Shown here one piece after another: positions 1 through 46,695 of a stretch of 46,695 bases of DNA. The DNA is taken from IMG/VR virus record IMGVR_UViG_3300038701_000572, positions 1 to 46,695 of that record; one strand, written 5' to 3'. This DNA is from a virus. Positions within the stretch are counted from its first letter, which is position 1. The number at the start of each line of letters is the position of its first letter. The notes under the pieces are model-generated. The model ran no database searches. It worked only from the letters and a program-made list of their open reading frames with translations, and had not been told where the DNA came from. The position numbers and the translations under genes were made by a program.

Positions 1-128
1 AAGACAAGGTCATCGAGTAGGTTCGATAGATTGCATTACGAACCGTACCTGGCGCAGAGCCTGACGAGAAGATAGATTGAGCTTCAGTAACTAGGTCTGA
101 GCTTGCGCCTGCAATACCAGCGGATGCC
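1..128. repeat. Terminal overlap, left copy
   Basis: Bases 3-128 are identical to 46570-46695 (126 bases). Position 1 also matches and position 2 differs (a versus t), a change that is silent in the fibre gene. Because the gene reads through the join, this marks a circular contig, most simply an assembler overlap rather than a physical terminal repeat. Confidence 0.9.
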
Positions 129-775
129 AATGCGAGAGCTTCAATCTCTGACTTCAACTGGAGGTAAGTATTGTAGACGCTTCGAGCGCTAGCGTAATGC
201 ACATCACTATCTATATTGTTTAGGGTAATCGGATAGTTTTCCAGATTACCTAAACCGACATCTTCCTTAGTCGTAGCTTGTGCTCTCAACTGTGAGTAGG
301 TTCCACTGACACGAGCATAGTTCGATAAGTCAGGCGGTTCCACTTGAGCAATGTCGTTGGCTAAACTTTGGTACACACTATAGAGCAGTGACGACAGAAC
401 ATAAGTCTCGTCATTGTCTTGCAGTGTAGCCGCTGTAAAACGGTTCTCAACTTTGTCCAGCCCAACATCTTCTTTCGTAGTTGCCTGAGCACGTAGGTCG
501 GGATAAGTCCCATCCTTTAACGCCAACTGACTTAAATCCAGTCCGGTAATTGCATCAGCCTCTAGTGCTCGTACCGCAACCAACGCTTGACCTGACTCAT
601 TAAAGCGTGCATCGTTAGTTGTGTAATACTGCGTATAGGTTAGCTGCAAATTGACTGCGGCCAACTTAACTAAACGAATGTGGTCATCACCCTCATTTAG
701 TAAGTCGTCACGAGTCGGCCAGAGCAAATTAAAGTCTGACGGCAGGAAATCTGGTTTAGTGACTTCTAATGCCAT
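1..775 (-). CDS. Tail fibre, N-terminal part (gene continues at the window end)
   Basis: The frame starts with ATG at 775-773 and runs off position 1 without a stop. It continues in frame into the gene part ending at 46188, giving about 384 aa. The N-terminus (MALEV, then LPSDFN, WP, a DD-rich loop and DDHIRLVK) matches the start of three other fibre genes here and is probably the virion anchor. Two fibre repeats follow, each built on YPDLRAQATTKEDVGL or YSQLRAQATTKEDVGL, which is typical of phage fibre shafts. ATG overlaps the upstream stop as TAATG, so translation is probably coupled. Role in host binding is inferred from the repeats and the gene neighbours. Confidence 0.85.
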   Translation of the reverse strand, partial: MALEVTKPDFLPSDFNLLWPTRDDLLNEGDDHIRLVKLAAVNLQLTYTQYYTTNDARFNESGQALVAVRALEADAITGLDLSQLALKDGTYPDLRAQATTKEDVGLDKVENRFTAATLQDNDETYVLSSLLYSVYQSLANDIAQVEPPDLSNYARVSGTYSQLRAQATTKEDVGLGNLENYPITLNNIDSDVHYASARSVYNTYLQLKSEIEALALASAGIAGASSDLVTEAQSIFSSGSAPGTVRNAIYRTYSMTLS

Positions 776-1905
776 TAGCTTTTTCCTATTGGTCTGTTGG
801 TTACTAGCTTCCAAACTCCCTGCGAAGTTTTAAAGTTTTGACCACCGTGAGCAATTGTGACAGTTCCATCTAAGTCGCCTTGCAGTGTAGCCGTTACAGC
901 GTGCGTATAGTTCTGGTCAAAGAAGTCATCACTAGCCATTAAGGTTGCTACACCTTCAATGACTGTACGCCCTTCGACGATACGCCCTCTTGCTACGGTA
1001 CGATTCAGGAACTTAATGTCCACTGTAAAATCATAACCTGCGGCTGCGTTGACATCTATGTAGAAGTCTGGGCAACGGAGAAAGATAAAGTTATCAAGCT
1101 CGATTGCAGGGTTGTGATTAAAGTTCAAGTTGAACAGGTGGTAATTGGAAGTCTGCGTCCCTGTTATGGTTGCAGTATGGATAGCTCCAGGTAGGTAGGA
1201 TTTGAACAAGTATGTATGCTGGGACTGAGGGAATGGAAATGACTCAGCCTTCAATACTTCTCGCACATACCCTGGAGTGACCAATGTACGACTGTCAACT
1301 GTTTGTGTTGGGTTTGTATCAAACCACGTGGAATCTACATAACCATTAGCGAACAAGTTAGTCAACCCGATGTCATCCTTGGTTGTCGCTTGCGCTCGTA
1401 AGTTAGGGTAAGTTCCATCAATTTCAACCAGCTCATCAAACGGAATGTTCTCTGAACCAGCATTAGCTAGTAGCGCTCTTAACTGTCTGTTCCACTCTTT
1501 CAAAGTTCCAAGAGATAGGTAGTAACCTTCCTGACGGTTGGCCATATCAAAGCCAGTAGAGAGAGCATAGTTATTAAGTCTACCTAAACCCACATCACCC
1601 TGAGTTGTAGCTTGTGCTCGAAGTTCTGGATAAGACTGATCGATTTGCGCATATAAGTCAAAGTCAATATCGTCGGATAACTTGTCAGCAATTAAAGCTC
1701 GTTCTGCTACAAGTACCTGACCATCTTCATTAAACCTTGCCTCGTTCTCATCGTTCAAGTCTTCCAGTTCTTGCTCGGAGTTTTGAAGGGCAGTCTTTGC
1801 GTTACGTAGATGGTTATCACCTTCGTTAAGCGTGTCCTGCCCTTCAGGGTAATCTGGATTCAAGTCCGAAGGAAGCATGTTCGGATTACTTGGTTCCAGT
1901 GGCAT
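775..1905 (-). CDS. Tail fibre with LRAQATTK repeats
   Basis: 376 aa. The N-terminus (MPLEPS, LPSDLNPDYP, EGDNHLRNAK) belongs to the four-member anchor family of this genome. Two shaft repeats, YPELRAQATTQGDVGL and YPNLRAQATTKDDIGL, lie near residues 90 and 165. The C-terminal half is predicted beta-structure and is not recognisable, as expected for a variable receptor-binding part. Start and stop overlap both neighbours by one base as TAATG, so adaptor, this fibre and the next fibre are translationally coupled. It is one of several adhesins on the virion. Confidence 0.85.
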   Translation of the reverse strand: MPLEPSNPNMLPSDLNPDYPEGQDTLNEGDNHLRNAKTALQNSEQELEDLNDENEARFNEDGQVLVAERALIADKLSDDIDFDLYAQIDQSYPELRAQATTQGDVGLGRLNNYALSTGFDMANRQEGYYLSLGTLKEWNRQLRALLANAGSENIPFDELVEIDGTYPNLRAQATTKDDIGLTNLFANGYVDSTWFDTNPTQTVDSRTLVTPGYVREVLKAESFPFPQSQHTYLFKSYLPGAIHTATITGTQTSNYHLFNLNFNHNPAIELDNFIFLRCPDFYIDVNAAAGYDFTVDIKFLNRTVARGRIVEGRTVIEGVATLMASDDFFDQNYTHAVTATLQGDLDGTVTIAHGGQNFKTSQGVWKLVTNRPIGKS

Positions 1906-2582
1906 TAGTAGTCTCCACCCATCTTCAGGTCTTGGTTGCTGACATCACGTTCCTCGTGACGACCTACTAGCTTACGGCGTTCCATTTCGGCCAAAGCTTT
2001 GTATTCTTGATAACGTTTGTCCTGACGGGCAAGCATCATCATTGAAGCAGTCTCAGCAATCAAAAGTTCTGGGGCTTGCTTATACCAGACATCCTTGTCG
2101 AACAGTGTACTAGACTTGCGGTAGAACAACAACTCTAATGTGTACTCTTTGTCCGGCACTGGGAACAGTCGGAAGTACTGGTTAGTTAGTGAGTAAGATT
2201 GAGGGCAACCTTCTGTAAGTCCTGCACCACCGATACCAGTGTAAGCCCAAGGGTCAGTCACTTGGTCATTAATCTGGTGTTGGCGTCGGTTGGTTTGTTG
2301 ACTACGTTTAGGTAACTCAATCCACAGTCCAGACGTAGGATGCTGAACATACAGCGCACCTTCGTCATATTCCTTCAGGAAACCATCTGGAATAGGGACT
2401 CGGCTTTCCCCTTTCGTAGTGACATACGTGTTATCTTCTGACAACAGGAACCAAGGAAGGAAATCGTTAGCCTCAAGGCGGTTGATTGTCGCATCCAGTT
2501 CCTGTCCAATCAGGGTATTAAGTCCACGTACATTACCTAGACGAAAGGCAACCGAGGCGATAACTTCTTCTCTGGTTGCCAT
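1905..2582 (-). CDS. Head-tail adaptor protein
   Basis: 225 aa, mostly helical, ending in a charged helix with RQDKRYQEYKALAEMERRK. It resembles podophage portal-proximal adaptors (P22 gp4, SU10-type adaptor) in length, in the RVPIPDGFLKEYDEGALY segment and in its position just before fibre and nozzle genes. The inferred role is to form a ring under the portal that joins it to the tail nozzle. The family assignment rests on recalled resemblance and synteny, not on a search. Start chosen at ATG 2582, before the MATREEV N-terminus. Confidence 0.6.
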   Translation of the reverse strand: MATREEVIASVAFRLGNVRGLNTLIGQELDATINRLEANDFLPWFLLSEDNTYVTTKGESRVPIPDGFLKEYDEGALYVQHPTSGLWIELPKRSQQTNRRQHQINDQVTDPWAYTGIGGAGLTEGCPQSYSLTNQYFRLFPVPDKEYTLELLFYRKSSTLFDKDVWYKQAPELLIAETASMMMLARQDKRYQEYKALAEMERRKLVGRHEERDVSNQDLKMGGDY

Positions 2583-2591
2583 AGTTTAGCC

Positions 2592-3104
2592 TTATGCGTT
2601 AACCATTGTGAACTGTACAGTAACGATCAGTGTATCACCGTTAAGAACTGTACGTGCTGCCGGAAAGTCCACCGCACCAAAAAGTACGCCAGCGTAACCA
2701 GTCGCTACCGTTGCCACCATGATACCTGCAACAACAGAACCTGCACCATTAGGGTCGCCGTCGATTACAAAGTTTGCACGGTTATCGGCGTTATCAACTG
2801 CACCATTCGCTACCGTACCTAGTACGATTGCAGGGCGGTCGCCTGTGTAGTAAGTGTACTCATCCCATGCAAGAGAACTTGCACCAAGGTTTGCAAGCGT
2901 ATCAGAAGCAACAATCGAACCCGCTGTCTTCAAACCCATATAGTGAGCAGCAGTGTAAGCCGCACCTTTAAAGTAGTTCTGAAGAACATCATTCAAACCT
3001 TCAGTAGTTACAAGGTTGAATACAGTTTCTTCCCAACGCAACGAACCATCAGGTTTGATACATTGAACTACGTATTTGTTTTTAAAGCCCATACCTGCAT
3101 TCAT
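2592..3104 (-). CDS. Small virion structural protein
   Basis: 170 aa. The N-terminal half contains VTTEGLNDVLQNYFKGAAYT, a segment I associate with small virion proteins of podophages and siphophages that are encoded between capsid and tail genes. The C-terminal half is beta-rich, ending LNGDTLIVTVQFTMVNA. The AGGAGG Shine-Dalgarno site 7 bp before ATG 3104 fixes the start. It sits inside the head operon between a beta-repeat protein and the adaptor, so a structural or decoration role is likely but not shown. Confidence 0.5.
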   Translation of the reverse strand: MNAGMGFKNKYVVQCIKPDGSLRWEETVFNLVTTEGLNDVLQNYFKGAAYTAAHYMGLKTAGSIVASDTLANLGASSLAWDEYTYYTGDRPAIVLGTVANGAVDNADNRANFVIDGDPNGAGSVVAGIMVATVATGYAGVLFGAVDFPAARTVLNGDTLIVTVQFTMVNA

Positions 3105-3113
3105 AAATGCCTC

Positions 3114-3911
3114 CTAAGTCCAGCTACCAGATGTGGGTGCATCCGGTGTCCAATCGTTACTTTGACCAGCGTCTTGAGCGTTCCAATCACCAAAGGTAGG
3201 AGCCGTTCGTCCCCACTGGAAATTTTTCATAAACATGTCAGCCCCAAGGTTGAAGCTAACTTCTATGGAGTAAATCTGTTCTCGACCTGAGAAGCCGAAA
3301 ACTTCCATCGAAACTTGCATATCAACTGCATCGTCGTACAGTGCGAAAGATGCTTCCGCCATACCAACTTGAAGTTGAATCGGGATAAACTCTAGCGCTA
3401 CGCCTTGTCCATCTGCTGCAAACTCGAATCCACGAATTGTAAAGTTAACTGAATCGCTGTACTCTTTAACAGCAGTACCGCTTAATCCAGGATTAATGCT
3501 TAAAGCTACTTGGTCGTAAATAAACTTACCAGCTAGAATGCTTTCGGATAGTTCTAGTTGGAATGTCTCAACGGAGTCAAATACTGCTTGCAGTGTATGC
3601 CCTAAGTTTGCGCCCAATGAAAACGCAGCTTCAAACTCGAAATTGTATGTCGAGAGATAAGTTGCTGACGGAGCCATAGTAAACGTAATCTCTACTGGAT
3701 GACTCTGTAAAGTAGTCTCCACTATTGCAGGGTTTACATTTAAGGCAACGCTATCGTTGAACGTTCCAAGGGCTGTACCAGTGAATGAAGGGTTTATAGT
3801 CATCACTACCGTTTCTTCGATAGCATCATAACCTTCGTTCCATGCTACAGTCTGACCTGTCCAGACCTCAACCGAACCTATCTCGTTCCAAGCTTTTCTA
3901 GGGTTAATCAT
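3114..3911 (-). CDS. Putative virion protein with beta repeats
   Basis: 265 aa, unrecognised. Loosely repeated units of 50-60 residues contain patterns such as FNDSVALNVNP, YDQVALSINPG and YSDSVNFTIRG, alternating hydrophobic residues as in stacked beta-sandwiches. The last 40 residues are rich in W, G, D and T (FGDWNAQ, NDWTPD, GSWT). It lies between two small head-region genes in the structural operon. A head fibre or decoration protein would fit, but this is inference from position and composition. Confidence 0.45.
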   Translation of the reverse strand: MINPRKAWNEIGSVEVWTGQTVAWNEGYDAIEETVVMTINPSFTGTALGTFNDSVALNVNPAIVETTLQSHPVEITFTMAPSATYLSTYNFEFEAAFSLGANLGHTLQAVFDSVETFQLELSESILAGKFIYDQVALSINPGLSGTAVKEYSDSVNFTIRGFEFAADGQGVALEFIPIQLQVGMAEASFALYDDAVDMQVSMEVFGFSGREQIYSIEVSFNLGADMFMKNFQWGRTAPTFGDWNAQDAGQSNDWTPDAPTSGSWT

Positions 3912-3921
3912 TTACAACCCC

Positions 3922-4197
3922 TTAGTCTTCACCGATAATCTCGTCTACCTGATATTCTTCTTCGGTCTTAGGTGCTTCGATACCGATGCGGTCATACTCT
4001 ACAGAGATAGAACCAGGTGCGCCCCAGTCACTATCTGACTGTCGGGTTGACTTAACTGTACCTTTGATGACGAGAGTAACTTCATCACCTACGTTACATT
4101 CAGCAGCAGTTGAGTTTGCACAGTCAATATGAACACTAGGTTTGCAGCCTTCTTCCGCGAATCCGCCTTCAGGCATAGGAACTTTTTTAAGTTTCAT
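3922..4197 (-). CDS. Small capsid-associated protein
   Basis: 91 aa, acidic, with a central beta-rich segment (NVGDEVTLVIKGTVKST) and an acidic tail. It follows the major capsid gene after a terminator, the usual place for a capsid stabilising or decoration protein. It contains three cysteines (GCKPSVHIDC and AAEC). No family was recognised with confidence. Confidence 0.45.
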   Translation of the reverse strand: MKLKKVPMPEGGFAEEGCKPSVHIDCANSTAAECNVGDEVTLVIKGTVKSTRQSDSDWGAPGSISVEYDRIGIEAPKTEEEYQVDEIIGED

Positions 4198-4212
4198 AAC
4201 TAATCCTTATAC

Positions 4213-4239
4213 AAAAAAAGGGAGGGACGTACCCTCCCC
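4213..4239 (-). terminator. Terminator after the major capsid gene
   Basis: On the minus strand a perfect 7-bp GGGAGGG/CCCTCCC hairpin is followed by seven T residues (4213-4219). It lies 21 bp past the capsid stop and before the next gene, so it probably lowers expression of the genes downstream relative to capsid. Confidence 0.85.
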
Positions 4240-4259
4240 TGAGCTACAGGAAACTAAGC

Positions 4260-5459
4260 TTAGACAATGCCCGACGCAAACGCCATAGTTTCTTCGTGGT
4301 TAAACTCGAAGCCAAGTTCACCAATCCATTCACCTTTGCGGCTATCCGCATCGTTTTCCTGGATGTTGTCACGGAACTTCAGTTTACGCAACGCACGTTC
4401 TTTAATACCTTTCGGGTTAAGAACCATCATTGACTTAGTCAACTCTGGGTGCGTGTTGAACAGTGGGTGAGTACGGAAGTAGATTTCACCTTGAGGTAGT
4501 ACCCACTTAGTGAAGTTCATGCCGTACACACTGGTCATCTGCTTATCGAAGTTGATACGAGTTGAAGCAGAGTCACGAGCCAGTTTGTTAATCTTAGTCA
4601 ACGCTGTGTTACCAACGAAAGCGATACGCTGGTTGCCCGCGCCCATGCCGTCGTAGTTGAACACCTGTGCGAAGAAGTCGATCAGGTTATCTTCCGATAA
4701 CGTTGTACCACCTGCACCGAAACGGGTTACGTTAGTCTGGATGAAGTTCAGAAGACCACCAGTTGTACGTAATGGCTTACCGTCAGGGCCAGTTGTTTCA
4801 GATGCTTTACCGTAGATAGATGCCATTTCCATGTCACGCATAACATCGAAAAGTTTACGCTTCTTATCCTGCTCAACTGCTTTACCAGTACGAGCTTTAG
4901 TAACTTCCGCAGTACCTGTGATGTCGTAAGTCTTACGGAAAATCTGAGTGTAGTTGCGAAGTTTTGTAGGGTTACGAGTAGTAGCCTTAGGTGAACGCAC
5001 ACCTTCTTCAAACGCTGTACCAATCTGACACAAGAACGCACCAGCTGGAATAATCGCCGCAGTTGTACCTGCGAAACCACGGTCAACAGTTAATGAAGTA
5101 TCCGAGGTTGGGTTCGCTGAAACACGAACGATTTCGTTGGTAGCCCAAGATGAGCCGTCGGCAGTTTCAACGATAAGTAGGTCGCCTGCTACAAAGCTGT
5201 AAGCGCCTTCTGCCATAGTTAGGTCGGTAGTACCTGCTGCAATATCAGTGCCATGAATCGCATGACGGTTGTGTTGCAGCTTCTCTTCCCACCAGCTGAA
5301 CTCTGGGTCATCTGTGGCTTCAGAACCCATTTTCGAAAGTAGAGCCTGAAGCGGTGCTTGACCGTTAGGCTCCAAGTAAAGAATTGTTTCACGGAAGTTC
5401 TTTGGACGTTCATCCACGCCCCAGTCACCCGTGCCACGTAAACCTGCAATCGCTGGCAT
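4260..5459 (-). CDS. Major capsid protein
   Basis: 399 aa, the expected size for an HK97-fold capsid protein. It follows portal and scaffold and precedes a strong terminator. The N-terminal region (RGTGDWGVDERPKNFRETI, then SKMGSEATDDPEFSWWEE) resembles the SU10-type major capsid family (DUF5309-like) as I recall it. A beta-rich section with DLTMAEGAYSFVAGDLLIV follows, and the C-terminus has HPLFNTHPELTKSMMVLNP. ATG 5459 is preceded by AAGGAGT on the minus strand. The role is secure from context; the exact family is less so. Confidence 0.85.
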   Translation of the reverse strand: MPAIAGLRGTGDWGVDERPKNFRETILYLEPNGQAPLQALLSKMGSEATDDPEFSWWEEKLQHNRHAIHGTDIAAGTTDLTMAEGAYSFVAGDLLIVETADGSSWATNEIVRVSANPTSDTSLTVDRGFAGTTAAIIPAGAFLCQIGTAFEEGVRSPKATTRNPTKLRNYTQIFRKTYDITGTAEVTKARTGKAVEQDKKRKLFDVMRDMEMASIYGKASETTGPDGKPLRTTGGLLNFIQTNVTRFGAGGTTLSEDNLIDFFAQVFNYDGMGAGNQRIAFVGNTALTKINKLARDSASTRINFDKQMTSVYGMNFTKWVLPQGEIYFRTHPLFNTHPELTKSMMVLNPKGIKERALRKLKFRDNIQENDADSRKGEWIGELGFEFNHEETMAFASGIV

Positions 5460-5469
5460 AAGTCACTCC

Positions 5470-6402
5470 TTAATCGTATTGACTATCAATTAACATAGTG
5501 ATGAAATCATCATCTGGATTCGCATTACCTTTAGGGTCAGGAATATCCGCAGCCCCTCTCGGTGAACTTGGTGTATGCGGTTTCACCGGCTGAGGCTTAG
5601 GCTCAGGAGCTGGAGCAGGCTGTGGAGCACCGCCCAACTGAATACCACGAGTAGTCGCAATAGTTACACCAATAGCACGAAGAATTTCTTCCTGAGGTTT
5701 GCCCTTCATTGACTTAGCCAACATCGGTCCATAGCTTTCAATAAGCTGGTTTAGCTCAGATTTTGGAATACCCTTAAGCTCAGGATTCAACGTGTCAAAC
5801 GTTTCGCTAATCTGACGTTGTTGTTCCATACTTGCGGTATGTTGTTGCATCATCTGAGGGACGGCTTGCATCTGCGTCATAATCATCTGGTGAGCATCAC
5901 GCATGGCTCGGTCGTAAATCTTCGTGGCTAACTTAGGAAGAATCTTCTCCGGTGCTTCAATAATCATATTAGCATCGTCTTCTGAGATTGCAAACTCTTT
6001 CTCTACTTCAGCAAGAAACTCTGCTTGGCGAGCTTCTAGTTCTTCCTGAGTTGGCGTTTGAGGTTCAGGCTCTGGCTCCGGCTCAGGCTCTGGCGTTGGT
6101 TGTGGCTCAGGCTCCGGTTCTGGAGTTGGCTCAGGATCGTCACCTGTCTGTTCTGGCTTTGGTTCCGGCTCCGGTTCAGGTTGTGGTTCTGGTTCAGGTT
6201 CTGGGGATGGTTCTGGCTCTGGCTCTGGTTCTGGTTCAGGGTCAGTATCACCTAGCAAATCATCAATAGCCTCATCATCTTCCTGCTCAAACAGAAAGTC
6301 TAAGTCGTCCATGTCAGATTCGCCGCCACCGCCGCCGCCTTCACCTGGTTCTGGTGCCATTAGTCCACGCTGTGCCATAAGCATTTGCAGTAACTTATTC
6401 AT
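5470..6402 (-). CDS. Capsid scaffolding protein with PE repeat
   Basis: About 310 aa from ATG 6402, with AGAGGA at good spacing; ATG 6408 is possible but too close to the ribosome site. The order is a short helix, a glycine run, an acidic stretch, about 65 residues of PE dipeptide repeat (roughly 55-120), then a helical glutamine-rich region and a C-terminal basic/acidic tail. It lies directly before the major capsid gene. Acidic, helical and low complexity is the usual profile of a scaffold. The stop of the preceding small gene overlaps this start, so the two are coupled. Confidence 0.75.
6060..6252. repeat. PE-coding microrepeat in the scaffold gene
   Basis: An imperfect hexanucleotide repeat alternates ggttct, ggctct, ggttca and ggctcc on the plus strand, encoding Pro-Glu on the minus strand. 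The codons vary, so the peptide repeat is kept while slippage-prone identity is reduced. All three other frames stay open here and give false ORFs. Confidence 0.8.
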
Positions 6403-6742
6403 AATCATTGTCCTCTAACATTCGTAGCTCAGTTAAAACATCTTTACGCTGAGCCTCAAACTCAGCGATGTAGTGTTCAATTAAGCCGGAACCAAACTGG
6501 AATCCGGCAAGTTGTGATTGGGATTGGGCTAATCCGATTAGCCCGTCAAGTCCCTCTGGTTGTCCTTCGATGATTTGGCGCTGAAGGATTCGGCGATGCT
6601 TATCCGCCAGTTTGTTCAGGAGTTGGAACCCCTTGTGTCGGCTGAGTCGGCGTAAACTGTCCAAGTTGTTCTGGAGCTCCGCCAGTTGCGCTTCCAGGTA
6701 GGAAACCTTCTCCGCCTTGCTGTTGTTGCCCGTTGTTTCCAC
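6395..6742 (-). CDS. Small coiled protein overlapping the portal gene end
   Basis: Up to 115 aa. The first 47 codons overlap the portal 3' end in another frame. The remainder is helical and charged ([19 protein letters not shown], then [18 protein letters not shown]), a composition unlike a random shadow. Podophages often have a protein of about 90 aa in this place. Its stop overlaps the scaffold ATG at 6402. The true start is uncertain: ATG 6742, or a later non-ATG codon nearer position 6600. Function unknown. Confidence 0.6.
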
Positions 6743-8609
6743 TGATTTGCCCTGCCTTAATCATTGCTACAAGTTCTTCGTCAGAGACGATTTGCATCTT
6801 GAAGCGGTCAATGTTTTTCAAACCTGCCAGTCGAGCCATGTGGCTAAACATGTCAGAACGACGGAATTGCATTTGCAACTCAGGATCCTGTGCAGTCGCG
6901 ATTACAATCTGCTGCCAGAATTGAGCCAAGCTCATCTTATCAATCGGTAACGTACCGTCAACTGGAGCAAGGTCATACATGCCTGCCATTTCTTCCGGTC
7001 GCCATGTAACGTGCTCAGCAGACTTGATTGCGTCACCTGCAATACGTACCTTCATTTCGTCAGTGTACATTTGCTGTGTACTTGAAATCAAACAACGTCC
7101 GAGACTACGAACACCAGTGATTGCAAAGTAGTATGCCATTGTACCTAGACGATTCGCCGATTGTGCTGTAGTACCACGGAACTCTGTAGCACTACGACGG
7201 GATGACGGTTGGCTCACACCTGAGATGTCATCGTTAATACCTAAGCTACGTTGCAGTTCTTGCTGCACGTAACCAGCGTCTTGGTAGTTTTGATTCGTAA
7301 CATCCGTAACGGGTAGCTGTTGAATCGCTGTACGAACATCAGAACCAAACGCAGTTGGCTTGAGTCGAATCAACTTACCAGGATCCTTTCTGGTTACATC
7401 TTTCATTACTACACGTTCAGGGTCAACTACGAACTGGTTGTCCATGACCTGACGCTTATTGTACATGTGTGAGTTAAACAACCAGCTCAACACATCATTC
7501 ATAGGTTTACCGATTTCCAACATACCACGGCTTTCTTGTTTGTAACCATCTGGCTCACATTCAAGTACGTGGTAAGGGAACATGTTGTGCAAGTACCCTA
7601 AGGGCTGACAACCAATGATAACCTTTTTATCTACAACAGTGAACACCCACTTCTCAGGATACTCACCTTCACCTAAACCCCAATCCTTAGGAATAATCTC
7701 AATGACCATTTCCACTGCATCAAGGTCGCCTACCTTCTTGCCTTGCGGGTCGGTGGTAGAACTGATACCCAAGTCGCTTAGGTCGTCAATTGATTCGTGT
7801 CGGTTGTCCCAACGGTCGCCACCTTTACTAGAGGTGTTAATCAATTCACGAGCTTTTTCAGAGTTAAAGAATACACCAGCTGATTCTTTCTTAATCAGTT
7901 CGTTCCAAGCAATCTTCAACTTACGACCTACAAATTCACCTTCCTGCAACTTACAGTAAGGAACTCGCGGGTCGGGTAGGAAGTCGTAAGGTAGTACGTT
8001 GAATCCCTTGTTACCTTTGTAACCTTCGTGAATCTTGTACTTGAGGACGTTGCGCATCTTCCCTGTGGCAACGCCGTCAACTTCTTCTTCTTCCTGTGCA
8101 ACAAAACTTTGAGGAACAAACTCTTCATCCCAGTAATTACCAAGGATGCCAATACCGTAACGAAGAACATCAAGTAACCAAACCAGCATCGGTACATCCA
8201 AACTACCTTGCTGAACTTGATACTCCAGCATGGAGTCCATTACCAACTCTTTATCTGCACCGCCGCCGTTAATACCTATTGACTGGAAAACTGGGTCTTT
8301 GTTCAGGAACACATTTACCATGTAAGCATGTGCCGTTAACAACATTGCGTAACTGTAAGGCATTACCGCAGAACGGTAGTCGTACTCGCCTTCTTGGTCA
8401 TCCTTACGTTTCGCACGTTGGTCGTTCTTAGTTTTCTTTTTGTAAAGCATGTAATATTTTTCTGCTTCACGCCAGCGGTCAAAGTGAGTACTGATGTGCG
8501 TCTCTGCTAAAGTAACGCGCTCCAGTACCGCCTTCAATAACGTAGCGTGCAGACTCGTTGGGTTCGCATCATACTTAATGACTAAACCCAAGTTGGTATT
8601 CTGCGCCAT
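6600..8609 (-). CDS. Portal protein
   Basis: 669 aa from ATG 8609, with AGAGGAATTAAC before it; the upstream ATG at 8630 lacks a ribosome site. The size fits podophage portals of the P22/SU10 type. The helical N-terminal part includes FDRWREAEKYYMLYKKK and the residues near 480-510 include the RRSATEFRGTTAQSANRLG segment common in these portals. The C-terminus is glutamine, glycine and proline rich. The protein forms the dodecameric DNA channel at one capsid vertex and docks terminase. It sits between large terminase and scaffold. Confidence 0.9.
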   Translation of the reverse strand: MAQNTNLGLVIKYDANPTSLHATLLKAVLERVTLAETHISTHFDRWREAEKYYMLYKKKTKNDQRAKRKDDQEGEYDYRSAVMPYSYAMLLTAHAYMVNVFLNKDPVFQSIGINGGGADKELVMDSMLEYQVQQGSLDVPMLVWLLDVLRYGIGILGNYWDEEFVPQSFVAQEEEEVDGVATGKMRNVLKYKIHEGYKGNKGFNVLPYDFLPDPRVPYCKLQEGEFVGRKLKIAWNELIKKESAGVFFNSEKARELINTSSKGGDRWDNRHESIDDLSDLGISSTTDPQGKKVGDLDAVEMVIEIIPKDWGLGEGEYPEKWVFTVVDKKVIIGCQPLGYLHNMFPYHVLECEPDGYKQESRGMLEIGKPMNDVLSWLFNSHMYNKRQVMDNQFVVDPERVVMKDVTRKDPGKLIRLKPTAFGSDVRTAIQQLPVTDVTNQNYQDAGYVQQELQRSLGINDDISGVSQPSSRRSATEFRGTTAQSANRLGTMAYYFAITGVRSLGRCLISSTQQMYTDEMKVRIAGDAIKSAEHVTWRPEEMAGMYDLAPVDGTLPIDKMSLAQFWQQIVIATAQDPELQMQFRRSDMFSHMARLAGLKNIDRFKMQIVSDEELVAMIKAGQISGNNGQQQQGGEGFLPGSATGGAPEQLGQFTPTQPTQGVPTPEQTGG

Positions 8610-8661
8610 GTTAATTCCTCTTGTTAACAATAATGCAATTATAACAAAGCATCCCTAGGTG

Positions 8662-10152
8662 TCAAGGGGCACCGCCGAAATCTAGTTCGTCGTAACCACT
8701 CTCATCAACTACAGAATACTCACCTTCAAACACACGACCAGCCTGCAACATCGCAGGGTTAACACACATCGTTGCTAAGCTGAACGCATCCAGAATATCG
8801 TCGTGTTTCACCTGAGGGTAGTCCACAAACTGGCTGTAGAAATCCGTCATGTGTGATTTAATATAAACCATACCTTGAGACGCTAAACCTTGCAAGGTAT
8901 CTTTAATCCTCACAAACTTGTTCCGCTTATCTTCAATAGGGATAATCATGAAGAAGATTCCTCGGATGTGCATCTCCTTCTCCAGCTCTGTCTTGAGAGT
9001 TCGCTGGAATAAGTGAGTTTCCACACCTACATAAGTCGGACGATACTTAATGTAGTATTCGAAAATCTTACTAACTAACTCACTTGTCTGTGGACTCTTA
9101 GTGGTATAATAGTCTTCACAGAAGAAACGGTGGTTGTGGAAGCCAGAGATCATTACTACCGCATCATCGAGCTTACTAGGGTTCTGCTCAATCTTCTCAT
9201 TCTTTGGTGGTGGAGTCGGGTCAACAGTCAAGATACGGATAGCACCTGGTGGCAGCAAGTCATAGTAGTTAATCCACGTATCTCTGAACAGTTTAAGTTC
9301 CGCTGAGGTAGGGTTAACTTCCATCTCACGGTTCCAAACTGACATCTTGTTCATACGTTGGTAATCAGCTTTCTCTGCTTTCAGACTTTCCGTACTGAAC
9401 TGTTCTTCCCAAGTTGAGTTACCGTGCGCATCAAAACAACTATAAACGTGAGACGTCCAACTAGCCAGCTTACGAATATCCATTGACAAGTCTTCTGGAT
9501 GAATCGGAGTCTGTAGCATGATACACTTGGCTAGAGGGTTTTCTTCCTTACGGGTAAGTGACTTCATCACCGCACCCCAGAATCTATCCTTAACCTTTTC
9601 ACGCTGTTCTTCAGTTGCACTGTTCTCGTCATCCAAGATGTCATCACAGATGATAAAGTCTGGACGGCAGTCATCCAAGTTCATACCACGAATCTGACCG
9701 AGGATACCATAGGCAATGAAGTTTACCTCTTTATCCAGTAACTCATTGTAAACTGTAATCCATTCGTCAGTCCATTTCTTTGGTCTTCCTGTGGACTTAT
9801 CCATCGCTTTTTTAATCTTGAACGTATCAGTCCAAGTCTTATTATTTTCGATTTGGTTCTTTAGCCAGAGGATTGTTTTGATAGCGTGGTCTTGACCTTT
9901 ACCGATAATCAGCGTCATGTTGGTCTCACCAAAGCTTAGCTTCTTAGCACAACCTACACGAGTCAACGTAGTCTTGGAACCACCACGGAACACGGCTGCC
10001 TGTCCATTCTCAGGGCCGTCGATTAGTTCAGCAATCTCATGGTGAAACTCTGGGCTCTCGTTCTTGAAAGTCTTAGGGAAGAAAGTCTTACCAAAGAAAA
10101 TCAAGTCGTCAGCACAAGTATCAATCACGAACTGTGTATTGTTTAAGTCCAT
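8662..10152 (-). CDS. terL: Terminase large subunit
   Basis: 496 aa. The Walker A-like segment FRGGSKTTL is at residues 55-63 and the Walker B segment FIICDD at 165-170 is followed by acidic ILDDE. The C-terminal nuclease domain shows acidic sites in ILTVDPTPPP, in YVGVETHLF and in the KHDDILDAFSLA end motif. It is the ATP-driven motor and headful or site-specific nuclease that fills the capsid through the portal. ATG overlaps the end of the nuclease-like gene upstream by 10 bp. Confidence 0.92.
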   Translation of the reverse strand: MDLNNTQFVIDTCADDLIFFGKTFFPKTFKNESPEFHHEIAELIDGPENGQAAVFRGGSKTTLTRVGCAKKLSFGETNMTLIIGKGQDHAIKTILWLKNQIENNKTWTDTFKIKKAMDKSTGRPKKWTDEWITVYNELLDKEVNFIAYGILGQIRGMNLDDCRPDFIICDDILDDENSATEEQREKVKDRFWGAVMKSLTRKEENPLAKCIMLQTPIHPEDLSMDIRKLASWTSHVYSCFDAHGNSTWEEQFSTESLKAEKADYQRMNKMSVWNREMEVNPTSAELKLFRDTWINYYDLLPPGAIRILTVDPTPPPKNEKIEQNPSKLDDAVVMISGFHNHRFFCEDYYTTKSPQTSELVSKIFEYYIKYRPTYVGVETHLFQRTLKTELEKEMHIRGIFFMIIPIEDKRNKFVRIKDTLQGLASQGMVYIKSHMTDFYSQFVDYPQVKHDDILDAFSLATMCVNPAMLQAGRVFEGEYSVVDESGYDELDFGGAP

Positions 10153-10622
10153 ATTAGTACATTATCTCCACCAGTCCAATCCCCGTTTAGGTCGTGTACC
10201 AGTTTAACTTCTTTAGGGTAGCGTGTAGTGTTTGAAAAGTTCTTACAGATTTCTACTCCCCGTACTGTAAACCCTGGGAATAGTTTCTTGAGAACTGGCA
10301 TGTACACGTGATTCAACTGAAACCAAGCCGTTGCTGTATGGCTCAGCTTACATTCAATCACCGTAACAATACCTTTTCTAACATCAATCAAGATGTGGTC
10401 TGGTGAACACAACTTAACTCCGCTATATATCTTGTACTTAATCCACGTATCACTGACAATTGGAAACCCTCTGTCGAGTAGCTCTTTCCCGACAGTGGTT
10501 TCGAAAGTGATGCCAGCACGCTTGTCGCCCCTAAGGTGGGCAGTGCCTGAATACGGTGGTGGCACATCGAACCAAGCATGCTGGACTTTACGTTTAACCT
10601 TGTACTTCTTTTTGCTCGCCAT
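10143..10622 (-). CDS. PD-(D/E)XK-like nuclease between terminase genes
   Basis: 159 aa, basic N-terminus. An early helix contains FETTVGKELLDRG (candidate Glu). The core PDHILIDVRKGIVTVIECKLS gives the D...ExK signature of the PD-(D/E)XK fold, and a glutamine (FQLNHVY) follows in the next helix. It overlaps small terminase by 29 bp and large terminase by 10 bp, so it is made with the packaging enzymes. A Holliday-junction or branch-resolving role before packaging is a reasonable guess; a packaging-site nuclease is an alternative. Confidence 0.7.
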   Translation of the reverse strand: MASKKKYKVKRKVQHAWFDVPPPYSGTAHLRGDKRAGITFETTVGKELLDRGFPIVSDTWIKYKIYSGVKLCSPDHILIDVRKGIVTVIECKLSHTATAWFQLNHVYMPVLKKLFPGFTVRGVEICKNFSNTTRYPKEVKLVHDLNGDWTGGDNVLIWT

Positions 10623-11136
10623 CTTCTACGACCGTATACTCTGCGTCTAAGATTTTGCGACGTCGAGCTTCACGTGCAGCGTTGACCATATCCGGCGTAA
10701 CTTCCAGACCACTAGATGAGTTTTCTGGGTTCACGTTTACCTGTACGGCAGCGGCTTTACCAATCATACCTGTAGCTTCAAGACCAAGCTTAGCCGCATT
10801 GATAGCATCGCTATCCTTAGACTTGTTGCTCTTGATAATCTGCTCCAGACGGTCAAGACCTGCTTCACCTACGGCGTGTGCTCTATCCTGCAAAGTACGA
10901 CGGCGAACACGAGCCAACTCATCCATGAATAGCTGACTGTTTTGAATTCGGCTTACATAAGGACGACTAATCCCTAGTTTGAATGCGATGTCTTTCTGTG
11001 TTGCACCTGGGTTAAGTACCATCAGGTCAAGTACCGCCCAAGCAGTTTTAGTCATTGAAGCAATCTGCTTCATCGTTGTCTGGGTTTCAGATTCACCCAT
11101 GTATAGTTCTGGTCTGTTTTCCATTTCGTCAGTCAT
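10594..11136 (-). CDS. terS: Terminase small subunit
   Basis: 180 aa. The centre holds a helix-turn-helix (GATQKDIAFKLGISRPYVSRI, residues about 44-64), followed by a long helical oligomerisation region and a charged C-terminus. It is expected to recognise the packaging site and to regulate the large subunit. ATG 11136 follows the AGGAGT ribosome site. Upstream at 11152-11179 is a palindromic AT element. Confidence 0.8.
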   Translation of the reverse strand: MTDEMENRPELYMGESETQTTMKQIASMTKTAWAVLDLMVLNPGATQKDIAFKLGISRPYVSRIQNSQLFMDELARVRRRTLQDRAHAVGEAGLDRLEQIIKSNKSKDSDAINAAKLGLEATGMIGKAAAVQVNVNPENSSSGLEVTPDMVNAAREARRRKILDAEYTVVEDGEQKEVQG

Positions 11137-11151
11137 AACAAACTCCTAATG

Positions 11152-11179
11152 ATATAATCCACACCTTTTGTGATTATAT
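11152..11179. promoter_or_regulatory. TATAATC palindrome before small terminase
   Basis: ATATAATCCACA and TGTGATTATAT form an 11-bp stem with one bulge. Each arm holds TATAATC, one per strand, and the plus-strand copy has an extended -10 (TGATATAAT). A leftward -10 for terS is possible, but no clear -35 is seen. Similar elements occur at 26937 and 35404. Confidence 0.45.
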
Positions 11180-11206
11180 AAAGATTGGCTAATTTTTAAC
11201 CGGCTC

Positions 11207-11265
11207 TAAAAAGCCCTCACAACCTCTCTGGGAGCCACAACCAAGAATCAATACGGTTGTGAGGG
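11207..11265 (-). terminator. Probable terminator before small terminase
   Basis: A perfect 11-bp inverted repeat (CCCTCACAACC/GGTTGTGAGGG) encloses a smaller CTC/GAG hairpin. On the minus strand it ends in GGGCTTTTTAG. The T run is short, so termination is likely partial. It separates the 120-aa membrane protein gene from terS. Confidence 0.6.
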
Positions 11266-11282
11266 AAATACTTTAAAAGCTC

Positions 11283-11645
11283 TTATCGAACCGTTGACGG
11301 CTCAAATGAGGCACCTTCAAAACTTACTTGGAATCTTTCTCCTGCGGCATTAACGGGGGATTGGTATGCCAGGGGAAACCCCCGTTGGCTAAGGAACTTA
11401 GTTGCTTCCTCAACCCGCGCCACCCTCTCTGATACTTCGGAGATGTTACCATTCAGTGTTTGTGACATGATGTTCACATTATTCTTTAGAATAGTTACTT
11501 CAGATTTAATGTCATCTACAGACTCCTTAATTTGCTGTTGGTCTTGTGCGTCCGAACCTAAGCGATACACTAATGTTCCCGTAGGAATAATACTTGTGAG
11601 TAATGCTGTTAGTAGGATGCCTCTTGTGTTTTCGCTAATCGCCAT
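11283..11645 (-). CDS. Membrane-anchored coiled-coil protein (lysis-associated?)
   Basis: 120 aa. Residues about 9-27 (GILLTALLTSIIPTGTLVY) form one transmembrane segment, followed by a heptad-rich helix (IKESVDDIKSEVTILKNNV to SERVARVEEATKF). The topology is like an inner-membrane spanin or a small holin, and the lysis pair lies a few genes upstream. No partner outer-membrane spanin was found. Assignment is by topology only. Confidence 0.45.
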   Translation of the reverse strand: MAISENTRGILLTALLTSIIPTGTLVYRLGSDAQDQQQIKESVDDIKSEVTILKNNVNIMSQTLNGNISEVSERVARVEEATKFLSQRGFPLAYQSPVNAAGERFQVSFEGASFEPSTVR

Positions 11646-11655
11646 AGTTACCTCC

Positions 11656-12891
11656 CTATGTCTTAACGAAACTAATCACTTTAGGCGCACTATCTGCTAA
11701 GGGAGTTACAAACGTACCGTTATTCAGTGCGTTGACGGGTCGCAAATATAAACTGTTTGTCCCTTCCGATGCGGCAACCTTTGTATTGATTCCCGTATCT
11801 GCGTAAGGAGTCGTTAAACTTGTTAGCGTCCAAGTAGGAACAGCGTTAGTTCGTCGATACCATTTCTCTTTAACCGCAGCCCAATACGCTCCGTTTGCAT
11901 AGTCCCCTGCATAGTAAGCCACATTGTTATCAGGATCGGATGGAATACCCAGGTCCTGTACTACAACACTTGTTGGTGTAGTAAAGTCTAACTTATAGAA
12001 GCCAGCATTCAAGCGAAGACTTGCAGTAGCATAAGGATAATTTGGACTGGACGTAACCTTGTTAAAGTAATCCGGCACCGTGACTGTATCCACTAGGAAC
12101 ATACCACCAGCACCACCGTTAATCGTAGCATCCCACATGTAAACTTCTCTCAGGATGCCTTCGATTGCAAAGAGTCCTTCAGAGGTATAGAAGAATACTG
12201 AGTTACTGCCCCGTGCCGACAAGGTTGTTTTATCCGCCTGATAGAACAGTACGTTCGTGTTTACGTCAACAACTGTCCCTGTATTTTCGTCATACTTCTT
12301 CCAGATATAAGGAGTAGACTGGTTTGAATCTACCTTATACATGAAGTTCAGTTCATCATTACTGTCAAAGAAGTAGTTACGATAAACGTCCGTTCCTGTG
12401 TGTGTGTAAATCAGTGACATCGTTCCGTCAGTTACTTCAAAGTAAAGGCGGTCAAACAGAGCACTGTCATTAAATCGACGACCCCGCTGAGGTGAGGCAA
12501 GGAATACTAAGTCGGATTCGTTTGTCTCACCTGCTAGGTTATCTGCTACCCAAGACCCAGGGGGTAGTGGTAGAAAACCTTCATTATCGTCTGGGACATT
12601 GAAAGTTGTGGAACCGTCGCCAGCTCCATAACCTTCACCAATTTCTGCAAACAAGTCTGCATACGTAGTTCGGCTTACTTCCTGTCCTGAAGCTGGCAAG
12701 AAACCCTCACCCTCCAAGTCCATAAAGTAACGAGAACTACGCAGAATGTCTCCTGTTTTAAGTGGGATAAGACCAAAGTTATTCTGCTCAGCAGTCTTTA
12801 GTCTCTCCTTTAAGTCTCGCAACTCCGCACGATTGGGGTCAATACTGTTATCATCGCGCGGGGTTGCAGTGTCTAAATCTTGGAACGCCAT
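11656..12891 (-). CDS. Tail-collar type fibre protein 2
   Basis: 411 aa. After a helical N-terminal section (LRDLKERLKTAEQNN), residues about 40-110 form a phage tail-collar domain with the hallmark YGAGDGSTTFNVPD. The upstream paralogue carries the same block. The C-terminal 280 residues are rich in aromatic residues and Gly/Asn, with repeated Y-x-x-x-W-containing strands that suggest a beta-propeller-like or receptor-binding region. It lacks the LPSDLNP anchor of its paralogues, so it may attach to the other collar fibre rather than to the virion. Confidence 0.75.
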   Translation of the reverse strand: MAFQDLDTATPRDDNSIDPNRAELRDLKERLKTAEQNNFGLIPLKTGDILRSSRYFMDLEGEGFLPASGQEVSRTTYADLFAEIGEGYGAGDGSTTFNVPDDNEGFLPLPPGSWVADNLAGETNESDLVFLASPQRGRRFNDSALFDRLYFEVTDGTMSLIYTHTGTDVYRNYFFDSNDELNFMYKVDSNQSTPYIWKKYDENTGTVVDVNTNVLFYQADKTTLSARGSNSVFFYTSEGLFAIEGILREVYMWDATINGGAGGMFLVDTVTVPDYFNKVTSSPNYPYATASLRLNAGFYKLDFTTPTSVVVQDLGIPSDPDNNVAYYAGDYANGAYWAAVKEKWYRRTNAVPTWTLTSLTTPYADTGINTKVAASEGTNSLYLRPVNALNNGTFVTPLADSAPKVISFVKT

Positions 12892-12892
12892 A

Positions 12893-14134
12893 TTAACTCG
12901 CCTTAATCCAGCTTAAAACCTTAGGTGTTGCACCACCTACCGCAATAGAAGCTAGTTCCGTACCATTGAAAACCTTAGCATACAAGACGCCGTTGGTAGG
13001 GTCTACGTAGATAACAAACGCGTTACTACCAGAACCAGATAGTGTAGGTTGTACAGGCATAACAGAGAAAGCTAAATCTCCGTCTGCACGTTCGTAAATT
13101 AGGTTCCCTGTACCGCCTGCTGAATAATAGACCTTTTCTTCCAAGGGACTATAAGCAACCTTTGACAACGAACTAATATCGCCAGGTGCTGCACCCAAAT
13201 CAGTTACCGTAACTGCGCCCGTGATGTCATCAACTTTCAGCTTATAAATGTTGCCGTTAGTTGCGATTGCACAAGTATCTGCATCTGGGAAGCAGGAAAT
13301 GTTACGGAAACTTGTTGCTTGGTTGATACCAATACTAGCTTCAAACTCTTCGAATCTGTCATTGTTCGGGTTGTACTTATACAGCTTATTCAAACTAATA
13401 GCATACATACCTGAACTCAAAGCAAAGAATCGAGGGGAGTTTGCAGAGTCCTTCGTACCACCTATATTGTAGAACTCAATAGTAGTTGACTGAGTTTCCC
13501 ATGTAGTCCCATTCAAAGTTTTGTGTCGTGTAACCGACGATGAGCTGGTGGACGTACGGTACATAACGTGCAGTACATTATCATCCGTATAAAACAAACC
13601 TTGGTAGTAAGTCGTAGTCGTGTCATACGTCGTACTTACTGGCAAGGTTGTATTATACAACAAATACTCAACTGCACGGTTGATGTCATATGAACCAGCT
13701 ACTGTACCATCGTAAGGACTAAGCGCAACGTTGTCTCGCATCGTAAACGCTGCGTCAAGTGTACTCACTGTCCAGTCTTCTGCGGAAACGGGCATCATAC
13801 CACTATTCACGTCAGGCACATTAAAGGTTGTAGACCCATCACCTGCACCCCAAGTAACGTCGTACTCAGCAAACAAAGCTGCATAGGTAGTTCGGTCTAA
13901 CTCTTGGCCTGATGCTGGTACATAGTTAGCAGCCATCATGGTATCTGCACTACGACCAGACTGGATGATGTCACCAATAGCTACACCACCACCGCCCCCA
14001 ACGTTCAGGTTTTTGAGAGCCTGCTTAATCATGCGAATATGCTGCGCACCGTCCTCCACTGAGTCGTCTTCCAATGGCCAAGCAGGGTTTAAGTCATCTC
14101 TCGAAATCCCTGGGTCTTCTACTTCTAATCCCAT
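12893..14134 (-). CDS. Tail-collar type fibre protein 1
   Basis: 413 aa from ATG 14134, which overlaps the endolysin stop as TAATG; the in-frame ATG at 14149 is less likely. Residues 1-45 match the fibre anchor family (MGLEVEDPG, DDLNPAWPLEDD, GAQHIRMIKQALKN). A glycine linker and a tail-collar domain (WGAGDGSTTFNVPD) follow. The C-terminal 280 residues resemble those of collar fibre 2 in style (SLSKVAYSPLEEKVYYSAGG). The pair probably arose by duplication with divergence of the tips. Confidence 0.8.
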   Translation of the reverse strand: MGLEVEDPGISRDDLNPAWPLEDDSVEDGAQHIRMIKQALKNLNVGGGGGVAIGDIIQSGRSADTMMAANYVPASGQELDRTTYAALFAEYDVTWGAGDGSTTFNVPDVNSGMMPVSAEDWTVSTLDAAFTMRDNVALSPYDGTVAGSYDINRAVEYLLYNTTLPVSTTYDTTTTYYQGLFYTDDNVLHVMYRTSTSSSSVTRHKTLNGTTWETQSTTIEFYNIGGTKDSANSPRFFALSSGMYAISLNKLYKYNPNNDRFEEFEASIGINQATSFRNISCFPDADTCAIATNGNIYKLKVDDITGAVTVTDLGAAPGDISSLSKVAYSPLEEKVYYSAGGTGNLIYERADGDLAFSVMPVQPTLSGSGSNAFVIYVDPTNGVLYAKVFNGTELASIAVGGATPKVLSWIKAS

Positions 14135-14478
14135 TAGCGACATCCCCAATGTTCAAAGCTGAAGTGGTTTGGGTCATTTGGAACAGCTTCTGCTCCGCCC
14201 AAAGTCATCCAGTATTCATGGGCTTCAATCCAGATACCTTCGTTACCTTTATTCAGCCATTCGCCTTCATAGAAGATATTCAGGTCAGCTGCAAGTTTCA
14301 ACTTATGTACTGACTTAGCAGCCCCGTAGGAACCTGCCTTCTTGACACCAAACTCACCAAAAACTGAACGAGCACGATGCACATCACCTACACGTACACG
14401 ATACCCGCGCTCATCTAACCAAAGAATAAGTTTTGCCAGAGCGACAGCAAACTTCTCTTGTTTTTCACCTAACGTCAT
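14134..14478 (-). CDS. Endolysin, M15-type L-Ala-D-Glu peptidase
   Basis: 114 aa. The zinc-site pattern SVHKLKLAADLNIF supplies the first His and Asp, and DPNHFSFEHWG supplies the last His, as in VanY/CwlK-like and T5-type endolysins. It lacks a signal peptide, so it depends on the holin encoded just upstream, which overlaps it by 4 bp (ATGA). It cuts the peptide cross-links of peptidoglycan to release progeny. Confidence 0.85.
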   Translation of the reverse strand: MTLGEKQEKFAVALAKLILWLDERGYRVRVGDVHRARSVFGEFGVKKAGSYGAAKSVHKLKLAADLNIFYEGEWLNKGNEGIWIEAHEYWMTLGGAEAVPNDPNHFSFEHWGCR

Positions 14479-14864
14479 TTCTTCTCTCCCCTTAGTCCTT
14501 GAATAACAGCGACACCAAAGTAGAACATAATGATGTAATTCACAGGTTCTTTTAGTTGCTCTTCCAGATACTTACGAAGACTCAACTCAACCAACTTGGC
14601 TGGTTCGTATCCGGTATGTAATCCATATAGAAGATGCCCTAGCCAAAGCAAGGTTACGAAAACCCACAGCATCACAAAGGTGAAAGCTATGAATCGACGC
14701 ATCGGACTTTGATGCTTGGTCAACGCAATGTAGTCTAAGAAGAACTTTCGTTTATCTGCAGGACTATCATCTGTACCTGTAACCTTCTCTACAACTTTCA
14801 TTGCAGTGTTGACTACGGGCTCCAAACCTATGAAGTTTTTGATGGTAGACCAAAATCCAGCCAT
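14475..14864 (-). CDS. Holin-like protein (3TM holin family)
   Basis: 129 aa from ATG 14864, which has GGAGGATTT before it; a TTG start at 14891 would only add untranslated leader. A hydrophobic helix lies at about residues 56-80 (FIAFTFVMLWVFVTLLWLG) and another near the C-terminus (YIIMFYFGVAVIQGL). The N-terminal helix FWSTIKNFIG is amphipathic. This resembles the GTA/phage 3TM holin family. The endolysin follows directly. Confidence 0.7.
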   Translation of the reverse strand: MAGFWSTIKNFIGLEPVVNTAMKVVEKVTGTDDSPADKRKFFLDYIALTKHQSPMRRFIAFTFVMLWVFVTLLWLGHLLYGLHTGYEPAKLVELSLRKYLEEQLKEPVNYIIMFYFGVAVIQGLRGEKK

Positions 14865-14940
14865 AAATCCTCCATTACAAATTGTACACAATAAGCATAA
14901 CCTTTAACTGGTCAGAACGCAAAGGGAACATTCTGCCAGC

Positions 14941-15150
14941 CCAAAATAAATTAACGATGCTAGTGCATCGAATTTATTTGCAGGTTCAATGACAGGAATT
15001 GTCGGGCAAAAGTTCTGGGTTCGCAGTCCGGCGGAGCCGTCCTTCTTCCCAACTTTAAATGCCCGCCAAATCCCTGTCAATATCCCTGCCATGGTCGGCG
15101 CGCTATCTTCTTCTTCCTACGCCCCAGGAGTGCCCGAGCGAAGCGAGGCC
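14941..15150 (-). ncRNA. Structured RNA element, copy A
   Basis: Read leftward, it contains five blocks shared with copy B at 20264-20462. (1) An identical 17-mer, GCCTCGCTTCGCTCGGG. (2) ACAGGGAT and GGCGGG...CATT. (3) GGACGGC-loop-GCCGGAC. (4) CCCG..CA and CCTGTCA, which pair with block 2. (5) A terminal AT-rich hairpin, AAATAAATTCGATGC with its complement, ending in TTTATTTTGG. Stems GACAGG/CCTGTC, CGGGCA/TGCCCG, AAAGTT/AACTTT and CGGC-TCC-GCCG nest into one long hairpin of about 90 nt. TTGACA-N17-TAAAGT (15080-15052) inside it could alternatively be a leftward promoter. Function unknown. Confidence 0.65.
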
Positions 15151-15349
15151 TTCATCCTTTGCAACTTTTCTCTTTATGTCAGTTATGATGGTCATCATAT
15201 GGGTAGGGACTACGTCCATCGTCAGTTGTTAACACTTACTTTGAAATCTGTAGAGACGCGGAAATGAGGCCAGAAAACCATGTGTGCCCCAGCCCCTTGG
15301 GGGGAAACCCACCCCCTAGAAACTCTAGCCATCCATACGTCTAGCCGTC

Positions 15350-15365
15350 TGCCTACTCGTAGGCA
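15350..15365. repeat. Short perfect hairpin beside a terminator
   Basis: TGCCTA and TAGGCA flank a CTCG loop, immediately 3' (leftward) of the T run of the terminator at 15367-15396. It may reinforce the transcript end or belong to the next RNA. Confidence 0.5.
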
Positions 15366-15366
15366 C

Positions 15367-15396
15367 AAAAAAAAGGGAAGCTATAAAGCCTCCCTT
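15367..15396 (-). terminator. Terminator after the 196-aa paralogue gene
   Basis: On the minus strand GGGAGGCT/AGCTTCCC (8 bp, one G-T pair, loop TTAT) is followed by eight T residues. It closes the accessory unit 41 bp past the gene's stop. Confidence 0.9.
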
Positions 15397-15436
15397 AGTC
15401 TTGCCGTCAAATTATTTAGAACAAAGGGCGTCGCCC

Positions 15437-16027
15437 TTAAAACAAACTATCAATGTCGAAGTCTTGCGCCGCCTTGGTCGCCTCCGAGCGTAGCTCGTTA
15501 ATGCGTGATTGCAAGCTAGCTCGAATCGCCTTGCGTTGCTCGTTATCCATCTTGGTTTGAAGGATAATGATAGCTTGTTCCTCGGTAAGCTCTTGCCCCT
15601 TCGAACTCTTAACGAGTTCGACAAAAGCTTTCGCAAAGAATATATCTACGTTAGCTTTCTTGGTTGCTCCACCGCTCGCACGTTCCTTAGTCATACGCCC
15701 GCCTTTGAGCATATCAACTAGCTCATTGAATGCCCCTACCTTCTCGGCAACCGCTTCCTTAGCGCTCATGCCCGACTCATTAAAAAGCTTGTCCGTTAGG
15801 CTTGCCGTTCTATCTTGCATAAATTGGCTCAAGCCATAAGCTAGCAAAGACTTCGGGTTCTCGCTATCTGCATCCATCACCTGACTAAACTCGTCGGTTA
15901 GCTCAATAACAAGTGTATCAAGTGGCTCCATCTCCGCTAGTTTGTAACCCTTCTCTAGTCCGGTCACGTCGAATAGTTTGATAGTTACTTGCTCATTGCT
16001 TAGTTCAAAAGTAGTACGAGTTTTCAT
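15437..16027 (-). CDS. Early protein, paralogue of the 17071-17613 product
   Basis: 196 aa, soluble, helical, family unknown. It shares with the other paralogue YGLSQ-x-x-QDR (residues about 85-94), then GG-x-x-KK-x-x-(V/I)D-x-FFA-x-AFV and KG-x-E-x-T-x-EQA-x-x-x-LQ, then RKA-x-R. It ends in DFDIDSLF, one of five [hydrophobic]-[D/E]-x-L-F termini here. AAGGA lies 9 bp before ATG 16027. A strong terminator follows. Separate terminators around each paralogue and different promoter use suggest independent expression. No enzyme motif is visible. Confidence 0.75.
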   Translation of the reverse strand: MKTRTTFELSNEQVTIKLFDVTGLEKGYKLAEMEPLDTLVIELTDEFSQVMDADSENPKSLLAYGLSQFMQDRTASLTDKLFNESGMSAKEAVAEKVGAFNELVDMLKGGRMTKERASGGATKKANVDIFFAKAFVELVKSSKGQELTEEQAIIILQTKMDNEQRKAIRASLQSRINELRSEATKAAQDFDIDSLF

Positions 16028-16152
16028 AATATGTTATCCTTATGTATGGAAAGTTGTAGCCTTATGGCTCTTATTGTATGGCTAAGAAGCGTCTCACTCC
16101 CTAACCACAACTTGATAATAGCTAACCTCGATGCGCTTAGCAAGCATTTATT

Positions 16153-16683
16153 TTAAAAATCTTTATCCGTGAACATGAACATAGCCAAGTGGTTCATAAA
16201 AGAGCTATCTTCATCAAGTAACATTTCCCATAGGTGGCGCATGTTATCTAAATAGTGTTGTCCCTTGTCACTCCCTAGCATACGTCCTGCTTGTCTAGTT
16301 GGTATCCAACAAACGCGCCCGTCATCGTGACGCCCCAAGTCACCTAAAAAGCATTGGCGGATTGTACCATCTTGTAGTTGAATATAAGCTTTCAAGCTTT
16401 CTTGATGCGCATTAATAGTAAACACTACCCCGTAAAGATTAAATTCAACCTTTCTTCTATTCTCCCCAAAACCATAGATAGTCATATCACTACCTCGGTA
16501 ATTCTTTTCTTGCTTCCATTCCGCTCGAAAGCTTTGCATCGTTACTTTAGGTTGCTTGCCTTGCTCAAGCTCATTGTTGAGCGTAAATACATCACTATCA
16601 ATCATAGCTTGCAATTGGCTAGTGTGCTCGTCTTTGTACTCGTTGTAGGTTTTGATAAGTGTTTCACGTTGTACGTATTTCAT
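16153..16683 (-). CDS. Hypothetical accessory protein
   Basis: 176 aa, unrecognised. Helical N-terminus (KTYNEYKDEHTSQLQAMIDS), a beta-rich centre (RKVEFNLYGVVFTINAH), and GRVCWIPTRQAG followed by a helical C-terminus with MNHLAMFMFTDKDF. It has its own sigma70-like promoter (16723-16751) and ribosome site AGAGGAAA. It sits between the two paralogue genes and is probably co-transcribed with the 15437 gene, as no terminator with a T run separates them. Confidence 0.7.
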   Translation of the reverse strand: MKYVQRETLIKTYNEYKDEHTSQLQAMIDSDVFTLNNELEQGKQPKVTMQSFRAEWKQEKNYRGSDMTIYGFGENRRKVEFNLYGVVFTINAHQESLKAYIQLQDGTIRQCFLGDLGRHDDGRVCWIPTRQAGRMLGSDKGQHYLDNMRHLWEMLLDEDSSFMNHLAMFMFTDKDF

Positions 16684-16722
16684 AGGGTTTTCCTCTTGTT
16701 TGTTCCCTTGGTTGATGTGCTC

Positions 16723-16751
16723 ATTATTAACTAGCCTCCCTACCTAGTCAA
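16723..16751 (-). promoter_or_regulatory. Leftward promoter for the 16153 gene
   Basis: TTGACT (16751-16746), a 17-bp spacer and AATAAT (16728-16723). The upstream flank GTTGTTGAC preceded by A tracts (to 16773) resembles an UP element and matches the flank of the promoter at 17767. Confidence 0.75.
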
Positions 16752-16763
16752 CAACTTTTTTAA
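16747..16763 (-). repeat. Shared promoter-flank block, copy 1
   Basis: The 17 bases are identical to 17791-17807 (gtcaacaacttttttaa on the plus strand). Both are followed by a second T tract within 3 bases. It covers the -35 and an A-tract upstream region. Confidence 0.8.
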
Positions 16764-16863
16764 ACTTTTTTTCACCTGGGTTAAATGCCTTCTTTATATC
16801 ATCCCACCGCCGCCAGATTATATCATCCATGATGCTCGCAGTTTATGCTTGAACTCCAGACAT

Positions 16864-16898
16864 AAAAAAACCCCCAAGCCAATTACTAGCGAGGGGGT
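16864..16898 (-). terminator. Terminator of the 17071 transcription unit
   Basis: On the minus strand CCCCCTCGC and GCTTGGGGG pair with one mismatch-type position around a 9-base loop, followed by seven T residues. It ends the unit about 175 bp after the gene's stop, leaving a structured 3' tail. Confidence 0.88.
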
Positions 16899-16970
16899 AT
16901 ACATCAAGAAGGATATATCAGGGCAGTGAAAGATGCCGCTGAATGTCAGTATTCAAAAACCCGATATGAG

Positions 16971-17063
16971 CAAGCAGCTCGCAGTGTACACTTTCTCAAC
17001 AAAATATACACTGCGAGTGGCTTGCCCAGAGCCACAAACAAATTAGGGAATGCTCTGGGCAAG
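16971..17063 (-). ncRNA. Two overlapping hairpins in a 3' untranslated region
   Basis: Hairpin 1 is CTTGCCCAGAGC/GCTCTGGGCAAG (17063-17052 with 17032-17021, perfect 12 bp). Hairpin 2 is an 18-bp stem with two mismatches (17024-17007 with 16988-16971), including an 11-bp perfect core CTCGCAGTGTA/TACACTGCGAG. The four bases 17021-17024 belong to both stems, so their bases compete. The element starts 8 bp after the gene stop. It could stabilise the mRNA, be released as a small RNA, or act at DNA level. Confidence 0.6.
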
Positions 17064-17070
17064 TTTCTGC

Positions 17071-17613
17071 TTACGAGAACAGGTCTTCTAGGTTGAAGTC
17101 TTCAACTGCCGAAGCTGCTGCTGCTTTAGCCTTTTCAATGTGCTCTTTGATTTCGGCTGTTTGACGTACAGCTTTACGAGTATCGGAATCCATATCCTGG
17201 AGAACAAGAACTGCTTGCTCCACAGTGATCTCTTTACCCTTGGTAGCTGCAAGTGCAACAAACGCCTGAGCGAAGAACGTATCAATTGAAGGTTTCTTAG
17301 CACCGCCACCTGTAGATACACGAGCTTCTTTCCATAGGCCTGACTTCAAGGTTTCGAACGTCTTAGCCATTTGAGCAAGCTTCTCATCAGTCTGGCAAGG
17401 TGCCGCACGGTCTTGAAGAATCTGGCTTAGACCGTAAACCGCTAGGCTCATCACGCCTTCACCGTTCTGGAATTGTTCCGGCAAGTCTGCCAGGCCGAAA
17501 ACTACTTCTTCGACTACGTGAGCCGACGCTTCACCTTCAGTGTAGCCTAGACGTTGAACGATTACTGCTGTACAGTCTGCATTAGGAACAAAGTTGAAAT
17601 TTTTACGTGCCAT
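17071..17613 (-). CDS. First leftward early protein (paralogue family)
   Basis: 180 aa, soluble, unrecognised. It shares the YGLSQILQDR, GGGAKKPSIDTFFAQAFV, EQAVLVLQDMD and RKAVR segments with the 15437-16027 product, and ends DFNLEDLFS. The promoter at 17767-17795 and AAGGATAGCT before ATG 17613 are both strong, so it is probably abundant and early. It has its own terminator. A takeover protein or an adaptor that binds a shared partner through the DLF tail is possible, but nothing enzymatic is visible. Confidence 0.75.
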   Translation of the reverse strand: MARKNFNFVPNADCTAVIVQRLGYTEGEASAHVVEEVVFGLADLPEQFQNGEGVMSLAVYGLSQILQDRAAPCQTDEKLAQMAKTFETLKSGLWKEARVSTGGGAKKPSIDTFFAQAFVALAATKGKEITVEQAVLVLQDMDSDTRKAVRQTAEIKEHIEKAKAAAASAVEDFNLEDLFS

Positions 17614-17766
17614 GATAGCTATCCTTGGGCTATGCCCGTTATAAGTTTGAAATTAAATGAAAGTTAAGTTAGCGGTGAGGGCTACTTCTGCTGAGAACGG
17701 CTACTCAAAGAATCCTCTAAGAGATTTACGCCAGAAGCAAATGCTTGTCCCTTACCGCTTACATAC

Positions 17767-17795
17767 ATAATACGAAATCCATTCCCAGTGGTCAA
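17767..17795 (-). promoter_or_regulatory. Leftward promoter for the 17071 gene
   Basis: TTGACC (17795-17790), a 17-bp spacer and TATTAT (17772-17767), with A tracts upstream to 17817 like an UP element. It shares a 17-base flank with the promoter at 16723-16751. Confidence 0.78.
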
Positions 17796-17807
17796 CAACT
17801 TTTTTAA
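17791..17807 (-). repeat. Shared promoter-flank block, copy 2
   Basis: Identical to 16747-16763. It lies over the -35 edge and the upstream A tract of the promoter at 17767-17795. Confidence 0.8.
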
Positions 17808-18025
17808 GATTTTTTCGTGGCAAACTTTGTGCCAGAATGTACGGCATACTATGTGGAGTTTTTCACATCCCAATTTAAAATAATGGTTGACAGCGCAAAG
17901 TTTACATGTTATTCGCGCGTTCCTCTATATATACCCGTCCCCGTCCCCGTCTACAGCCACCGAAATTGGCTAAACTATCAGCCATCCGTTAATTGGCTGT
18001 TTACAAGTTGTATCACTAGCATACA

Positions 18026-18054
18026 ATTATATAAAGTAAGACGAAGACTCACAC
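18026..18054 (-). promoter_or_regulatory. Leftward member of a symmetric promoter pair
   Basis: Reading leftward: GTGTGAGTCTTCGTCT (18054-18039), seven bases, then TATAAT (18031-18026) and TGTATG. The rightward partner has the same 16-mer at the same distance from TATAAT. The 16-mer takes the place of the -35 box, so an activator or alternative recognition is implied. Confidence 0.65.
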
Positions 18055-18143
18055 CATACGCCACATATGCCCTCTCAGGGTTATATAATATATATATATT
18101 AACCTGTACACGGGTATGCACCACAACGTGTGAGTCTTCGTCT
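18039..18143. repeat. 16-bp perfect inverted repeat around an AT-rich core
   Basis: Arms at 18039-18054 and 18128-18143 are exact reverse complements, 73 bp apart. The interval contains CCCT-CTC-AGGG and GGTTATATAATATATATATATTAACC, itself nearly palindromic. Candidate operator pair or origin. Confidence 0.8.
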
Positions 18144-18156
18144 CATTTGATATAAT
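18128..18156 (+). promoter_or_regulatory. Rightward member of a symmetric promoter pair
   Basis: GTGTGAGTCTTCGTCT (18128-18143), seven bases, then TATAAT (18151-18156) with an extended -10 TGA. It starts the replication operon about 80 bp before the first gene. Confidence 0.7.
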
Positions 18157-18239
18157 GTTATGTCAGACAAAAACAAAGCTTGTAAGCTGAAAAGTTCTGT
18201 TTTATTGTGATTCCATTGATTACAAAGGAGAAGTTAGCT

Positions 18240-18785
18240 ATGGCAGTACCTGCAGCTACCCGTCGAAGAATAAATAACCTGAGAAAGAAAGCAAACGAAA
18301 TTAAAATGGTATTGGGGAACCTTAAACAAGGCCTGGATACTGTAGAGGTTACTGTGGACTTGAATACACCCCACGCAACATGTCAGGGCTTTCGCCGTTA
18401 TTTAGGTAATGTACGAGAGCTAGCAATTGAAGGTGTGTTGGAGCCTTCAGACCTAAGTTTGTATGAAGACCTGATTTGTTACAACTTCAAGCCAATTCCT
18501 AATACTATGAACATCCTTCTTACTAGGAAGTTCCCGGTTAACCCAGAGAATGACGCATCGCATGACGCTGTACTTAATATGCGACCTGGTGTTAGTGCAA
18601 CGGCAAGAAGTAATCTGCAGGAACATATGGAAGAACTCTACACTATGTGTGGTGAAGTTAAACCTGTAGTTTCTATGGTGGAAGATGATGACTTGGCTGC
18701 TATTATGGCGGAAATGAATACCCCGACGCAAAGCGAACTGGAAGAAGAGTTTAATAGTAAGTCAGGATATGACGATTTGTTTTGA
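18240..18785 (+). CDS. First rightward early protein
   Basis: 181 aa from ATG 18240, preceded by AAAGGAG; an upstream in-frame ATG at 18207 lacks a ribosome site. The basic N-terminal helix (RRRINNLRKKANEIK) could contact nucleic acid. The middle is mixed and the C-terminus is acidic (MVEDDDLAAIMAEMN) and ends SGYDDLF, matching the DxLF termini of four other proteins. No family recognised. The TGA stop begins a TGATATAATCT motif. Confidence 0.75.
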   Translation: MAVPAATRRRINNLRKKANEIKMVLGNLKQGLDTVEVTVDLNTPHATCQGFRRYLGNVRELAIEGVLEPSDLSLYEDLICYNFKPIPNTMNILLTRKFPVNPENDASHDAVLNMRPGVSATARSNLQEHMEELYTMCGEVKPVVSMVEDDDLAAIMAEMNTPTQSELEEEFNSKSGYDDLF

Positions 18786-18793
18786 TATAATCT
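18783..18793 (+). promoter_or_regulatory. TGATATAATCT motif at a stop codon
   Basis: An extended -10-like TGATATAAT starts on the stop codon and lies 21 bp before the next ATG, so a promoter here would give an almost leaderless message. Half-palindromic with TATTATATA just before the next ATG. Confidence 0.35.
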
Positions 18794-18813
18794 GAGTAAG
18801 GAGGTATTATATA

Positions 18814-19065
18814 ATGTTCGGTCAACAACCTAAGATGCACAAGGTAGTATGTGTCAGAGTAGATTACGATGACATTGACTTAGTAAGTGAGTATGTTATA
18901 CTTAATATTAGACATGGAGCTAAGGATAGACTTCAGGATAAGAACCTGATTCGTGAGAAGGTTGAAGAAGTCTGTCGCTGCGAAGGTCTGGAGTACAGGG
19001 TGACTCCTATCAATCTGGATTCATTAGTTACTAATGACAACCTGACTTATTTCATTAATCTATAG
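18814..19065 (+). CDS. Small hypothetical early protein
   Basis: 83 aa, unrecognised, with strong AAGGAGG before ATG 18814. Predicted alpha/beta (VVCVRVDYDDIDLVSEYVI, then a helix with REKVEEVCRCEG). Three cysteines without a metal-site pattern. Its stop is followed at once by AGGAGG and the hairpin leader of the next gene. Confidence 0.65.
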   Translation: MFGQQPKMHKVVCVRVDYDDIDLVSEYVILNIRHGAKDRLQDKNLIREKVEEVCRCEGLEYRVTPINLDSLVTNDNLTYFINL

Positions 19066-19074
19066 GAGGACGTT

Positions 19075-19110
19075 ACGAGCTTGCTCGTTGCTCGTTGCCT
19101 CCAAGGAGGC
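19075..19110 (+). promoter_or_regulatory. Hairpin leader masking a ribosome site
   Basis: ACGAG-CTTG-CTCGT (19075-19088) is followed by GCCTC-CAAG-GAGGC (19097-19110). The right arm of the second hairpin contains the AAGGAGG site four bases before ATG 19114. The CCTCC arm could also pair with the earlier AGGAGG at 19064. A translational switch is plausible. Confidence 0.6.
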
Positions 19111-19113
19111 TGA

Positions 19114-19632
19114 ATGGCAAACTACAATATTAAGGTTGCTTTTGATTTGGGACTCAATGCAGCGACAAGCGTTCGTGGTGTTGAACCTAACCTTGGTCAA
19201 GGTAATCAAAAGAGGGAAGGCATCGCCACGAAGGACAGTTTCTTTGCTTTCGCTGGTGATACGTTGGACTTAACCAATGCCTATGAGAAGTTCCAAACTT
19301 ATCGCAAGTTGGTACGATTGTTTGACTTTACTCAGAGTGGTGACTATGTATTCCTGGTTTTTACTTTGGTAAACTTCAATGGTACGGGAAATGATAAGAA
19401 CTGGTTTCTTGCATTCCATAAGAGCTGGTTGTTAGATAATGGTGAGTTTAGTCGTAACTTGCTTTTTGAGTTGGAGGTTATGTTCACGGAAGATCCCTAC
19501 AACTTTACGTTTGACGACGTAATCTGGTACACATTTGACAGTGAGGTAGATATTACTACATTGTCAGCAGAATGGTTGGACTTTCCTGTTATTGAGGAAC
19601 CACGCCGACCAACTATTTTTAATTCATTCTAG
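19114..19632 (+). CDS. Hypothetical early protein under hairpin control
   Basis: 172 aa, unrecognised, soluble, rich in aromatic residues and acidic (QTYRKLVRLFDFTQSGDYVF, NWFLAFHKSW, DDVIWYTFDSE). The start is fixed by AAGGAGG inside a hairpin. The C-terminus ends RRPTIFNSF. The composition suggests a compact beta-rich protein. Nothing links it to a known family. Confidence 0.7.
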   Translation: MANYNIKVAFDLGLNAATSVRGVEPNLGQGNQKREGIATKDSFFAFAGDTLDLTNAYEKFQTYRKLVRLFDFTQSGDYVFLVFTLVNFNGTGNDKNWFLAFHKSWLLDNGEFSRNLLFELEVMFTEDPYNFTFDDVIWYTFDSEVDITTLSAEWLDFPVIEEPRRPTIFNSF

Positions 19633-19643
19633 AGGATAGAGAA

Positions 19644-20186
19644 ATGACTGAAAAGAAAGACGTAAAAGAGCTGATTGCAAAGAAGAATGCCGAGAAGGTT
19701 GCCGAATCGCAGGGTGCGAAAGTTGAAACGGCGAAAGCCGAGAAGGTTGATACAGCACAGGCAGCTGCGATTGCTGGCATGAAACCAGGTGATATTATTC
19801 CTCACACTGAGCAGCTTGCTGCGAAGTCAATGCCGCCAATGGACTTGTTGATTCAGGTTGGTGCTACGCCAAGTAACTTTGTAGCTAAGGTAAATGAGCT
19901 GAAGGCGCTGGCTCATGTTCGTAACTTGTTTGGTAGCGCACATCATACAGTGATGTATTACCAAGTTGAGCTGCAAAGCTACATGAAGCGTTACTACTGG
20001 GTAGCTGTCCATAACAGTCACCTGAAACTTGAAGGTACTAAAGAAGCTATCGCTGAGCAGCTTGCTGCTAAGAGTCCAGGTACTGTGGTACATGTCATGA
20101 AGACTGATGAGCACGCTGCCAAGGACGCTGAATACATGGACTTAGGTTCGATGGAACTTCCGGCGACTATGCTGGCTAAGTCGTAA
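19644..20186 (+). CDS. Hypothetical early protein
   Basis: 180 aa. The N-terminal 50 residues are lysine, alanine and glutamate rich and likely flexible (KKNAEKVAESQGAKVETAKA). A folded domain follows with AHHTVMYYQVELQSYMKRYYW and a repeated EQLAAKS near residues 57 and 132. No catalytic motif. It precedes the structured RNA element B. Confidence 0.65.
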   Translation: MTEKKDVKELIAKKNAEKVAESQGAKVETAKAEKVDTAQAAAIAGMKPGDIIPHTEQLAAKSMPPMDLLIQVGATPSNFVAKVNELKALAHVRNLFGSAHHTVMYYQVELQSYMKRYYWVAVHNSHLKLEGTKEAIAEQLAAKSPGTVVHVMKTDEHAAKDAEYMDLGSMELPATMLAKS

Positions 20187-20206
20187 CTGAAGAAAAGAAA
20201 AAAGGT

Positions 20207-20264
20207 GCAATCTAGGAGTGCTATCGTGGCTGATAAAAAGGAAACGATAGCAATCTAGGAGTGC
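20207..20264 (+). repeat. 15-bp direct repeats around a hairpin
   Basis: GCAATCTAGGAGTGC occurs at 20207-20221 and 20250-20264. Between and overlapping them, GCTATCGT (20220-20227) pairs with ACGATAGC (20244-20251). Each repeat carries AGGAG. The first could drive a ten-codon GTG frame (V/M-ADKKETIAI, 20226-20258), a possible leader peptide. Confidence 0.55.
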
Positions 20265-20462
20265 CTCGCTTCGCTCGGGGACACTCTGGGCACTTTCAAG
20301 TTAGACGACAATAGAGAGGGTGTTTACAGGGATAAAAATGGCGGGGCATTGTTGACGGGTGGACGGCTTGCCGGACAACAGTCTTTACAATCCCGTCATT
20401 TTGACCTGTCAACACTCTCTCAAATAAAGTTCGTGACCTTAGGAACGAAGCTTTATTTTTGG
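20264..20462 (+). ncRNA. Structured RNA element, copy B
   Basis: Homologous to copy A. It begins with the shared 17-mer GCCTCGCTTCGCTCGGG. GAGAGGGTGTTTACAGG (20313-20330) then pairs with CCTGTCAACACTCTCTC, an inner AAAATGGCGGG pairs with CCCGTCATTTT, and a CGG-CTTG-CCG tip lies within GGACGGCTTGCCGGAC. The 3' hairpin AAATAAAGTTCGT/ACGAAGCTTTATTT ends directly at the GGAGG of the 20470 gene. Stem sequences differ from copy A while pairing is kept, which supports RNA structure. It lies in the sense orientation of its operon. Function unknown. Confidence 0.68.
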
Positions 20463-20469
20463 AGGTAGA

Positions 20470-20679
20470 ATGTTTGACATACCTAAAGAGGCGCTATTCA
20501 AGCCAGTAAATGCAGTTGAGGCTGAAGATGGTTCCGGTAAAATCCTGATGTATATGAAGAACGGCAGAGATGAAATGCTTATGGTCGATGTCCAGGAGAT
20601 TCTGGATACAGTAAGAAAGACAGCTCCTGAGCTTTATATGCGCGGTGTAACTAAATCAATGATTATCAAGTATACGTAG
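20470..20679 (+). CDS. Small hypothetical protein
   Basis: 69 aa, unrecognised. GGAGG lies right after the terminal hairpin of RNA element B and 4 bp before ATG 20470, so folding of that hairpin may affect its translation. The sequence is mixed, with a helix VDVQEILDTVRKTAPEL. Confidence 0.6.
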   Translation: MFDIPKEALFKPVNAVEAEDGSGKILMYMKNGRDEMLMVDVQEILDTVRKTAPELYMRGVTKSMIIKYT

Positions 20680-20687
20680 GTGATTCC

Positions 20688-20990
20688 ATGAAATATGTTT
20701 TTGATTATGTAGGGGACTTTCAAGAAGCTACCCCACGTGAAATGATGCTTCAGAATATTCAAGAGATGGTTTACATCAAATACAAAGAAGGCTTGACATT
20801 TCGTCAGTTAGCTACGAAGTTGGAAGAGTGGGCTGCTCGACGCGGCGGTGAAGAAATCAGTGAAGCTGTTAAAGACTGGTTAGACTACAACCGTCAACAA
20901 AATGCTCACCTGATGGATGCAGAAGAAAGTCTACAGCTTACTGAAGGTGAGGGTTGTCTTCAGTTCGACCTACGACCTGTAAGGGAGTAA
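20688..20990 (+). CDS. Small hypothetical protein
   Basis: 100 aa, unrecognised, acidic and helical (TFRQLATKLEEWAARRGGEE, EAVKDWLDYNRQQNAH). A TFRQLA-x-x-L pattern looks like the first part of a helix-turn-helix, but no clear second half follows. It ends LQFDLRPVRE. It sits 8 bp after the preceding gene. Confidence 0.6.
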   Translation: MKYVFDYVGDFQEATPREMMLQNIQEMVYIKYKEGLTFRQLATKLEEWAARRGGEEISEAVKDWLDYNRQQNAHLMDAEESLQLTEGEGCLQFDLRPVRE

Positions 20991-20993
20991 AGT

Positions 20994-21149
20994 ATGCGAC
21001 ATCATAGACGTAATTTTAAATTCGCTGGGAGTTTGGAAGAAGTAGTTGCCATCTCTCGACGCATGACAGGCAAGACTCTGAAGGTAGAGGCTCGCAAAGA
21101 ACAGCACAAGAAACACATGAAAGATTATAGGGAGAAAAACAAATGCTAA
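20994..21149 (+). CDS. Very small basic protein
   Basis: 51 aa, from ATG 20994 with AAGGGAG before it. The product is strongly basic (MRHHRRNFKF, RRMTGKTLKVEARKEQHKKH) and could bind nucleic acid. It overlaps the next gene by 7 bp. The tight spacing, ribosome site and continuous operon make it a real gene despite its length. Confidence 0.6.
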   Translation: MRHHRRNFKFAGSLEEVVAISRRMTGKTLKVEARKEQHKKHMKDYREKNKC

Positions 21150-21391
21150 CTTTTGTAACTTTTGGCCAGGTACACGCACATAGTATCAATGGCAAGACTT
21201 TGGATAAGGACTGTGTTGCAGTCTTTGGTCGTATGTCGGAAGCTGATGTAAGAGCCTTGCTTCACGATAGCTATAACAATGAATACGCTCAGACGTTTAA
21301 CCACACCAACTGGGATGTTAACTTACTGAAGTATTTCCCACGTGGTTATGTGTACGTAGACTTTGAGCCAGAAGACGGTTTGCTAGGTTAA
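21143..21391 (+). CDS. Small hypothetical protein
   Basis: 82 aa, unrecognised, with GGAG before ATG 21143. Predicted alpha/beta; aromatic C-terminal half (NHTNWDVNLLKYFPRGYVYVDF). It closes the first rightward cluster, after which a new promoter begins. Confidence 0.6.
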   Translation: MLTFVTFGQVHAHSINGKTLDKDCVAVFGRMSEADVRALLHDSYNNEYAQTFNHTNWDVNLLKYFPRGYVYVDFEPEDGLLG

Positions 21392-21420
21392 AATAAATAT
21401 TTCCAGTGGTAGATTTCCTA

Positions 21421-21449
21421 TTGACAACATTATATAATTATATTATATT
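21421..21449 (+). promoter_or_regulatory. Rightward sigma70-like promoter
   Basis: TTGACA (21421-21426), a 17-bp AT-rich spacer containing TTATATAAT, and TATATT (21444-21449). It restarts transcription ahead of the zinc-ribbon gene and the helicase cluster. Confidence 0.75.
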
Positions 21450-21504
21450 ATATAAAGTTTAATAAAGTTGTATACATAGCAACGATAAGATAGGAAACAC
21501 CGAT

Positions 21505-22050
21505 ATGACTAATGCAAAAACTTCTTCTATTCTAGACGATTTGTTCGGTACTGGTTCAGACAATAAAGAATCAGTACTGGACAACCTTCTCAAAAAAGCT
21601 GAACCAAAACAGCGCAAAAACAAAAAACCTTCCCTTGCAGATGAAGCAATTGTAGTTCACCGCTTTGATGCACCTTCCATGCAGACTGCTGCTATCGTAA
21701 TGCTGCGAGTTGTCGATACTTGTGAGTGCTGCGGTAAAAAGACAGAACACGCAAACAAACACTTATTCGCTAAGAAAGTAGATAAGTGGGGCAACATGCA
21801 CGAAACTCAGTACATTACAAAGACTGACGTTGAAAATCCTAAAATCCCTCGTATCGTTGAAACTGAACAAAACACAATCAGCATGTGTGAATCTTGTTTC
21901 CTTGCAGGCGCAAAGATTAAACCTGTTATGACAGATGACGCAAAAGATTCAATCAAGCCTAACGGTGACACGGTTGGACAACAGTTTAAAAACAACGACG
22001 ACTTAGAAAGTCAGATTGATGCAATTTGGGCTAAGATTCAGGGAGAGTAA
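21505..22050 (+). CDS. Zinc-ribbon-like early protein
   Basis: 181 aa. The N-terminus carries SSILDDLFGTG followed by ESVLDNLLKKA, two tandem forms of the DxLF motif. A central CECCGKKTEH and later CESCFLAGAK make two CxxC pairs, fitting a zinc ribbon of about 80 residues. Metal-supported nucleic-acid or protein binding is likely; the exact role is unknown. It is first behind the promoter at 21421. Confidence 0.7.
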   Translation: MTNAKTSSILDDLFGTGSDNKESVLDNLLKKAEPKQRKNKKPSLADEAIVVHRFDAPSMQTAAIVMLRVVDTCECCGKKTEHANKHLFAKKVDKWGNMHETQYITKTDVENPKIPRIVETEQNTISMCESCFLAGAKIKPVMTDDAKDSIKPNGDTVGQQFKNNDDLESQIDAIWAKIQGE

Positions 22051-22052
22051 TT

Positions 22053-22244
22053 ATGCCACGTAAACCTAAGAAGTTAAGAGCACCTTACACAGTTACATGG
22101 GATAAGGAAGCAGGACGCAGATTTGTTTGGATTAAAGGTGTGTGTCAGGGTACTATCAAGAAGTCAGGTAAAGATTGGTACGCAGGTGGTAAGTACCACC
22201 CTAGTCTAAGGGATGCGATTATCTGGCTGGCATACGACATTTAG
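22053..22244 (+). CDS. Small basic hypothetical protein
   Basis: 63 aa, basic, beta-rich (TVTWDKEAGRRFVWIKGVCQ, TIKKSGKDWYAGGKYHPS). The curved strand pattern with many aromatic residues resembles small DNA-binding beta domains, which is only suggestive. It lies 2 bp after the zinc-ribbon gene with GGGAGAG as ribosome site. Confidence 0.6.
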   Translation: MPRKPKKLRAPYTVTWDKEAGRRFVWIKGVCQGTIKKSGKDWYAGGKYHPSLRDAIIWLAYDI

Positions 22245-22253
22245 TGATTTCTT

Positions 22254-22280
22254 AAAGCCTCCTGGTTAGGGGGCTTTGTG
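22254..22280 (+). terminator. Weak terminator or attenuator
   Basis: AAAGCCTCC/GGGGGCTTT pairs over nine bases with one T-G pair and a six-base loop, but only TTTGTGATT follows. Partial termination or mRNA processing is likely. Confidence 0.5.
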
Positions 22281-22299
22281 ATTACCACTAGGAGGACTT

Positions 22300-22569
22300 A
22301 TGTCTCTTAAAACTAAAGTTGAGCGGTTGGAACGTGAACTGCGGAATAAGAAAGAAACGTTAGACCAGGTGGAGGCCTGTTTAAAGATGAGCCGTGAAGG
22401 TGAAGATACGGTCTTCACTGTGAAAGTTGCGGTTATCTTTGGGGACTTGCAGGTGACTCGCCGTACTTATGAGTCAGTTATGTTAGAAGCAGGTGCGAAG
22501 ATTGACCAGGAAATTATAGCACTGCAAAAGAAACTAGATATGGTTGAAGCAGTCTTGGAGGAAAAATGA
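22300..22569 (+). CDS. Small coiled-coil protein
   Basis: 89 aa. Heptad-like helices at both ends (VERLERELRNKKETLDQVEA and EIIALQKKLDMVEAVLEEK) flank a short beta segment. The AGGAGG site precedes ATG 22300. It overlaps the helicase start by 4 bp (ATGA), so it may form a complex with the helicase. Family unknown. Confidence 0.65.
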   Translation: MSLKTKVERLERELRNKKETLDQVEACLKMSREGEDTVFTVKVAVIFGDLQVTRRTYESVMLEAGAKIDQEIIALQKKLDMVEAVLEEK

Positions 22570-24068
22570 AATTTAGTTTAGAGCAGGTTGATATTATTGA
22601 AGCTGCGAAAACGTTGATTGCAGATTCAGTGTATAATGCGTTGCGTGTGAACTCAGTAGCCGGTAGTGGTAAGACTACTATCCTGTTGCGTTGTGCAATC
22701 GTACAGCCAGTTGACAAGGTTGTTATGCTGGCGTTTAATAAGCGGATTGCAGAAGAAATTCAAGCGAAGATCGCTAAGGCGAAGCGACAGTATTCTTTAG
22801 AGTATTTCGTGGATATGGTTGATTTGCCTGAGATTCAAGCAGCAACATTCCATAGTTTCTTTTTGAACTATTTGCGTATGCGTCTTGGTCGTCAGGTTAA
22901 AGTTGATAAGCGTAAGAACCACGACATTTTTGCTAAGCTGTTTCCCGAAGACCCAGCGATGGTTTATCCGGTAGTACAGTTAGTTAGTGCGTTGAAGAAC
23001 TGTGGTTACATTATGCTGACAGCAATGGAGCTGACAGACGTAGCGGATTTAGCGGAAGAGAAAAACTTAGAGTTGCCAAAGGGTTACACGTACCAGACTA
23101 TGGCAAAAATGGCTCACAAAGTTTTTATGACTTCAGTTAAAGACCATACGAAAGTAGACTTTGACGACATGCTTTTCTTGCCTGTGCTGTTCCATCGTAA
23201 GCATGGCTGGAAGTGTGACCGTATGCCTGTTTGTATTGTGGACGAAGGCCAGGATATGAATAGCTTGCAGCGTTACTTGGTATGGATGATTGCAGATAAC
23301 GCCATCATTGCAGGCGATAAGAACCAGGCAATCTATGGTTTCCGTGGTGCTGACTATAATTCGATGGAAATGTTTAACGACCACTTCACCTGTAAAGACT
23401 TGGGTATGACTTACAGTTGGCGTTGTCCTCAGAAGATTGCTCCAATGGTTCAGCCTATTGTACCTCAGTTTAAGGTTCCTGAAACTGCGATGGAAGGTAC
23501 GATAGTTGAAGGTACTTATGGGGATTACTTAGCGCATGAGTACAAGGATAGAGAAAACCTCTGGGTTTGTCGTATGAACTATCCGCTGTTTAAGATTGCG
23601 TTGACGTACCTGAAGCATGGCATCCCGTTCGATATGCACCCTAAGTTTCCGACTCAGTTGCTGAATTTGGTCAAGAACTTCAAGTGTGACTTGATTCCAG
23701 AGTTCATTGCTAAGCTGGACGATTGGTTCGAGAAGGAACAGAAGCGTTTGGCAGAGAAGCCTAACCTGCTGAACCAGGCGGAAGATAAGTTTAAAGCTTT
23801 GAAGATTCTTGCGAAAGATAGTACGAATGTTCAGAACCTTTTGAGCACGCTGAATCAGTTAATGTTTAGTGACGAAGGCGGTGTGCGTCTGCTTACAGTG
23901 CATGGTGCTAAAGGTCTGGAAGCGAAGCGTGTTATTATCTTAGGTATTAACTTGATGCCTAGTGAACGTGCGGAATCGCCTGAACAAATCCAGCAAGAAC
24001 AAAACTTAATTTATGTAGCCAAGACACGTGCATTGGAAGAGCTAGTGTTATTGCATTTGGAGAAGTAA
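22566..24068 (+). CDS. UvrD/PcrA-like superfamily 1 DNA helicase
   Basis: 500 aa. The SF1 motifs appear in order: Walker A VAGSGKTT (31-38), motif Ia AFNKRIAEE, motif II VDEGQD (225-230), motif III GDKNQAIYGFRGA (250-262), motif IV SWRCPQKI, motif V TVHGAKGLEAKRV (about 445), motif VI IYVAKTRALEEL (about 485). It is shorter than host UvrD because the 1B and 2B insertions are reduced. It unwinds DNA 3' to 5' in replication or recombination. A Cas4-like nuclease is encoded 0.5 kb downstream. Confidence 0.92.
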   Translation: MKFSLEQVDIIEAAKTLIADSVYNALRVNSVAGSGKTTILLRCAIVQPVDKVVMLAFNKRIAEEIQAKIAKAKRQYSLEYFVDMVDLPEIQAATFHSFFLNYLRMRLGRQVKVDKRKNHDIFAKLFPEDPAMVYPVVQLVSALKNCGYIMLTAMELTDVADLAEEKNLELPKGYTYQTMAKMAHKVFMTSVKDHTKVDFDDMLFLPVLFHRKHGWKCDRMPVCIVDEGQDMNSLQRYLVWMIADNAIIAGDKNQAIYGFRGADYNSMEMFNDHFTCKDLGMTYSWRCPQKIAPMVQPIVPQFKVPETAMEGTIVEGTYGDYLAHEYKDRENLWVCRMNYPLFKIALTYLKHGIPFDMHPKFPTQLLNLVKNFKCDLIPEFIAKLDDWFEKEQKRLAEKPNLLNQAEDKFKALKILAKDSTNVQNLLSTLNQLMFSDEGGVRLLTVHGAKGLEAKRVIILGINLMPSERAESPEQIQQEQNLIYVAKTRALEELVLLHLEK

Positions 24069-24069
24069 G

Positions 24070-24297
24070 ATGGCTAAAGAAGAAACTATGGTATTGGGTT
24101 TACTAAGGATTCGTAAGGATTTAGGCAAGAAGGTTGAGAGCCTTCTAGCTGACCCAGTGAACCCGAGCAGGAAGCGTCACGGCTCGCTAAAAATTTATAT
24201 GGAAAGTCTTATTGCTAAGGACTTAGCGGAACGTGAAGCAGTGTCAAAAGAAGCACTTGATAGTGTTATGGAATCCTTGAAGGAGATAGATTTATGA
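24070..24297 (+). CDS. Small hypothetical protein
   Basis: 75 aa, charged, helical (VLGLLRIRKDLGKKVESLLA, then SKEALDSVMESLKEIDL). KRHGSLKIYMESLIAK resembles the second half of a ribbon-helix-helix or small DNA-binding protein but is not conclusive. Overlaps the next start by 4 bp. Confidence 0.6.
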   Translation: MAKEETMVLGLLRIRKDLGKKVESLLADPVNPSRKRHGSLKIYMESLIAKDLAEREAVSKEALDSVMESLKEIDL

Positions 24298-24581
24298 ACC
24301 AAACGCAAGCAGAACTAGAGCAAGAGTTGCTCGGTCAAGTAGTTGATAAAGAGATGGTGGAAGAACAGCGTGTGAAGCTGAATGATTTCCGTCGTCGTAT
24401 TTCTAACGGTGAGGCTGTGCCAGAAGATGAACTACGTACAGCTATCACAAGTATTCGTGTGCTGTATGGTCGTGAGGCAGAGAAGAAGAAAGCTGCCGCT
24501 AAACCTAAGCCGAAGAAGGCTCCAGCTAAACCGAAGAAAGAAGTTAATATTGATAACCTAATGGATAACCTGTTCGGGTAA
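24294..24581 (+). CDS. Small protein with lysine-rich tail and DNLF terminus
   Basis: 95 aa. The N-terminal 60 residues are helical (EQELLGQVVDKEMVEEQRV). A flexible KKKAAAKPKPKKAPAKPKK linker leads to NIDNLMDNLFG at the end. The layout, a small domain, a basic tether and a DxLF tail, suggests an adaptor that holds a partner near DNA. Encoded between helicase and nuclease. Confidence 0.65.
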   Translation: MNQTQAELEQELLGQVVDKEMVEEQRVKLNDFRRRISNGEAVPEDELRTAITSIRVLYGREAEKKKAAAKPKPKKAPAKPKKEVNIDNLMDNLFG

Positions 24582-24590
24582 GGATTTGGC

Positions 24591-25616
24591 ATGACTGATA
24601 ATGTGAAGCAACGTTTCGAAATTGTTAGTCAGTGTACGCCTGATAAGCTGGTGCAAAACCATCAGCTTATTGAGCTGTTCCCTGAAACAATTGACAACAC
24701 AATGGTACAGACTTTTTTAGCGTGCGAGAAAAAGTTTCTGTTTAACTATCTTTACTGCCGTGCAGGTAGTTCCAGTAATATTCACCTGATTGCAGGTGCA
24801 GCTTTCGCAGAGGCAAACGATGTCTACCGTAAATCCTACTTTGAGAAAGGGCTGTCACATACAGAGAGTTTGGATGCGGGACTACTTGCGCTCGTCCAGA
24901 AGTATGGGTGGCACGGGAACCTGGAAGATTCAGCTGACTGGCAAGCCAGTAATAAAAGTTTCTTCCGTATCGCTGCTGCATTCCTCGACTACTGGGAAGA
25001 GTATAATCCTAAACTTGGACGAAGCACGGTCTGGAAAACACCAGAAGGAGAGGTTGCGTCAGAGATTGGCGGAACGATTGAGCTGGATGTTAAGCATCCC
25101 GTCACAGGATTGCCGCTTCTTTTTAGTTATCGTTTGGATGTTATCGAAGATAGGGATGGAGACATCTGGATGGTGGACGACAAGACCACTGGCAGTCTCG
25201 GCGCTTCGTGGGCTAATAGTTGGGCTACTCGCTCTCAGTTTATGGGCTATCTTTATGCTTGTCAGCTTCGTGGCTATCCCGTTGTGGGAATGATTGCGCG
25301 TGGCACTGGCATCTTGAAGACTAAGATTAGCCACCTTGAAGCACCAGTTACATTTGACCCAATCATTGTCAAACGCTGGTGGCATTGGATTAACCAACAG
25401 GCTACTCGTATGGTTGGGTTGACGGTTCAGAATGACCGTAACAATTTCAGCTATAACTTTGGCGACCAGTGTAATGCTTACTCAGGTTGTGCATTCAAGG
25501 ATGCTTGTACCAGTCGCTTTACTCACAAGGTTCTGAACACAATGCCGATTCGTATCTGGAACCCTGAGTGTCCCGAAGAAAGTCCTAGCTGTGAGGGGTA
25601 TCAAACCAATGACTAA
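24591..25616 (+). CDS. Cas4/RecB-like PD-(D/E)XK nuclease
   Basis: 341 aa. FLACEKKFLFNYLY gives an N-terminal cysteine. DVIEDRDGDIWMVDDKTTGS gives the D and DxK catalytic core (about 180-199). SQFMGYLYACQL supplies the QxxxY helix. The C-terminal CNAYSGCAFKDAC adds three cysteines that, with the first, could hold a 4Fe-4S cluster as in Cas4 and AddB. It likely degrades or resects DNA ends beside the UvrD-like helicase. The catalytic pair is VDDKT rather than the usual (D/E)xK spacing of some families, but fits this one. Confidence 0.82.
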   Translation: MTDNVKQRFEIVSQCTPDKLVQNHQLIELFPETIDNTMVQTFLACEKKFLFNYLYCRAGSSSNIHLIAGAAFAEANDVYRKSYFEKGLSHTESLDAGLLALVQKYGWHGNLEDSADWQASNKSFFRIAAAFLDYWEEYNPKLGRSTVWKTPEGEVASEIGGTIELDVKHPVTGLPLLFSYRLDVIEDRDGDIWMVDDKTTGSLGASWANSWATRSQFMGYLYACQLRGYPVVGMIARGTGILKTKISHLEAPVTFDPIIVKRWWHWINQQATRMVGLTVQNDRNNFSYNFGDQCNAYSGCAFKDACTSRFTHKVLNTMPIRIWNPECPEESPSCEGYQTND

Positions 25617-25962
25617 GGTGCGTGTTAACGGTCAGTCTCTGAAGGCACGGTTGGAAATGCTCCAGCATATCTTTGTTAAGGATGCTAACCTTGTTGACTA
25701 CACTGACTACTATTTTATAGTCGATACCGAAAATGCGGCACGTAATGCTGAGTTTGATTTTATTCAGACATTGGACTCATTCAACCTGATTGGTGAAGTC
25801 AGCCACTATACTGGTGGCATTGAGTTTCATGTGCTTAGACCTAACAGTAAGTTAAAGAAAGTTAGGCTTCGTTGCATGAGTAACAAGATGTTCCTGAAGA
25901 ACTACGACAGCTATCGTCGCGGTAACAAGACGCAGGTGATTTACGATGTTACGGAAACGTAA
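25609..25962 (+). CDS. Hypothetical basic protein
   Basis: 117 aa from ATG 25609, with GAGGGG before it; an in-frame ATG at 25591 is inside the nuclease gene. Basic C-terminal half (PNSKLKKVRLRCMSNKM, SYRRGNKTQ). Predicted alpha/beta. No family recognised. It overlaps the following gene by 17 bp. Confidence 0.6.
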   Translation: MTKVRVNGQSLKARLEMLQHIFVKDANLVDYTDYYFIVDTENAARNAEFDFIQTLDSFNLIGEVSHYTGGIEFHVLRPNSKLKKVRLRCMSNKMFLKNYDSYRRGNKTQVIYDVTET

Positions 25963-26371
25963 TGTAGAATTTTTTCTTAATGGAGCAGCGGAGCCTTCGG
26001 GTTCTGCTGTAGTGACTTTTGATGATAGACATCCTTTCAGACCTTGCGGTTACGTTTGCGTTTGTCCTAGTTGTGGTGACGCTTGGGCTAAAGCAAAAGT
26101 ATCAGGTCAAGTATCTCAAAGATATTGCGCTGTCAGCGTACCTTGCAGTGAACACGGAGGCGGTCTTATTGTTGACACTGCTACATACCTCAACCTTAAA
26201 GCTAGGTTCGATGTGGAATACAGCCGAGAAGTTTGGGAGCATGATTTTGTTGTGCTGTATGACAAGTGGTTACTTCCTGGACTTAGTGACCCGTCGCAGC
26301 TGGAAAATGTAGACGAATGGGGCTGGCCTATCGGGGCTGGCGCAAGACTAGAAGGGCTGGAGAAACGATAA
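25946..26371 (+). CDS. Hypothetical protein with CxxC
   Basis: 141 aa. CVCPSCGDAWAKAK (about 38-51), then YCAVSVPCSEHGGG, could form a zinc ribbon. The C-terminal half is acidic with many aromatic residues (EVWEHDFVVLYDKWLLPG). Its stop overlaps the next ATG as TAATG. Confidence 0.6.
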   Translation: MLRKRNVEFFLNGAAEPSGSAVVTFDDRHPFRPCGYVCVCPSCGDAWAKAKVSGQVSQRYCAVSVPCSEHGGGLIVDTATYLNLKARFDVEYSREVWEHDFVVLYDKWLLPGLSDPSQLENVDEWGWPIGAGARLEGLEKR

Positions 26372-26763
26372 TGGAAATGGAAACTTTACAGACTCGCATC
26401 AATGATGCAGCAGATAAGTACGGTGACACTCAGTCGCATGATGTGATTGCAAAAGTGTTAGGCCAATTCACGCCGACGGGTACACGTAGCACTACGAACT
26501 ACTGGAACTGTACTCCAGTAGATAAGCCACACATCTGGAAAGCTTTTCAGGAAAGCCGTGATGTCCAGAAGATCCTGGAACGCAACTTACCAGAGGATCG
26601 TCGTGATGCGCGCGGTGCTGGGGAGTTGCTGGTAGATGGTTTGGTTATGCTCAAGATAGCTCTTCGTGCAGAGATTTCTCAGCAGGAACGTACCCGTGTC
26701 GAGAAAGAGCTGTTGGAATTGTCTGACGTACTTACAGACTTGGAGGATAGAATTGGAAACTAG
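26371..26763 (+). CDS. Hypothetical helical protein
   Basis: 130 aa from ATG 26371; an earlier in-frame ATG at 26317 lies within the upstream gene. GDTQSHDVIAKVLGQFTPTG and KPHIWKAFQESRDVQKILER are followed by a long helix (RVEKELLELSDVLTDLEDR). Acidic C-terminus. Family unknown. Confidence 0.6.
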   Translation: MEMETLQTRINDAADKYGDTQSHDVIAKVLGQFTPTGTRSTTNYWNCTPVDKPHIWKAFQESRDVQKILERNLPEDRRDARGAGELLVDGLVMLKIALRAEISQQERTRVEKELLELSDVLTDLEDRIGN

Positions 26764-26896
26764 CGAAGAGAAGTTCGACTACTATCTTTGTCACCGCTGT
26801 GATATGTATACGATAGTTGATCAGGGGGACGAGCCTCCGAAGGAATGTCACCTGTGCCACTACGATGAATTGTCTCTGGACGTTAATGGTGGTTAG
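26753..26896 (+). CDS. Mini zinc-ribbon protein (TTG start)
   Basis: 47 aa if started at TTG 26753, which follows GGAGG at good spacing; the ATG at 26666 in the same frame lies deep in the preceding gene and lacks a site. CHRCDMYTIV and CHLCHYDEL give two CxxC pairs 20 residues apart, a rubredoxin-like or zinc-ribbon knuckle. Probably a small regulatory or cofactor-binding protein. Confidence 0.6.
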   Translation: METSEEKFDYYLCHRCDMYTIVDQGDEPPKECHLCHYDELSLDVNGG

Positions 26897-26936
26897 TTTA
26901 AAAAAATGGTTGTGTGCTGGATGTTAACCGTGTATC

Positions 26937-26968
26937 TTATATAATCTCAAGCGCACGAGATTATATAA
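26937..26968. promoter_or_regulatory. Perfect TATAATCTC palindrome
   Basis: TTATATAATCTC (26937-26948), eight-base loop AAGCGCAC, and GAGATTATATAA (26957-26968), a perfect 12-bp inverted repeat 36 bp before the ATPase ATG. It contains TATAAT on both strands. Regulatory role inferred from position and from similar elements at 11152 and 35404. Confidence 0.55.
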
Positions 26969-27004
26969 AAATCTTGATTCAATTAGTTAGAAGGAAAACA
27001 CGAT

Positions 27005-27982
27005 ATGTCAGAGCAAGTTGTTGAGAAAAGTTTTTCAGAGATTGTTGATGGTAAAGAGGTGATTCACCTAAGCGCCGAAGACCAAGCTCTTTTAGATAAG
27101 TATGAAGAAGATGGCTGCACGCCTAGCATGTTGGTTCATACTTACCCAGGTGTTGCATGGAACGAAGAAGCTCCTAAGTTCTTGTTGATGGGTATGCCAG
27201 GTGGTGGTAAAACTTTTAGTATTGCAAGCTTGCTTGCTGCTGGTCTGGAAGTTTTCGTTATCTTCACAGAGCAAGGTAAAGAATCTTTGCTTGAAAGCTG
27301 TATGCAGAATGGTTATGATACGAGCAAGTTACATTACACTCGTATCAGCGCAGGTAGTCCTGGTTTTGGTAGCTTGAAGCGTATCGCTAAGAGCATCAAC
27401 AAGAACACGCAGAAAGATTTGCAGGGTGCGAAGGGCTTGAGTGAAAAAGACTACACTCAAATGATTGACCTTATCGCAGCGTGTGAAAACTTCAAAGACC
27501 AGCATAACGTAAGTTATGGTAATGCTAGTGAATGGGGTAACGGTCGTGTCCTAGTGATTGATGGTTTGTCTGGCATCAATACTATGATGATGGATTTAGT
27601 AGTTGGTGCGAAGCCTGTTAAGACAATCGCTGATTGGGGTATCGCAATGGATCAGGAAATGCGCTTCATCAACCAGTGCGTTAACTCCATGATTGCAGGC
27701 TTCGGTTTGATTGCTCACTTAGAGCTGAACAAAGATGAAGTAGATGGTCGAATCTACAAGTACCCTAAGTTGTTGGGTAACAAAAACACTTACGATTTTG
27801 GTAAGCATTTCTCAGATGTGATTCTTGCAGAAGATGCAGGTTCTGGTAAGTTCCTGTGGAAGACTGACGAGAAGAACATGCAGTTGAAATGTCGTAACCT
27901 TCCTCGTGGTGCTCGTTTAGAACCAACGTTCGTTCCACTGTATGATGCGTGGGCAGGACGTTTAACTAAGAAGGAAAGTTAA
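27005..27982 (+). CDS. RecA-fold phage ATPase (AAA_24-like)
   Basis: 325 aa. Walker A GMPGGGKT at residues 63-70, Walker B VLVIDGLSG near 180, and sensor-like LIAHLELNKDE near 245. This fits the phage nucleotide-binding family found next to SSB-like proteins in replication and annealing modules. It probably loads or moves a recombination or replication factor on DNA. The GroES-like gene follows 1 bp after. Confidence 0.8.
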   Translation: MSEQVVEKSFSEIVDGKEVIHLSAEDQALLDKYEEDGCTPSMLVHTYPGVAWNEEAPKFLLMGMPGGGKTFSIASLLAAGLEVFVIFTEQGKESLLESCMQNGYDTSKLHYTRISAGSPGFGSLKRIAKSINKNTQKDLQGAKGLSEKDYTQMIDLIAACENFKDQHNVSYGNASEWGNGRVLVIDGLSGINTMMMDLVVGAKPVKTIADWGIAMDQEMRFINQCVNSMIAGFGLIAHLELNKDEVDGRIYKYPKLLGNKNTYDFGKHFSDVILAEDAGSGKFLWKTDEKNMQLKCRNLPRGARLEPTFVPLYDAWAGRLTKKES

Positions 27983-27983
27983 T

Positions 27984-28319
27984 ATGTCAGGTATTGTTGA
28001 CAATTCGGGTAAGGCTCTGGATATTAAAGAGCCAGTTAAAACTGCTAAGCCAGTTGGTATTTATGTAGTGTTGGAAGTTAAGAACCCAAACTACAGTCCC
28101 TCTGGTATCTTGATTCAAGCAGCGAATCGTGTCACTGACATGGAAGCTCGCGGCAAGTTAGTGCGTATCGGTGACGGTTGTCAGATTATGAAGGAAGCGC
28201 ACATTGGTAATACAGTTTACTTCCGACCTGGTGCAGTGGTTGAAGTATTAGGTGGGGATTGCGACGAGACGTTACAGTTAATACTGGCGGAAAGTTCAAT
28301 CCATTGTTACACAGTTTAA
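27984..28319 (+). CDS. GroES-like co-chaperonin
   Basis: 111 aa. Matching GroES order: PVGIYVVLEVKNPN (first strand), SPSGILIQ (start of the mobile loop, GGI/V-like), ARGKLVRIGDG (RGEVLAVGNG in GroES), HIGNTVYFRPG (VKVGDIVIFNDG) and LQLILAESSIHCYTV (EEVLIMSESDILAIV). It could replace host GroES for phage capsid folding, as T4 gp31 does, here in the early operon. The identification is from the pattern, without a search. Confidence 0.75.
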   Translation: MSGIVDNSGKALDIKEPVKTAKPVGIYVVLEVKNPNYSPSGILIQAANRVTDMEARGKLVRIGDGCQIMKEAHIGNTVYFRPGAVVEVLGGDCDETLQLILAESSIHCYTV

Positions 28320-28327
28320 AATAACGC

Positions 28328-28356
28328 TTGACAGCTTGATGTCAATGAGTTAACAT
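28328..28356 (+). promoter_or_regulatory. Rightward promoter before the SSB-like gene
   Basis: TTGACA (28328-28333), 17-bp spacer, TAACAT (28351-28356). About 75 bp of leader to the gene. It would give extra expression of the SSB-like protein, which ends at its own strong terminator. Confidence 0.7.
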
Positions 28357-28429
28357 TTATTACATGTCGGGGGCAATGGCGCAACCGACTTTAAAACAGA
28401 AACTATATAGTTAAAAAGGAAAATATATC

Positions 28430-28927
28430 ATGGCTAAATTCGACGCAAACGCTTTTCTTACTCAAACAGTTGAAGCTAAACTAGACACAAAACGTATCCC
28501 GTGTCCAGAAGATAGCTACGATGAAGCGCAAATCACTAAGCTTGAGATTAACTCAGGTACGGTGAAGGAAGGCGAGAACGCTGGTAAGCCTTGGGCACGT
28601 CTACGTGCTCGCATCGAAATCCTTGACCCTAATGCGAAAGCAGAATGTAAACTTACAGGTGATGCAAACCCTGCGGTTTACTGGGAAGAGTTCCTTCAAC
28701 TTACTGAAGATGGTGCGCTTGATACTTCAGATGGTCAAAACATTCAGCTTGGTAAACTTCGTGCAGCATGTGGCCAGAACACAGACGAAGAATGGTCAAT
28801 CATGGACTTAGAGAAAGCAAGCCTTGGTGCTAAAGTTAAGCATCGCTTAAACAACGACGGTGACGCTTACGCTATTTGTGCAGGCGTTTACAACCCAACA
28901 GCGGTTGAAGACGAAGACGAACTTTAA
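28430..28927 (+). CDS. SSB-like protein (DUF669-like)
   Basis: 165 aa. MAKFDANAFLTQ, then EAQITKLEINSGT, GKPWARLRARIEIL, QLGKLRAACGQ and LGAKVKHRLNN follow the DUF669 single-strand-binding pattern as I recall it. The C-terminus is acidic (VEDEDEL), like T7 gp2.5 and SSB tails that recruit partners. It has its own promoter and terminator, so it is probably made in quantity. It coats single-stranded DNA during replication and recombination. Confidence 0.72.
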   Translation: MAKFDANAFLTQTVEAKLDTKRIPCPEDSYDEAQITKLEINSGTVKEGENAGKPWARLRARIEILDPNAKAECKLTGDANPAVYWEEFLQLTEDGALDTSDGQNIQLGKLRAACGQNTDEEWSIMDLEKASLGAKVKHRLNNDGDAYAICAGVYNPTAVEDEDEL

Positions 28928-28954
28928 TAGCTTAGTTAAGCAGGTATAAAGTGA

Positions 28955-28985
28955 GGGCTAGGCAGAAATGCTTAGCCCTTTTTTT
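28955..28985 (+). terminator. Strong terminator after the SSB-like gene
   Basis: GGGCTAGGC/GCTTAGCCC (nine pairs, one G-T) around AGAAAT, then seven T residues. Confidence 0.93.
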
Positions 28986-29010
28986 GGTTTAAATAAAAGG
29001 AAAACCTAGT

Positions 29011-30408
29011 ATGTCTAAGACACAAATCCACTGGAGTGAGATTGAGATTGAAGATAGGCAGCGTACTAAAGAAGACTGGCAGCACGTTAAGAAGTTGGCA
29101 GTTAGTATTAAGCGCACGATTCTGATTAACGCTCCGGTAGTGCAAGCAGTAGATGGTAAGTGTGTACTTGCAGCAGGTTGGAACCGAGTCCATGCCATTA
29201 AGGAACTGGAAAAGTTGGGCATCGGTGTCAAGCATGATGGTCATCAATACGAGCCAGGTATGGTTCCGGTCACAAGCTATGATGACTTGACCAAGGAAGC
29301 AGCTTTCGAAGTTGAGCTGATGGAAAACGAAATGCGTCTTGACTTGACTTGGCAAGACCGTGATGCAGCCTTATTGAAGTTGAAGCAGATGGCTGAGAAG
29401 GTAACGGGTGAAGATGCTAAGCCAGCAGAGAAAGCTCGTGTAGTTGAAGCGTTGAAAGAAGGGGTAGCACCTGATGACAAACCGCAAGATAAATCTGCTA
29501 AGAAAAAGACAGACCGAACTCGTGCCAAGATTCAAAACGCTGAACTCCGTGCGCAGTACGCTAACGACCCGCGAGTTGCAAAGGCTAAATCGGCGTCTGA
29601 AGCAGACCGGATTATAAAGAAAGACTTGGAGAAAAAGCACCAAGAAAAACTGGCGGAACAGTTCAAAGAAAAGAAATCTGAACACGAGATTATCTTTGAT
29701 GACTGTACGGTTGCAATTAAAGAGCAGCCGGATGGTAAGTTTGATGTGATTGTAAGTGACCCTATCTATGGCATTGATGCTCAGGGTATGCACATGTTCC
29801 AGACTGCAAAGCACAAAGAACAGCATCACGATTATGATGACTCGCTAGAAAACTGGGATAAGATGTTTAACATTATGCCAGAAGAACTTATGAGGGTAGC
29901 TAAGGATGAGGCGCATTGTTATCTCTTCTGCGATGTTAACCGCTTCTTTGATTTCACAGTTGAAGATGAGACAGGATGTCGTGTTATGCCAGGACTTGCC
30001 ACGCGTATGCGACGAGCTGGCTGGACTGTCTGGCCTCGACCTCTTATCTGGTGTAAAGGAACAGTGGGAAGTATCCCGCGACCTGACCATGGCCCTCGTT
30101 ATACAGCAGAATATGTGTTGTATGCGATTAAAGGAAACAAGGAAACTATCGCCCTCAAGCCTGATGTATTTACAATCCAGCACACGCCTGGTAAGGAACA
30201 CGCAGCGTATAAAGCTCCTGAAGTATATGCAGAGGTTATGAGCCGAAGCGTGCGACCAGGTGATCGAGTGTTAGACTTCAGTGCAGGTAGCTTCAATATC
30301 CTACCGGCAGCCAATAGCATGAAGGCAATCGTTACAGCTATCGAGTTGGATACGCAGTACGAACCTTATGCCCACCTTAAAAAGATTAAGGAGTTAGGCG
30401 ATGACTAA
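29011..30408 (+). CDS. ParB-like / DNA methyltransferase fusion
   Basis: 465 aa. Residues 1-130 have the ParB/Srx-like order: VKKLAVSIKRTILINAPVV, LAAGWNRVHAIKEL, then VELMENEMRLDLTWQDRDAA. A lysine-rich linker (about 150-215) follows. The C-terminal domain has motif IV DPIYGID (about 250) and motif I RVLDFSAGSFNIL (about 425), the order of class-beta amino-methyltransferases. Motif IV is DPIY, not DPPY. It may modify phage DNA to escape restriction, or bind DNA without methylating it. GGAA ribosome site; it begins 26 bp after a strong terminator. Confidence 0.82.
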   Translation: MSKTQIHWSEIEIEDRQRTKEDWQHVKKLAVSIKRTILINAPVVQAVDGKCVLAAGWNRVHAIKELEKLGIGVKHDGHQYEPGMVPVTSYDDLTKEAAFEVELMENEMRLDLTWQDRDAALLKLKQMAEKVTGEDAKPAEKARVVEALKEGVAPDDKPQDKSAKKKTDRTRAKIQNAELRAQYANDPRVAKAKSASEADRIIKKDLEKKHQEKLAEQFKEKKSEHEIIFDDCTVAIKEQPDGKFDVIVSDPIYGIDAQGMHMFQTAKHKEQHHDYDDSLENWDKMFNIMPEELMRVAKDEAHCYLFCDVNRFFDFTVEDETGCRVMPGLATRMRRAGWTVWPRPLIWCKGTVGSIPRPDHGPRYTAEYVLYAIKGNKETIALKPDVFTIQHTPGKEHAAYKAPEVYAEVMSRSVRPGDRVLDFSAGSFNILPAANSMKAIVTAIELDTQYEPYAHLKKIKELGDD

Positions 30409-30688
30409 ACTAGAAATGTTGACGGAGATGATTCAGAAGCAACGTCAACTTGAAGCAAAGGCTATGAAGGTTATGTTGCATAACCCAGGTATCTTGATTC
30501 AGACTACCCCAGTTATGTGGGGCGGTGGCGACCAACCTTACCAGTATGCGTTCAACATGCACATCGCTGAGCGTGGTACTTACTGTGGTCACTTCCAGTA
30601 CTGTCCTTGGGGTTATGGGCAAGGTAATTTTGATGACTGGTTTAACGCGCAGTTTACTAACGAGATGGGGGGCGGGTATGTCCTATGA
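30401..30688 (+). CDS. Small hypothetical protein
   Basis: 95 aa, unrecognised. N-terminal helix (MLTEMIQKQRQLEAKAMKVM), then a Gly and aromatic rich part (CGHFQYCPWGYGQGNFDDWF). It overlaps the methyltransferase end by 8 bp and the next gene by 11 bp. Confidence 0.6.
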   Translation: MTKLEMLTEMIQKQRQLEAKAMKVMLHNPGILIQTTPVMWGGGDQPYQYAFNMHIAERGTYCGHFQYCPWGYGQGNFDDWFNAQFTNEMGGGYVL

Positions 30689-31202
30689 ACATAAGTTCCC
30701 AAATACGAGTACAGTGGATGCGCTTTGCCCAGTCGATCGTTTGTTCGTTGACCTTGATGGCTGTATTTTTAGCAACCTCAGCCGCAGCGTTATGGTACCT
30801 GATGACCCTTATGACACTGCTGGTTGGTTGGCTTTTGAAAAAGAGTGTCTCAATGATGAAGTCATCCAGATGGTGGCAGACATTGTTAGACATTATAAGC
30901 ACCGTTATAGTGTTCAAGTAATCTTCCTGACCGGACGGACGGAAGCTATCTTTGAACAGACAGTGACGATGTTGAACCATCATATTCTTAGTGAGTGGGA
31001 TGGTTTGGTTATGCGACCAGTTAATGAGAAGCGTCGCGGTCATGAGTGGAAACTCGAACAGTTACATAAGCTAGGTTGTTGTGCTGGCGATATGATTATG
31101 GATGATTGCTTAGACACCATTAAGGCTGTCATGTGCAATTTCCCTACAGCTAGTTTCATGTACACGAACTTTGGTATGTGTAAGAGCAGACCAAATAACT
31201 AA
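30678..31202 (+). CDS. HAD-superfamily phosphatase
   Basis: 174 aa from ATG 30678, with GGGCGG upstream; an in-frame ATG at 30525 lies in the preceding gene. HAD motif I VDLDGCIF, motif II IFLTGRTEA, a conserved Lys in NEKRRGHEWK, and motif IV GDMIMDDCLDTI. The arrangement resembles phage nucleotidase or polynucleotide 3'-phosphatase domains. It lies directly before the DNA polymerase, so nucleotide or DNA-end metabolism is likely. Confidence 0.8.
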   Translation: MSYEHKFPNTSTVDALCPVDRLFVDLDGCIFSNLSRSVMVPDDPYDTAGWLAFEKECLNDEVIQMVADIVRHYKHRYSVQVIFLTGRTEAIFEQTVTMLNHHILSEWDGLVMRPVNEKRRGHEWKLEQLHKLGCCAGDMIMDDCLDTIKAVMCNFPTASFMYTNFGMCKSRPNN

Positions 31203-31236
31203 GGTAAGGGGGTTCGCCCCCTTCTCTGGAGGATAT

Positions 31237-33885
31237 ATGTCAATAAATAAAGTTTGTTACGTGCCAGACAGTTGGAACGGATTACTGATTGTTGGAGACT
31301 TTCCAAGTAAGAAGAAAGCCGACAGCGGTTTCGTCAAACCTTTGTGGGGTAGTGAAGGTACTGCTATTGCAGAGGAACTGAGAAAGGTTGGTATCGTATT
31401 TAAAGAGTGTGCAACAATGTACGCTATAGACTTTTACCCGAAAGCAGGAGTTATCAACAATGAATATTCTAACAAATCTGCGGTTAAGCGTGGCGAAGGT
31501 TGCGAGTATGGAGACAGGTTTATCAGTAACCGATATGCAGCTGAGGTTGACGCTACTCGAAAACGGATTGATGAACTTAAACCACAGTTCATACTTACCC
31601 TTGGGGAAGCAGGCCTTTTCTCTGTACTTATTGAACGAGGGATCGATGACTTCAGAGGCAGCATGGAATGGTATGAGTCAGATGTGGCAAGAATTCCTGT
31701 TATGCCGACACATTCCATCAGCCGAGTACGTAAACAACCAGAGCTTGGCTTACTTGTGCATCGCGACCTGGCTCGACTATGCGAACACTACGGAACAGGC
31801 GTTTGGCCAGACAAAGACTGGAACATTAACATTGCAGATACTTATGATTCAGCGGTTGCAGGGCTTCAACAATTACTCGATGGACTGGACTCTAAGCCTG
31901 GAGGCTATCGCATGGGAGTCGACATTGAGACTAGGAAGAAGCGTTTCATGTCAGTTATCGGATTCGCAACAAGCCCTACAGACGCCTTGGTTATCCCCTT
32001 TCAAGACCCTGATTGGAAGCCTATCTTCAGTACAGTTGATGAAGAGTATCGGGTTATCTCTCTCGTGCGTCGCGTACTGGAACATCCAAACATGCGCTTG
32101 GCTGGGCAAAACTACCACTACGACGCACAGGTGCTTGCGGCTCGATACGGGGTTAGGTCGAACATTTGGTGCGACACTATGCTCGCTCATCATACTGCGT
32201 TCAACACAGGCATCAAGCAAGCACTGCATGTAATCTCTAGTATCTACTGTGAGCATTACCAGTACTGGAAAGACGAGAGTCACGCAGATGCAGGTGATGA
32301 CAAGTGGGAACCAACCTGGAGCAACTGGGAAAACTATTTGTTCTATAACGGCAAGGACTGTTGCAATACACTGGAGTGTGCGGAAGTCTTGATGGATGAA
32401 GTTATTCCTGCGTATAAGCTAGAGAAACCTTGGGCACACCAGATGGATTTATGGCGTCCACTGTTGAAACTGATTCTTCGTGGTAACAAGTTTAACGTAC
32501 AGAAAAGAGATCAGTTTAGAAAGGATTTGCGCAAGCGTATGGATAAGCTAGCGTTGTTCATGGAGAAGATTGTTCCGACTGACATTTATCCACGGAATCC
32601 AAAGACTCCTTTCTATAAGAGTCCGACTCAGTTGAAGGAATTGTTTTACACAGTACTGGGACAACCTGTTCAGACCAAGAAGAATGCTCAGGGTCAGTGG
32701 CGTCCAAGTACAGACGATACTTGTCTGAAGAAAGTGATGCAACGTGAAGAAGCTTTGATTCCTTTGTGTCAGGCAATCCTGACTTATCGCCAACTTGAAA
32801 CTTGTATGGATACATTCTTGAGTACAAGCCCTGACGAAGATGGTTACATGCACTCAGGTTACAGACAGTCGGGAACCAACACGTATCGTTTCAGTTCTAA
32901 GAAAGATGCGTTTGATCAGGGTATGAACTTACAGAACATTAACAAGGGAACGGACAATGCCAAATGCTACATGCACCGTGTCTACGGATTTGACTGCGAG
33001 ATTCCTAACATTAAAGATTTGTTTGAGCCGGATGTCGGTTTCGAGTACTGTGACGTTGACCTTGAGCAGGCAGACGCACAGATTGTTGCTTGGGAGTCAG
33101 ACTGTCAGCGACTCAAAGAACTGTTCCACGACGATACTAAAGACTTCCACTCTGAAAATGCTTTCGCATTCTATGAAGGGATTAAAGGGGAGCCAGTTGG
33201 AAAATACGAAACTGTCCTGGATAGTGGAGCCGTCATGGTTAAGGCTGAGGATGAGTGGCGTAAACCACTTAAGGCTGGCGGGCATGCGACTAACTACAGA
33301 ACAACTGCTCCTACACTCGCTAACGCACTCAGCTGTACAGTTGCTGACGCACAAGACTTTATAGATACGTGGTTCAAGCTTAACCCTGAAATTAAAGAGT
33401 GGCACCACAGAACAGAAGCGGAGGTTACAGGTCGTGGATTTGTTGAAAATGGATTTGGATTTAGAGGTCGCTTCCTTGGACGAGTCACACATAACACTCT
33501 TGCTGAAGCACAAGCATGGGTTCCTCAGTCTAGTGTTGCACACGTCATTAATACCGGATGGTGCAACATTGAACGAACTATTAATAAGAGAACACAAGGG
33601 CAGTACGATGTTGCGTGGTGGGAAGGCGAGGACATTGTTAGAATTAGTTTCCAAGTACACGATTCCTTGGTTATGCAATTCAGACAGAAGCACCGCAAAG
33701 CTGTGCTACCAAAGATTCGACAGTGTATGCTCGTACCAATCCCTTACAAGGACAGCAATGGGAATGACGATCCACTGACGATAGGACTTGGTAGTCCCGA
33801 AATAAGCAAGTATTCTTACGGAACAATTAAACCGATGTTGTGGGAGCAACCTGATGACGGAAAGCAAGAAGCGCTCAGTGACTGA
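31237..33885 (+). CDS. Family A DNA polymerase with UDG-like N-terminus
   Basis: 882 aa from ATG 31237 (TGGAGGATAT before it). Residues 15-180 resemble a family 4 uracil-DNA glycosylase: LLIVGDFPS, PLWGSEG, TLGEAG, PTHSISRV. The 3'-5' exonuclease has DIE at 229-231, AGQNYHYDAQ at 289-298 and YNGKD at 370-374. Polymerase motif A is CDVDLEQADAQIVAW (D606, D608), motif B K679 to Y688, and motif C QVHDSLV (806-812), with Ser in place of the usual Glu after His-Asp. It is the replicative polymerase. Similar UDG fusions occur in some phages such as SPO1. Confidence 0.92.
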   Translation: MSINKVCYVPDSWNGLLIVGDFPSKKKADSGFVKPLWGSEGTAIAEELRKVGIVFKECATMYAIDFYPKAGVINNEYSNKSAVKRGEGCEYGDRFISNRYAAEVDATRKRIDELKPQFILTLGEAGLFSVLIERGIDDFRGSMEWYESDVARIPVMPTHSISRVRKQPELGLLVHRDLARLCEHYGTGVWPDKDWNINIADTYDSAVAGLQQLLDGLDSKPGGYRMGVDIETRKKRFMSVIGFATSPTDALVIPFQDPDWKPIFSTVDEEYRVISLVRRVLEHPNMRLAGQNYHYDAQVLAARYGVRSNIWCDTMLAHHTAFNTGIKQALHVISSIYCEHYQYWKDESHADAGDDKWEPTWSNWENYLFYNGKDCCNTLECAEVLMDEVIPAYKLEKPWAHQMDLWRPLLKLILRGNKFNVQKRDQFRKDLRKRMDKLALFMEKIVPTDIYPRNPKTPFYKSPTQLKELFYTVLGQPVQTKKNAQGQWRPSTDDTCLKKVMQREEALIPLCQAILTYRQLETCMDTFLSTSPDEDGYMHSGYRQSGTNTYRFSSKKDAFDQGMNLQNINKGTDNAKCYMHRVYGFDCEIPNIKDLFEPDVGFEYCDVDLEQADAQIVAWESDCQRLKELFHDDTKDFHSENAFAFYEGIKGEPVGKYETVLDSGAVMVKAEDEWRKPLKAGGHATNYRTTAPTLANALSCTVADAQDFIDTWFKLNPEIKEWHHRTEAEVTGRGFVENGFGFRGRFLGRVTHNTLAEAQAWVPQSSVAHVINTGWCNIERTINKRTQGQYDVAWWEGEDIVRISFQVHDSLVMQFRQKHRKAVLPKIRQCMLVPIPYKDSNGNDDPLTIGLGSPEISKYSYGTIKPMLWEQPDDGKQEALSD

Positions 33886-35188
33886 GATTCAAAACACACC
33901 TCGCGAGCTAGACAACTTTCTCAAAGAGTATCTGAAATATACCGAGAACATGGAGGCACCTAAGCCATTCCATATCTGGGCAGCAATGAGTGCAATCGCA
34001 GGCGCACTAGGTGGTAAGTGTTACATAGACATGGGCAAGTTTAAGTATAAGCCAAACATGTTTATCGTATTCGTGGCACCACCTGGTGTCATTAGTAAAT
34101 CAACTACAGCAGACGTTGGGATGCGTCTGCTTAAAAAGAATCCTGGGATTCACTTCGGCCCGAGCAGCTGTACATGGCAAGCACTGTTCGAAAAGTTTAT
34201 TGATGTTGAGCAGACTTATCAGGTTGGTAAGACTAAGCAAAAGCAAAGTAACTTGAACTTGAGTGTCAGCGAGCTGGGTACTTTCTTGGACTTCGACAAC
34301 TCAGAAATGGTAGATACTATCGTTGACCTGTGGGATGCGAAGGAAGGTCAGACCAGTCGTAGTACAATTGGCGGTGGTGACAAGGTTATCAACAATGCGT
34401 GGCTGAACTTGATTGGTTGTACCACACCTAGCTGGATTCAGAAGAACGTACCAGAGTACGCGATTGGGGGTGGCTTTGTCAGTCGTACCATCTTCGTGTA
34501 CGGGGATAAGAAAGAAAAGTTTATTCCTTATCCGAATCTGGTTATGGATAACAAAGACGAGACAGCCGTACAACAGAAGTTGGCTGATGAATTGATTCGT
34601 ATCTCAGCTTTGAATGGTGAGTTTAAGCTAACTGATGAAGCTTACAAGTGGGGCAGCGAATGGTACATCGAGCACAACAAGAATCCATCGCAGCACCTGA
34701 AACACCTTGACGGCTACGCAGCTCGTAAGCAAGCACACATGCACAAGATAGCAATGTGCTTGAGTGCTGCGGAGAGTAATGATAAAGTAATCAATAAGAA
34801 ACACTTACAACTTGCAGAGCAGATGCTTCAGATTTGTGAGCAAGATATGATGAAAGTTTTTGAAGTAACGTCAGATGACCGTGAAGTTAAAACACTTCAG
34901 TTGATTCTGCGTTTGTTGAAGCGATACCCTAAAGGTTTGACGGATACAGAACTGCGCTTCAAGTTAGCATCACAAGTAAGTGGCTTCTATGTAGGGCGAG
35001 CGATTGAACATGCAGTTGCCGCTGGTATGATTAACTTAGTTGTCGTTAAGGATGCGACCGTGAATCCTTATCGACTGAGCCGCAAGTTACGAGAACAACT
35101 TTCTGACACAGCGTCTAAGAAAGATTTAGATTTAATTCGTAACTTCCTATCTACTGGAGTAGAAGAAGATGATGGTACAGAATCTTAA
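33854..35188 (+). CDS. DUF3987-like replicative helicase/primase protein
   Basis: 444 aa. The N-terminal LDNFLKEYLKYTENMEAPKPF and AIAGALGGKCYID are typical of the DUF3987 family. The nucleotide loop APPGVISKSTT (about 75-85) has Ser where Walker A normally has the second Gly. Walker B-like LSVSELGTFLDF is near 140, and GGGFVSRTIFVYG is near 212. It overlaps the polymerase by 32 bp, so helicase and polymerase are coupled. C-terminal winged-helix-like part. Superfamily 3 or RecA-like role in fork unwinding is inferred. Confidence 0.75.
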   Translation: MTESKKRSVTEIQNTPRELDNFLKEYLKYTENMEAPKPFHIWAAMSAIAGALGGKCYIDMGKFKYKPNMFIVFVAPPGVISKSTTADVGMRLLKKNPGIHFGPSSCTWQALFEKFIDVEQTYQVGKTKQKQSNLNLSVSELGTFLDFDNSEMVDTIVDLWDAKEGQTSRSTIGGGDKVINNAWLNLIGCTTPSWIQKNVPEYAIGGGFVSRTIFVYGDKKEKFIPYPNLVMDNKDETAVQQKLADELIRISALNGEFKLTDEAYKWGSEWYIEHNKNPSQHLKHLDGYAARKQAHMHKIAMCLSAAESNDKVINKKHLQLAEQMLQICEQDMMKVFEVTSDDREVKTLQLILRLLKRYPKGLTDTELRFKLASQVSGFYVGRAIEHAVAAGMINLVVVKDATVNPYRLSRKLREQLSDTASKKDLDLIRNFLSTGVEEDDGTES

Positions 35189-35369
35189 AGATAAGTTTCC
35201 TAAAATTTACAGCAAGTTAAAAGAGTTTAAGGTTGCCGACCATTGGGCAGTTGATAGTCGTTCGACTATGGTAGACTTGAATTTCTTGTTGCGGAATAAG
35301 GGGCTGCCAGAATGGGATGGTGGAGTCAAAGCTCACAAGGTACTAAAGAAACTTGAAAGTGTAATGTAA
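35169..35369 (+). CDS. Small hypothetical protein, last rightward gene
   Basis: 66 aa, unrecognised. It overlaps the DUF3987 gene by 20 bp and ends 6 bp before the terminator hairpin. Mixed and basic (DKFPKIYSKLKEFKVADHW). ATG 35169 or the adjacent ATG 35172 may be used. Confidence 0.6.
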   Translation: MMVQNLKDKFPKIYSKLKEFKVADHWAVDSRSTMVDLNFLLRNKGLPEWDGGVKAHKVLKKLESVM

Positions 35370-35375
35370 TGAAGT

Positions 35376-35404
35376 GGGGATGTCAGTTGGCATCCCCTTT
35401 TTTT
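35376..35404 (+). terminator. Terminator of the rightward operon
   Basis: Perfect 7-bp GGGGATG/CATCCCC hairpin, eight-base loop, seven T residues. Convergent leftward transcripts end in the same 60-bp gap. Confidence 0.92.
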
Positions 35405-35433
35405 ATATAATCTTTGAGCGTGTAGATTATATC
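35404..35433. promoter_or_regulatory. TATAATCT palindrome at the convergent end
   Basis: ATATAATCT/AGATTATAT, 9 bp, around TTGAGCGTGT. The leftward copy begins at the TGA stop of the 1735-aa gene (TGATATAATCT). Same motif as at 18783 and 26937. Confidence 0.5.
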
Positions 35434-38400
35434 ATTCTACGTTGTCTCTCAGTGCATCATACTCATTGTACAATAATCTCTCCTTCTTACTTGTCGTAAT
35501 TCCTAGCTCACGCTTACGTAATACACGGGCTTTAGAGCGTAATGATTGTTGCTTCATCTTGCCCGTAATGCGGAACGGTTTGAGATAGGATGTCTTGCTC
35601 ACCTGATTATTAAAGTCCACGATTGCTTGTTGTGCCGCCTTCATACGCTCTTTATCTTTGATATGTGAGGCATAAGCCATTTCCTCTAAGATAGATTGCG
35701 CCTTGCCCGACCAATACTTTGCCGTCGCTCGTTTCTCAGAATCCGCTTCGTACTTCTCTGTTAGTTTACGTGGCGAGAATCCTAATGCTTGGAATAGGAT
35801 TGCTGTGTAGTCTCCTACTTCTTCACCGTCAAACTTAACAAAGGTAGCACCGCCACGAGAAGTTTCTTCGCCGCGTGTTGCAAATCGTGCTGCCTTACTC
35901 AAGTTCTTCAACGCAGTAGGCATCGCCTTCTCAACTTGCTTCAGGTTATCTGGGTCTGTTGAGCTGGTTGCTTTCCATACGTTTCGGAAGTAACCACCAA
36001 GTGCACCAGATAAACCCCAAATCAATTCGTTCTCATCTGAGATAGAGTCAGCTTGTAAGCCAGGTAAGAAGTTACCCATACCGATTGAACCTGAGATGTC
36101 TACCTTAGGAACAGCCCAAGGACTATCATCTGGCAGTGCAAGGTTCAACAAGTGAACTGGGCCAAGACCATACTCAGAAGTTAGTCCACCAAGCACAAGG
36201 TCTGGGTTGTCTACCACGTTTTCTTTCAGGTAACGACGCATCGTAACTTTCAAGTCTTCGTTGGATAAACCAGTTCCACGTAAGATACGGTTAAGAAGTT
36301 CGACCATATACTCTGCACCTGGCAGTCCCATGATACCACCCATACTGAGCAACGCTGCTGTCATGTATAGGGAAGTCTTCATTTGCTCCTTTGTAATCTG
36401 GCCGTTATAGATACCCGCTTGCTTAGCAGCATACAGCGGAGCCGCATTCAGCATTGATAAGAACTGCTGCATGTAGTTCATGAATACGAACGGTACACCT
36501 AGTGCGCCACGCATAATCTCAGAACGGTTAACCTTGCCGTACTCGAACTGAGTTTGTGCGGTTGCATCTTTTGCATGCTGGAATGCAGAGTTGTAATCTT
36601 CACCCTTCGCACGAGCCAGACGGAATGCAGCCAATGCCGAGACTCGACGGTTGTACTGTTCGGTTAAGCGGAAGAACACACCAGCGTTATTGACTACCAT
36701 GTCGTAACCTGCGGCAAGCTTCTCACTTGGGTAAGGTGCGACTCGGTGAATCGTTTCAGGCATCTGAGTTTTGTTTGCCAAGTTGATTAGGTTCTGGTAC
36801 ATACCGTCATCTAGTATGCCATCTTCGTAGAGGCGTTGCATCATTCGCGCTTCCTCTGGATTAGACAGTTCCTTACGACCAGCCATAGCTGTTACGTCTC
36901 GTGTTGCACCTAAGAATGTACGTGCCGCTTTCGCAGTACCGTGTCGCGCCATAAGGTATGGAATAGTTACCAGTGGCAGCTGCGTCAAGTTGACTACGGC
37001 AGACTTCACGTTGTAGCCTAGGAACATTGCGAAGGCCAATGCTTTCAGTCCAGCGAAATCATTCTCTGGGTTAAGGATGTACTTCATATGGTTGTTAAAG
37101 TACGAGTGCATATCCGATAGGTCTGTAGTAGAGCCAAGGGATACACGTGCATCGTCTCGCATTAACTGAAGTTGCTTAACCATATCATCTGTATGTTCTA
37201 CACGAGCAAGGTGTGCAGAAGCATTCTGGATGTATGATGCAAAGCTACGTTGTGCATCCTTAGAGAAACCAGCTGTGTTCTGACGCTTCTTCATGTGAGC
37301 CATGAAACGTGTGCCAGGGTTAAGCTCCATTGCCGCGTTATCTAGTGCAGCTTGTTGCTCCGCTGATAAGCCGTCACCCGCTGCTTCAATCTTTTGCTTG
37401 AGGGATTCTACAACAGACTGAGGCATACCATACATTGCACGAACAGTGTCATCTAGTGCGGAAGCTTGGATAGATACTTCACCCGCTTGCGCTTCACTAG
37501 CGAATCGACGTTCCATTTCTTTCTGGGCTTTGTTGCGCTCATGTTCATACTCGAATGTTTCAAAGTGCGTAACAACTTCAGATAGTTGCTGACCGTCAGG
37601 CAAGCCTTGGTCGTTGTACTTATCTACAAGTTTACGCTCACGCATCGTTAGAGTGTAGCGACCGAAACGTGCACGAGGGAAGTAGTTCTTATCGCGCAAC
37701 TGTTTGTATTGATTCACCGCTCGGCGTAGGTTACTTGCTACCTTCGAGTCAGGGTTGTCAACACGCTCTCTAACTTCTTCGATGATACGGTTGATAGTGT
37801 TTGGATTGTCAATGTTCTCGATCAGTGCTTGAGCAATACGTTCACCTGAGGAGAAGTAAGGCTTAACATAGTCTTTAAAGATTGACGAGAACAATCTATC
37901 ACGCGTGTGTTGGAACGCTAGTTCGATACGGTCACGTACTGCCTTCATCTCTGGAGTCATTTCGAAGCGAGCTTCTAGTGCTTCCATTTCTTCAGGTAGT
38001 AGGCGTCGTCCCTGTTCGTCTGAGAGTCGTGACATCTCAAACATAAACTTGCCAAGTCGGTCTGCATCAGCGCCTGGAAGTTTCTTCCACTCAACCACAG
38101 CTTGGTCAGATTCAGCGATACCAAGTCGTTTGGTTTCCGCAAACTTCTCAGCAATCTCCATGTACTTCTTAGCATACATGGTGCCGAATCGCTCAGCAAT
38201 TGTTTGAGGGGCTGAGAGTAACGTAGTCCATCCTTTACGGAATCCGGTATCTACGTTCTGACGGGCGAGTGTCTGGCGAAGGATGTCACCTTCCAGTGCT
38301 GCACCTGCGATTAGTTCATGCTCAGTTAGGATGCCATCAAACTCTACCCTCATTTCAGAGAGTTCTTTCTCACTGATAATTGATTGGTTAAGTTCGTTGT

Positions 38401-40639
38401 TTACTGTGTGTAAAGTTTTGTAATCCTGTAACGCAGCAATCTTTTGTTGCAGTGCAAGACCTTCCATAAACGTTTCAAAGTTTTGTGGAACCTTATCCAC
38501 GTCTTTAGCTTTCTTGCCTACTGTTTCAGCGAAGGCTGATTTGATACTCCAGAACACATCGTAGACACGCTGCCAGAATCGTTTAAGTTCTGGTGATGCG
38601 TCTTTCTTAAAGTCTAGTTTGCGTTGGTGGTAACGAGCTACCTGCTCTGCAAAGTATTCCTCAAAAGACATCAGGTACTGCATTTGAGCATCACCGCCCA
38701 GTGCATCCATACCTACAGTAGACATCTTTGAATCTAGGATTTCATCGCCAAGTTGCTGGTACAGACTTTGTGATGCCGAAGCTCGTGAGCGGTCTAGCCA
38801 TTCACGAATAGTTCCTGACATATTGTCCTTAACCCACTGACGGTATTCTTGATACACAGTCTGTCTTGCTTTCTTAGGTAAGTTGTTGAAAGAAAGCTTT
38901 GAGATTGCGTGCCCCATTTCGTGAGCTACAGTTGACATTGCAGCAGCCTCACCGTCCATCTGATAGACTTGGTCAATCAATCCCCAGTTAAGTCCGATGC
39001 TCTGGTAAATAGTTCCATCGGGTGCTTGCATGGTTGCAGCAACGCCGAATGCAGACTTGGCTCTAGAGTCTACAGTTGTTGTGTCTGTTAGAACTACGGG
39101 CATACGTCCGATGTATTTATCAGCCATCTGCTTCATAACCTGTTCAGCAGCGGTGACTACTTCTTTAGGAAAAGACTTAGCAACTGTACGCTGAGTTAAG
39201 ACTTGAGTACCATCTTCAGGTTTCCAGTTCTTAAGCTGAACTCCAAGTGTTCCACGGTTAGTCATTACTGCTAAGTCACGTTCCGATGCCTGATTGAATA
39301 CAGGTCGCTCTGCGTTAGACATTGGCTTACGCCCTACAAAACCTTCATCAGTTTCTACGAAGGTTGCAGGTTCGTATGGCCCAGTTGCCTGAGCTTCAAG
39401 TGCAGCAATCTTATTATCAAGCTCTGCCTGCAGTTCTGATAAGCGCACATCCTGTTCAGGGTCGATGTTGCCTAGGTCAGTATTAGTTGGTTGCTCACCT
39501 TCTGGCGTTGGCTCTGGGTCTACATTCGGTACTGGTTCAGGAGTAGGCTCTGGTTCCGCGTTGTTCTCTGGGAGTTCCGATTCCTGGACAGGAGTTACAT
39601 TAGTCTCCTCAGTGTTAGCTCGTTCTTCCGCATCAAGGACAGAACGACCTCGTGCAGTGTTAGCTAGTTTAGCAATACCGGAACCTACAACTTGGCCACC
39701 CGTACCACCAGCAACGCCTTTGAAGAACGACTCTTTCAGCATCGCTGCTTCTTCTTCGCTCACACCTAGCTCTTGTGCGGTAGCAAGTTTAGCGCCCATC
39801 AAGTTGTTGAAGGATTGGATTGCTTCGGTTGCACCTTCTGAGAATGCTGCGATACCAATATCTTTTGCACCAGATAGTACACGTTCCAGACCTGATTTCT
39901 TGGCAGCATCTTCCACCATTTCAGTACCGATTTTAGTTAAACCTGCACGAGACATGATACCCATGAAAGATGCCATATCCATCGCAGTGTTAACTACCGC
40001 AGTTGGTGCGTACTGTAGGAAGTTTCCTTCACCACCTTCAGCTTGTACCGATTGTTTTGATTCACCTGCTTGCATTAAGAAGTTGGAAGCAGTTGCACCA
40101 ATTGTTGCCGCTCGTGTAGCCGTTAAGCCTAAGCCTACCGCACCTGCTACTGGAGCAGATACAGTACCAGCCGCTGCGCCAACAGCCATCATTGCTAGTG
40201 ATGCAGTATTCTCTGCTAAGGTTTCCGCCGCATAGCCAGCAAAGTCCATAACACCGTTAACGTCCTGTTCGAACGATTGATATTGTGCAGGATATTCCTT
40301 TGCGAGTTCTTCGTACTCTTTTGAAAATTCATCAGCGCCGAAGAGATTAGCTAATGACGAACCTGTGCTGTAATACCCACGCATAATAGCATTACCCAAC
40401 AAGTTACCGCTGGAGTCATCTTCTTTGTCGTAGTTAGCAATGTAATCTTCAACGCCACCGATAGTCGTTACGTCACGAGATTTTTCCTGAACGTAACCTA
40501 GGAGGTCGGTTGATTGAGAGGGTGTATACGCAGGTTGAGCTAAAGCAGGGGCGCCCGACTGGACACCCCCACTGCTAGGTTTGCGCACATACTCTAACAA
40601 TGCACTACGAGAAGTAAGCGGATTGTCATTCTGTGCCAT
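35432..40639 (-). CDS. Very large ejection protein with zinc-protease motif
   Basis: 1735 aa, last gene of the leftward operon. Residues about 140-185 are hydrophobic and Gly/Ala-rich (possible membrane insertion). Residues 360-395 are a PE/PT-rich linker. HEMGH at 573-577 with acidic EEYFAE near 660-665 forms a gluzincin-type site. Long helical regions follow. Near 1390-1460, FRLTEQYNRRVSALAAFRLA and the following FEYGKVNRSEIMRGAL resemble the LPD38 domain of large polyvalent phage proteins. It is likely ejected into the host with DNA and may cleave host or virion proteins. Confidence 0.78.
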   Translation of the reverse strand: MAQNDNPLTSRSALLEYVRKPSSGGVQSGAPALAQPAYTPSQSTDLLGYVQEKSRDVTTIGGVEDYIANYDKEDDSSGNLLGNAIMRGYYSTGSSLANLFGADEFSKEYEELAKEYPAQYQSFEQDVNGVMDFAGYAAETLAENTASLAMMAVGAAAGTVSAPVAGAVGLGLTATRAATIGATASNFLMQAGESKQSVQAEGGEGNFLQYAPTAVVNTAMDMASFMGIMSRAGLTKIGTEMVEDAAKKSGLERVLSGAKDIGIAAFSEGATEAIQSFNNLMGAKLATAQELGVSEEEAAMLKESFFKGVAGGTGGQVVGSGIAKLANTARGRSVLDAEERANTEETNVTPVQESELPENNAEPEPTPEPVPNVDPEPTPEGEQPTNTDLGNIDPEQDVRLSELQAELDNKIAALEAQATGPYEPATFVETDEGFVGRKPMSNAERPVFNQASERDLAVMTNRGTLGVQLKNWKPEDGTQVLTQRTVAKSFPKEVVTAAEQVMKQMADKYIGRMPVVLTDTTTVDSRAKSAFGVAATMQAPDGTIYQSIGLNWGLIDQVYQMDGEAAAMSTVAHEMGHAISKLSFNNLPKKARQTVYQEYRQWVKDNMSGTIREWLDRSRASASQSLYQQLGDEILDSKMSTVGMDALGGDAQMQYLMSFEEYFAEQVARYHQRKLDFKKDASPELKRFWQRVYDVFWSIKSAFAETVGKKAKDVDKVPQNFETFMEGLALQQKIAALQDYKTLHTVNNELNQSIISEKELSEMRVEFDGILTEHELIAGAALEGDILRQTLARQNVDTGFRKGWTTLLSAPQTIAERFGTMYAKKYMEIAEKFAETKRLGIAESDQAVVEWKKLPGADADRLGKFMFEMSRLSDEQGRRLLPEEMEALEARFEMTPEMKAVRDRIELAFQHTRDRLFSSIFKDYVKPYFSSGERIAQALIENIDNPNTINRIIEEVRERVDNPDSKVASNLRRAVNQYKQLRDKNYFPRARFGRYTLTMRERKLVDKYNDQGLPDGQQLSEVVTHFETFEYEHERNKAQKEMERRFASEAQAGEVSIQASALDDTVRAMYGMPQSVVESLKQKIEAAGDGLSAEQQAALDNAAMELNPGTRFMAHMKKRQNTAGFSKDAQRSFASYIQNASAHLARVEHTDDMVKQLQLMRDDARVSLGSTTDLSDMHSYFNNHMKYILNPENDFAGLKALAFAMFLGYNVKSAVVNLTQLPLVTIPYLMARHGTAKAARTFLGATRDVTAMAGRKELSNPEEARMMQRLYEDGILDDGMYQNLINLANKTQMPETIHRVAPYPSEKLAAGYDMVVNNAGVFFRLTEQYNRRVSALAAFRLARAKGEDYNSAFQHAKDATAQTQFEYGKVNRSEIMRGALGVPFVFMNYMQQFLSMLNAAPLYAAKQAGIYNGQITKEQMKTSLYMTAALLSMGGIMGLPGAEYMVELLNRILRGTGLSNEDLKVTMRRYLKENVVDNPDLVLGGLTSEYGLGPVHLLNLALPDDSPWAVPKVDISGSIGMGNFLPGLQADSISDENELIWGLSGALGGYFRNVWKATSSTDPDNLKQVEKAMPTALKNLSKAARFATRGEETSRGGATFVKFDGEEVGDYTAILFQALGFSPRKLTEKYEADSEKRATAKYWSGKAQSILEEMAYASHIKDKERMKAAQQAIVDFNNQVSKTSYLKPFRITGKMKQQSLRSKARVLRKRELGITTSKKERLLYNEYDALRDNVE

Positions 40640-40645
40640 AAGTTG

Positions 40646-41839
40646 TTACCCCATAAAGCTGAATGGATAACCTGCCGGAGCAGGTGGTTGAGTCTGTGGC
40701 ATCATGTAAGACGGTGGTGCTGTCACTGGTGCCGCAGGTGGTGTCATTGATGCACGTGCACCAGAGACGCCTGGGCTTTCATCGCCCGTCTGAACTGCTT
40801 CCGGTTCTTGTCGGGATTCGTTCAAACGCTTCTCGATGATAGGTAGAATGTCACGGCCATACATCATAACCGCTTGGTCTACAATACCCTGTTGAGTCGC
40901 AAGGTCGCCATCGGCTGCACCAAGCTCGTCCATGATTCCGGTTACGTCGTTTGAGTTAGCCGTTAAGTAGGTCTTCTCATCTTCGCTTGCCAACGAGTTG
41001 TAATACTGGAATACCGTTTTAGGGTCAACCGGATTTGGCTCAAGTGTCTCTGGGTCTGTACCCGCAGATGCCTTAGCCATATCAAGTGCTGCCTTCCAAG
41101 TCTTGTCGTTGAACTGTTCGGAATCTTTCTTAGCTTTCATTGCTGCTAAGATTTCTTTGTTTCGTTTGTCTTCTCGCTGGAGTTTGATACGTAGGTCTGC
41201 ATCCATACCAGCAAGTTCTTTACGAAACTGTCGGTCAGCATTTTTATCACGGGCAGTAAAGTCCAACGTTTCGAGGTCGATGTCCTGACCACGTTTACGC
41301 AGAGCTTGGTCGCCTTCTGTGAGTGTCTGCTGGTTCTGAGTTTTAGCAAGTTCCAGTTGGTTCTGGAAGGTTTGCTGTGCCTGTTTGTTTTTACGGTCTT
41401 CGTAACCAGTGTAGGTTTGTAGACCTTGTTGGAATGCTGTGCCAATGTCTTGACCTCCAATCATTCCTGTACCCATTGCAATTGCTGCGAGTTGCATCTG
41501 AGGACTTGATAGGAAACCCCACAAGTCTTCGTCTGGGTTAGGGGTTGTTACCATTTCAGGTGAAGTTGGCAAGTCCACCATAGGGTTGCCTTCTGTTAAC
41601 GGTACTGTACCTGGCCCAGCAACCTGCGGGACGGTCATTGCATCATACGGATTCGTAAGAGCTGTACCGCCACCACCACCCACAGCACCCGCAAGAGCTG
41701 CACCTGTATTAGGTAATGCAAGTGGCGGAGTGACTGGAACCTGTTGAGGCTCTGGCGCACCGCTAAAGATTGAGTTAAGTGCAGGATAGTCAGCCATAAG
41801 ATTCTGAGCACCTGACATAAGATTATCAAACCAAGCCAT
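40646..41839 (-). CDS. Ejection (internal virion) protein
   Basis: 397 aa. N-terminal helix MAWFDNLMSGAQNLMADY, a Pro/Gly-rich section, a short hydrophobic part (LAAIAMGTGMIGGQDIGTAF), a long charged coiled region (about 145-250) and a Pro/Ala-rich C-terminus. It is the second of three ejection genes preceding the 1735-aa gene. Membrane channel or periplasmic tube formation after adsorption is inferred from position and composition. Confidence 0.6.
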   Translation of the reverse strand: MAWFDNLMSGAQNLMADYPALNSIFSGAPEPQQVPVTPPLALPNTGAALAGAVGGGGGTALTNPYDAMTVPQVAGPGTVPLTEGNPMVDLPTSPEMVTTPNPDEDLWGFLSSPQMQLAAIAMGTGMIGGQDIGTAFQQGLQTYTGYEDRKNKQAQQTFQNQLELAKTQNQQTLTEGDQALRKRGQDIDLETLDFTARDKNADRQFRKELAGMDADLRIKLQREDKRNKEILAAMKAKKDSEQFNDKTWKAALDMAKASAGTDPETLEPNPVDPKTVFQYYNSLASEDEKTYLTANSNDVTGIMDELGAADGDLATQQGIVDQAVMMYGRDILPIIEKRLNESRQEPEAVQTGDESPGVSGARASMTPPAAPVTAPPSYMMPQTQPPAPAGYPFSFMG

Positions 41840-41848
41840 GTTCCCTCC

Positions 41849-42682
41849 TTAAGCCTGTGATAGAGCGCCCAGACCGGCACCAATTGCTGCACCCCAGGGA
41901 CCGAATGTTGCACCTGCACCTGCACCTGCGAGAGCTCCACCCATAGGGTTACGTGTAGGGTTGCCCATTGTAGTTCCTGTAGTCATGCCACCAAACCCAG
42001 CCGCAGGGTAGAGTAAGTTAGCATACGCACCAAGTCGGTCATAAGCTGCTTGGTTACGGTTATACCAATCAGTTTCCGCACGTGCTTCTTCATCTGCCTG
42101 AAGAATGTTTTCCCAATTGACTACTTGGTTAAGTGCGTTACCTTCCGCATCAGCAACTTGTCCTAACATTTGCTGAGCTGCACGACGGTCGCCAAGCGCC
42201 TGTGAGTATGCGTTACCGAGGATAGCAGTGTTAGCTGTGGATAACTCACCCGCTGCCTGACCTGCTGCTACACCTTCCGCTACACCTTGGCGAGAAGAAC
42301 CACGATTGCCGCTAGCCACAGCGCCAGACGTAACTCCCGGTAACACGTTCTGTAGTAAATTATTCTGTACATTTTTTGCGTTCGCTTCTAGTTGAGCCTG
42401 AACCATCGGGTTGTTCGCCACGTTGGTATCTGACATCGCCATAGCTGTACCACGCATCGTATCAAGATAGTTTGAGTAACCACCCTGCGGTGCGTAGAAT
42501 TTTCGAGCCGCATCAATTGCTCCCTGTTGCCCTTCGGATAAACCCTGATACTCGCGAGTGAAATCACCACCCTCACGGTTAACATCAGCAGCTTGACCTA
42601 AGACATCTTTAAGATAAGGAGCAGCTTCTGACCACGGATTCGAAGTTGTAGTCTGCGTTTGACCGCCGCCACCACCTGCCAT
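41849..42682 (-). CDS. Ejection protein with Gly-rich C-terminus
   Basis: 277 aa. N-terminal GGGGG, the segment NPWSEAAPYLKDVLGQAADV, then Asn/Gln/Ala-rich helices. The C-terminal 35 residues (GGALAGAGAGATFGPWGAAI) look like a membrane-inserting glycine-zipper tail. Such proteins follow the tail nozzle and gp13-like genes in several podophages. It begins 1 bp after the gp13-like stop, and its product is probably the first to leave the capsid. Confidence 0.65.
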   Translation of the reverse strand: MAGGGGGQTQTTTSNPWSEAAPYLKDVLGQAADVNREGGDFTREYQGLSEGQQGAIDAARKFYAPQGGYSNYLDTMRGTAMAMSDTNVANNPMVQAQLEANAKNVQNNLLQNVLPGVTSGAVASGNRGSSRQGVAEGVAAGQAAGELSTANTAILGNAYSQALGDRRAAQQMLGQVADAEGNALNQVVNWENILQADEEARAETDWYNRNQAAYDRLGAYANLLYPAAGFGGMTTGTTMGNPTRNPMGGALAGAGAGATFGPWGAAIGAGLGALSQA

Positions 42683-42683
42683 A

Positions 42684-43097
42684 TTAGTCTCCTACATATT
42701 TCACCATAACAGTTTGAGCGTGCTTATATCCTTTAGGCAAAAGCGATTTCGCGAAACCTCGCCTCCCATACCCAAGTACAAAATCACACCCCATCCATCT
42801 GGCTATACTATCGACTTGCTCTAAGTCTTCGTCGTGTCCGTTATAATCTTTATCGTGTGCCCAACCGAAACAGTTTAAAACGGACTCCCCAAGATGATCC
42901 TCTACGCGGAAGAGTGCGCAACCCCCCAGTTTCGGACCATCAGTGCAGAGGAATAACTGCATTCTCCCGTTGGCAATTTCCTCCACTACCTTGTGTGTGC
43001 GGATAGGTATAGGGGACTTATCAAATATCATCGCAAAATACTTTTCCACTGAGGGCAGTACACGATGTAGCTCAGAAATTTCGACAGGATATAGCAT
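42684..43097 (-). CDS. T7 gp13-like internal virion protein (GNAT fold)
   Basis: 137 aa. A beta-hairpin (QLFLCTDGPKLGGCALFRVE), then VDSIARWMGCDFVLGYGRRG and SLLPKGYKHAQTVMVKYV follow the acetyltransferase-like order seen in T7 gp13 and its relatives. The acetyl-CoA loop is not clear, so it may be a structural rather than enzymatic GNAT protein. In T7 the counterpart is needed for ejection-protein assembly. Confidence 0.65.
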   Translation of the reverse strand: MLYPVEISELHRVLPSVEKYFAMIFDKSPIPIRTHKVVEEIANGRMQLFLCTDGPKLGGCALFRVEDHLGESVLNCFGWAHDKDYNGHDEDLEQVDSIARWMGCDFVLGYGRRGFAKSLLPKGYKHAQTVMVKYVGD

Positions 43098-43123
43098 GTT
43101 ATTCCTCTACTTTTTATATTAAA

Positions 43124-43414
43124 CTATTGTGGGTAGTATGCAACCGTTCCGTCTGCGTAAGTCCATGGGTCTGTTGGTGAATCACCAGTAGCCCACACTG
43201 GACGCTTCGTAGTTAAATCCCAATACTGACGTCCAGCGAACTTATCCAAAGTATTTACAGTAGCCTTCACATCTTTGTAGGCTTCGGCGGTAGTAGATGC
43301 TGGCTCTTTAAGTTGTCGAGCCAGCAGTCTAAGTTCGCGCTGTAAATACGCGGGTAGTTCGGCAGGGTCAGATGGTGGGATACGTTCTCTGTATTGTAAT
43401 CCCGACTTTGCCAT
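43124..43414 (-). CDS. Small tail-region protein
   Basis: 96 aa. Helical N-terminus (PAYLQRELRLLARQLKEP), C-terminal WATGDSPTDPWTYADGT typical of small virion proteins. ATG overlaps the nozzle stop as TAATG. Likely a minor tail component; unproven. Confidence 0.55.
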   Translation of the reverse strand: MAKSGLQYRERIPPSDPAELPAYLQRELRLLARQLKEPASTTAEAYKDVKATVNTLDKFAGRQYWDLTTKRPVWATGDSPTDPWTYADGTVAYYPQ

Positions 43415-45297
43415 TAGGTAATCTGACCTCCCATTTCATACTCTATGTGAATGTTACGAATTGTAAACTCCGGTTCACTTGTAACTATTTTAATACTAAA
43501 AAATCCAGCTGTCAAAATAGTATTTAAGTCACGTCTGTCTTGTGGAGTAAATACGATAGGTTCATCCCATAGAATGTTTTCGTTTAATCTGTCTCGCGTA
43601 CCGATTTGAACAGTGAAGTCGTCAAGCGCCTCAATATCAAATTGAATGGTGCTTACCGTCTTGTAATGTTCGTAATCGGGCATGATGTTACCATCACGGT
43701 CAAGACGCCCCAGAGGTATATCGTGACGCTCCCACACGGCTTCAATTGGCGTTGCATTATATAATCCCGTTTCTGTGGGTTTATATAATTCCGGCTCTAC
43801 TTCTAGTGACATATACAATGTATTTGCGAACACCTTTGTGCTTCGGTTAGATTCCCAGGTACCAGTTTGTTCCCACGGCCCTTCCTGATCGTCCCAAGGA
43901 CGTTTAATGTAGGGTAGGTTCTGTCCGTATGCTGCGGTAATAATTGGCTGCGGCAGGACTCGAACTTCCCAGTTATCATAGCTCCAGTTATAGACCATAA
44001 CCATATCACACACATGCGGTGCTAGGTTCGGGTCGGATGAACGGTCTTCGACTGACGCACTTGGGAAGAAGATATAAACTTCGTTCGTGTCGTCACGCTT
44101 AACTACGAATGTGTTTGCGTAGTATTCTTTGTGCAGCAAGTTAAAGAACCACTTACGTACACGGCCATTTGCCAGTGACTTAAACTTGATACCATTGTGC
44201 ATTATGATGTCAGTGGTTGTCACTACAAAGTGTTCGTTACCAACTTGTACTACACAGTCAGTAGCGAGGATGCCCTGAGTATCAAACAACGGAGTTGTCT
44301 GGAATACGTATTGGCCACCAATGTAGCGGGAAATCCAAGTTGAGTCTGACTTGTAGATAATGAAGTTATCGTTTAGCTCAAGACCGTCAAGGATAATACC
44401 TGGACTTGGTAGCGTGTTGATACCAGCCTCACCACCAATACGGGTGATGTCCCAGTCACTTGGTAGCTCACCTGGGTCAGCAGAGGATGACCAATAGATT
44501 TTGCTTAGGTCGAAACCTGTACCTGCCTCACTTACGCCTAAGCCCATGAGGAAGTAACCAAACTTACGAACCACATAGAATCGAAACTCAGGTGGGTTCG
44601 GGTCAAACTGGTTAGGCGGAATCGGGTCTGTCGGCGTACCTGCTGGTGGTAGTGCATCTGCGGGGGCTGGAACGATACGACCATTTGCCCACATACCTGC
44701 ACCAACTACAGTTTCGAGTTCGTACTCTTTATCAACTGGTTCGCTGATTGCACCGGAGTTAGTGTCACCTGGTTCAGGTGGTTCCGGCATATCCAAGTCC
44801 CCACTGACTTGCTCACATGCTGCTTGCATATCCGCGTAGAAACCTAGGTTCATATTGACGTTAGGAATCGGGTGGAGCTGCGGAATATCCTGCATTACGT
44901 TGGTAGTTTGGTCGTAGTATTGTGGACGGTCTACCGCGTTGTTAGCAATAATCAAACCATTAAAGTTTACGAACGTCCAAGTAAATTCCCCACCTGATGA
45001 GTATGGGTTACTAGGTCGAGTGATGTCGATGTTCGTACCTTCGTTCAGTAAGTTGAGCGTGTTACGACCTGCAACAATCCAACGTAAATCATTCTGGTTT
45101 ACTGTCCAGAAAAACAGTCCTGTCTTTTCGTTCTGCGGGATGAAGTCAGTGAGGGTGTATCCCCCACTGCGTTTCCATCCGTCAATGTCAGAGCGAAAAT
45201 TATCAGACTCATTCACAGCGTCAGGTGGTAACTGGTCAGGACGTGCATCCTTAATCACACCTGTCAAACGAGTCATACGATATTTAGCTCGTGTCAT
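43414..45297 (-). CDS. Tail nozzle protein
   Basis: 627 aa, predicted almost all beta. N-terminus TRLTGVIKDARPDQLPPDAV and SDNFRSDIDGWKRSGGY resembles P22 gp10-like packaged-DNA stabilisation and SU10-type nozzle proteins. Pro/Glu-rich insertion near 165-230. An inverted repeat (TTATATAA) at 43757-43788 lies within its codons for LYKP and LYNA. It forms the short tail's tip that closes the DNA channel. Placed between fibre and ejection genes. Confidence 0.72.
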   Translation of the reverse strand: MTRAKYRMTRLTGVIKDARPDQLPPDAVNESDNFRSDIDGWKRSGGYTLTDFIPQNEKTGLFFWTVNQNDLRWIVAGRNTLNLLNEGTNIDITRPSNPYSSGGEFTWTFVNFNGLIIANNAVDRPQYYDQTTNVMQDIPQLHPIPNVNMNLGFYADMQAACEQVSGDLDMPEPPEPGDTNSGAISEPVDKEYELETVVGAGMWANGRIVPAPADALPPAGTPTDPIPPNQFDPNPPEFRFYVVRKFGYFLMGLGVSEAGTGFDLSKIYWSSSADPGELPSDWDITRIGGEAGINTLPSPGIILDGLELNDNFIIYKSDSTWISRYIGGQYVFQTTPLFDTQGILATDCVVQVGNEHFVVTTTDIIMHNGIKFKSLANGRVRKWFFNLLHKEYYANTFVVKRDDTNEVYIFFPSASVEDRSSDPNLAPHVCDMVMVYNWSYDNWEVRVLPQPIITAAYGQNLPYIKRPWDDQEGPWEQTGTWESNRSTKVFANTLYMSLEVEPELYKPTETGLYNATPIEAVWERHDIPLGRLDRDGNIMPDYEHYKTVSTIQFDIEALDDFTVQIGTRDRLNENILWDEPIVFTPQDRRDLNTILTAGFFSIKIVTSEPEFTIRNIHIEYEMGGQIT

Positions 45298-45305
45298 AAC
45301 GGCTC

Positions 45306-46178
45306 CTAAAGTACGGTCATAATTGTTGTTGGTCGGAAGACTTCTGCCAAACCTTTCAGGTCTAGAGAAATTTGGCTGTTACCCAGTACACTCATATGTC
45401 GGTATTCAAACTTTAGAATGTTGGTCTGGTTGGCAACCATGTCCAGTGCAACCGCAGTATTCAGAGAAATGAAAGTTTGCTCTGGACTGTTGTTCTGCAC
45501 GTTCTCAGTTACGTCTTCGATGTACGCAATTTGAGTACCGTTCCAAGTGATGCGCAACGCACCTCTGCCATTCGTACCGTTCGCTGAGCCAGATGTGACA
45601 ATGGAACGGAACGTGCCAGCCGGAAGTGCAAACATGTACCCTGCAACTAACGGGTCAGATACTCGCAACTCCAGCATGGTCTGGAATCCACTAGAAAAAG
45701 CTGTCGTATCTGTACGAAGTTCGTTGATGTATTGCTTGCGAGCAGTCTTGGTCTTGATGTCTTCCGCAACTTGCTGCTGCAATTGGTACAGTAAGGATAC
45801 CGGAGTAAACTTCTTGTTGTTGTTTTCAATCGCAGTTGCTGTTGGGTAGTTATCAACCTGACCTAACTCGACATCGTCTTTCGTAGTGGCACGAGCACGT
45901 AACTGTTCGTAATCCCCAATCTTGAGAGCGTAGTCATCAGCCGAACGTCCTGCAAGTTGTTGGGAATCCTGAGCCACCAAAGCTTCCTTAGCAACGTCAC
46001 CTTGGAATCGCAGCTCATTCTGCTGAGTGTACAGTTGGTAGTTATTGTAAAAGTTTACCAACGAACGCTTAGTTAGTCGGATGTGGTTATCACCCTGAGC
46101 CAGATTCTCTGAGCCAAGAGGCCAATCGGGATTCAAGTCCTCAGGAAGAATGGCGGGAAAGTCAACTTCTAATCCCAT
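45306..46178 (-). CDS. Tail fibre, short member
   Basis: 290 aa. Anchor N-terminus MGLEVDFP, LPEDLNPDWPLG and GDNHIRLTKRSLVN. One shaft repeat, YEQLRARATTKDDVELGQVDNY, near residue 95. The C-terminal half is beta-rich without recognisable domains. Fourth member of the shared-anchor fibre family. Confidence 0.8.
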   Translation of the reverse strand: MGLEVDFPAILPEDLNPDWPLGSENLAQGDNHIRLTKRSLVNFYNNYQLYTQQNELRFQGDVAKEALVAQDSQQLAGRSADDYALKIGDYEQLRARATTKDDVELGQVDNYPTATAIENNNKKFTPVSLLYQLQQQVAEDIKTKTARKQYINELRTDTTAFSSGFQTMLELRVSDPLVAGYMFALPAGTFRSIVTSGSANGTNGRGALRITWNGTQIAYIEDVTENVQNNSPEQTFISLNTAVALDMVANQTNILKFEYRHMSVLGNSQISLDLKGLAEVFRPTTIMTVL

Positions 46179-46187
46179 GCTAACTCC

Positions 46188-46695
46188 TTAGCTAAATGTT
46201 AAAATATCCGACGGTGCAGCGTATTCAATCAGTGAAGCTGAATCGTTGCTTGCAGAGCCGTACCCGAAGAAACAGAATACTGCTGTCGAACCTGATACAA
46301 GTTCCACTTCATGACGTAGGCGGAAGTTGTAACCAAACTGATCACCTGATACCGATTGGTAAGGGATGCGTTCGCCGAACGAGAAAGTAGCCGCAACGTA
46401 CTTATCACCGTTTGTATCTACCAAGAACTCTTGCTCAACCTTAGGGCTAAGCAGTACGCCACTGGTAGTTTCAAACCAAGTACGTAACTTAACAGTTGCT
46501 TGCGTACCACCACCTGCGTCTTGCAGAGAAAACTTCAAGTTTTGAATAGTGAAGATTGTCTCGTCAGATGACAAGGTCATCGAGTAGGTTCGATAGATTG
46601 CATTACGAACCGTACCTGGCGCAGAGCCTGACGAGAAGATAGATTGAGCTTCAGTAACTAGGTCTGAGCTTGCGCCTGCAATACCAGCGGATGCC
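46188..46695 (-). CDS. Tail fibre, C-terminal part (same gene as 1-775)
   Basis: This is the other end of the fibre gene cut by the window. Reading down from 46569 the frame is continuous with codons from position 3, and the last 126 bases only duplicate the window start. The internal MTLSSDE methionine at 46580 is not the true start. The C-terminal 130 residues are predicted beta-rich with no fibre repeats, fitting a receptor-binding tip. The gene is followed after 9 bp by another fibre gene at 46178. Confidence 0.85.
   Translation of the reverse strand, partial: ASAGIAGASSDLVTEAQSIFSSGSAPGTVRNAIYRTYSMTLSSDETIFTIQNLKFSLQDAGGGTQATVKLRTWFETTSGVLLSPKVEQEFLVDTNGDKYVAATFSFGERIPYQSVSGDQFGYNFRLRHEVELVSGSTAVFCFFGYGSASNDSASLIEYAAPSDILTFS
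46570..46695. repeat. Terminal overlap, right copy
   Basis: Exact copy of 3-128. Removing one copy gives a circle of about 46,569 bp with the fibre gene intact. Confidence 0.9.

Follow-up and report, generated by a model that had tools for sequence, protein, structure and literature searches.

A structured RNA kept in both divergent operons of related phages that may modify host RNA polymerase or process messenger RNA

The window analyzed here (the whole stretch of 46,695 nucleotides, IMG/VR record IMGVR_UViG_3300038701_000572) is a phage genome with terminal redundancy: a direct repeat of 126 bp stands at its ends, and about 46.6 kb is unique. Its structural and packaging genes lie on the minus strand, running leftward from position 14891 and wrapping round to 35432. 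The replication genes lie on the plus strand and end at 35369; they include UvrD-like helicase, PD-(D/E)XK exonuclease, Sak4-like, methyltransferase, DNA polymerase, and primase genes. The closest annotated relative is Vibrio phage vB_VspS_VS-ABTNL-3 (MF497422; alias W01), with identities of 74% in the capsid protein and 73% in TerL. Strong intrinsic terminators were found on the minus strand at 15373..15396 (E -15.0, T-tail 4.56), between the early leftward genes and element A with the late operon, and at 4219..4239 (E -15.2), in sense orientation within the late operon, where it directly follows the capsid gene and the next gene begins 22 nt farther on. On the plus strand, a strong sense terminator lies inside the replication operon at 28953..28986 (28980; E -20.1), about 30 nt before the methyltransferase gene, a terminator ends this operon at 35376..35404 (35397; E -15.4), and a weak one is present at 22275.

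An earlier note on this DNA described two homologous copies of a structured element, at 15150-14941 (minus) and 20264-20462 (plus), and both coordinates and strands are correct. Element A (15089-14943, minus) precedes the late genes. Element B (20314-20459, plus) is inside the replication operon but not in its leader: it sits about 2 kb in, after four early genes. Each element, approximately 145 nt in total, consists of a long interrupted hairpin of ~110 nt with a conserved tip (P1), followed by an AT-rich hairpin of ~36 nt (P2). In A, P1 spans 14980..15089 (minus; E -55.5, z -7.1, 0 of 200 shuffles), and the predicted P2 directly 3' of it (14944..14979, minus) has an ACTA tetraloop, a 2-nt TT bulge on its 3' side, and a U-rich 3' arm. 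In B, P1 spans 20314..20421 (plus; E -56.1, z -8.3, 0 of 200 shuffles), and P2 (20422..20458, plus) ends beside the ribosome-binding site, GGAGG, that serves the gene at 20470. P2 is weakly terminator-like in both elements (-8.6 in A and -8.4 in B); because U-rich tails on P2 occur in the window's copies only, a plain terminator was ruled out as a general rule.

The tip of A, GGACGGCTCCGCCGGAC (15026..15042, minus), carries a tandem GA/GA mismatch in its stem, and the tip of B, GGACGGCTTGCCGGAC (20361..20376, plus), has a CUUG loop and a tandem GA/GA; ACA, 3 bp, and a TTT bulge on the 3' side come after it. The pieces that A and B were said to have in common are all real: GGACGGC-loop-GCCGGAC, whose occurrences at 15042-15026 (minus) and 20361-20376 (plus) are the sole exact matches in the window, as well as ACAGGGAT, CCTGTCA, the terminal AT-rich hairpin, and the 17-mer GCCTCGCTTCGCTCGGG. 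The 17-mer is identical upstream of A (15133..15149, minus) and of B (20263..20279, plus), but it is outside the conserved fold and does not occur in VS-ABTNL-3, even when 2 mismatches are allowed.

Regions of ~220 nt around A and B folded at -86.8 kcal/mol (z -5.0) and -86.0 kcal/mol (z -7.1), respectively, and none of 200 dinucleotide shuffles was as good in either case. When local folds were ranked genome-wide, P1 of B was second on the plus strand and A was third on the minus strand. A covariance model made from the single sequence of B with its own fold (R1), searched against both strands of 585 kb, matched A (2.1e-7) and two sites in a related phage, G001 (3.6e-5 for G001-A and 0.017 for G001-B); up to an E value of 1, the only return besides these three and B itself was B's own antisense. 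A model built from A, G001-A, and G001-B, leaving out B (R3), recovered B at 1.8e-21 in 988 kb. Antisense matches, attributable to the palindromic nature of P1, were excluded from the covariation counts.

Covariation was counted on an alignment fitted to the structure, and hence biased toward it, with the structure taken from B and the three other sequences scored: 91.5% of cells paired, compared with 71% in shuffles, and double changes were seen in 30 of 54 pairs, compared with 12 in shuffles. Neither the pairing nor the double-change count was reached in any of 500 shuffles, and sliding the partners by 1 to 3 columns brought pairing down to 31-44%. In all four rows, B included, 182 of 196 cells paired and 37 of 54 pairs had double changes. 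The E values of the models are independent of the structural fit. The earlier note had deduced compensatory change from two copies and proposed looking for homologues with covariance models; the search was positive, and the compensatory change was confirmed in the relatives. We are nearly certain that this is a conserved RNA fold. The data strongly support the view, also put forward in that note, that A and B are homologous structured RNAs, one per divergent operon and sense oriented; they would be copies of one cis-acting family, made within each operon's transcript.

Relatives were sought with TerL, the helicase, phrog_28928, and the capsid protein as baits. Both sites are present in G001 (IMGVR_UViG_3300039008_000027; A at 1109-1238, plus; B at 40082-39963, minus). 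Hairpins of like shape were found in three relatives beyond G001, in two of these at both sites: G002 (IMGVR_UViG_3300036546_000107; A near 21066-21216, plus; B near 14011-13871, minus) and VS-ABTNL-3, called W01 below (A at about 62-220, plus; B at 38930-38800, minus). The remaining one, L226 (IMGVR_UViG_3300011261_000088), came from the phrog_28928 scan and not from the capsid relatives; its single copy (10193-10343) directly precedes an HTH/TerS-like gene, an arrangement shared with G002, to which contig L223 is nearly identical. W01 has a third copy, C (23247-23372, plus), which R3 matched at 4e-4 and which has its own P2 and the 3' bulge CTCTTAA; it lies at the 3' end of the late operon, between the last late gene (end 23187) and a convergent gene at 23378. 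One copy per long operon stands at equivalent places in four phages (the window, G001, G002, and W01), with one extra in W01; in G001, G002, and W01, one copy is in the 5' portion of the late operon, and the other comes after some early genes in the replication operon. All ten elements found are sense oriented in their operons, and in 10 of 10 the sense strand gives a better fold than the antisense.

The distant copies could not be aligned by plain sequence. W01-A scored 21 bits, which was significant only in a small search (1.3e-4), and W01-B and the G002 copies scored near zero in sense orientation and are supported by place, fold, and features; the G002 and L226 copies were assigned by shape and place, not by model score. 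No further clear elements were found among 80 capsid relatives searched, and G003 (TerL 43%) was rejected as a carrier, the hairpins in its region being without the shared motif. An exact-pattern scan of IMG/VR (ACAGGGAT...GGACGGC...GCCGGAC) gave three matches, none with the fold, which were taken as chance since L003 and L005 are the same stretch and L004 is unrelated. A scan with CGGCTYGCCGN{0,1}ACRACAG gave 75 matches, and the fold was present in only the two from G001. Rfam gave 0 matches in the window at the gathering threshold and, for 8 elements, only a weak, sub-threshold, unrelated sRNA match in G002-B. A full-text literature search that covered few subscription papers returned no description of the present RNA family. 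The predicted fold is kept in at least four related phages, although the sequence drifts.

The clearest copies have a tip region of nearly constant shape. A helix leads to a bulge of 3 nt on the 3' side (TTT, CTT, or the like); 3-5 bp and a small internal loop come next, then 2 bp, a mismatch, and 3 bp, capped by a short loop that is often CTTG. The tandem GA/GA mismatch was found in A, B, and G001-A, and the two-base TT bulge on the 3' side of P2 in A of the window, all three W01 copies, and G001-B; P2 is identical over about 36 nt between G001-B and W01-B, although the helicases downstream are just 37-39% identical to that of the window. Tip sequence is not uniform across phages, with G002 differing, which counts against the antitermination reading given below. 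Identity within a genome (54% and 53%) is higher than that between orthologues (43% and 45%), and A and B of W01 have a common CTTGT tip loop, different from that of the window. These two observations suggest that a single reader serves both copies in each phage, either a phage factor or the polymerase of that phage's host.

We further compared the terminators of the four phages. A strong sense terminator right after the capsid gene is present in all four (4219 in the window, 10003 in W01, 12867 in G001, and 28443 in G002), as is one upstream of the methyltransferase gene (28980, 29980, 31860, and 5091, respectively), and in every long operon a strong sense terminator lies farther downstream than the element. 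The elements had been described as lying upstream of several terminators; terminators do follow them, but only one strong terminator stands inside each operon of the window (4219 and 28980), in addition to that at the end (35397). The next start codon follows these terminators after 22-33 nt in the window and W01, which leaves little room for a new promoter. The methyltransferase-side terminator of G001 and G002 is about 550-640 nt upstream of the gene, where a promoter could fit, and G001 has a further strong terminator some 70 nt downstream of element A. Two points count against antitermination: internal promoter-like motifs are present, and phages that lack antitermination can likewise have terminators behind their capsid genes, which are leaky and set expression levels.

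The put sites of HK022 (~70 nt, two sites) are formed by two adjacent stem-loops and bind the beta' zinc-binding domain; putL and putR are cis-acting RNAs, one per divergent operon, and are alike within the genome (PMC9378689). The present elements are likewise sense oriented, one per divergent operon, built of two adjacent stem-loops, and alike within a genome. They differ in size (~145 nt with a first hairpin of ~110 nt, versus ~70 nt), in the W01 copy at an operon 3' end, and in their carriers, which are lytic-type phages of another lineage. A model of putL and putR (R2), located by mutual similarity and position rather than by annotation, found the two HK022 sites at 1e-18 and 4e-16 and gave no match at the elements (best other match, E 2.4, elsewhere); R1 gave no match to HK022. 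Identity with HK022 put was therefore rejected. As for the put-like, polymerase-modifying reading of the earlier note, the layout and the conserved downstream terminators speak for it, whereas the missing put model match and the operon-end copy of W01, unlike a simple antiterminator, speak against it.

Lambda nutL and nutR also stand one per divergent operon, with a hairpin that varies between phages and matches within a genome, and CGCTCTTAA follows the tip hairpin in VS-ABTNL-3 A. However, the present fold is much larger. Among the scanned proteins, no N protein, RNA polymerase, sigma factor, or Q was recognized by Pfam or PHROGs, N proteins being small and variable. BoxA (YGCTCTTWA) was rejected as a general feature: it stands out in 2 of 9 copies scored, plus the third copy of W01, with a full match only in VS-ABTNL-3 A, 8 of 9 positions in G001-B, and ordinary background elsewhere. 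EAR and the LoaP-dependent antiterminators resemble the present elements as nascent RNAs in long operons proposed to aid readthrough, but no Rfam family matched in the window and no NusG/RfaH/LoaP-type protein was found in the four phages, in a search whose controls worked. The search with PF00940 (T7-type polymerase) was empty, but its control genomes gave nothing either. The phrog_28928 early protein pair was set aside as a candidate partner, its predicted structure having no solved-structure match.

The element may change the host RNA polymerase or process messenger RNA. We tentatively favor the view that the nascent RNA acts in cis to modify RNA polymerase, probably together with a phage factor. 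The P1 tip (a CUUG-type loop, the tandem GA or a variant, a 3-bp helix, and a 3' U-rich bulge) and P2 would emerge in the nascent RNA and be bound by the elongating host polymerase, probably joined by a phage-encoded or host factor, and the modified polymerase would then resist terminators farther down. The genes that would profit from readthrough are the late genes past 4219 and, past 28980, those for methyltransferase, polymerase, and primase. Such action would be put-like or nut-like, although by sequence the elements belong to neither family; put RNA suppresses termination with no need of a phage protein. The likeness of the A and B tips in W01, and of within-genome copies generally, is as expected if one factor reads both. 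The third copy of W01 argues against antitermination: from its place behind the last late gene, readthrough would run into the convergent operon. Because of this copy and the lack of a put or nut match, we hold antitermination, a putative reading, at somewhat below an even chance. More hesitantly, we propose a second family of phage RNA antiterminators, unrelated to put in sequence and twice its size, in which the tip loops change in step within each genome, so that the reader would probably be a phage-specific protein or the family would be adapted to the host polymerase.

The main rival, though it seems rather unlikely, is that the elements serve mRNA processing or stability: RNase III or another nuclease would cut P1, and P2 would stay on the messenger as a hairpin protecting its 5' (or 3') end. 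The early processing sites of phage T7 are a precedent for such a cut, and T7-like hairpins are also irregular, long, and inside phage transcripts. Besides, the transcripts would contain long double-stranded RNA, P2 of B adjoins a ribosome-binding site, and the operon-end copy of W01 fits end protection. However, uninterrupted helices are short, at 5-17 bp and mostly 12 or less, and the conserved tip, tandem GA, and 3' bulge beside P2 exceed the needs of generic duplex cutting and, with usually one copy only per operon, set the present elements apart from the T7-like hairpins. A protein-binding RNA with no role in termination, such as a phage-protein site controlling translation of the next gene or operon timing, would suit the position of P2 beside the start codon in several copies and the concerted evolution of within-genome copies. 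This we judge improbable: the gene directly after the element varies between phages, element-adjacent genes not being conserved by tblastn, and element A is placed differently relative to the lysis genes in G001 and G002 than in the window.

The preference for the sense strand is by itself no proof of RNA, since DNA folding parameters also favor this strand in all copies. With operons on opposite strands, strand and sense are confounded, and one copy on each strand would also agree with a strand that folds as single-stranded DNA, as a priming or packaging signal. Placement follows operon layout, though, the sense preference is usually larger under RNA parameters, and the third copy of W01 violates a one-per-strand rule, which makes a DNA-level element very unlikely. 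Slightly less probable still is the release by cleavage of a stable free RNA from the operon transcripts, as a decoy, a small regulatory RNA, or an RNA of the virion; the elements have a compatible size and stability, and two copies would raise the dose, but no separate promoter or terminator surrounds a unit in the copies examined, and the copies stay in operons.

To our knowledge, few phages are known to make RNA that modifies its own polymerase. If the elements are antiterminators, they would form a separate, well-conserved family of defined shape, and the strategy would have arisen more than once. The family is present in a deposited Vibrio phage, VS-ABTNL-3. Even if its function should be processing or protein binding, it is a family that Rfam lacks and that shows strong covariation with only a few genomes compared.

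Two related early proteins of family phrog_28928 are encoded on the minus strand of the window at 17613-17071 and 16027-15437, and such proteins are paired in several relatives as well. Most have acidic tails of the D-L-F/L type, and the fold predicted for the window's pair (pLDDT 84) found no match among solved structures. A very strong double hairpin (16954-17088, minus strand; z -8.9) lies immediately 3' of the first early leftward gene, ahead of the terminator at 16870.

The ATATAATC...GATTATAT inverted repeat recurs in intergenic positions of the window (11152-11185, 16794-16825, 18783-18814, 26939-26972, and 35402-35436), for which a promoter, an operator, and a hairpin are candidate readings. 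Vibrio phage vB_VspS_VS-ABTNL-3, the closest annotated relative, carries repeats of the GTATAATT type, one of them a short way upstream of its copy of structured RNA element A. Small intergenic GC hairpins with a TTCG loop occur 5' of several genes in this phage (L006) and among the relatives also in L194 and L198. Element B, the homologous RNA copy in the replication operon, is directly preceded by a 41-nt imperfect tandem duplication (20181-20264; unit GCAATCTAGGAGTGC, twice).

The window encodes its DNA polymerase in a single 904-aa frame (31171-33885), which in tblastn matched VS-ABTNL-3 and the relatives IMGVR_UViG_3300039008_000027 and IMGVR_UViG_3300036546_000107 in two pieces, split near residue 595. 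PVS_06 of VS-ABTNL-3 (3170-3754) is annotated as a "putative RNA polymerase"; Pfam detected helix-turn-helix motifs only, and its counterpart in the window (10594-11136) looks like a terminase small subunit.

The divergent early region contains a near-perfect inverted repeat (18020-18162), and comparable palindromes of ~150 nt with an AT-rich center occur in relatives (L196, 5640-5790; L200, 28-177; L226, 3972-4121; L231, at 2433; L262, at 1931; L304, at 1896). Both arms in the window contain a TATAAT-like box directed outward. The arms resemble two back-to-back copies of what may be one early promoter.

What the first reader, a model, noticed from the sequence alone, without database searches (positions are those of the whole stretch)
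18026..18156. Mirror-image promoter pair with a shared 16-bp element
GTGTGAGTCTTCGTCT occurs as two exact inverted copies. Each lies seven bases before TATAAT facing outward (18151 plus, 18031 minus), and bases after TATAAT are also similar. The 16-mer sits where a -35 box should be and does not resemble TTGACA. The 73-bp core is AT-rich and partly palindromic. This looks like a switch: a phage or host activator binding both arms, or an origin.
Basis: seen in the sequence. Interest (0 to 1): 0.7.

Follow-up and report, generated by a model that had tools for sequence, protein, structure and literature searches.

The report
Mirror-symmetric phage replication origin (predicted)
The two mirror-image 16-base copies are the inner ends of 35-bp arms around a very easily melted spot, and some 20 related phages carry the same layout with different arm sequences, so it is most likely where this phage starts copying its DNA rather than a simple pair of promoters.

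Summary
GTGTGAGTCTTCGTCT occurs exactly twice, inverted, at 18039-18054 (-) and 18128-18143 (+). It is the inner end of a 35-bp arm pair (86% complementary, 73 bp apart); TATAAT faces outward in both arms.

The window is an IMG/VR phage record; its nearest named relative is Vibrio phage VS-ABTNL-3. In 35 related genomes the strongest widely spaced inverted repeat scores at least 17 in 22, never twice in one genome, and in 0 of 210 shuffles. For 22 elements with an A+T-rich core (score at least 15), 20 cores hold the least stable 28-bp stretch of the whole genome. Many arms carry direct iterons. Arms match within an element (mean 23.4) but not between phages (7.0; shuffled 6.8).

Best explanation: a bidirectional replication origin. 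A phage initiator binds the mirrored arms and opens the central A+T tract, between the divergent replication and structural gene arms. A divergent operator/promoter role may be layered on top; symmetric TATAATs inside the arms are special to this window.

Not shown: initiation, binding, or the initiator's identity. The window's arms lack clear iterons. The GC-skew minimum here is confounded by gene direction. I found no earlier description.

The parts
18020..18054 (-). Left arm of the mirrored element (35 bp)
   Evidence: Inverted repeat of 18128-18162, 86% complementary; top widely spaced inverted repeat of the window
18128..18162 (+). Right arm of the mirrored element (35 bp)
18039..18054 (-). 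16-mer GTGTGAGTCTTCGTCT, left copy; inferred core of an initiator binding site
   Evidence: Exact match; binding is inference
18128..18143 (+). 16-mer GTGTGAGTCTTCGTCT, right copy; inferred core of an initiator binding site
   Evidence: Exact match; binding is inference
18055..18127 (.). 73-bp core between the arms
   Evidence: 60% A+T; halves weakly dyad-symmetric, p about 0.01
18080..18108 (.). Central A+T tract, inferred DNA unwinding element
   Evidence: Second least stable place of the window by nearest-neighbour energy; the matching tract ranks first in 20 of 22 elements
18151..18156 (+). TATAAT in the right arm, possible -10 box facing right
   Evidence: -35 position GTGTGA is poor; transcription not tested
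18026..18031 (-). TATAAT in the left arm, possible -10 box facing left
   Evidence: transcription not tested
17071..17613 (-). First leftward gene, phrog_28928 family (unknown function); this family lies beside the element in many relatives
   Evidence: model pLDDT 90, no PDB match
15437..16027 (-). Second member of the same family
   Evidence: Profile search E 3e-32
18240..18785 (+). First rightward gene, 181 aa, no detectable relatives; an initiator candidate by position only
   Evidence: No family match; not tied to the replication-side family of relatives

Best explanation
The element is the phage's bidirectional DNA replication origin, built with mirror symmetry. A phage-encoded initiator binds the two inverted arms (here one 35-bp site per arm with the 16-mer as its core; in many relatives two or three direct iterons per arm). 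Initiator complexes on the two arms, perhaps in contact with each other, strain the DNA between them and melt the A+T tract at the dyad centre. Helicase and primase load, and forks leave in both directions, into the replication-gene arm on the right and the structural-gene arm on the left. Shown by sequence: the layout, its recurrence, the melting tract, and turnover of arm sequence with symmetry kept. Inferred: binding, melting, initiation, bidirectionality, and that the initiator is phage-encoded. The site probably also separates divergent transcription, and the TATAATs may be -10 boxes.
For: Mirrored arms are the top widely spaced inverted repeat (score at least 17) in 22 of 35 related genomes, never twice in one genome, and in 0 of 210 shuffles. 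In 20 of 22 elements with A+T-rich cores the core holds the least stable 28-bp stretch of the whole genome, within about 20 bp of the dyad centre. Starting instead from the least stable place recovers mirrored arms in further genomes: G023, G019, G026, and more weakly G015 and Kuura. 57% of arms carry direct repeats above the 95th percentile of random places in the same genomes, many with periods of 7-8, 10-11 or 20-23 bp (count includes the two arms of the doubtful Desulfofustis element). Arm sequences agree within elements (mean 23.4) but not between phages (7.0, shuffled 6.8), as expected if each phage's initiator has its own specificity. The element lies in the divergent intergenic region in the window, VS-ABTNL-3, G001, G006 and several others.
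Against: No replication, binding or melting data. The window's own arms lack clear direct iterons, and its melting tract ranks second, not first. In some relatives the neighbouring ORFs are not divergent, and 13 of 35 genomes do not pass the repeat threshold, some possibly because contigs are incomplete. The initiator is not identified. GC skew follows gene direction, so the minimum here is not independent evidence.
Confidence: 0.78

Rival explanations
1. A divergent operator/promoter switch: a phage regulator binds the two arms and controls two outward promoters (early versus late arm); the A+T core is simply promoter-region DNA.
For: Divergent position; TATAAT symmetric in both arms; outward promoter scores slightly higher than inward ones in the set (5.67 versus 5.27); a perfect TTGACA-17-TATAAT lies outside one arm in G009. 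The window also has six dispersed palindromes with TATAAT-like half-sites, so a regulator with that taste may exist.
Against: Symmetric TATAATs are not found in the arms of any relative. An operator pair does not predict iteron arrays or that the core is the least stable place of the genome.
Confidence: 0.15
2. A packaging or end-processing site (cos/pac-like) bound by terminase.
For: In several relatives the element lies 1.5-4 kb from terminase genes.
Against: In the window the large terminase gene is about 8.7 kb away. The VS-ABTNL-3 record, linear and called a complete genome, ends about 3 kb from the element, though its ends may not be the physical ones. Iterons around a melting tract are not typical of packaging sites as far as I know.
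Confidence: 0.04
3. A structured RNA: the arms pair in a transcript that crosses the region.
For: The arms could base-pair in RNA.
Against: Long loops (50-157 bases), direct iterons within arms and a central melting tract have no obvious RNA meaning. The element lies upstream of both divergent genes, so neither gene direction would be expected to transcribe all of it.
Confidence: 0.03

Closest known systems
Herpes simplex virus oriS and its origin-binding protein (read in PMC12543377)
   Same: Inverted initiator sites (Box 1 and Box 2) on both sides of an A+T-rich spacer that opens.
   Different: No homology sought or claimed; the phage arms are longer or iterated, the spacer is 50-157 bp, and the phage initiator is unknown.
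Iteron-type origins of plasmids and the lambda origin (general features read in PMC5043065)
   Same: Repeated initiator sites next to an A+T-rich unwinding element.
   Different: Here the sites stand as two inverted arrays around the unwinding element; according to the review the A+T region of iteron plasmids, oriC and lambda is not always flanked by binding sites on both sides.
PLE satellite origins with RepA (PMC7145576, PMC8263062)
   Different: Three semi-palindromic direct iterons in one array, not mirrored arms; the initiator is of RepA_N type.

Membership tests
Iteron/DUE replication origin (general kind) | A+T-rich tract of unusually low stability | tested here: met
   Rank 1 of the genome in 20 of 22 elements, rank 2 in the window
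Iteron/DUE replication origin (general kind) | Repeated initiator sites (direct iterons) | tested here: inconclusive
   Met in many relatives; the window's arms show no clear direct iterons
Iteron/DUE replication origin (general kind) | A cognate initiator binds the repeats and replication starts there | not testable with these tools
   Needs binding and replication assays
HSV oriS-type origin | Inverted initiator sites flanking an A+T-rich spacer | tested here: met
   As architecture only
HSV oriS-type origin | Recognition by a UL9-type SF2 origin-binding helicase | not tested
   No specific search was made; named helicase in the window is UvrD/Dda-like, SF1
Divergent sigma-70 promoter pair | -35 and -10 hexamers with suitable spacing on both sides | tested here: inconclusive
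   TATAAT present on both sides, -35 position GTGTGA matches 3 of 6
Divergent sigma-70 promoter pair | Transcription starts on both sides | not testable with these tools
   Needs 5'-end RNA-seq
DnaA-dependent origin | Cluster of DnaA boxes | tested here: not met
   At most one box-like sequence within 200 bp of an element; none in most

The most novel reading that the evidence does not exclude
A broad group of environmental tailed phages replicates from mirror-symmetric origins whose initiator sites have been replaced again and again while the symmetry and the central melting tract were kept, implying a rapidly changing, so far unrecognised class of phage initiator.
Probability: 0.45. Interest if true: 0.75.

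Novelty: new variant of a known kind. Interest (0 to 1): 0.6.

Why it matters
Origins of most phages known only from sequence are unmapped. Here a simple rule (widely spaced inverted arms around the least stable spot of the genome) points to one place in most members of a mostly uncultured phage group, and makes origin location and initiator identity testable. The complete turnover of arm sequence at a fixed architecture resembles the origin/initiator co-variation of PLE satellites, where an origin-directed phage nuclease gives a selective reason to change origins (PMC8263062).

Tried and rejected
Blastn of the region and megablast of 24 kb against phages: nothing. Peptide-pattern searches in IMG/VR with the window's polymerase, a tail protein and the 17.1-kb protein: nothing; capsid and alignment queries worked. 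The exact arm pair is not found elsewhere in IMG/VR. Third-position GC skew as independent replication evidence: uninformative. DnaA boxes: mostly absent. Fold searches of the two flanking gene families in the PDB: no significant match; one borderline hit to an unnamed viral protein (E 0.0016). Homology of the window's 18240-18785 product, and of the Vibrio phage's corresponding gene, to the replication-side family of relatives: not supported. The Kuura repeat at 35.2 kb and the 119X/PaP2 repeat at 42.3-42.9 kb lack an A+T core and may be something else. The Desulfofustis top hit lies inside a gene; it was still in the promoter and iteron counts and was dropped afterwards. T7, as an unrelated control, has no such element (top score 12.5); it is the only unrelated phage tested. 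Literature searches found no description of this element.

Full report
WHAT IS THERE. The 16-mer GTGTGAGTCTTCGTCT is found exactly twice, inverted, at 18039-18054 (-) and 18128-18143 (+). It is the inner part of 35-bp arms (18020-18054 / 18128-18162) that are 86% complementary with 73 bp between them. TATAAT lies at the same distance in both arms, facing outward. The core has a central A+T tract, 18080-18108, largely palindromic, and its halves match weakly in dyad (p about 0.01). An exact 16-mer pair alone would not be rare in the whole window (0.29 expected), but at this kind of spacing it is (0.002).

WHERE IT IS. The window is an IMG/VR virus record with phage capsid, portal, terminase, DNA polymerase, a DUF3987 primase-like protein and a UvrD/Dda-type helicase. 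The nearest named relative is Vibrio phage VS-ABTNL-3 (capsid 74%, polymerase 57%). Genes run left from 17.6 kb and right from 18.2 kb, and the element sits between them. The cumulative GC-skew minimum is at 18127, but skew follows gene direction and third-position skew adds little.

THE COMPARATIVE RESULT. Between the corresponding divergent genes, VS-ABTNL-3 and the IMG/VR phage G001 have the same layout with different sequence: arms of three AAAAATT-type repeats (one left-arm repeat carries a substitution), and arms of three ATCGGGGTAAT-type repeats. I then examined 35 related genomes. The best widely spaced inverted repeat scores at least 17 in 22 of them, the second best never exceeds 16, and none of 210 order-2 shuffles reaches 17. 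Two of those 22 (Kuura, 119X) lack an A+T core. For the 22 elements with score at least 15 and an A+T-rich core, 20 cores contain the least stable 28-bp stretch of the entire genome, within about 20 bp of the dyad centre; the window's ranks second and G009's is not special. Starting from the least stable place instead recovers further mirrored arms. Many arms are arrays of direct repeats with periods near one or two helical turns, or 7-8 bp. Arms are alike within an element (mean 23.4) and unlike between phages (7.0, shuffled 6.8); the window's arms do not resemble those of its closest relatives.

INTERPRETATION. Mirrored binding arrays around the easiest melting point of the genome, with sequence turnover at preserved symmetry, are best explained as a replication origin opened by a phage-encoded initiator. 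This is inference: no initiation or binding was measured. A divergent operator is the main rival and may coexist; symmetric TATAATs inside the arms are peculiar to the window. Two gene families lie beside the element in many relatives: a phrog_28928-like family with 28 members in 20 genomes, and a second family of 23 members that includes the replication-side neighbour in several genomes. Neither has an informative fold match, and the window's own right-hand gene could not be tied to the second family. The initiator remains unidentified.

CAVEATS. The A+T threshold used to define the 22 elements favours A+T-rich cores, although rank 1 in a genome is far stricter. The promoter and iteron counts included one doubtful element, Desulfofustis. 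The genomes are related and some contigs may be incomplete. Neighbouring genes in unannotated contigs come from simple ORF calling. Only one unrelated phage, T7, was scanned as a control. The window itself lacks iterons.

KNOWN OR NEW. By layout it works like herpes oriS and belongs, if the inference holds, to the general kind of iteron/DUE origins, with symmetric inverted arrays as the variation. Coupled change of origin and initiator is known in PLE satellites. I found no earlier description in the papers searched; that library lacks most subscription journals.

Noticed in passing
window 11152-11179, 16796-16823, 18785-18812, 26939-26966, 35405-35432, 43759-43786: Six copies of a dispersed palindrome ATATAATCT-N10-AGATTATAT with up to 3 mismatches (0.02 expected), mostly intergenic; its half-site resembles the TATAAT parts of the mirrored arms. 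VS-ABTNL-3 has none of the TATAAT-N14-ATTATA form.
   Followed up: partly
window 21420-21460: The least stable place of the window is a promoter-like TTGACA with a run of TATAATs on both strands between genes.
   Followed up: no
window 15437-16027 and 17071-17613; two copies also in L003, L078 and L250: The phrog_28928-like family is duplicated in the structural-side early region of several relatives; several members end in an acidic D-L-F-like tail.
   Followed up: partly
G009 (L259-L261) and G021 (L285-L287): These relatives have dispersed palindromes of their own: GGGCGGGT-N11 five times and AATACGTG-N20 four times.
   Followed up: no
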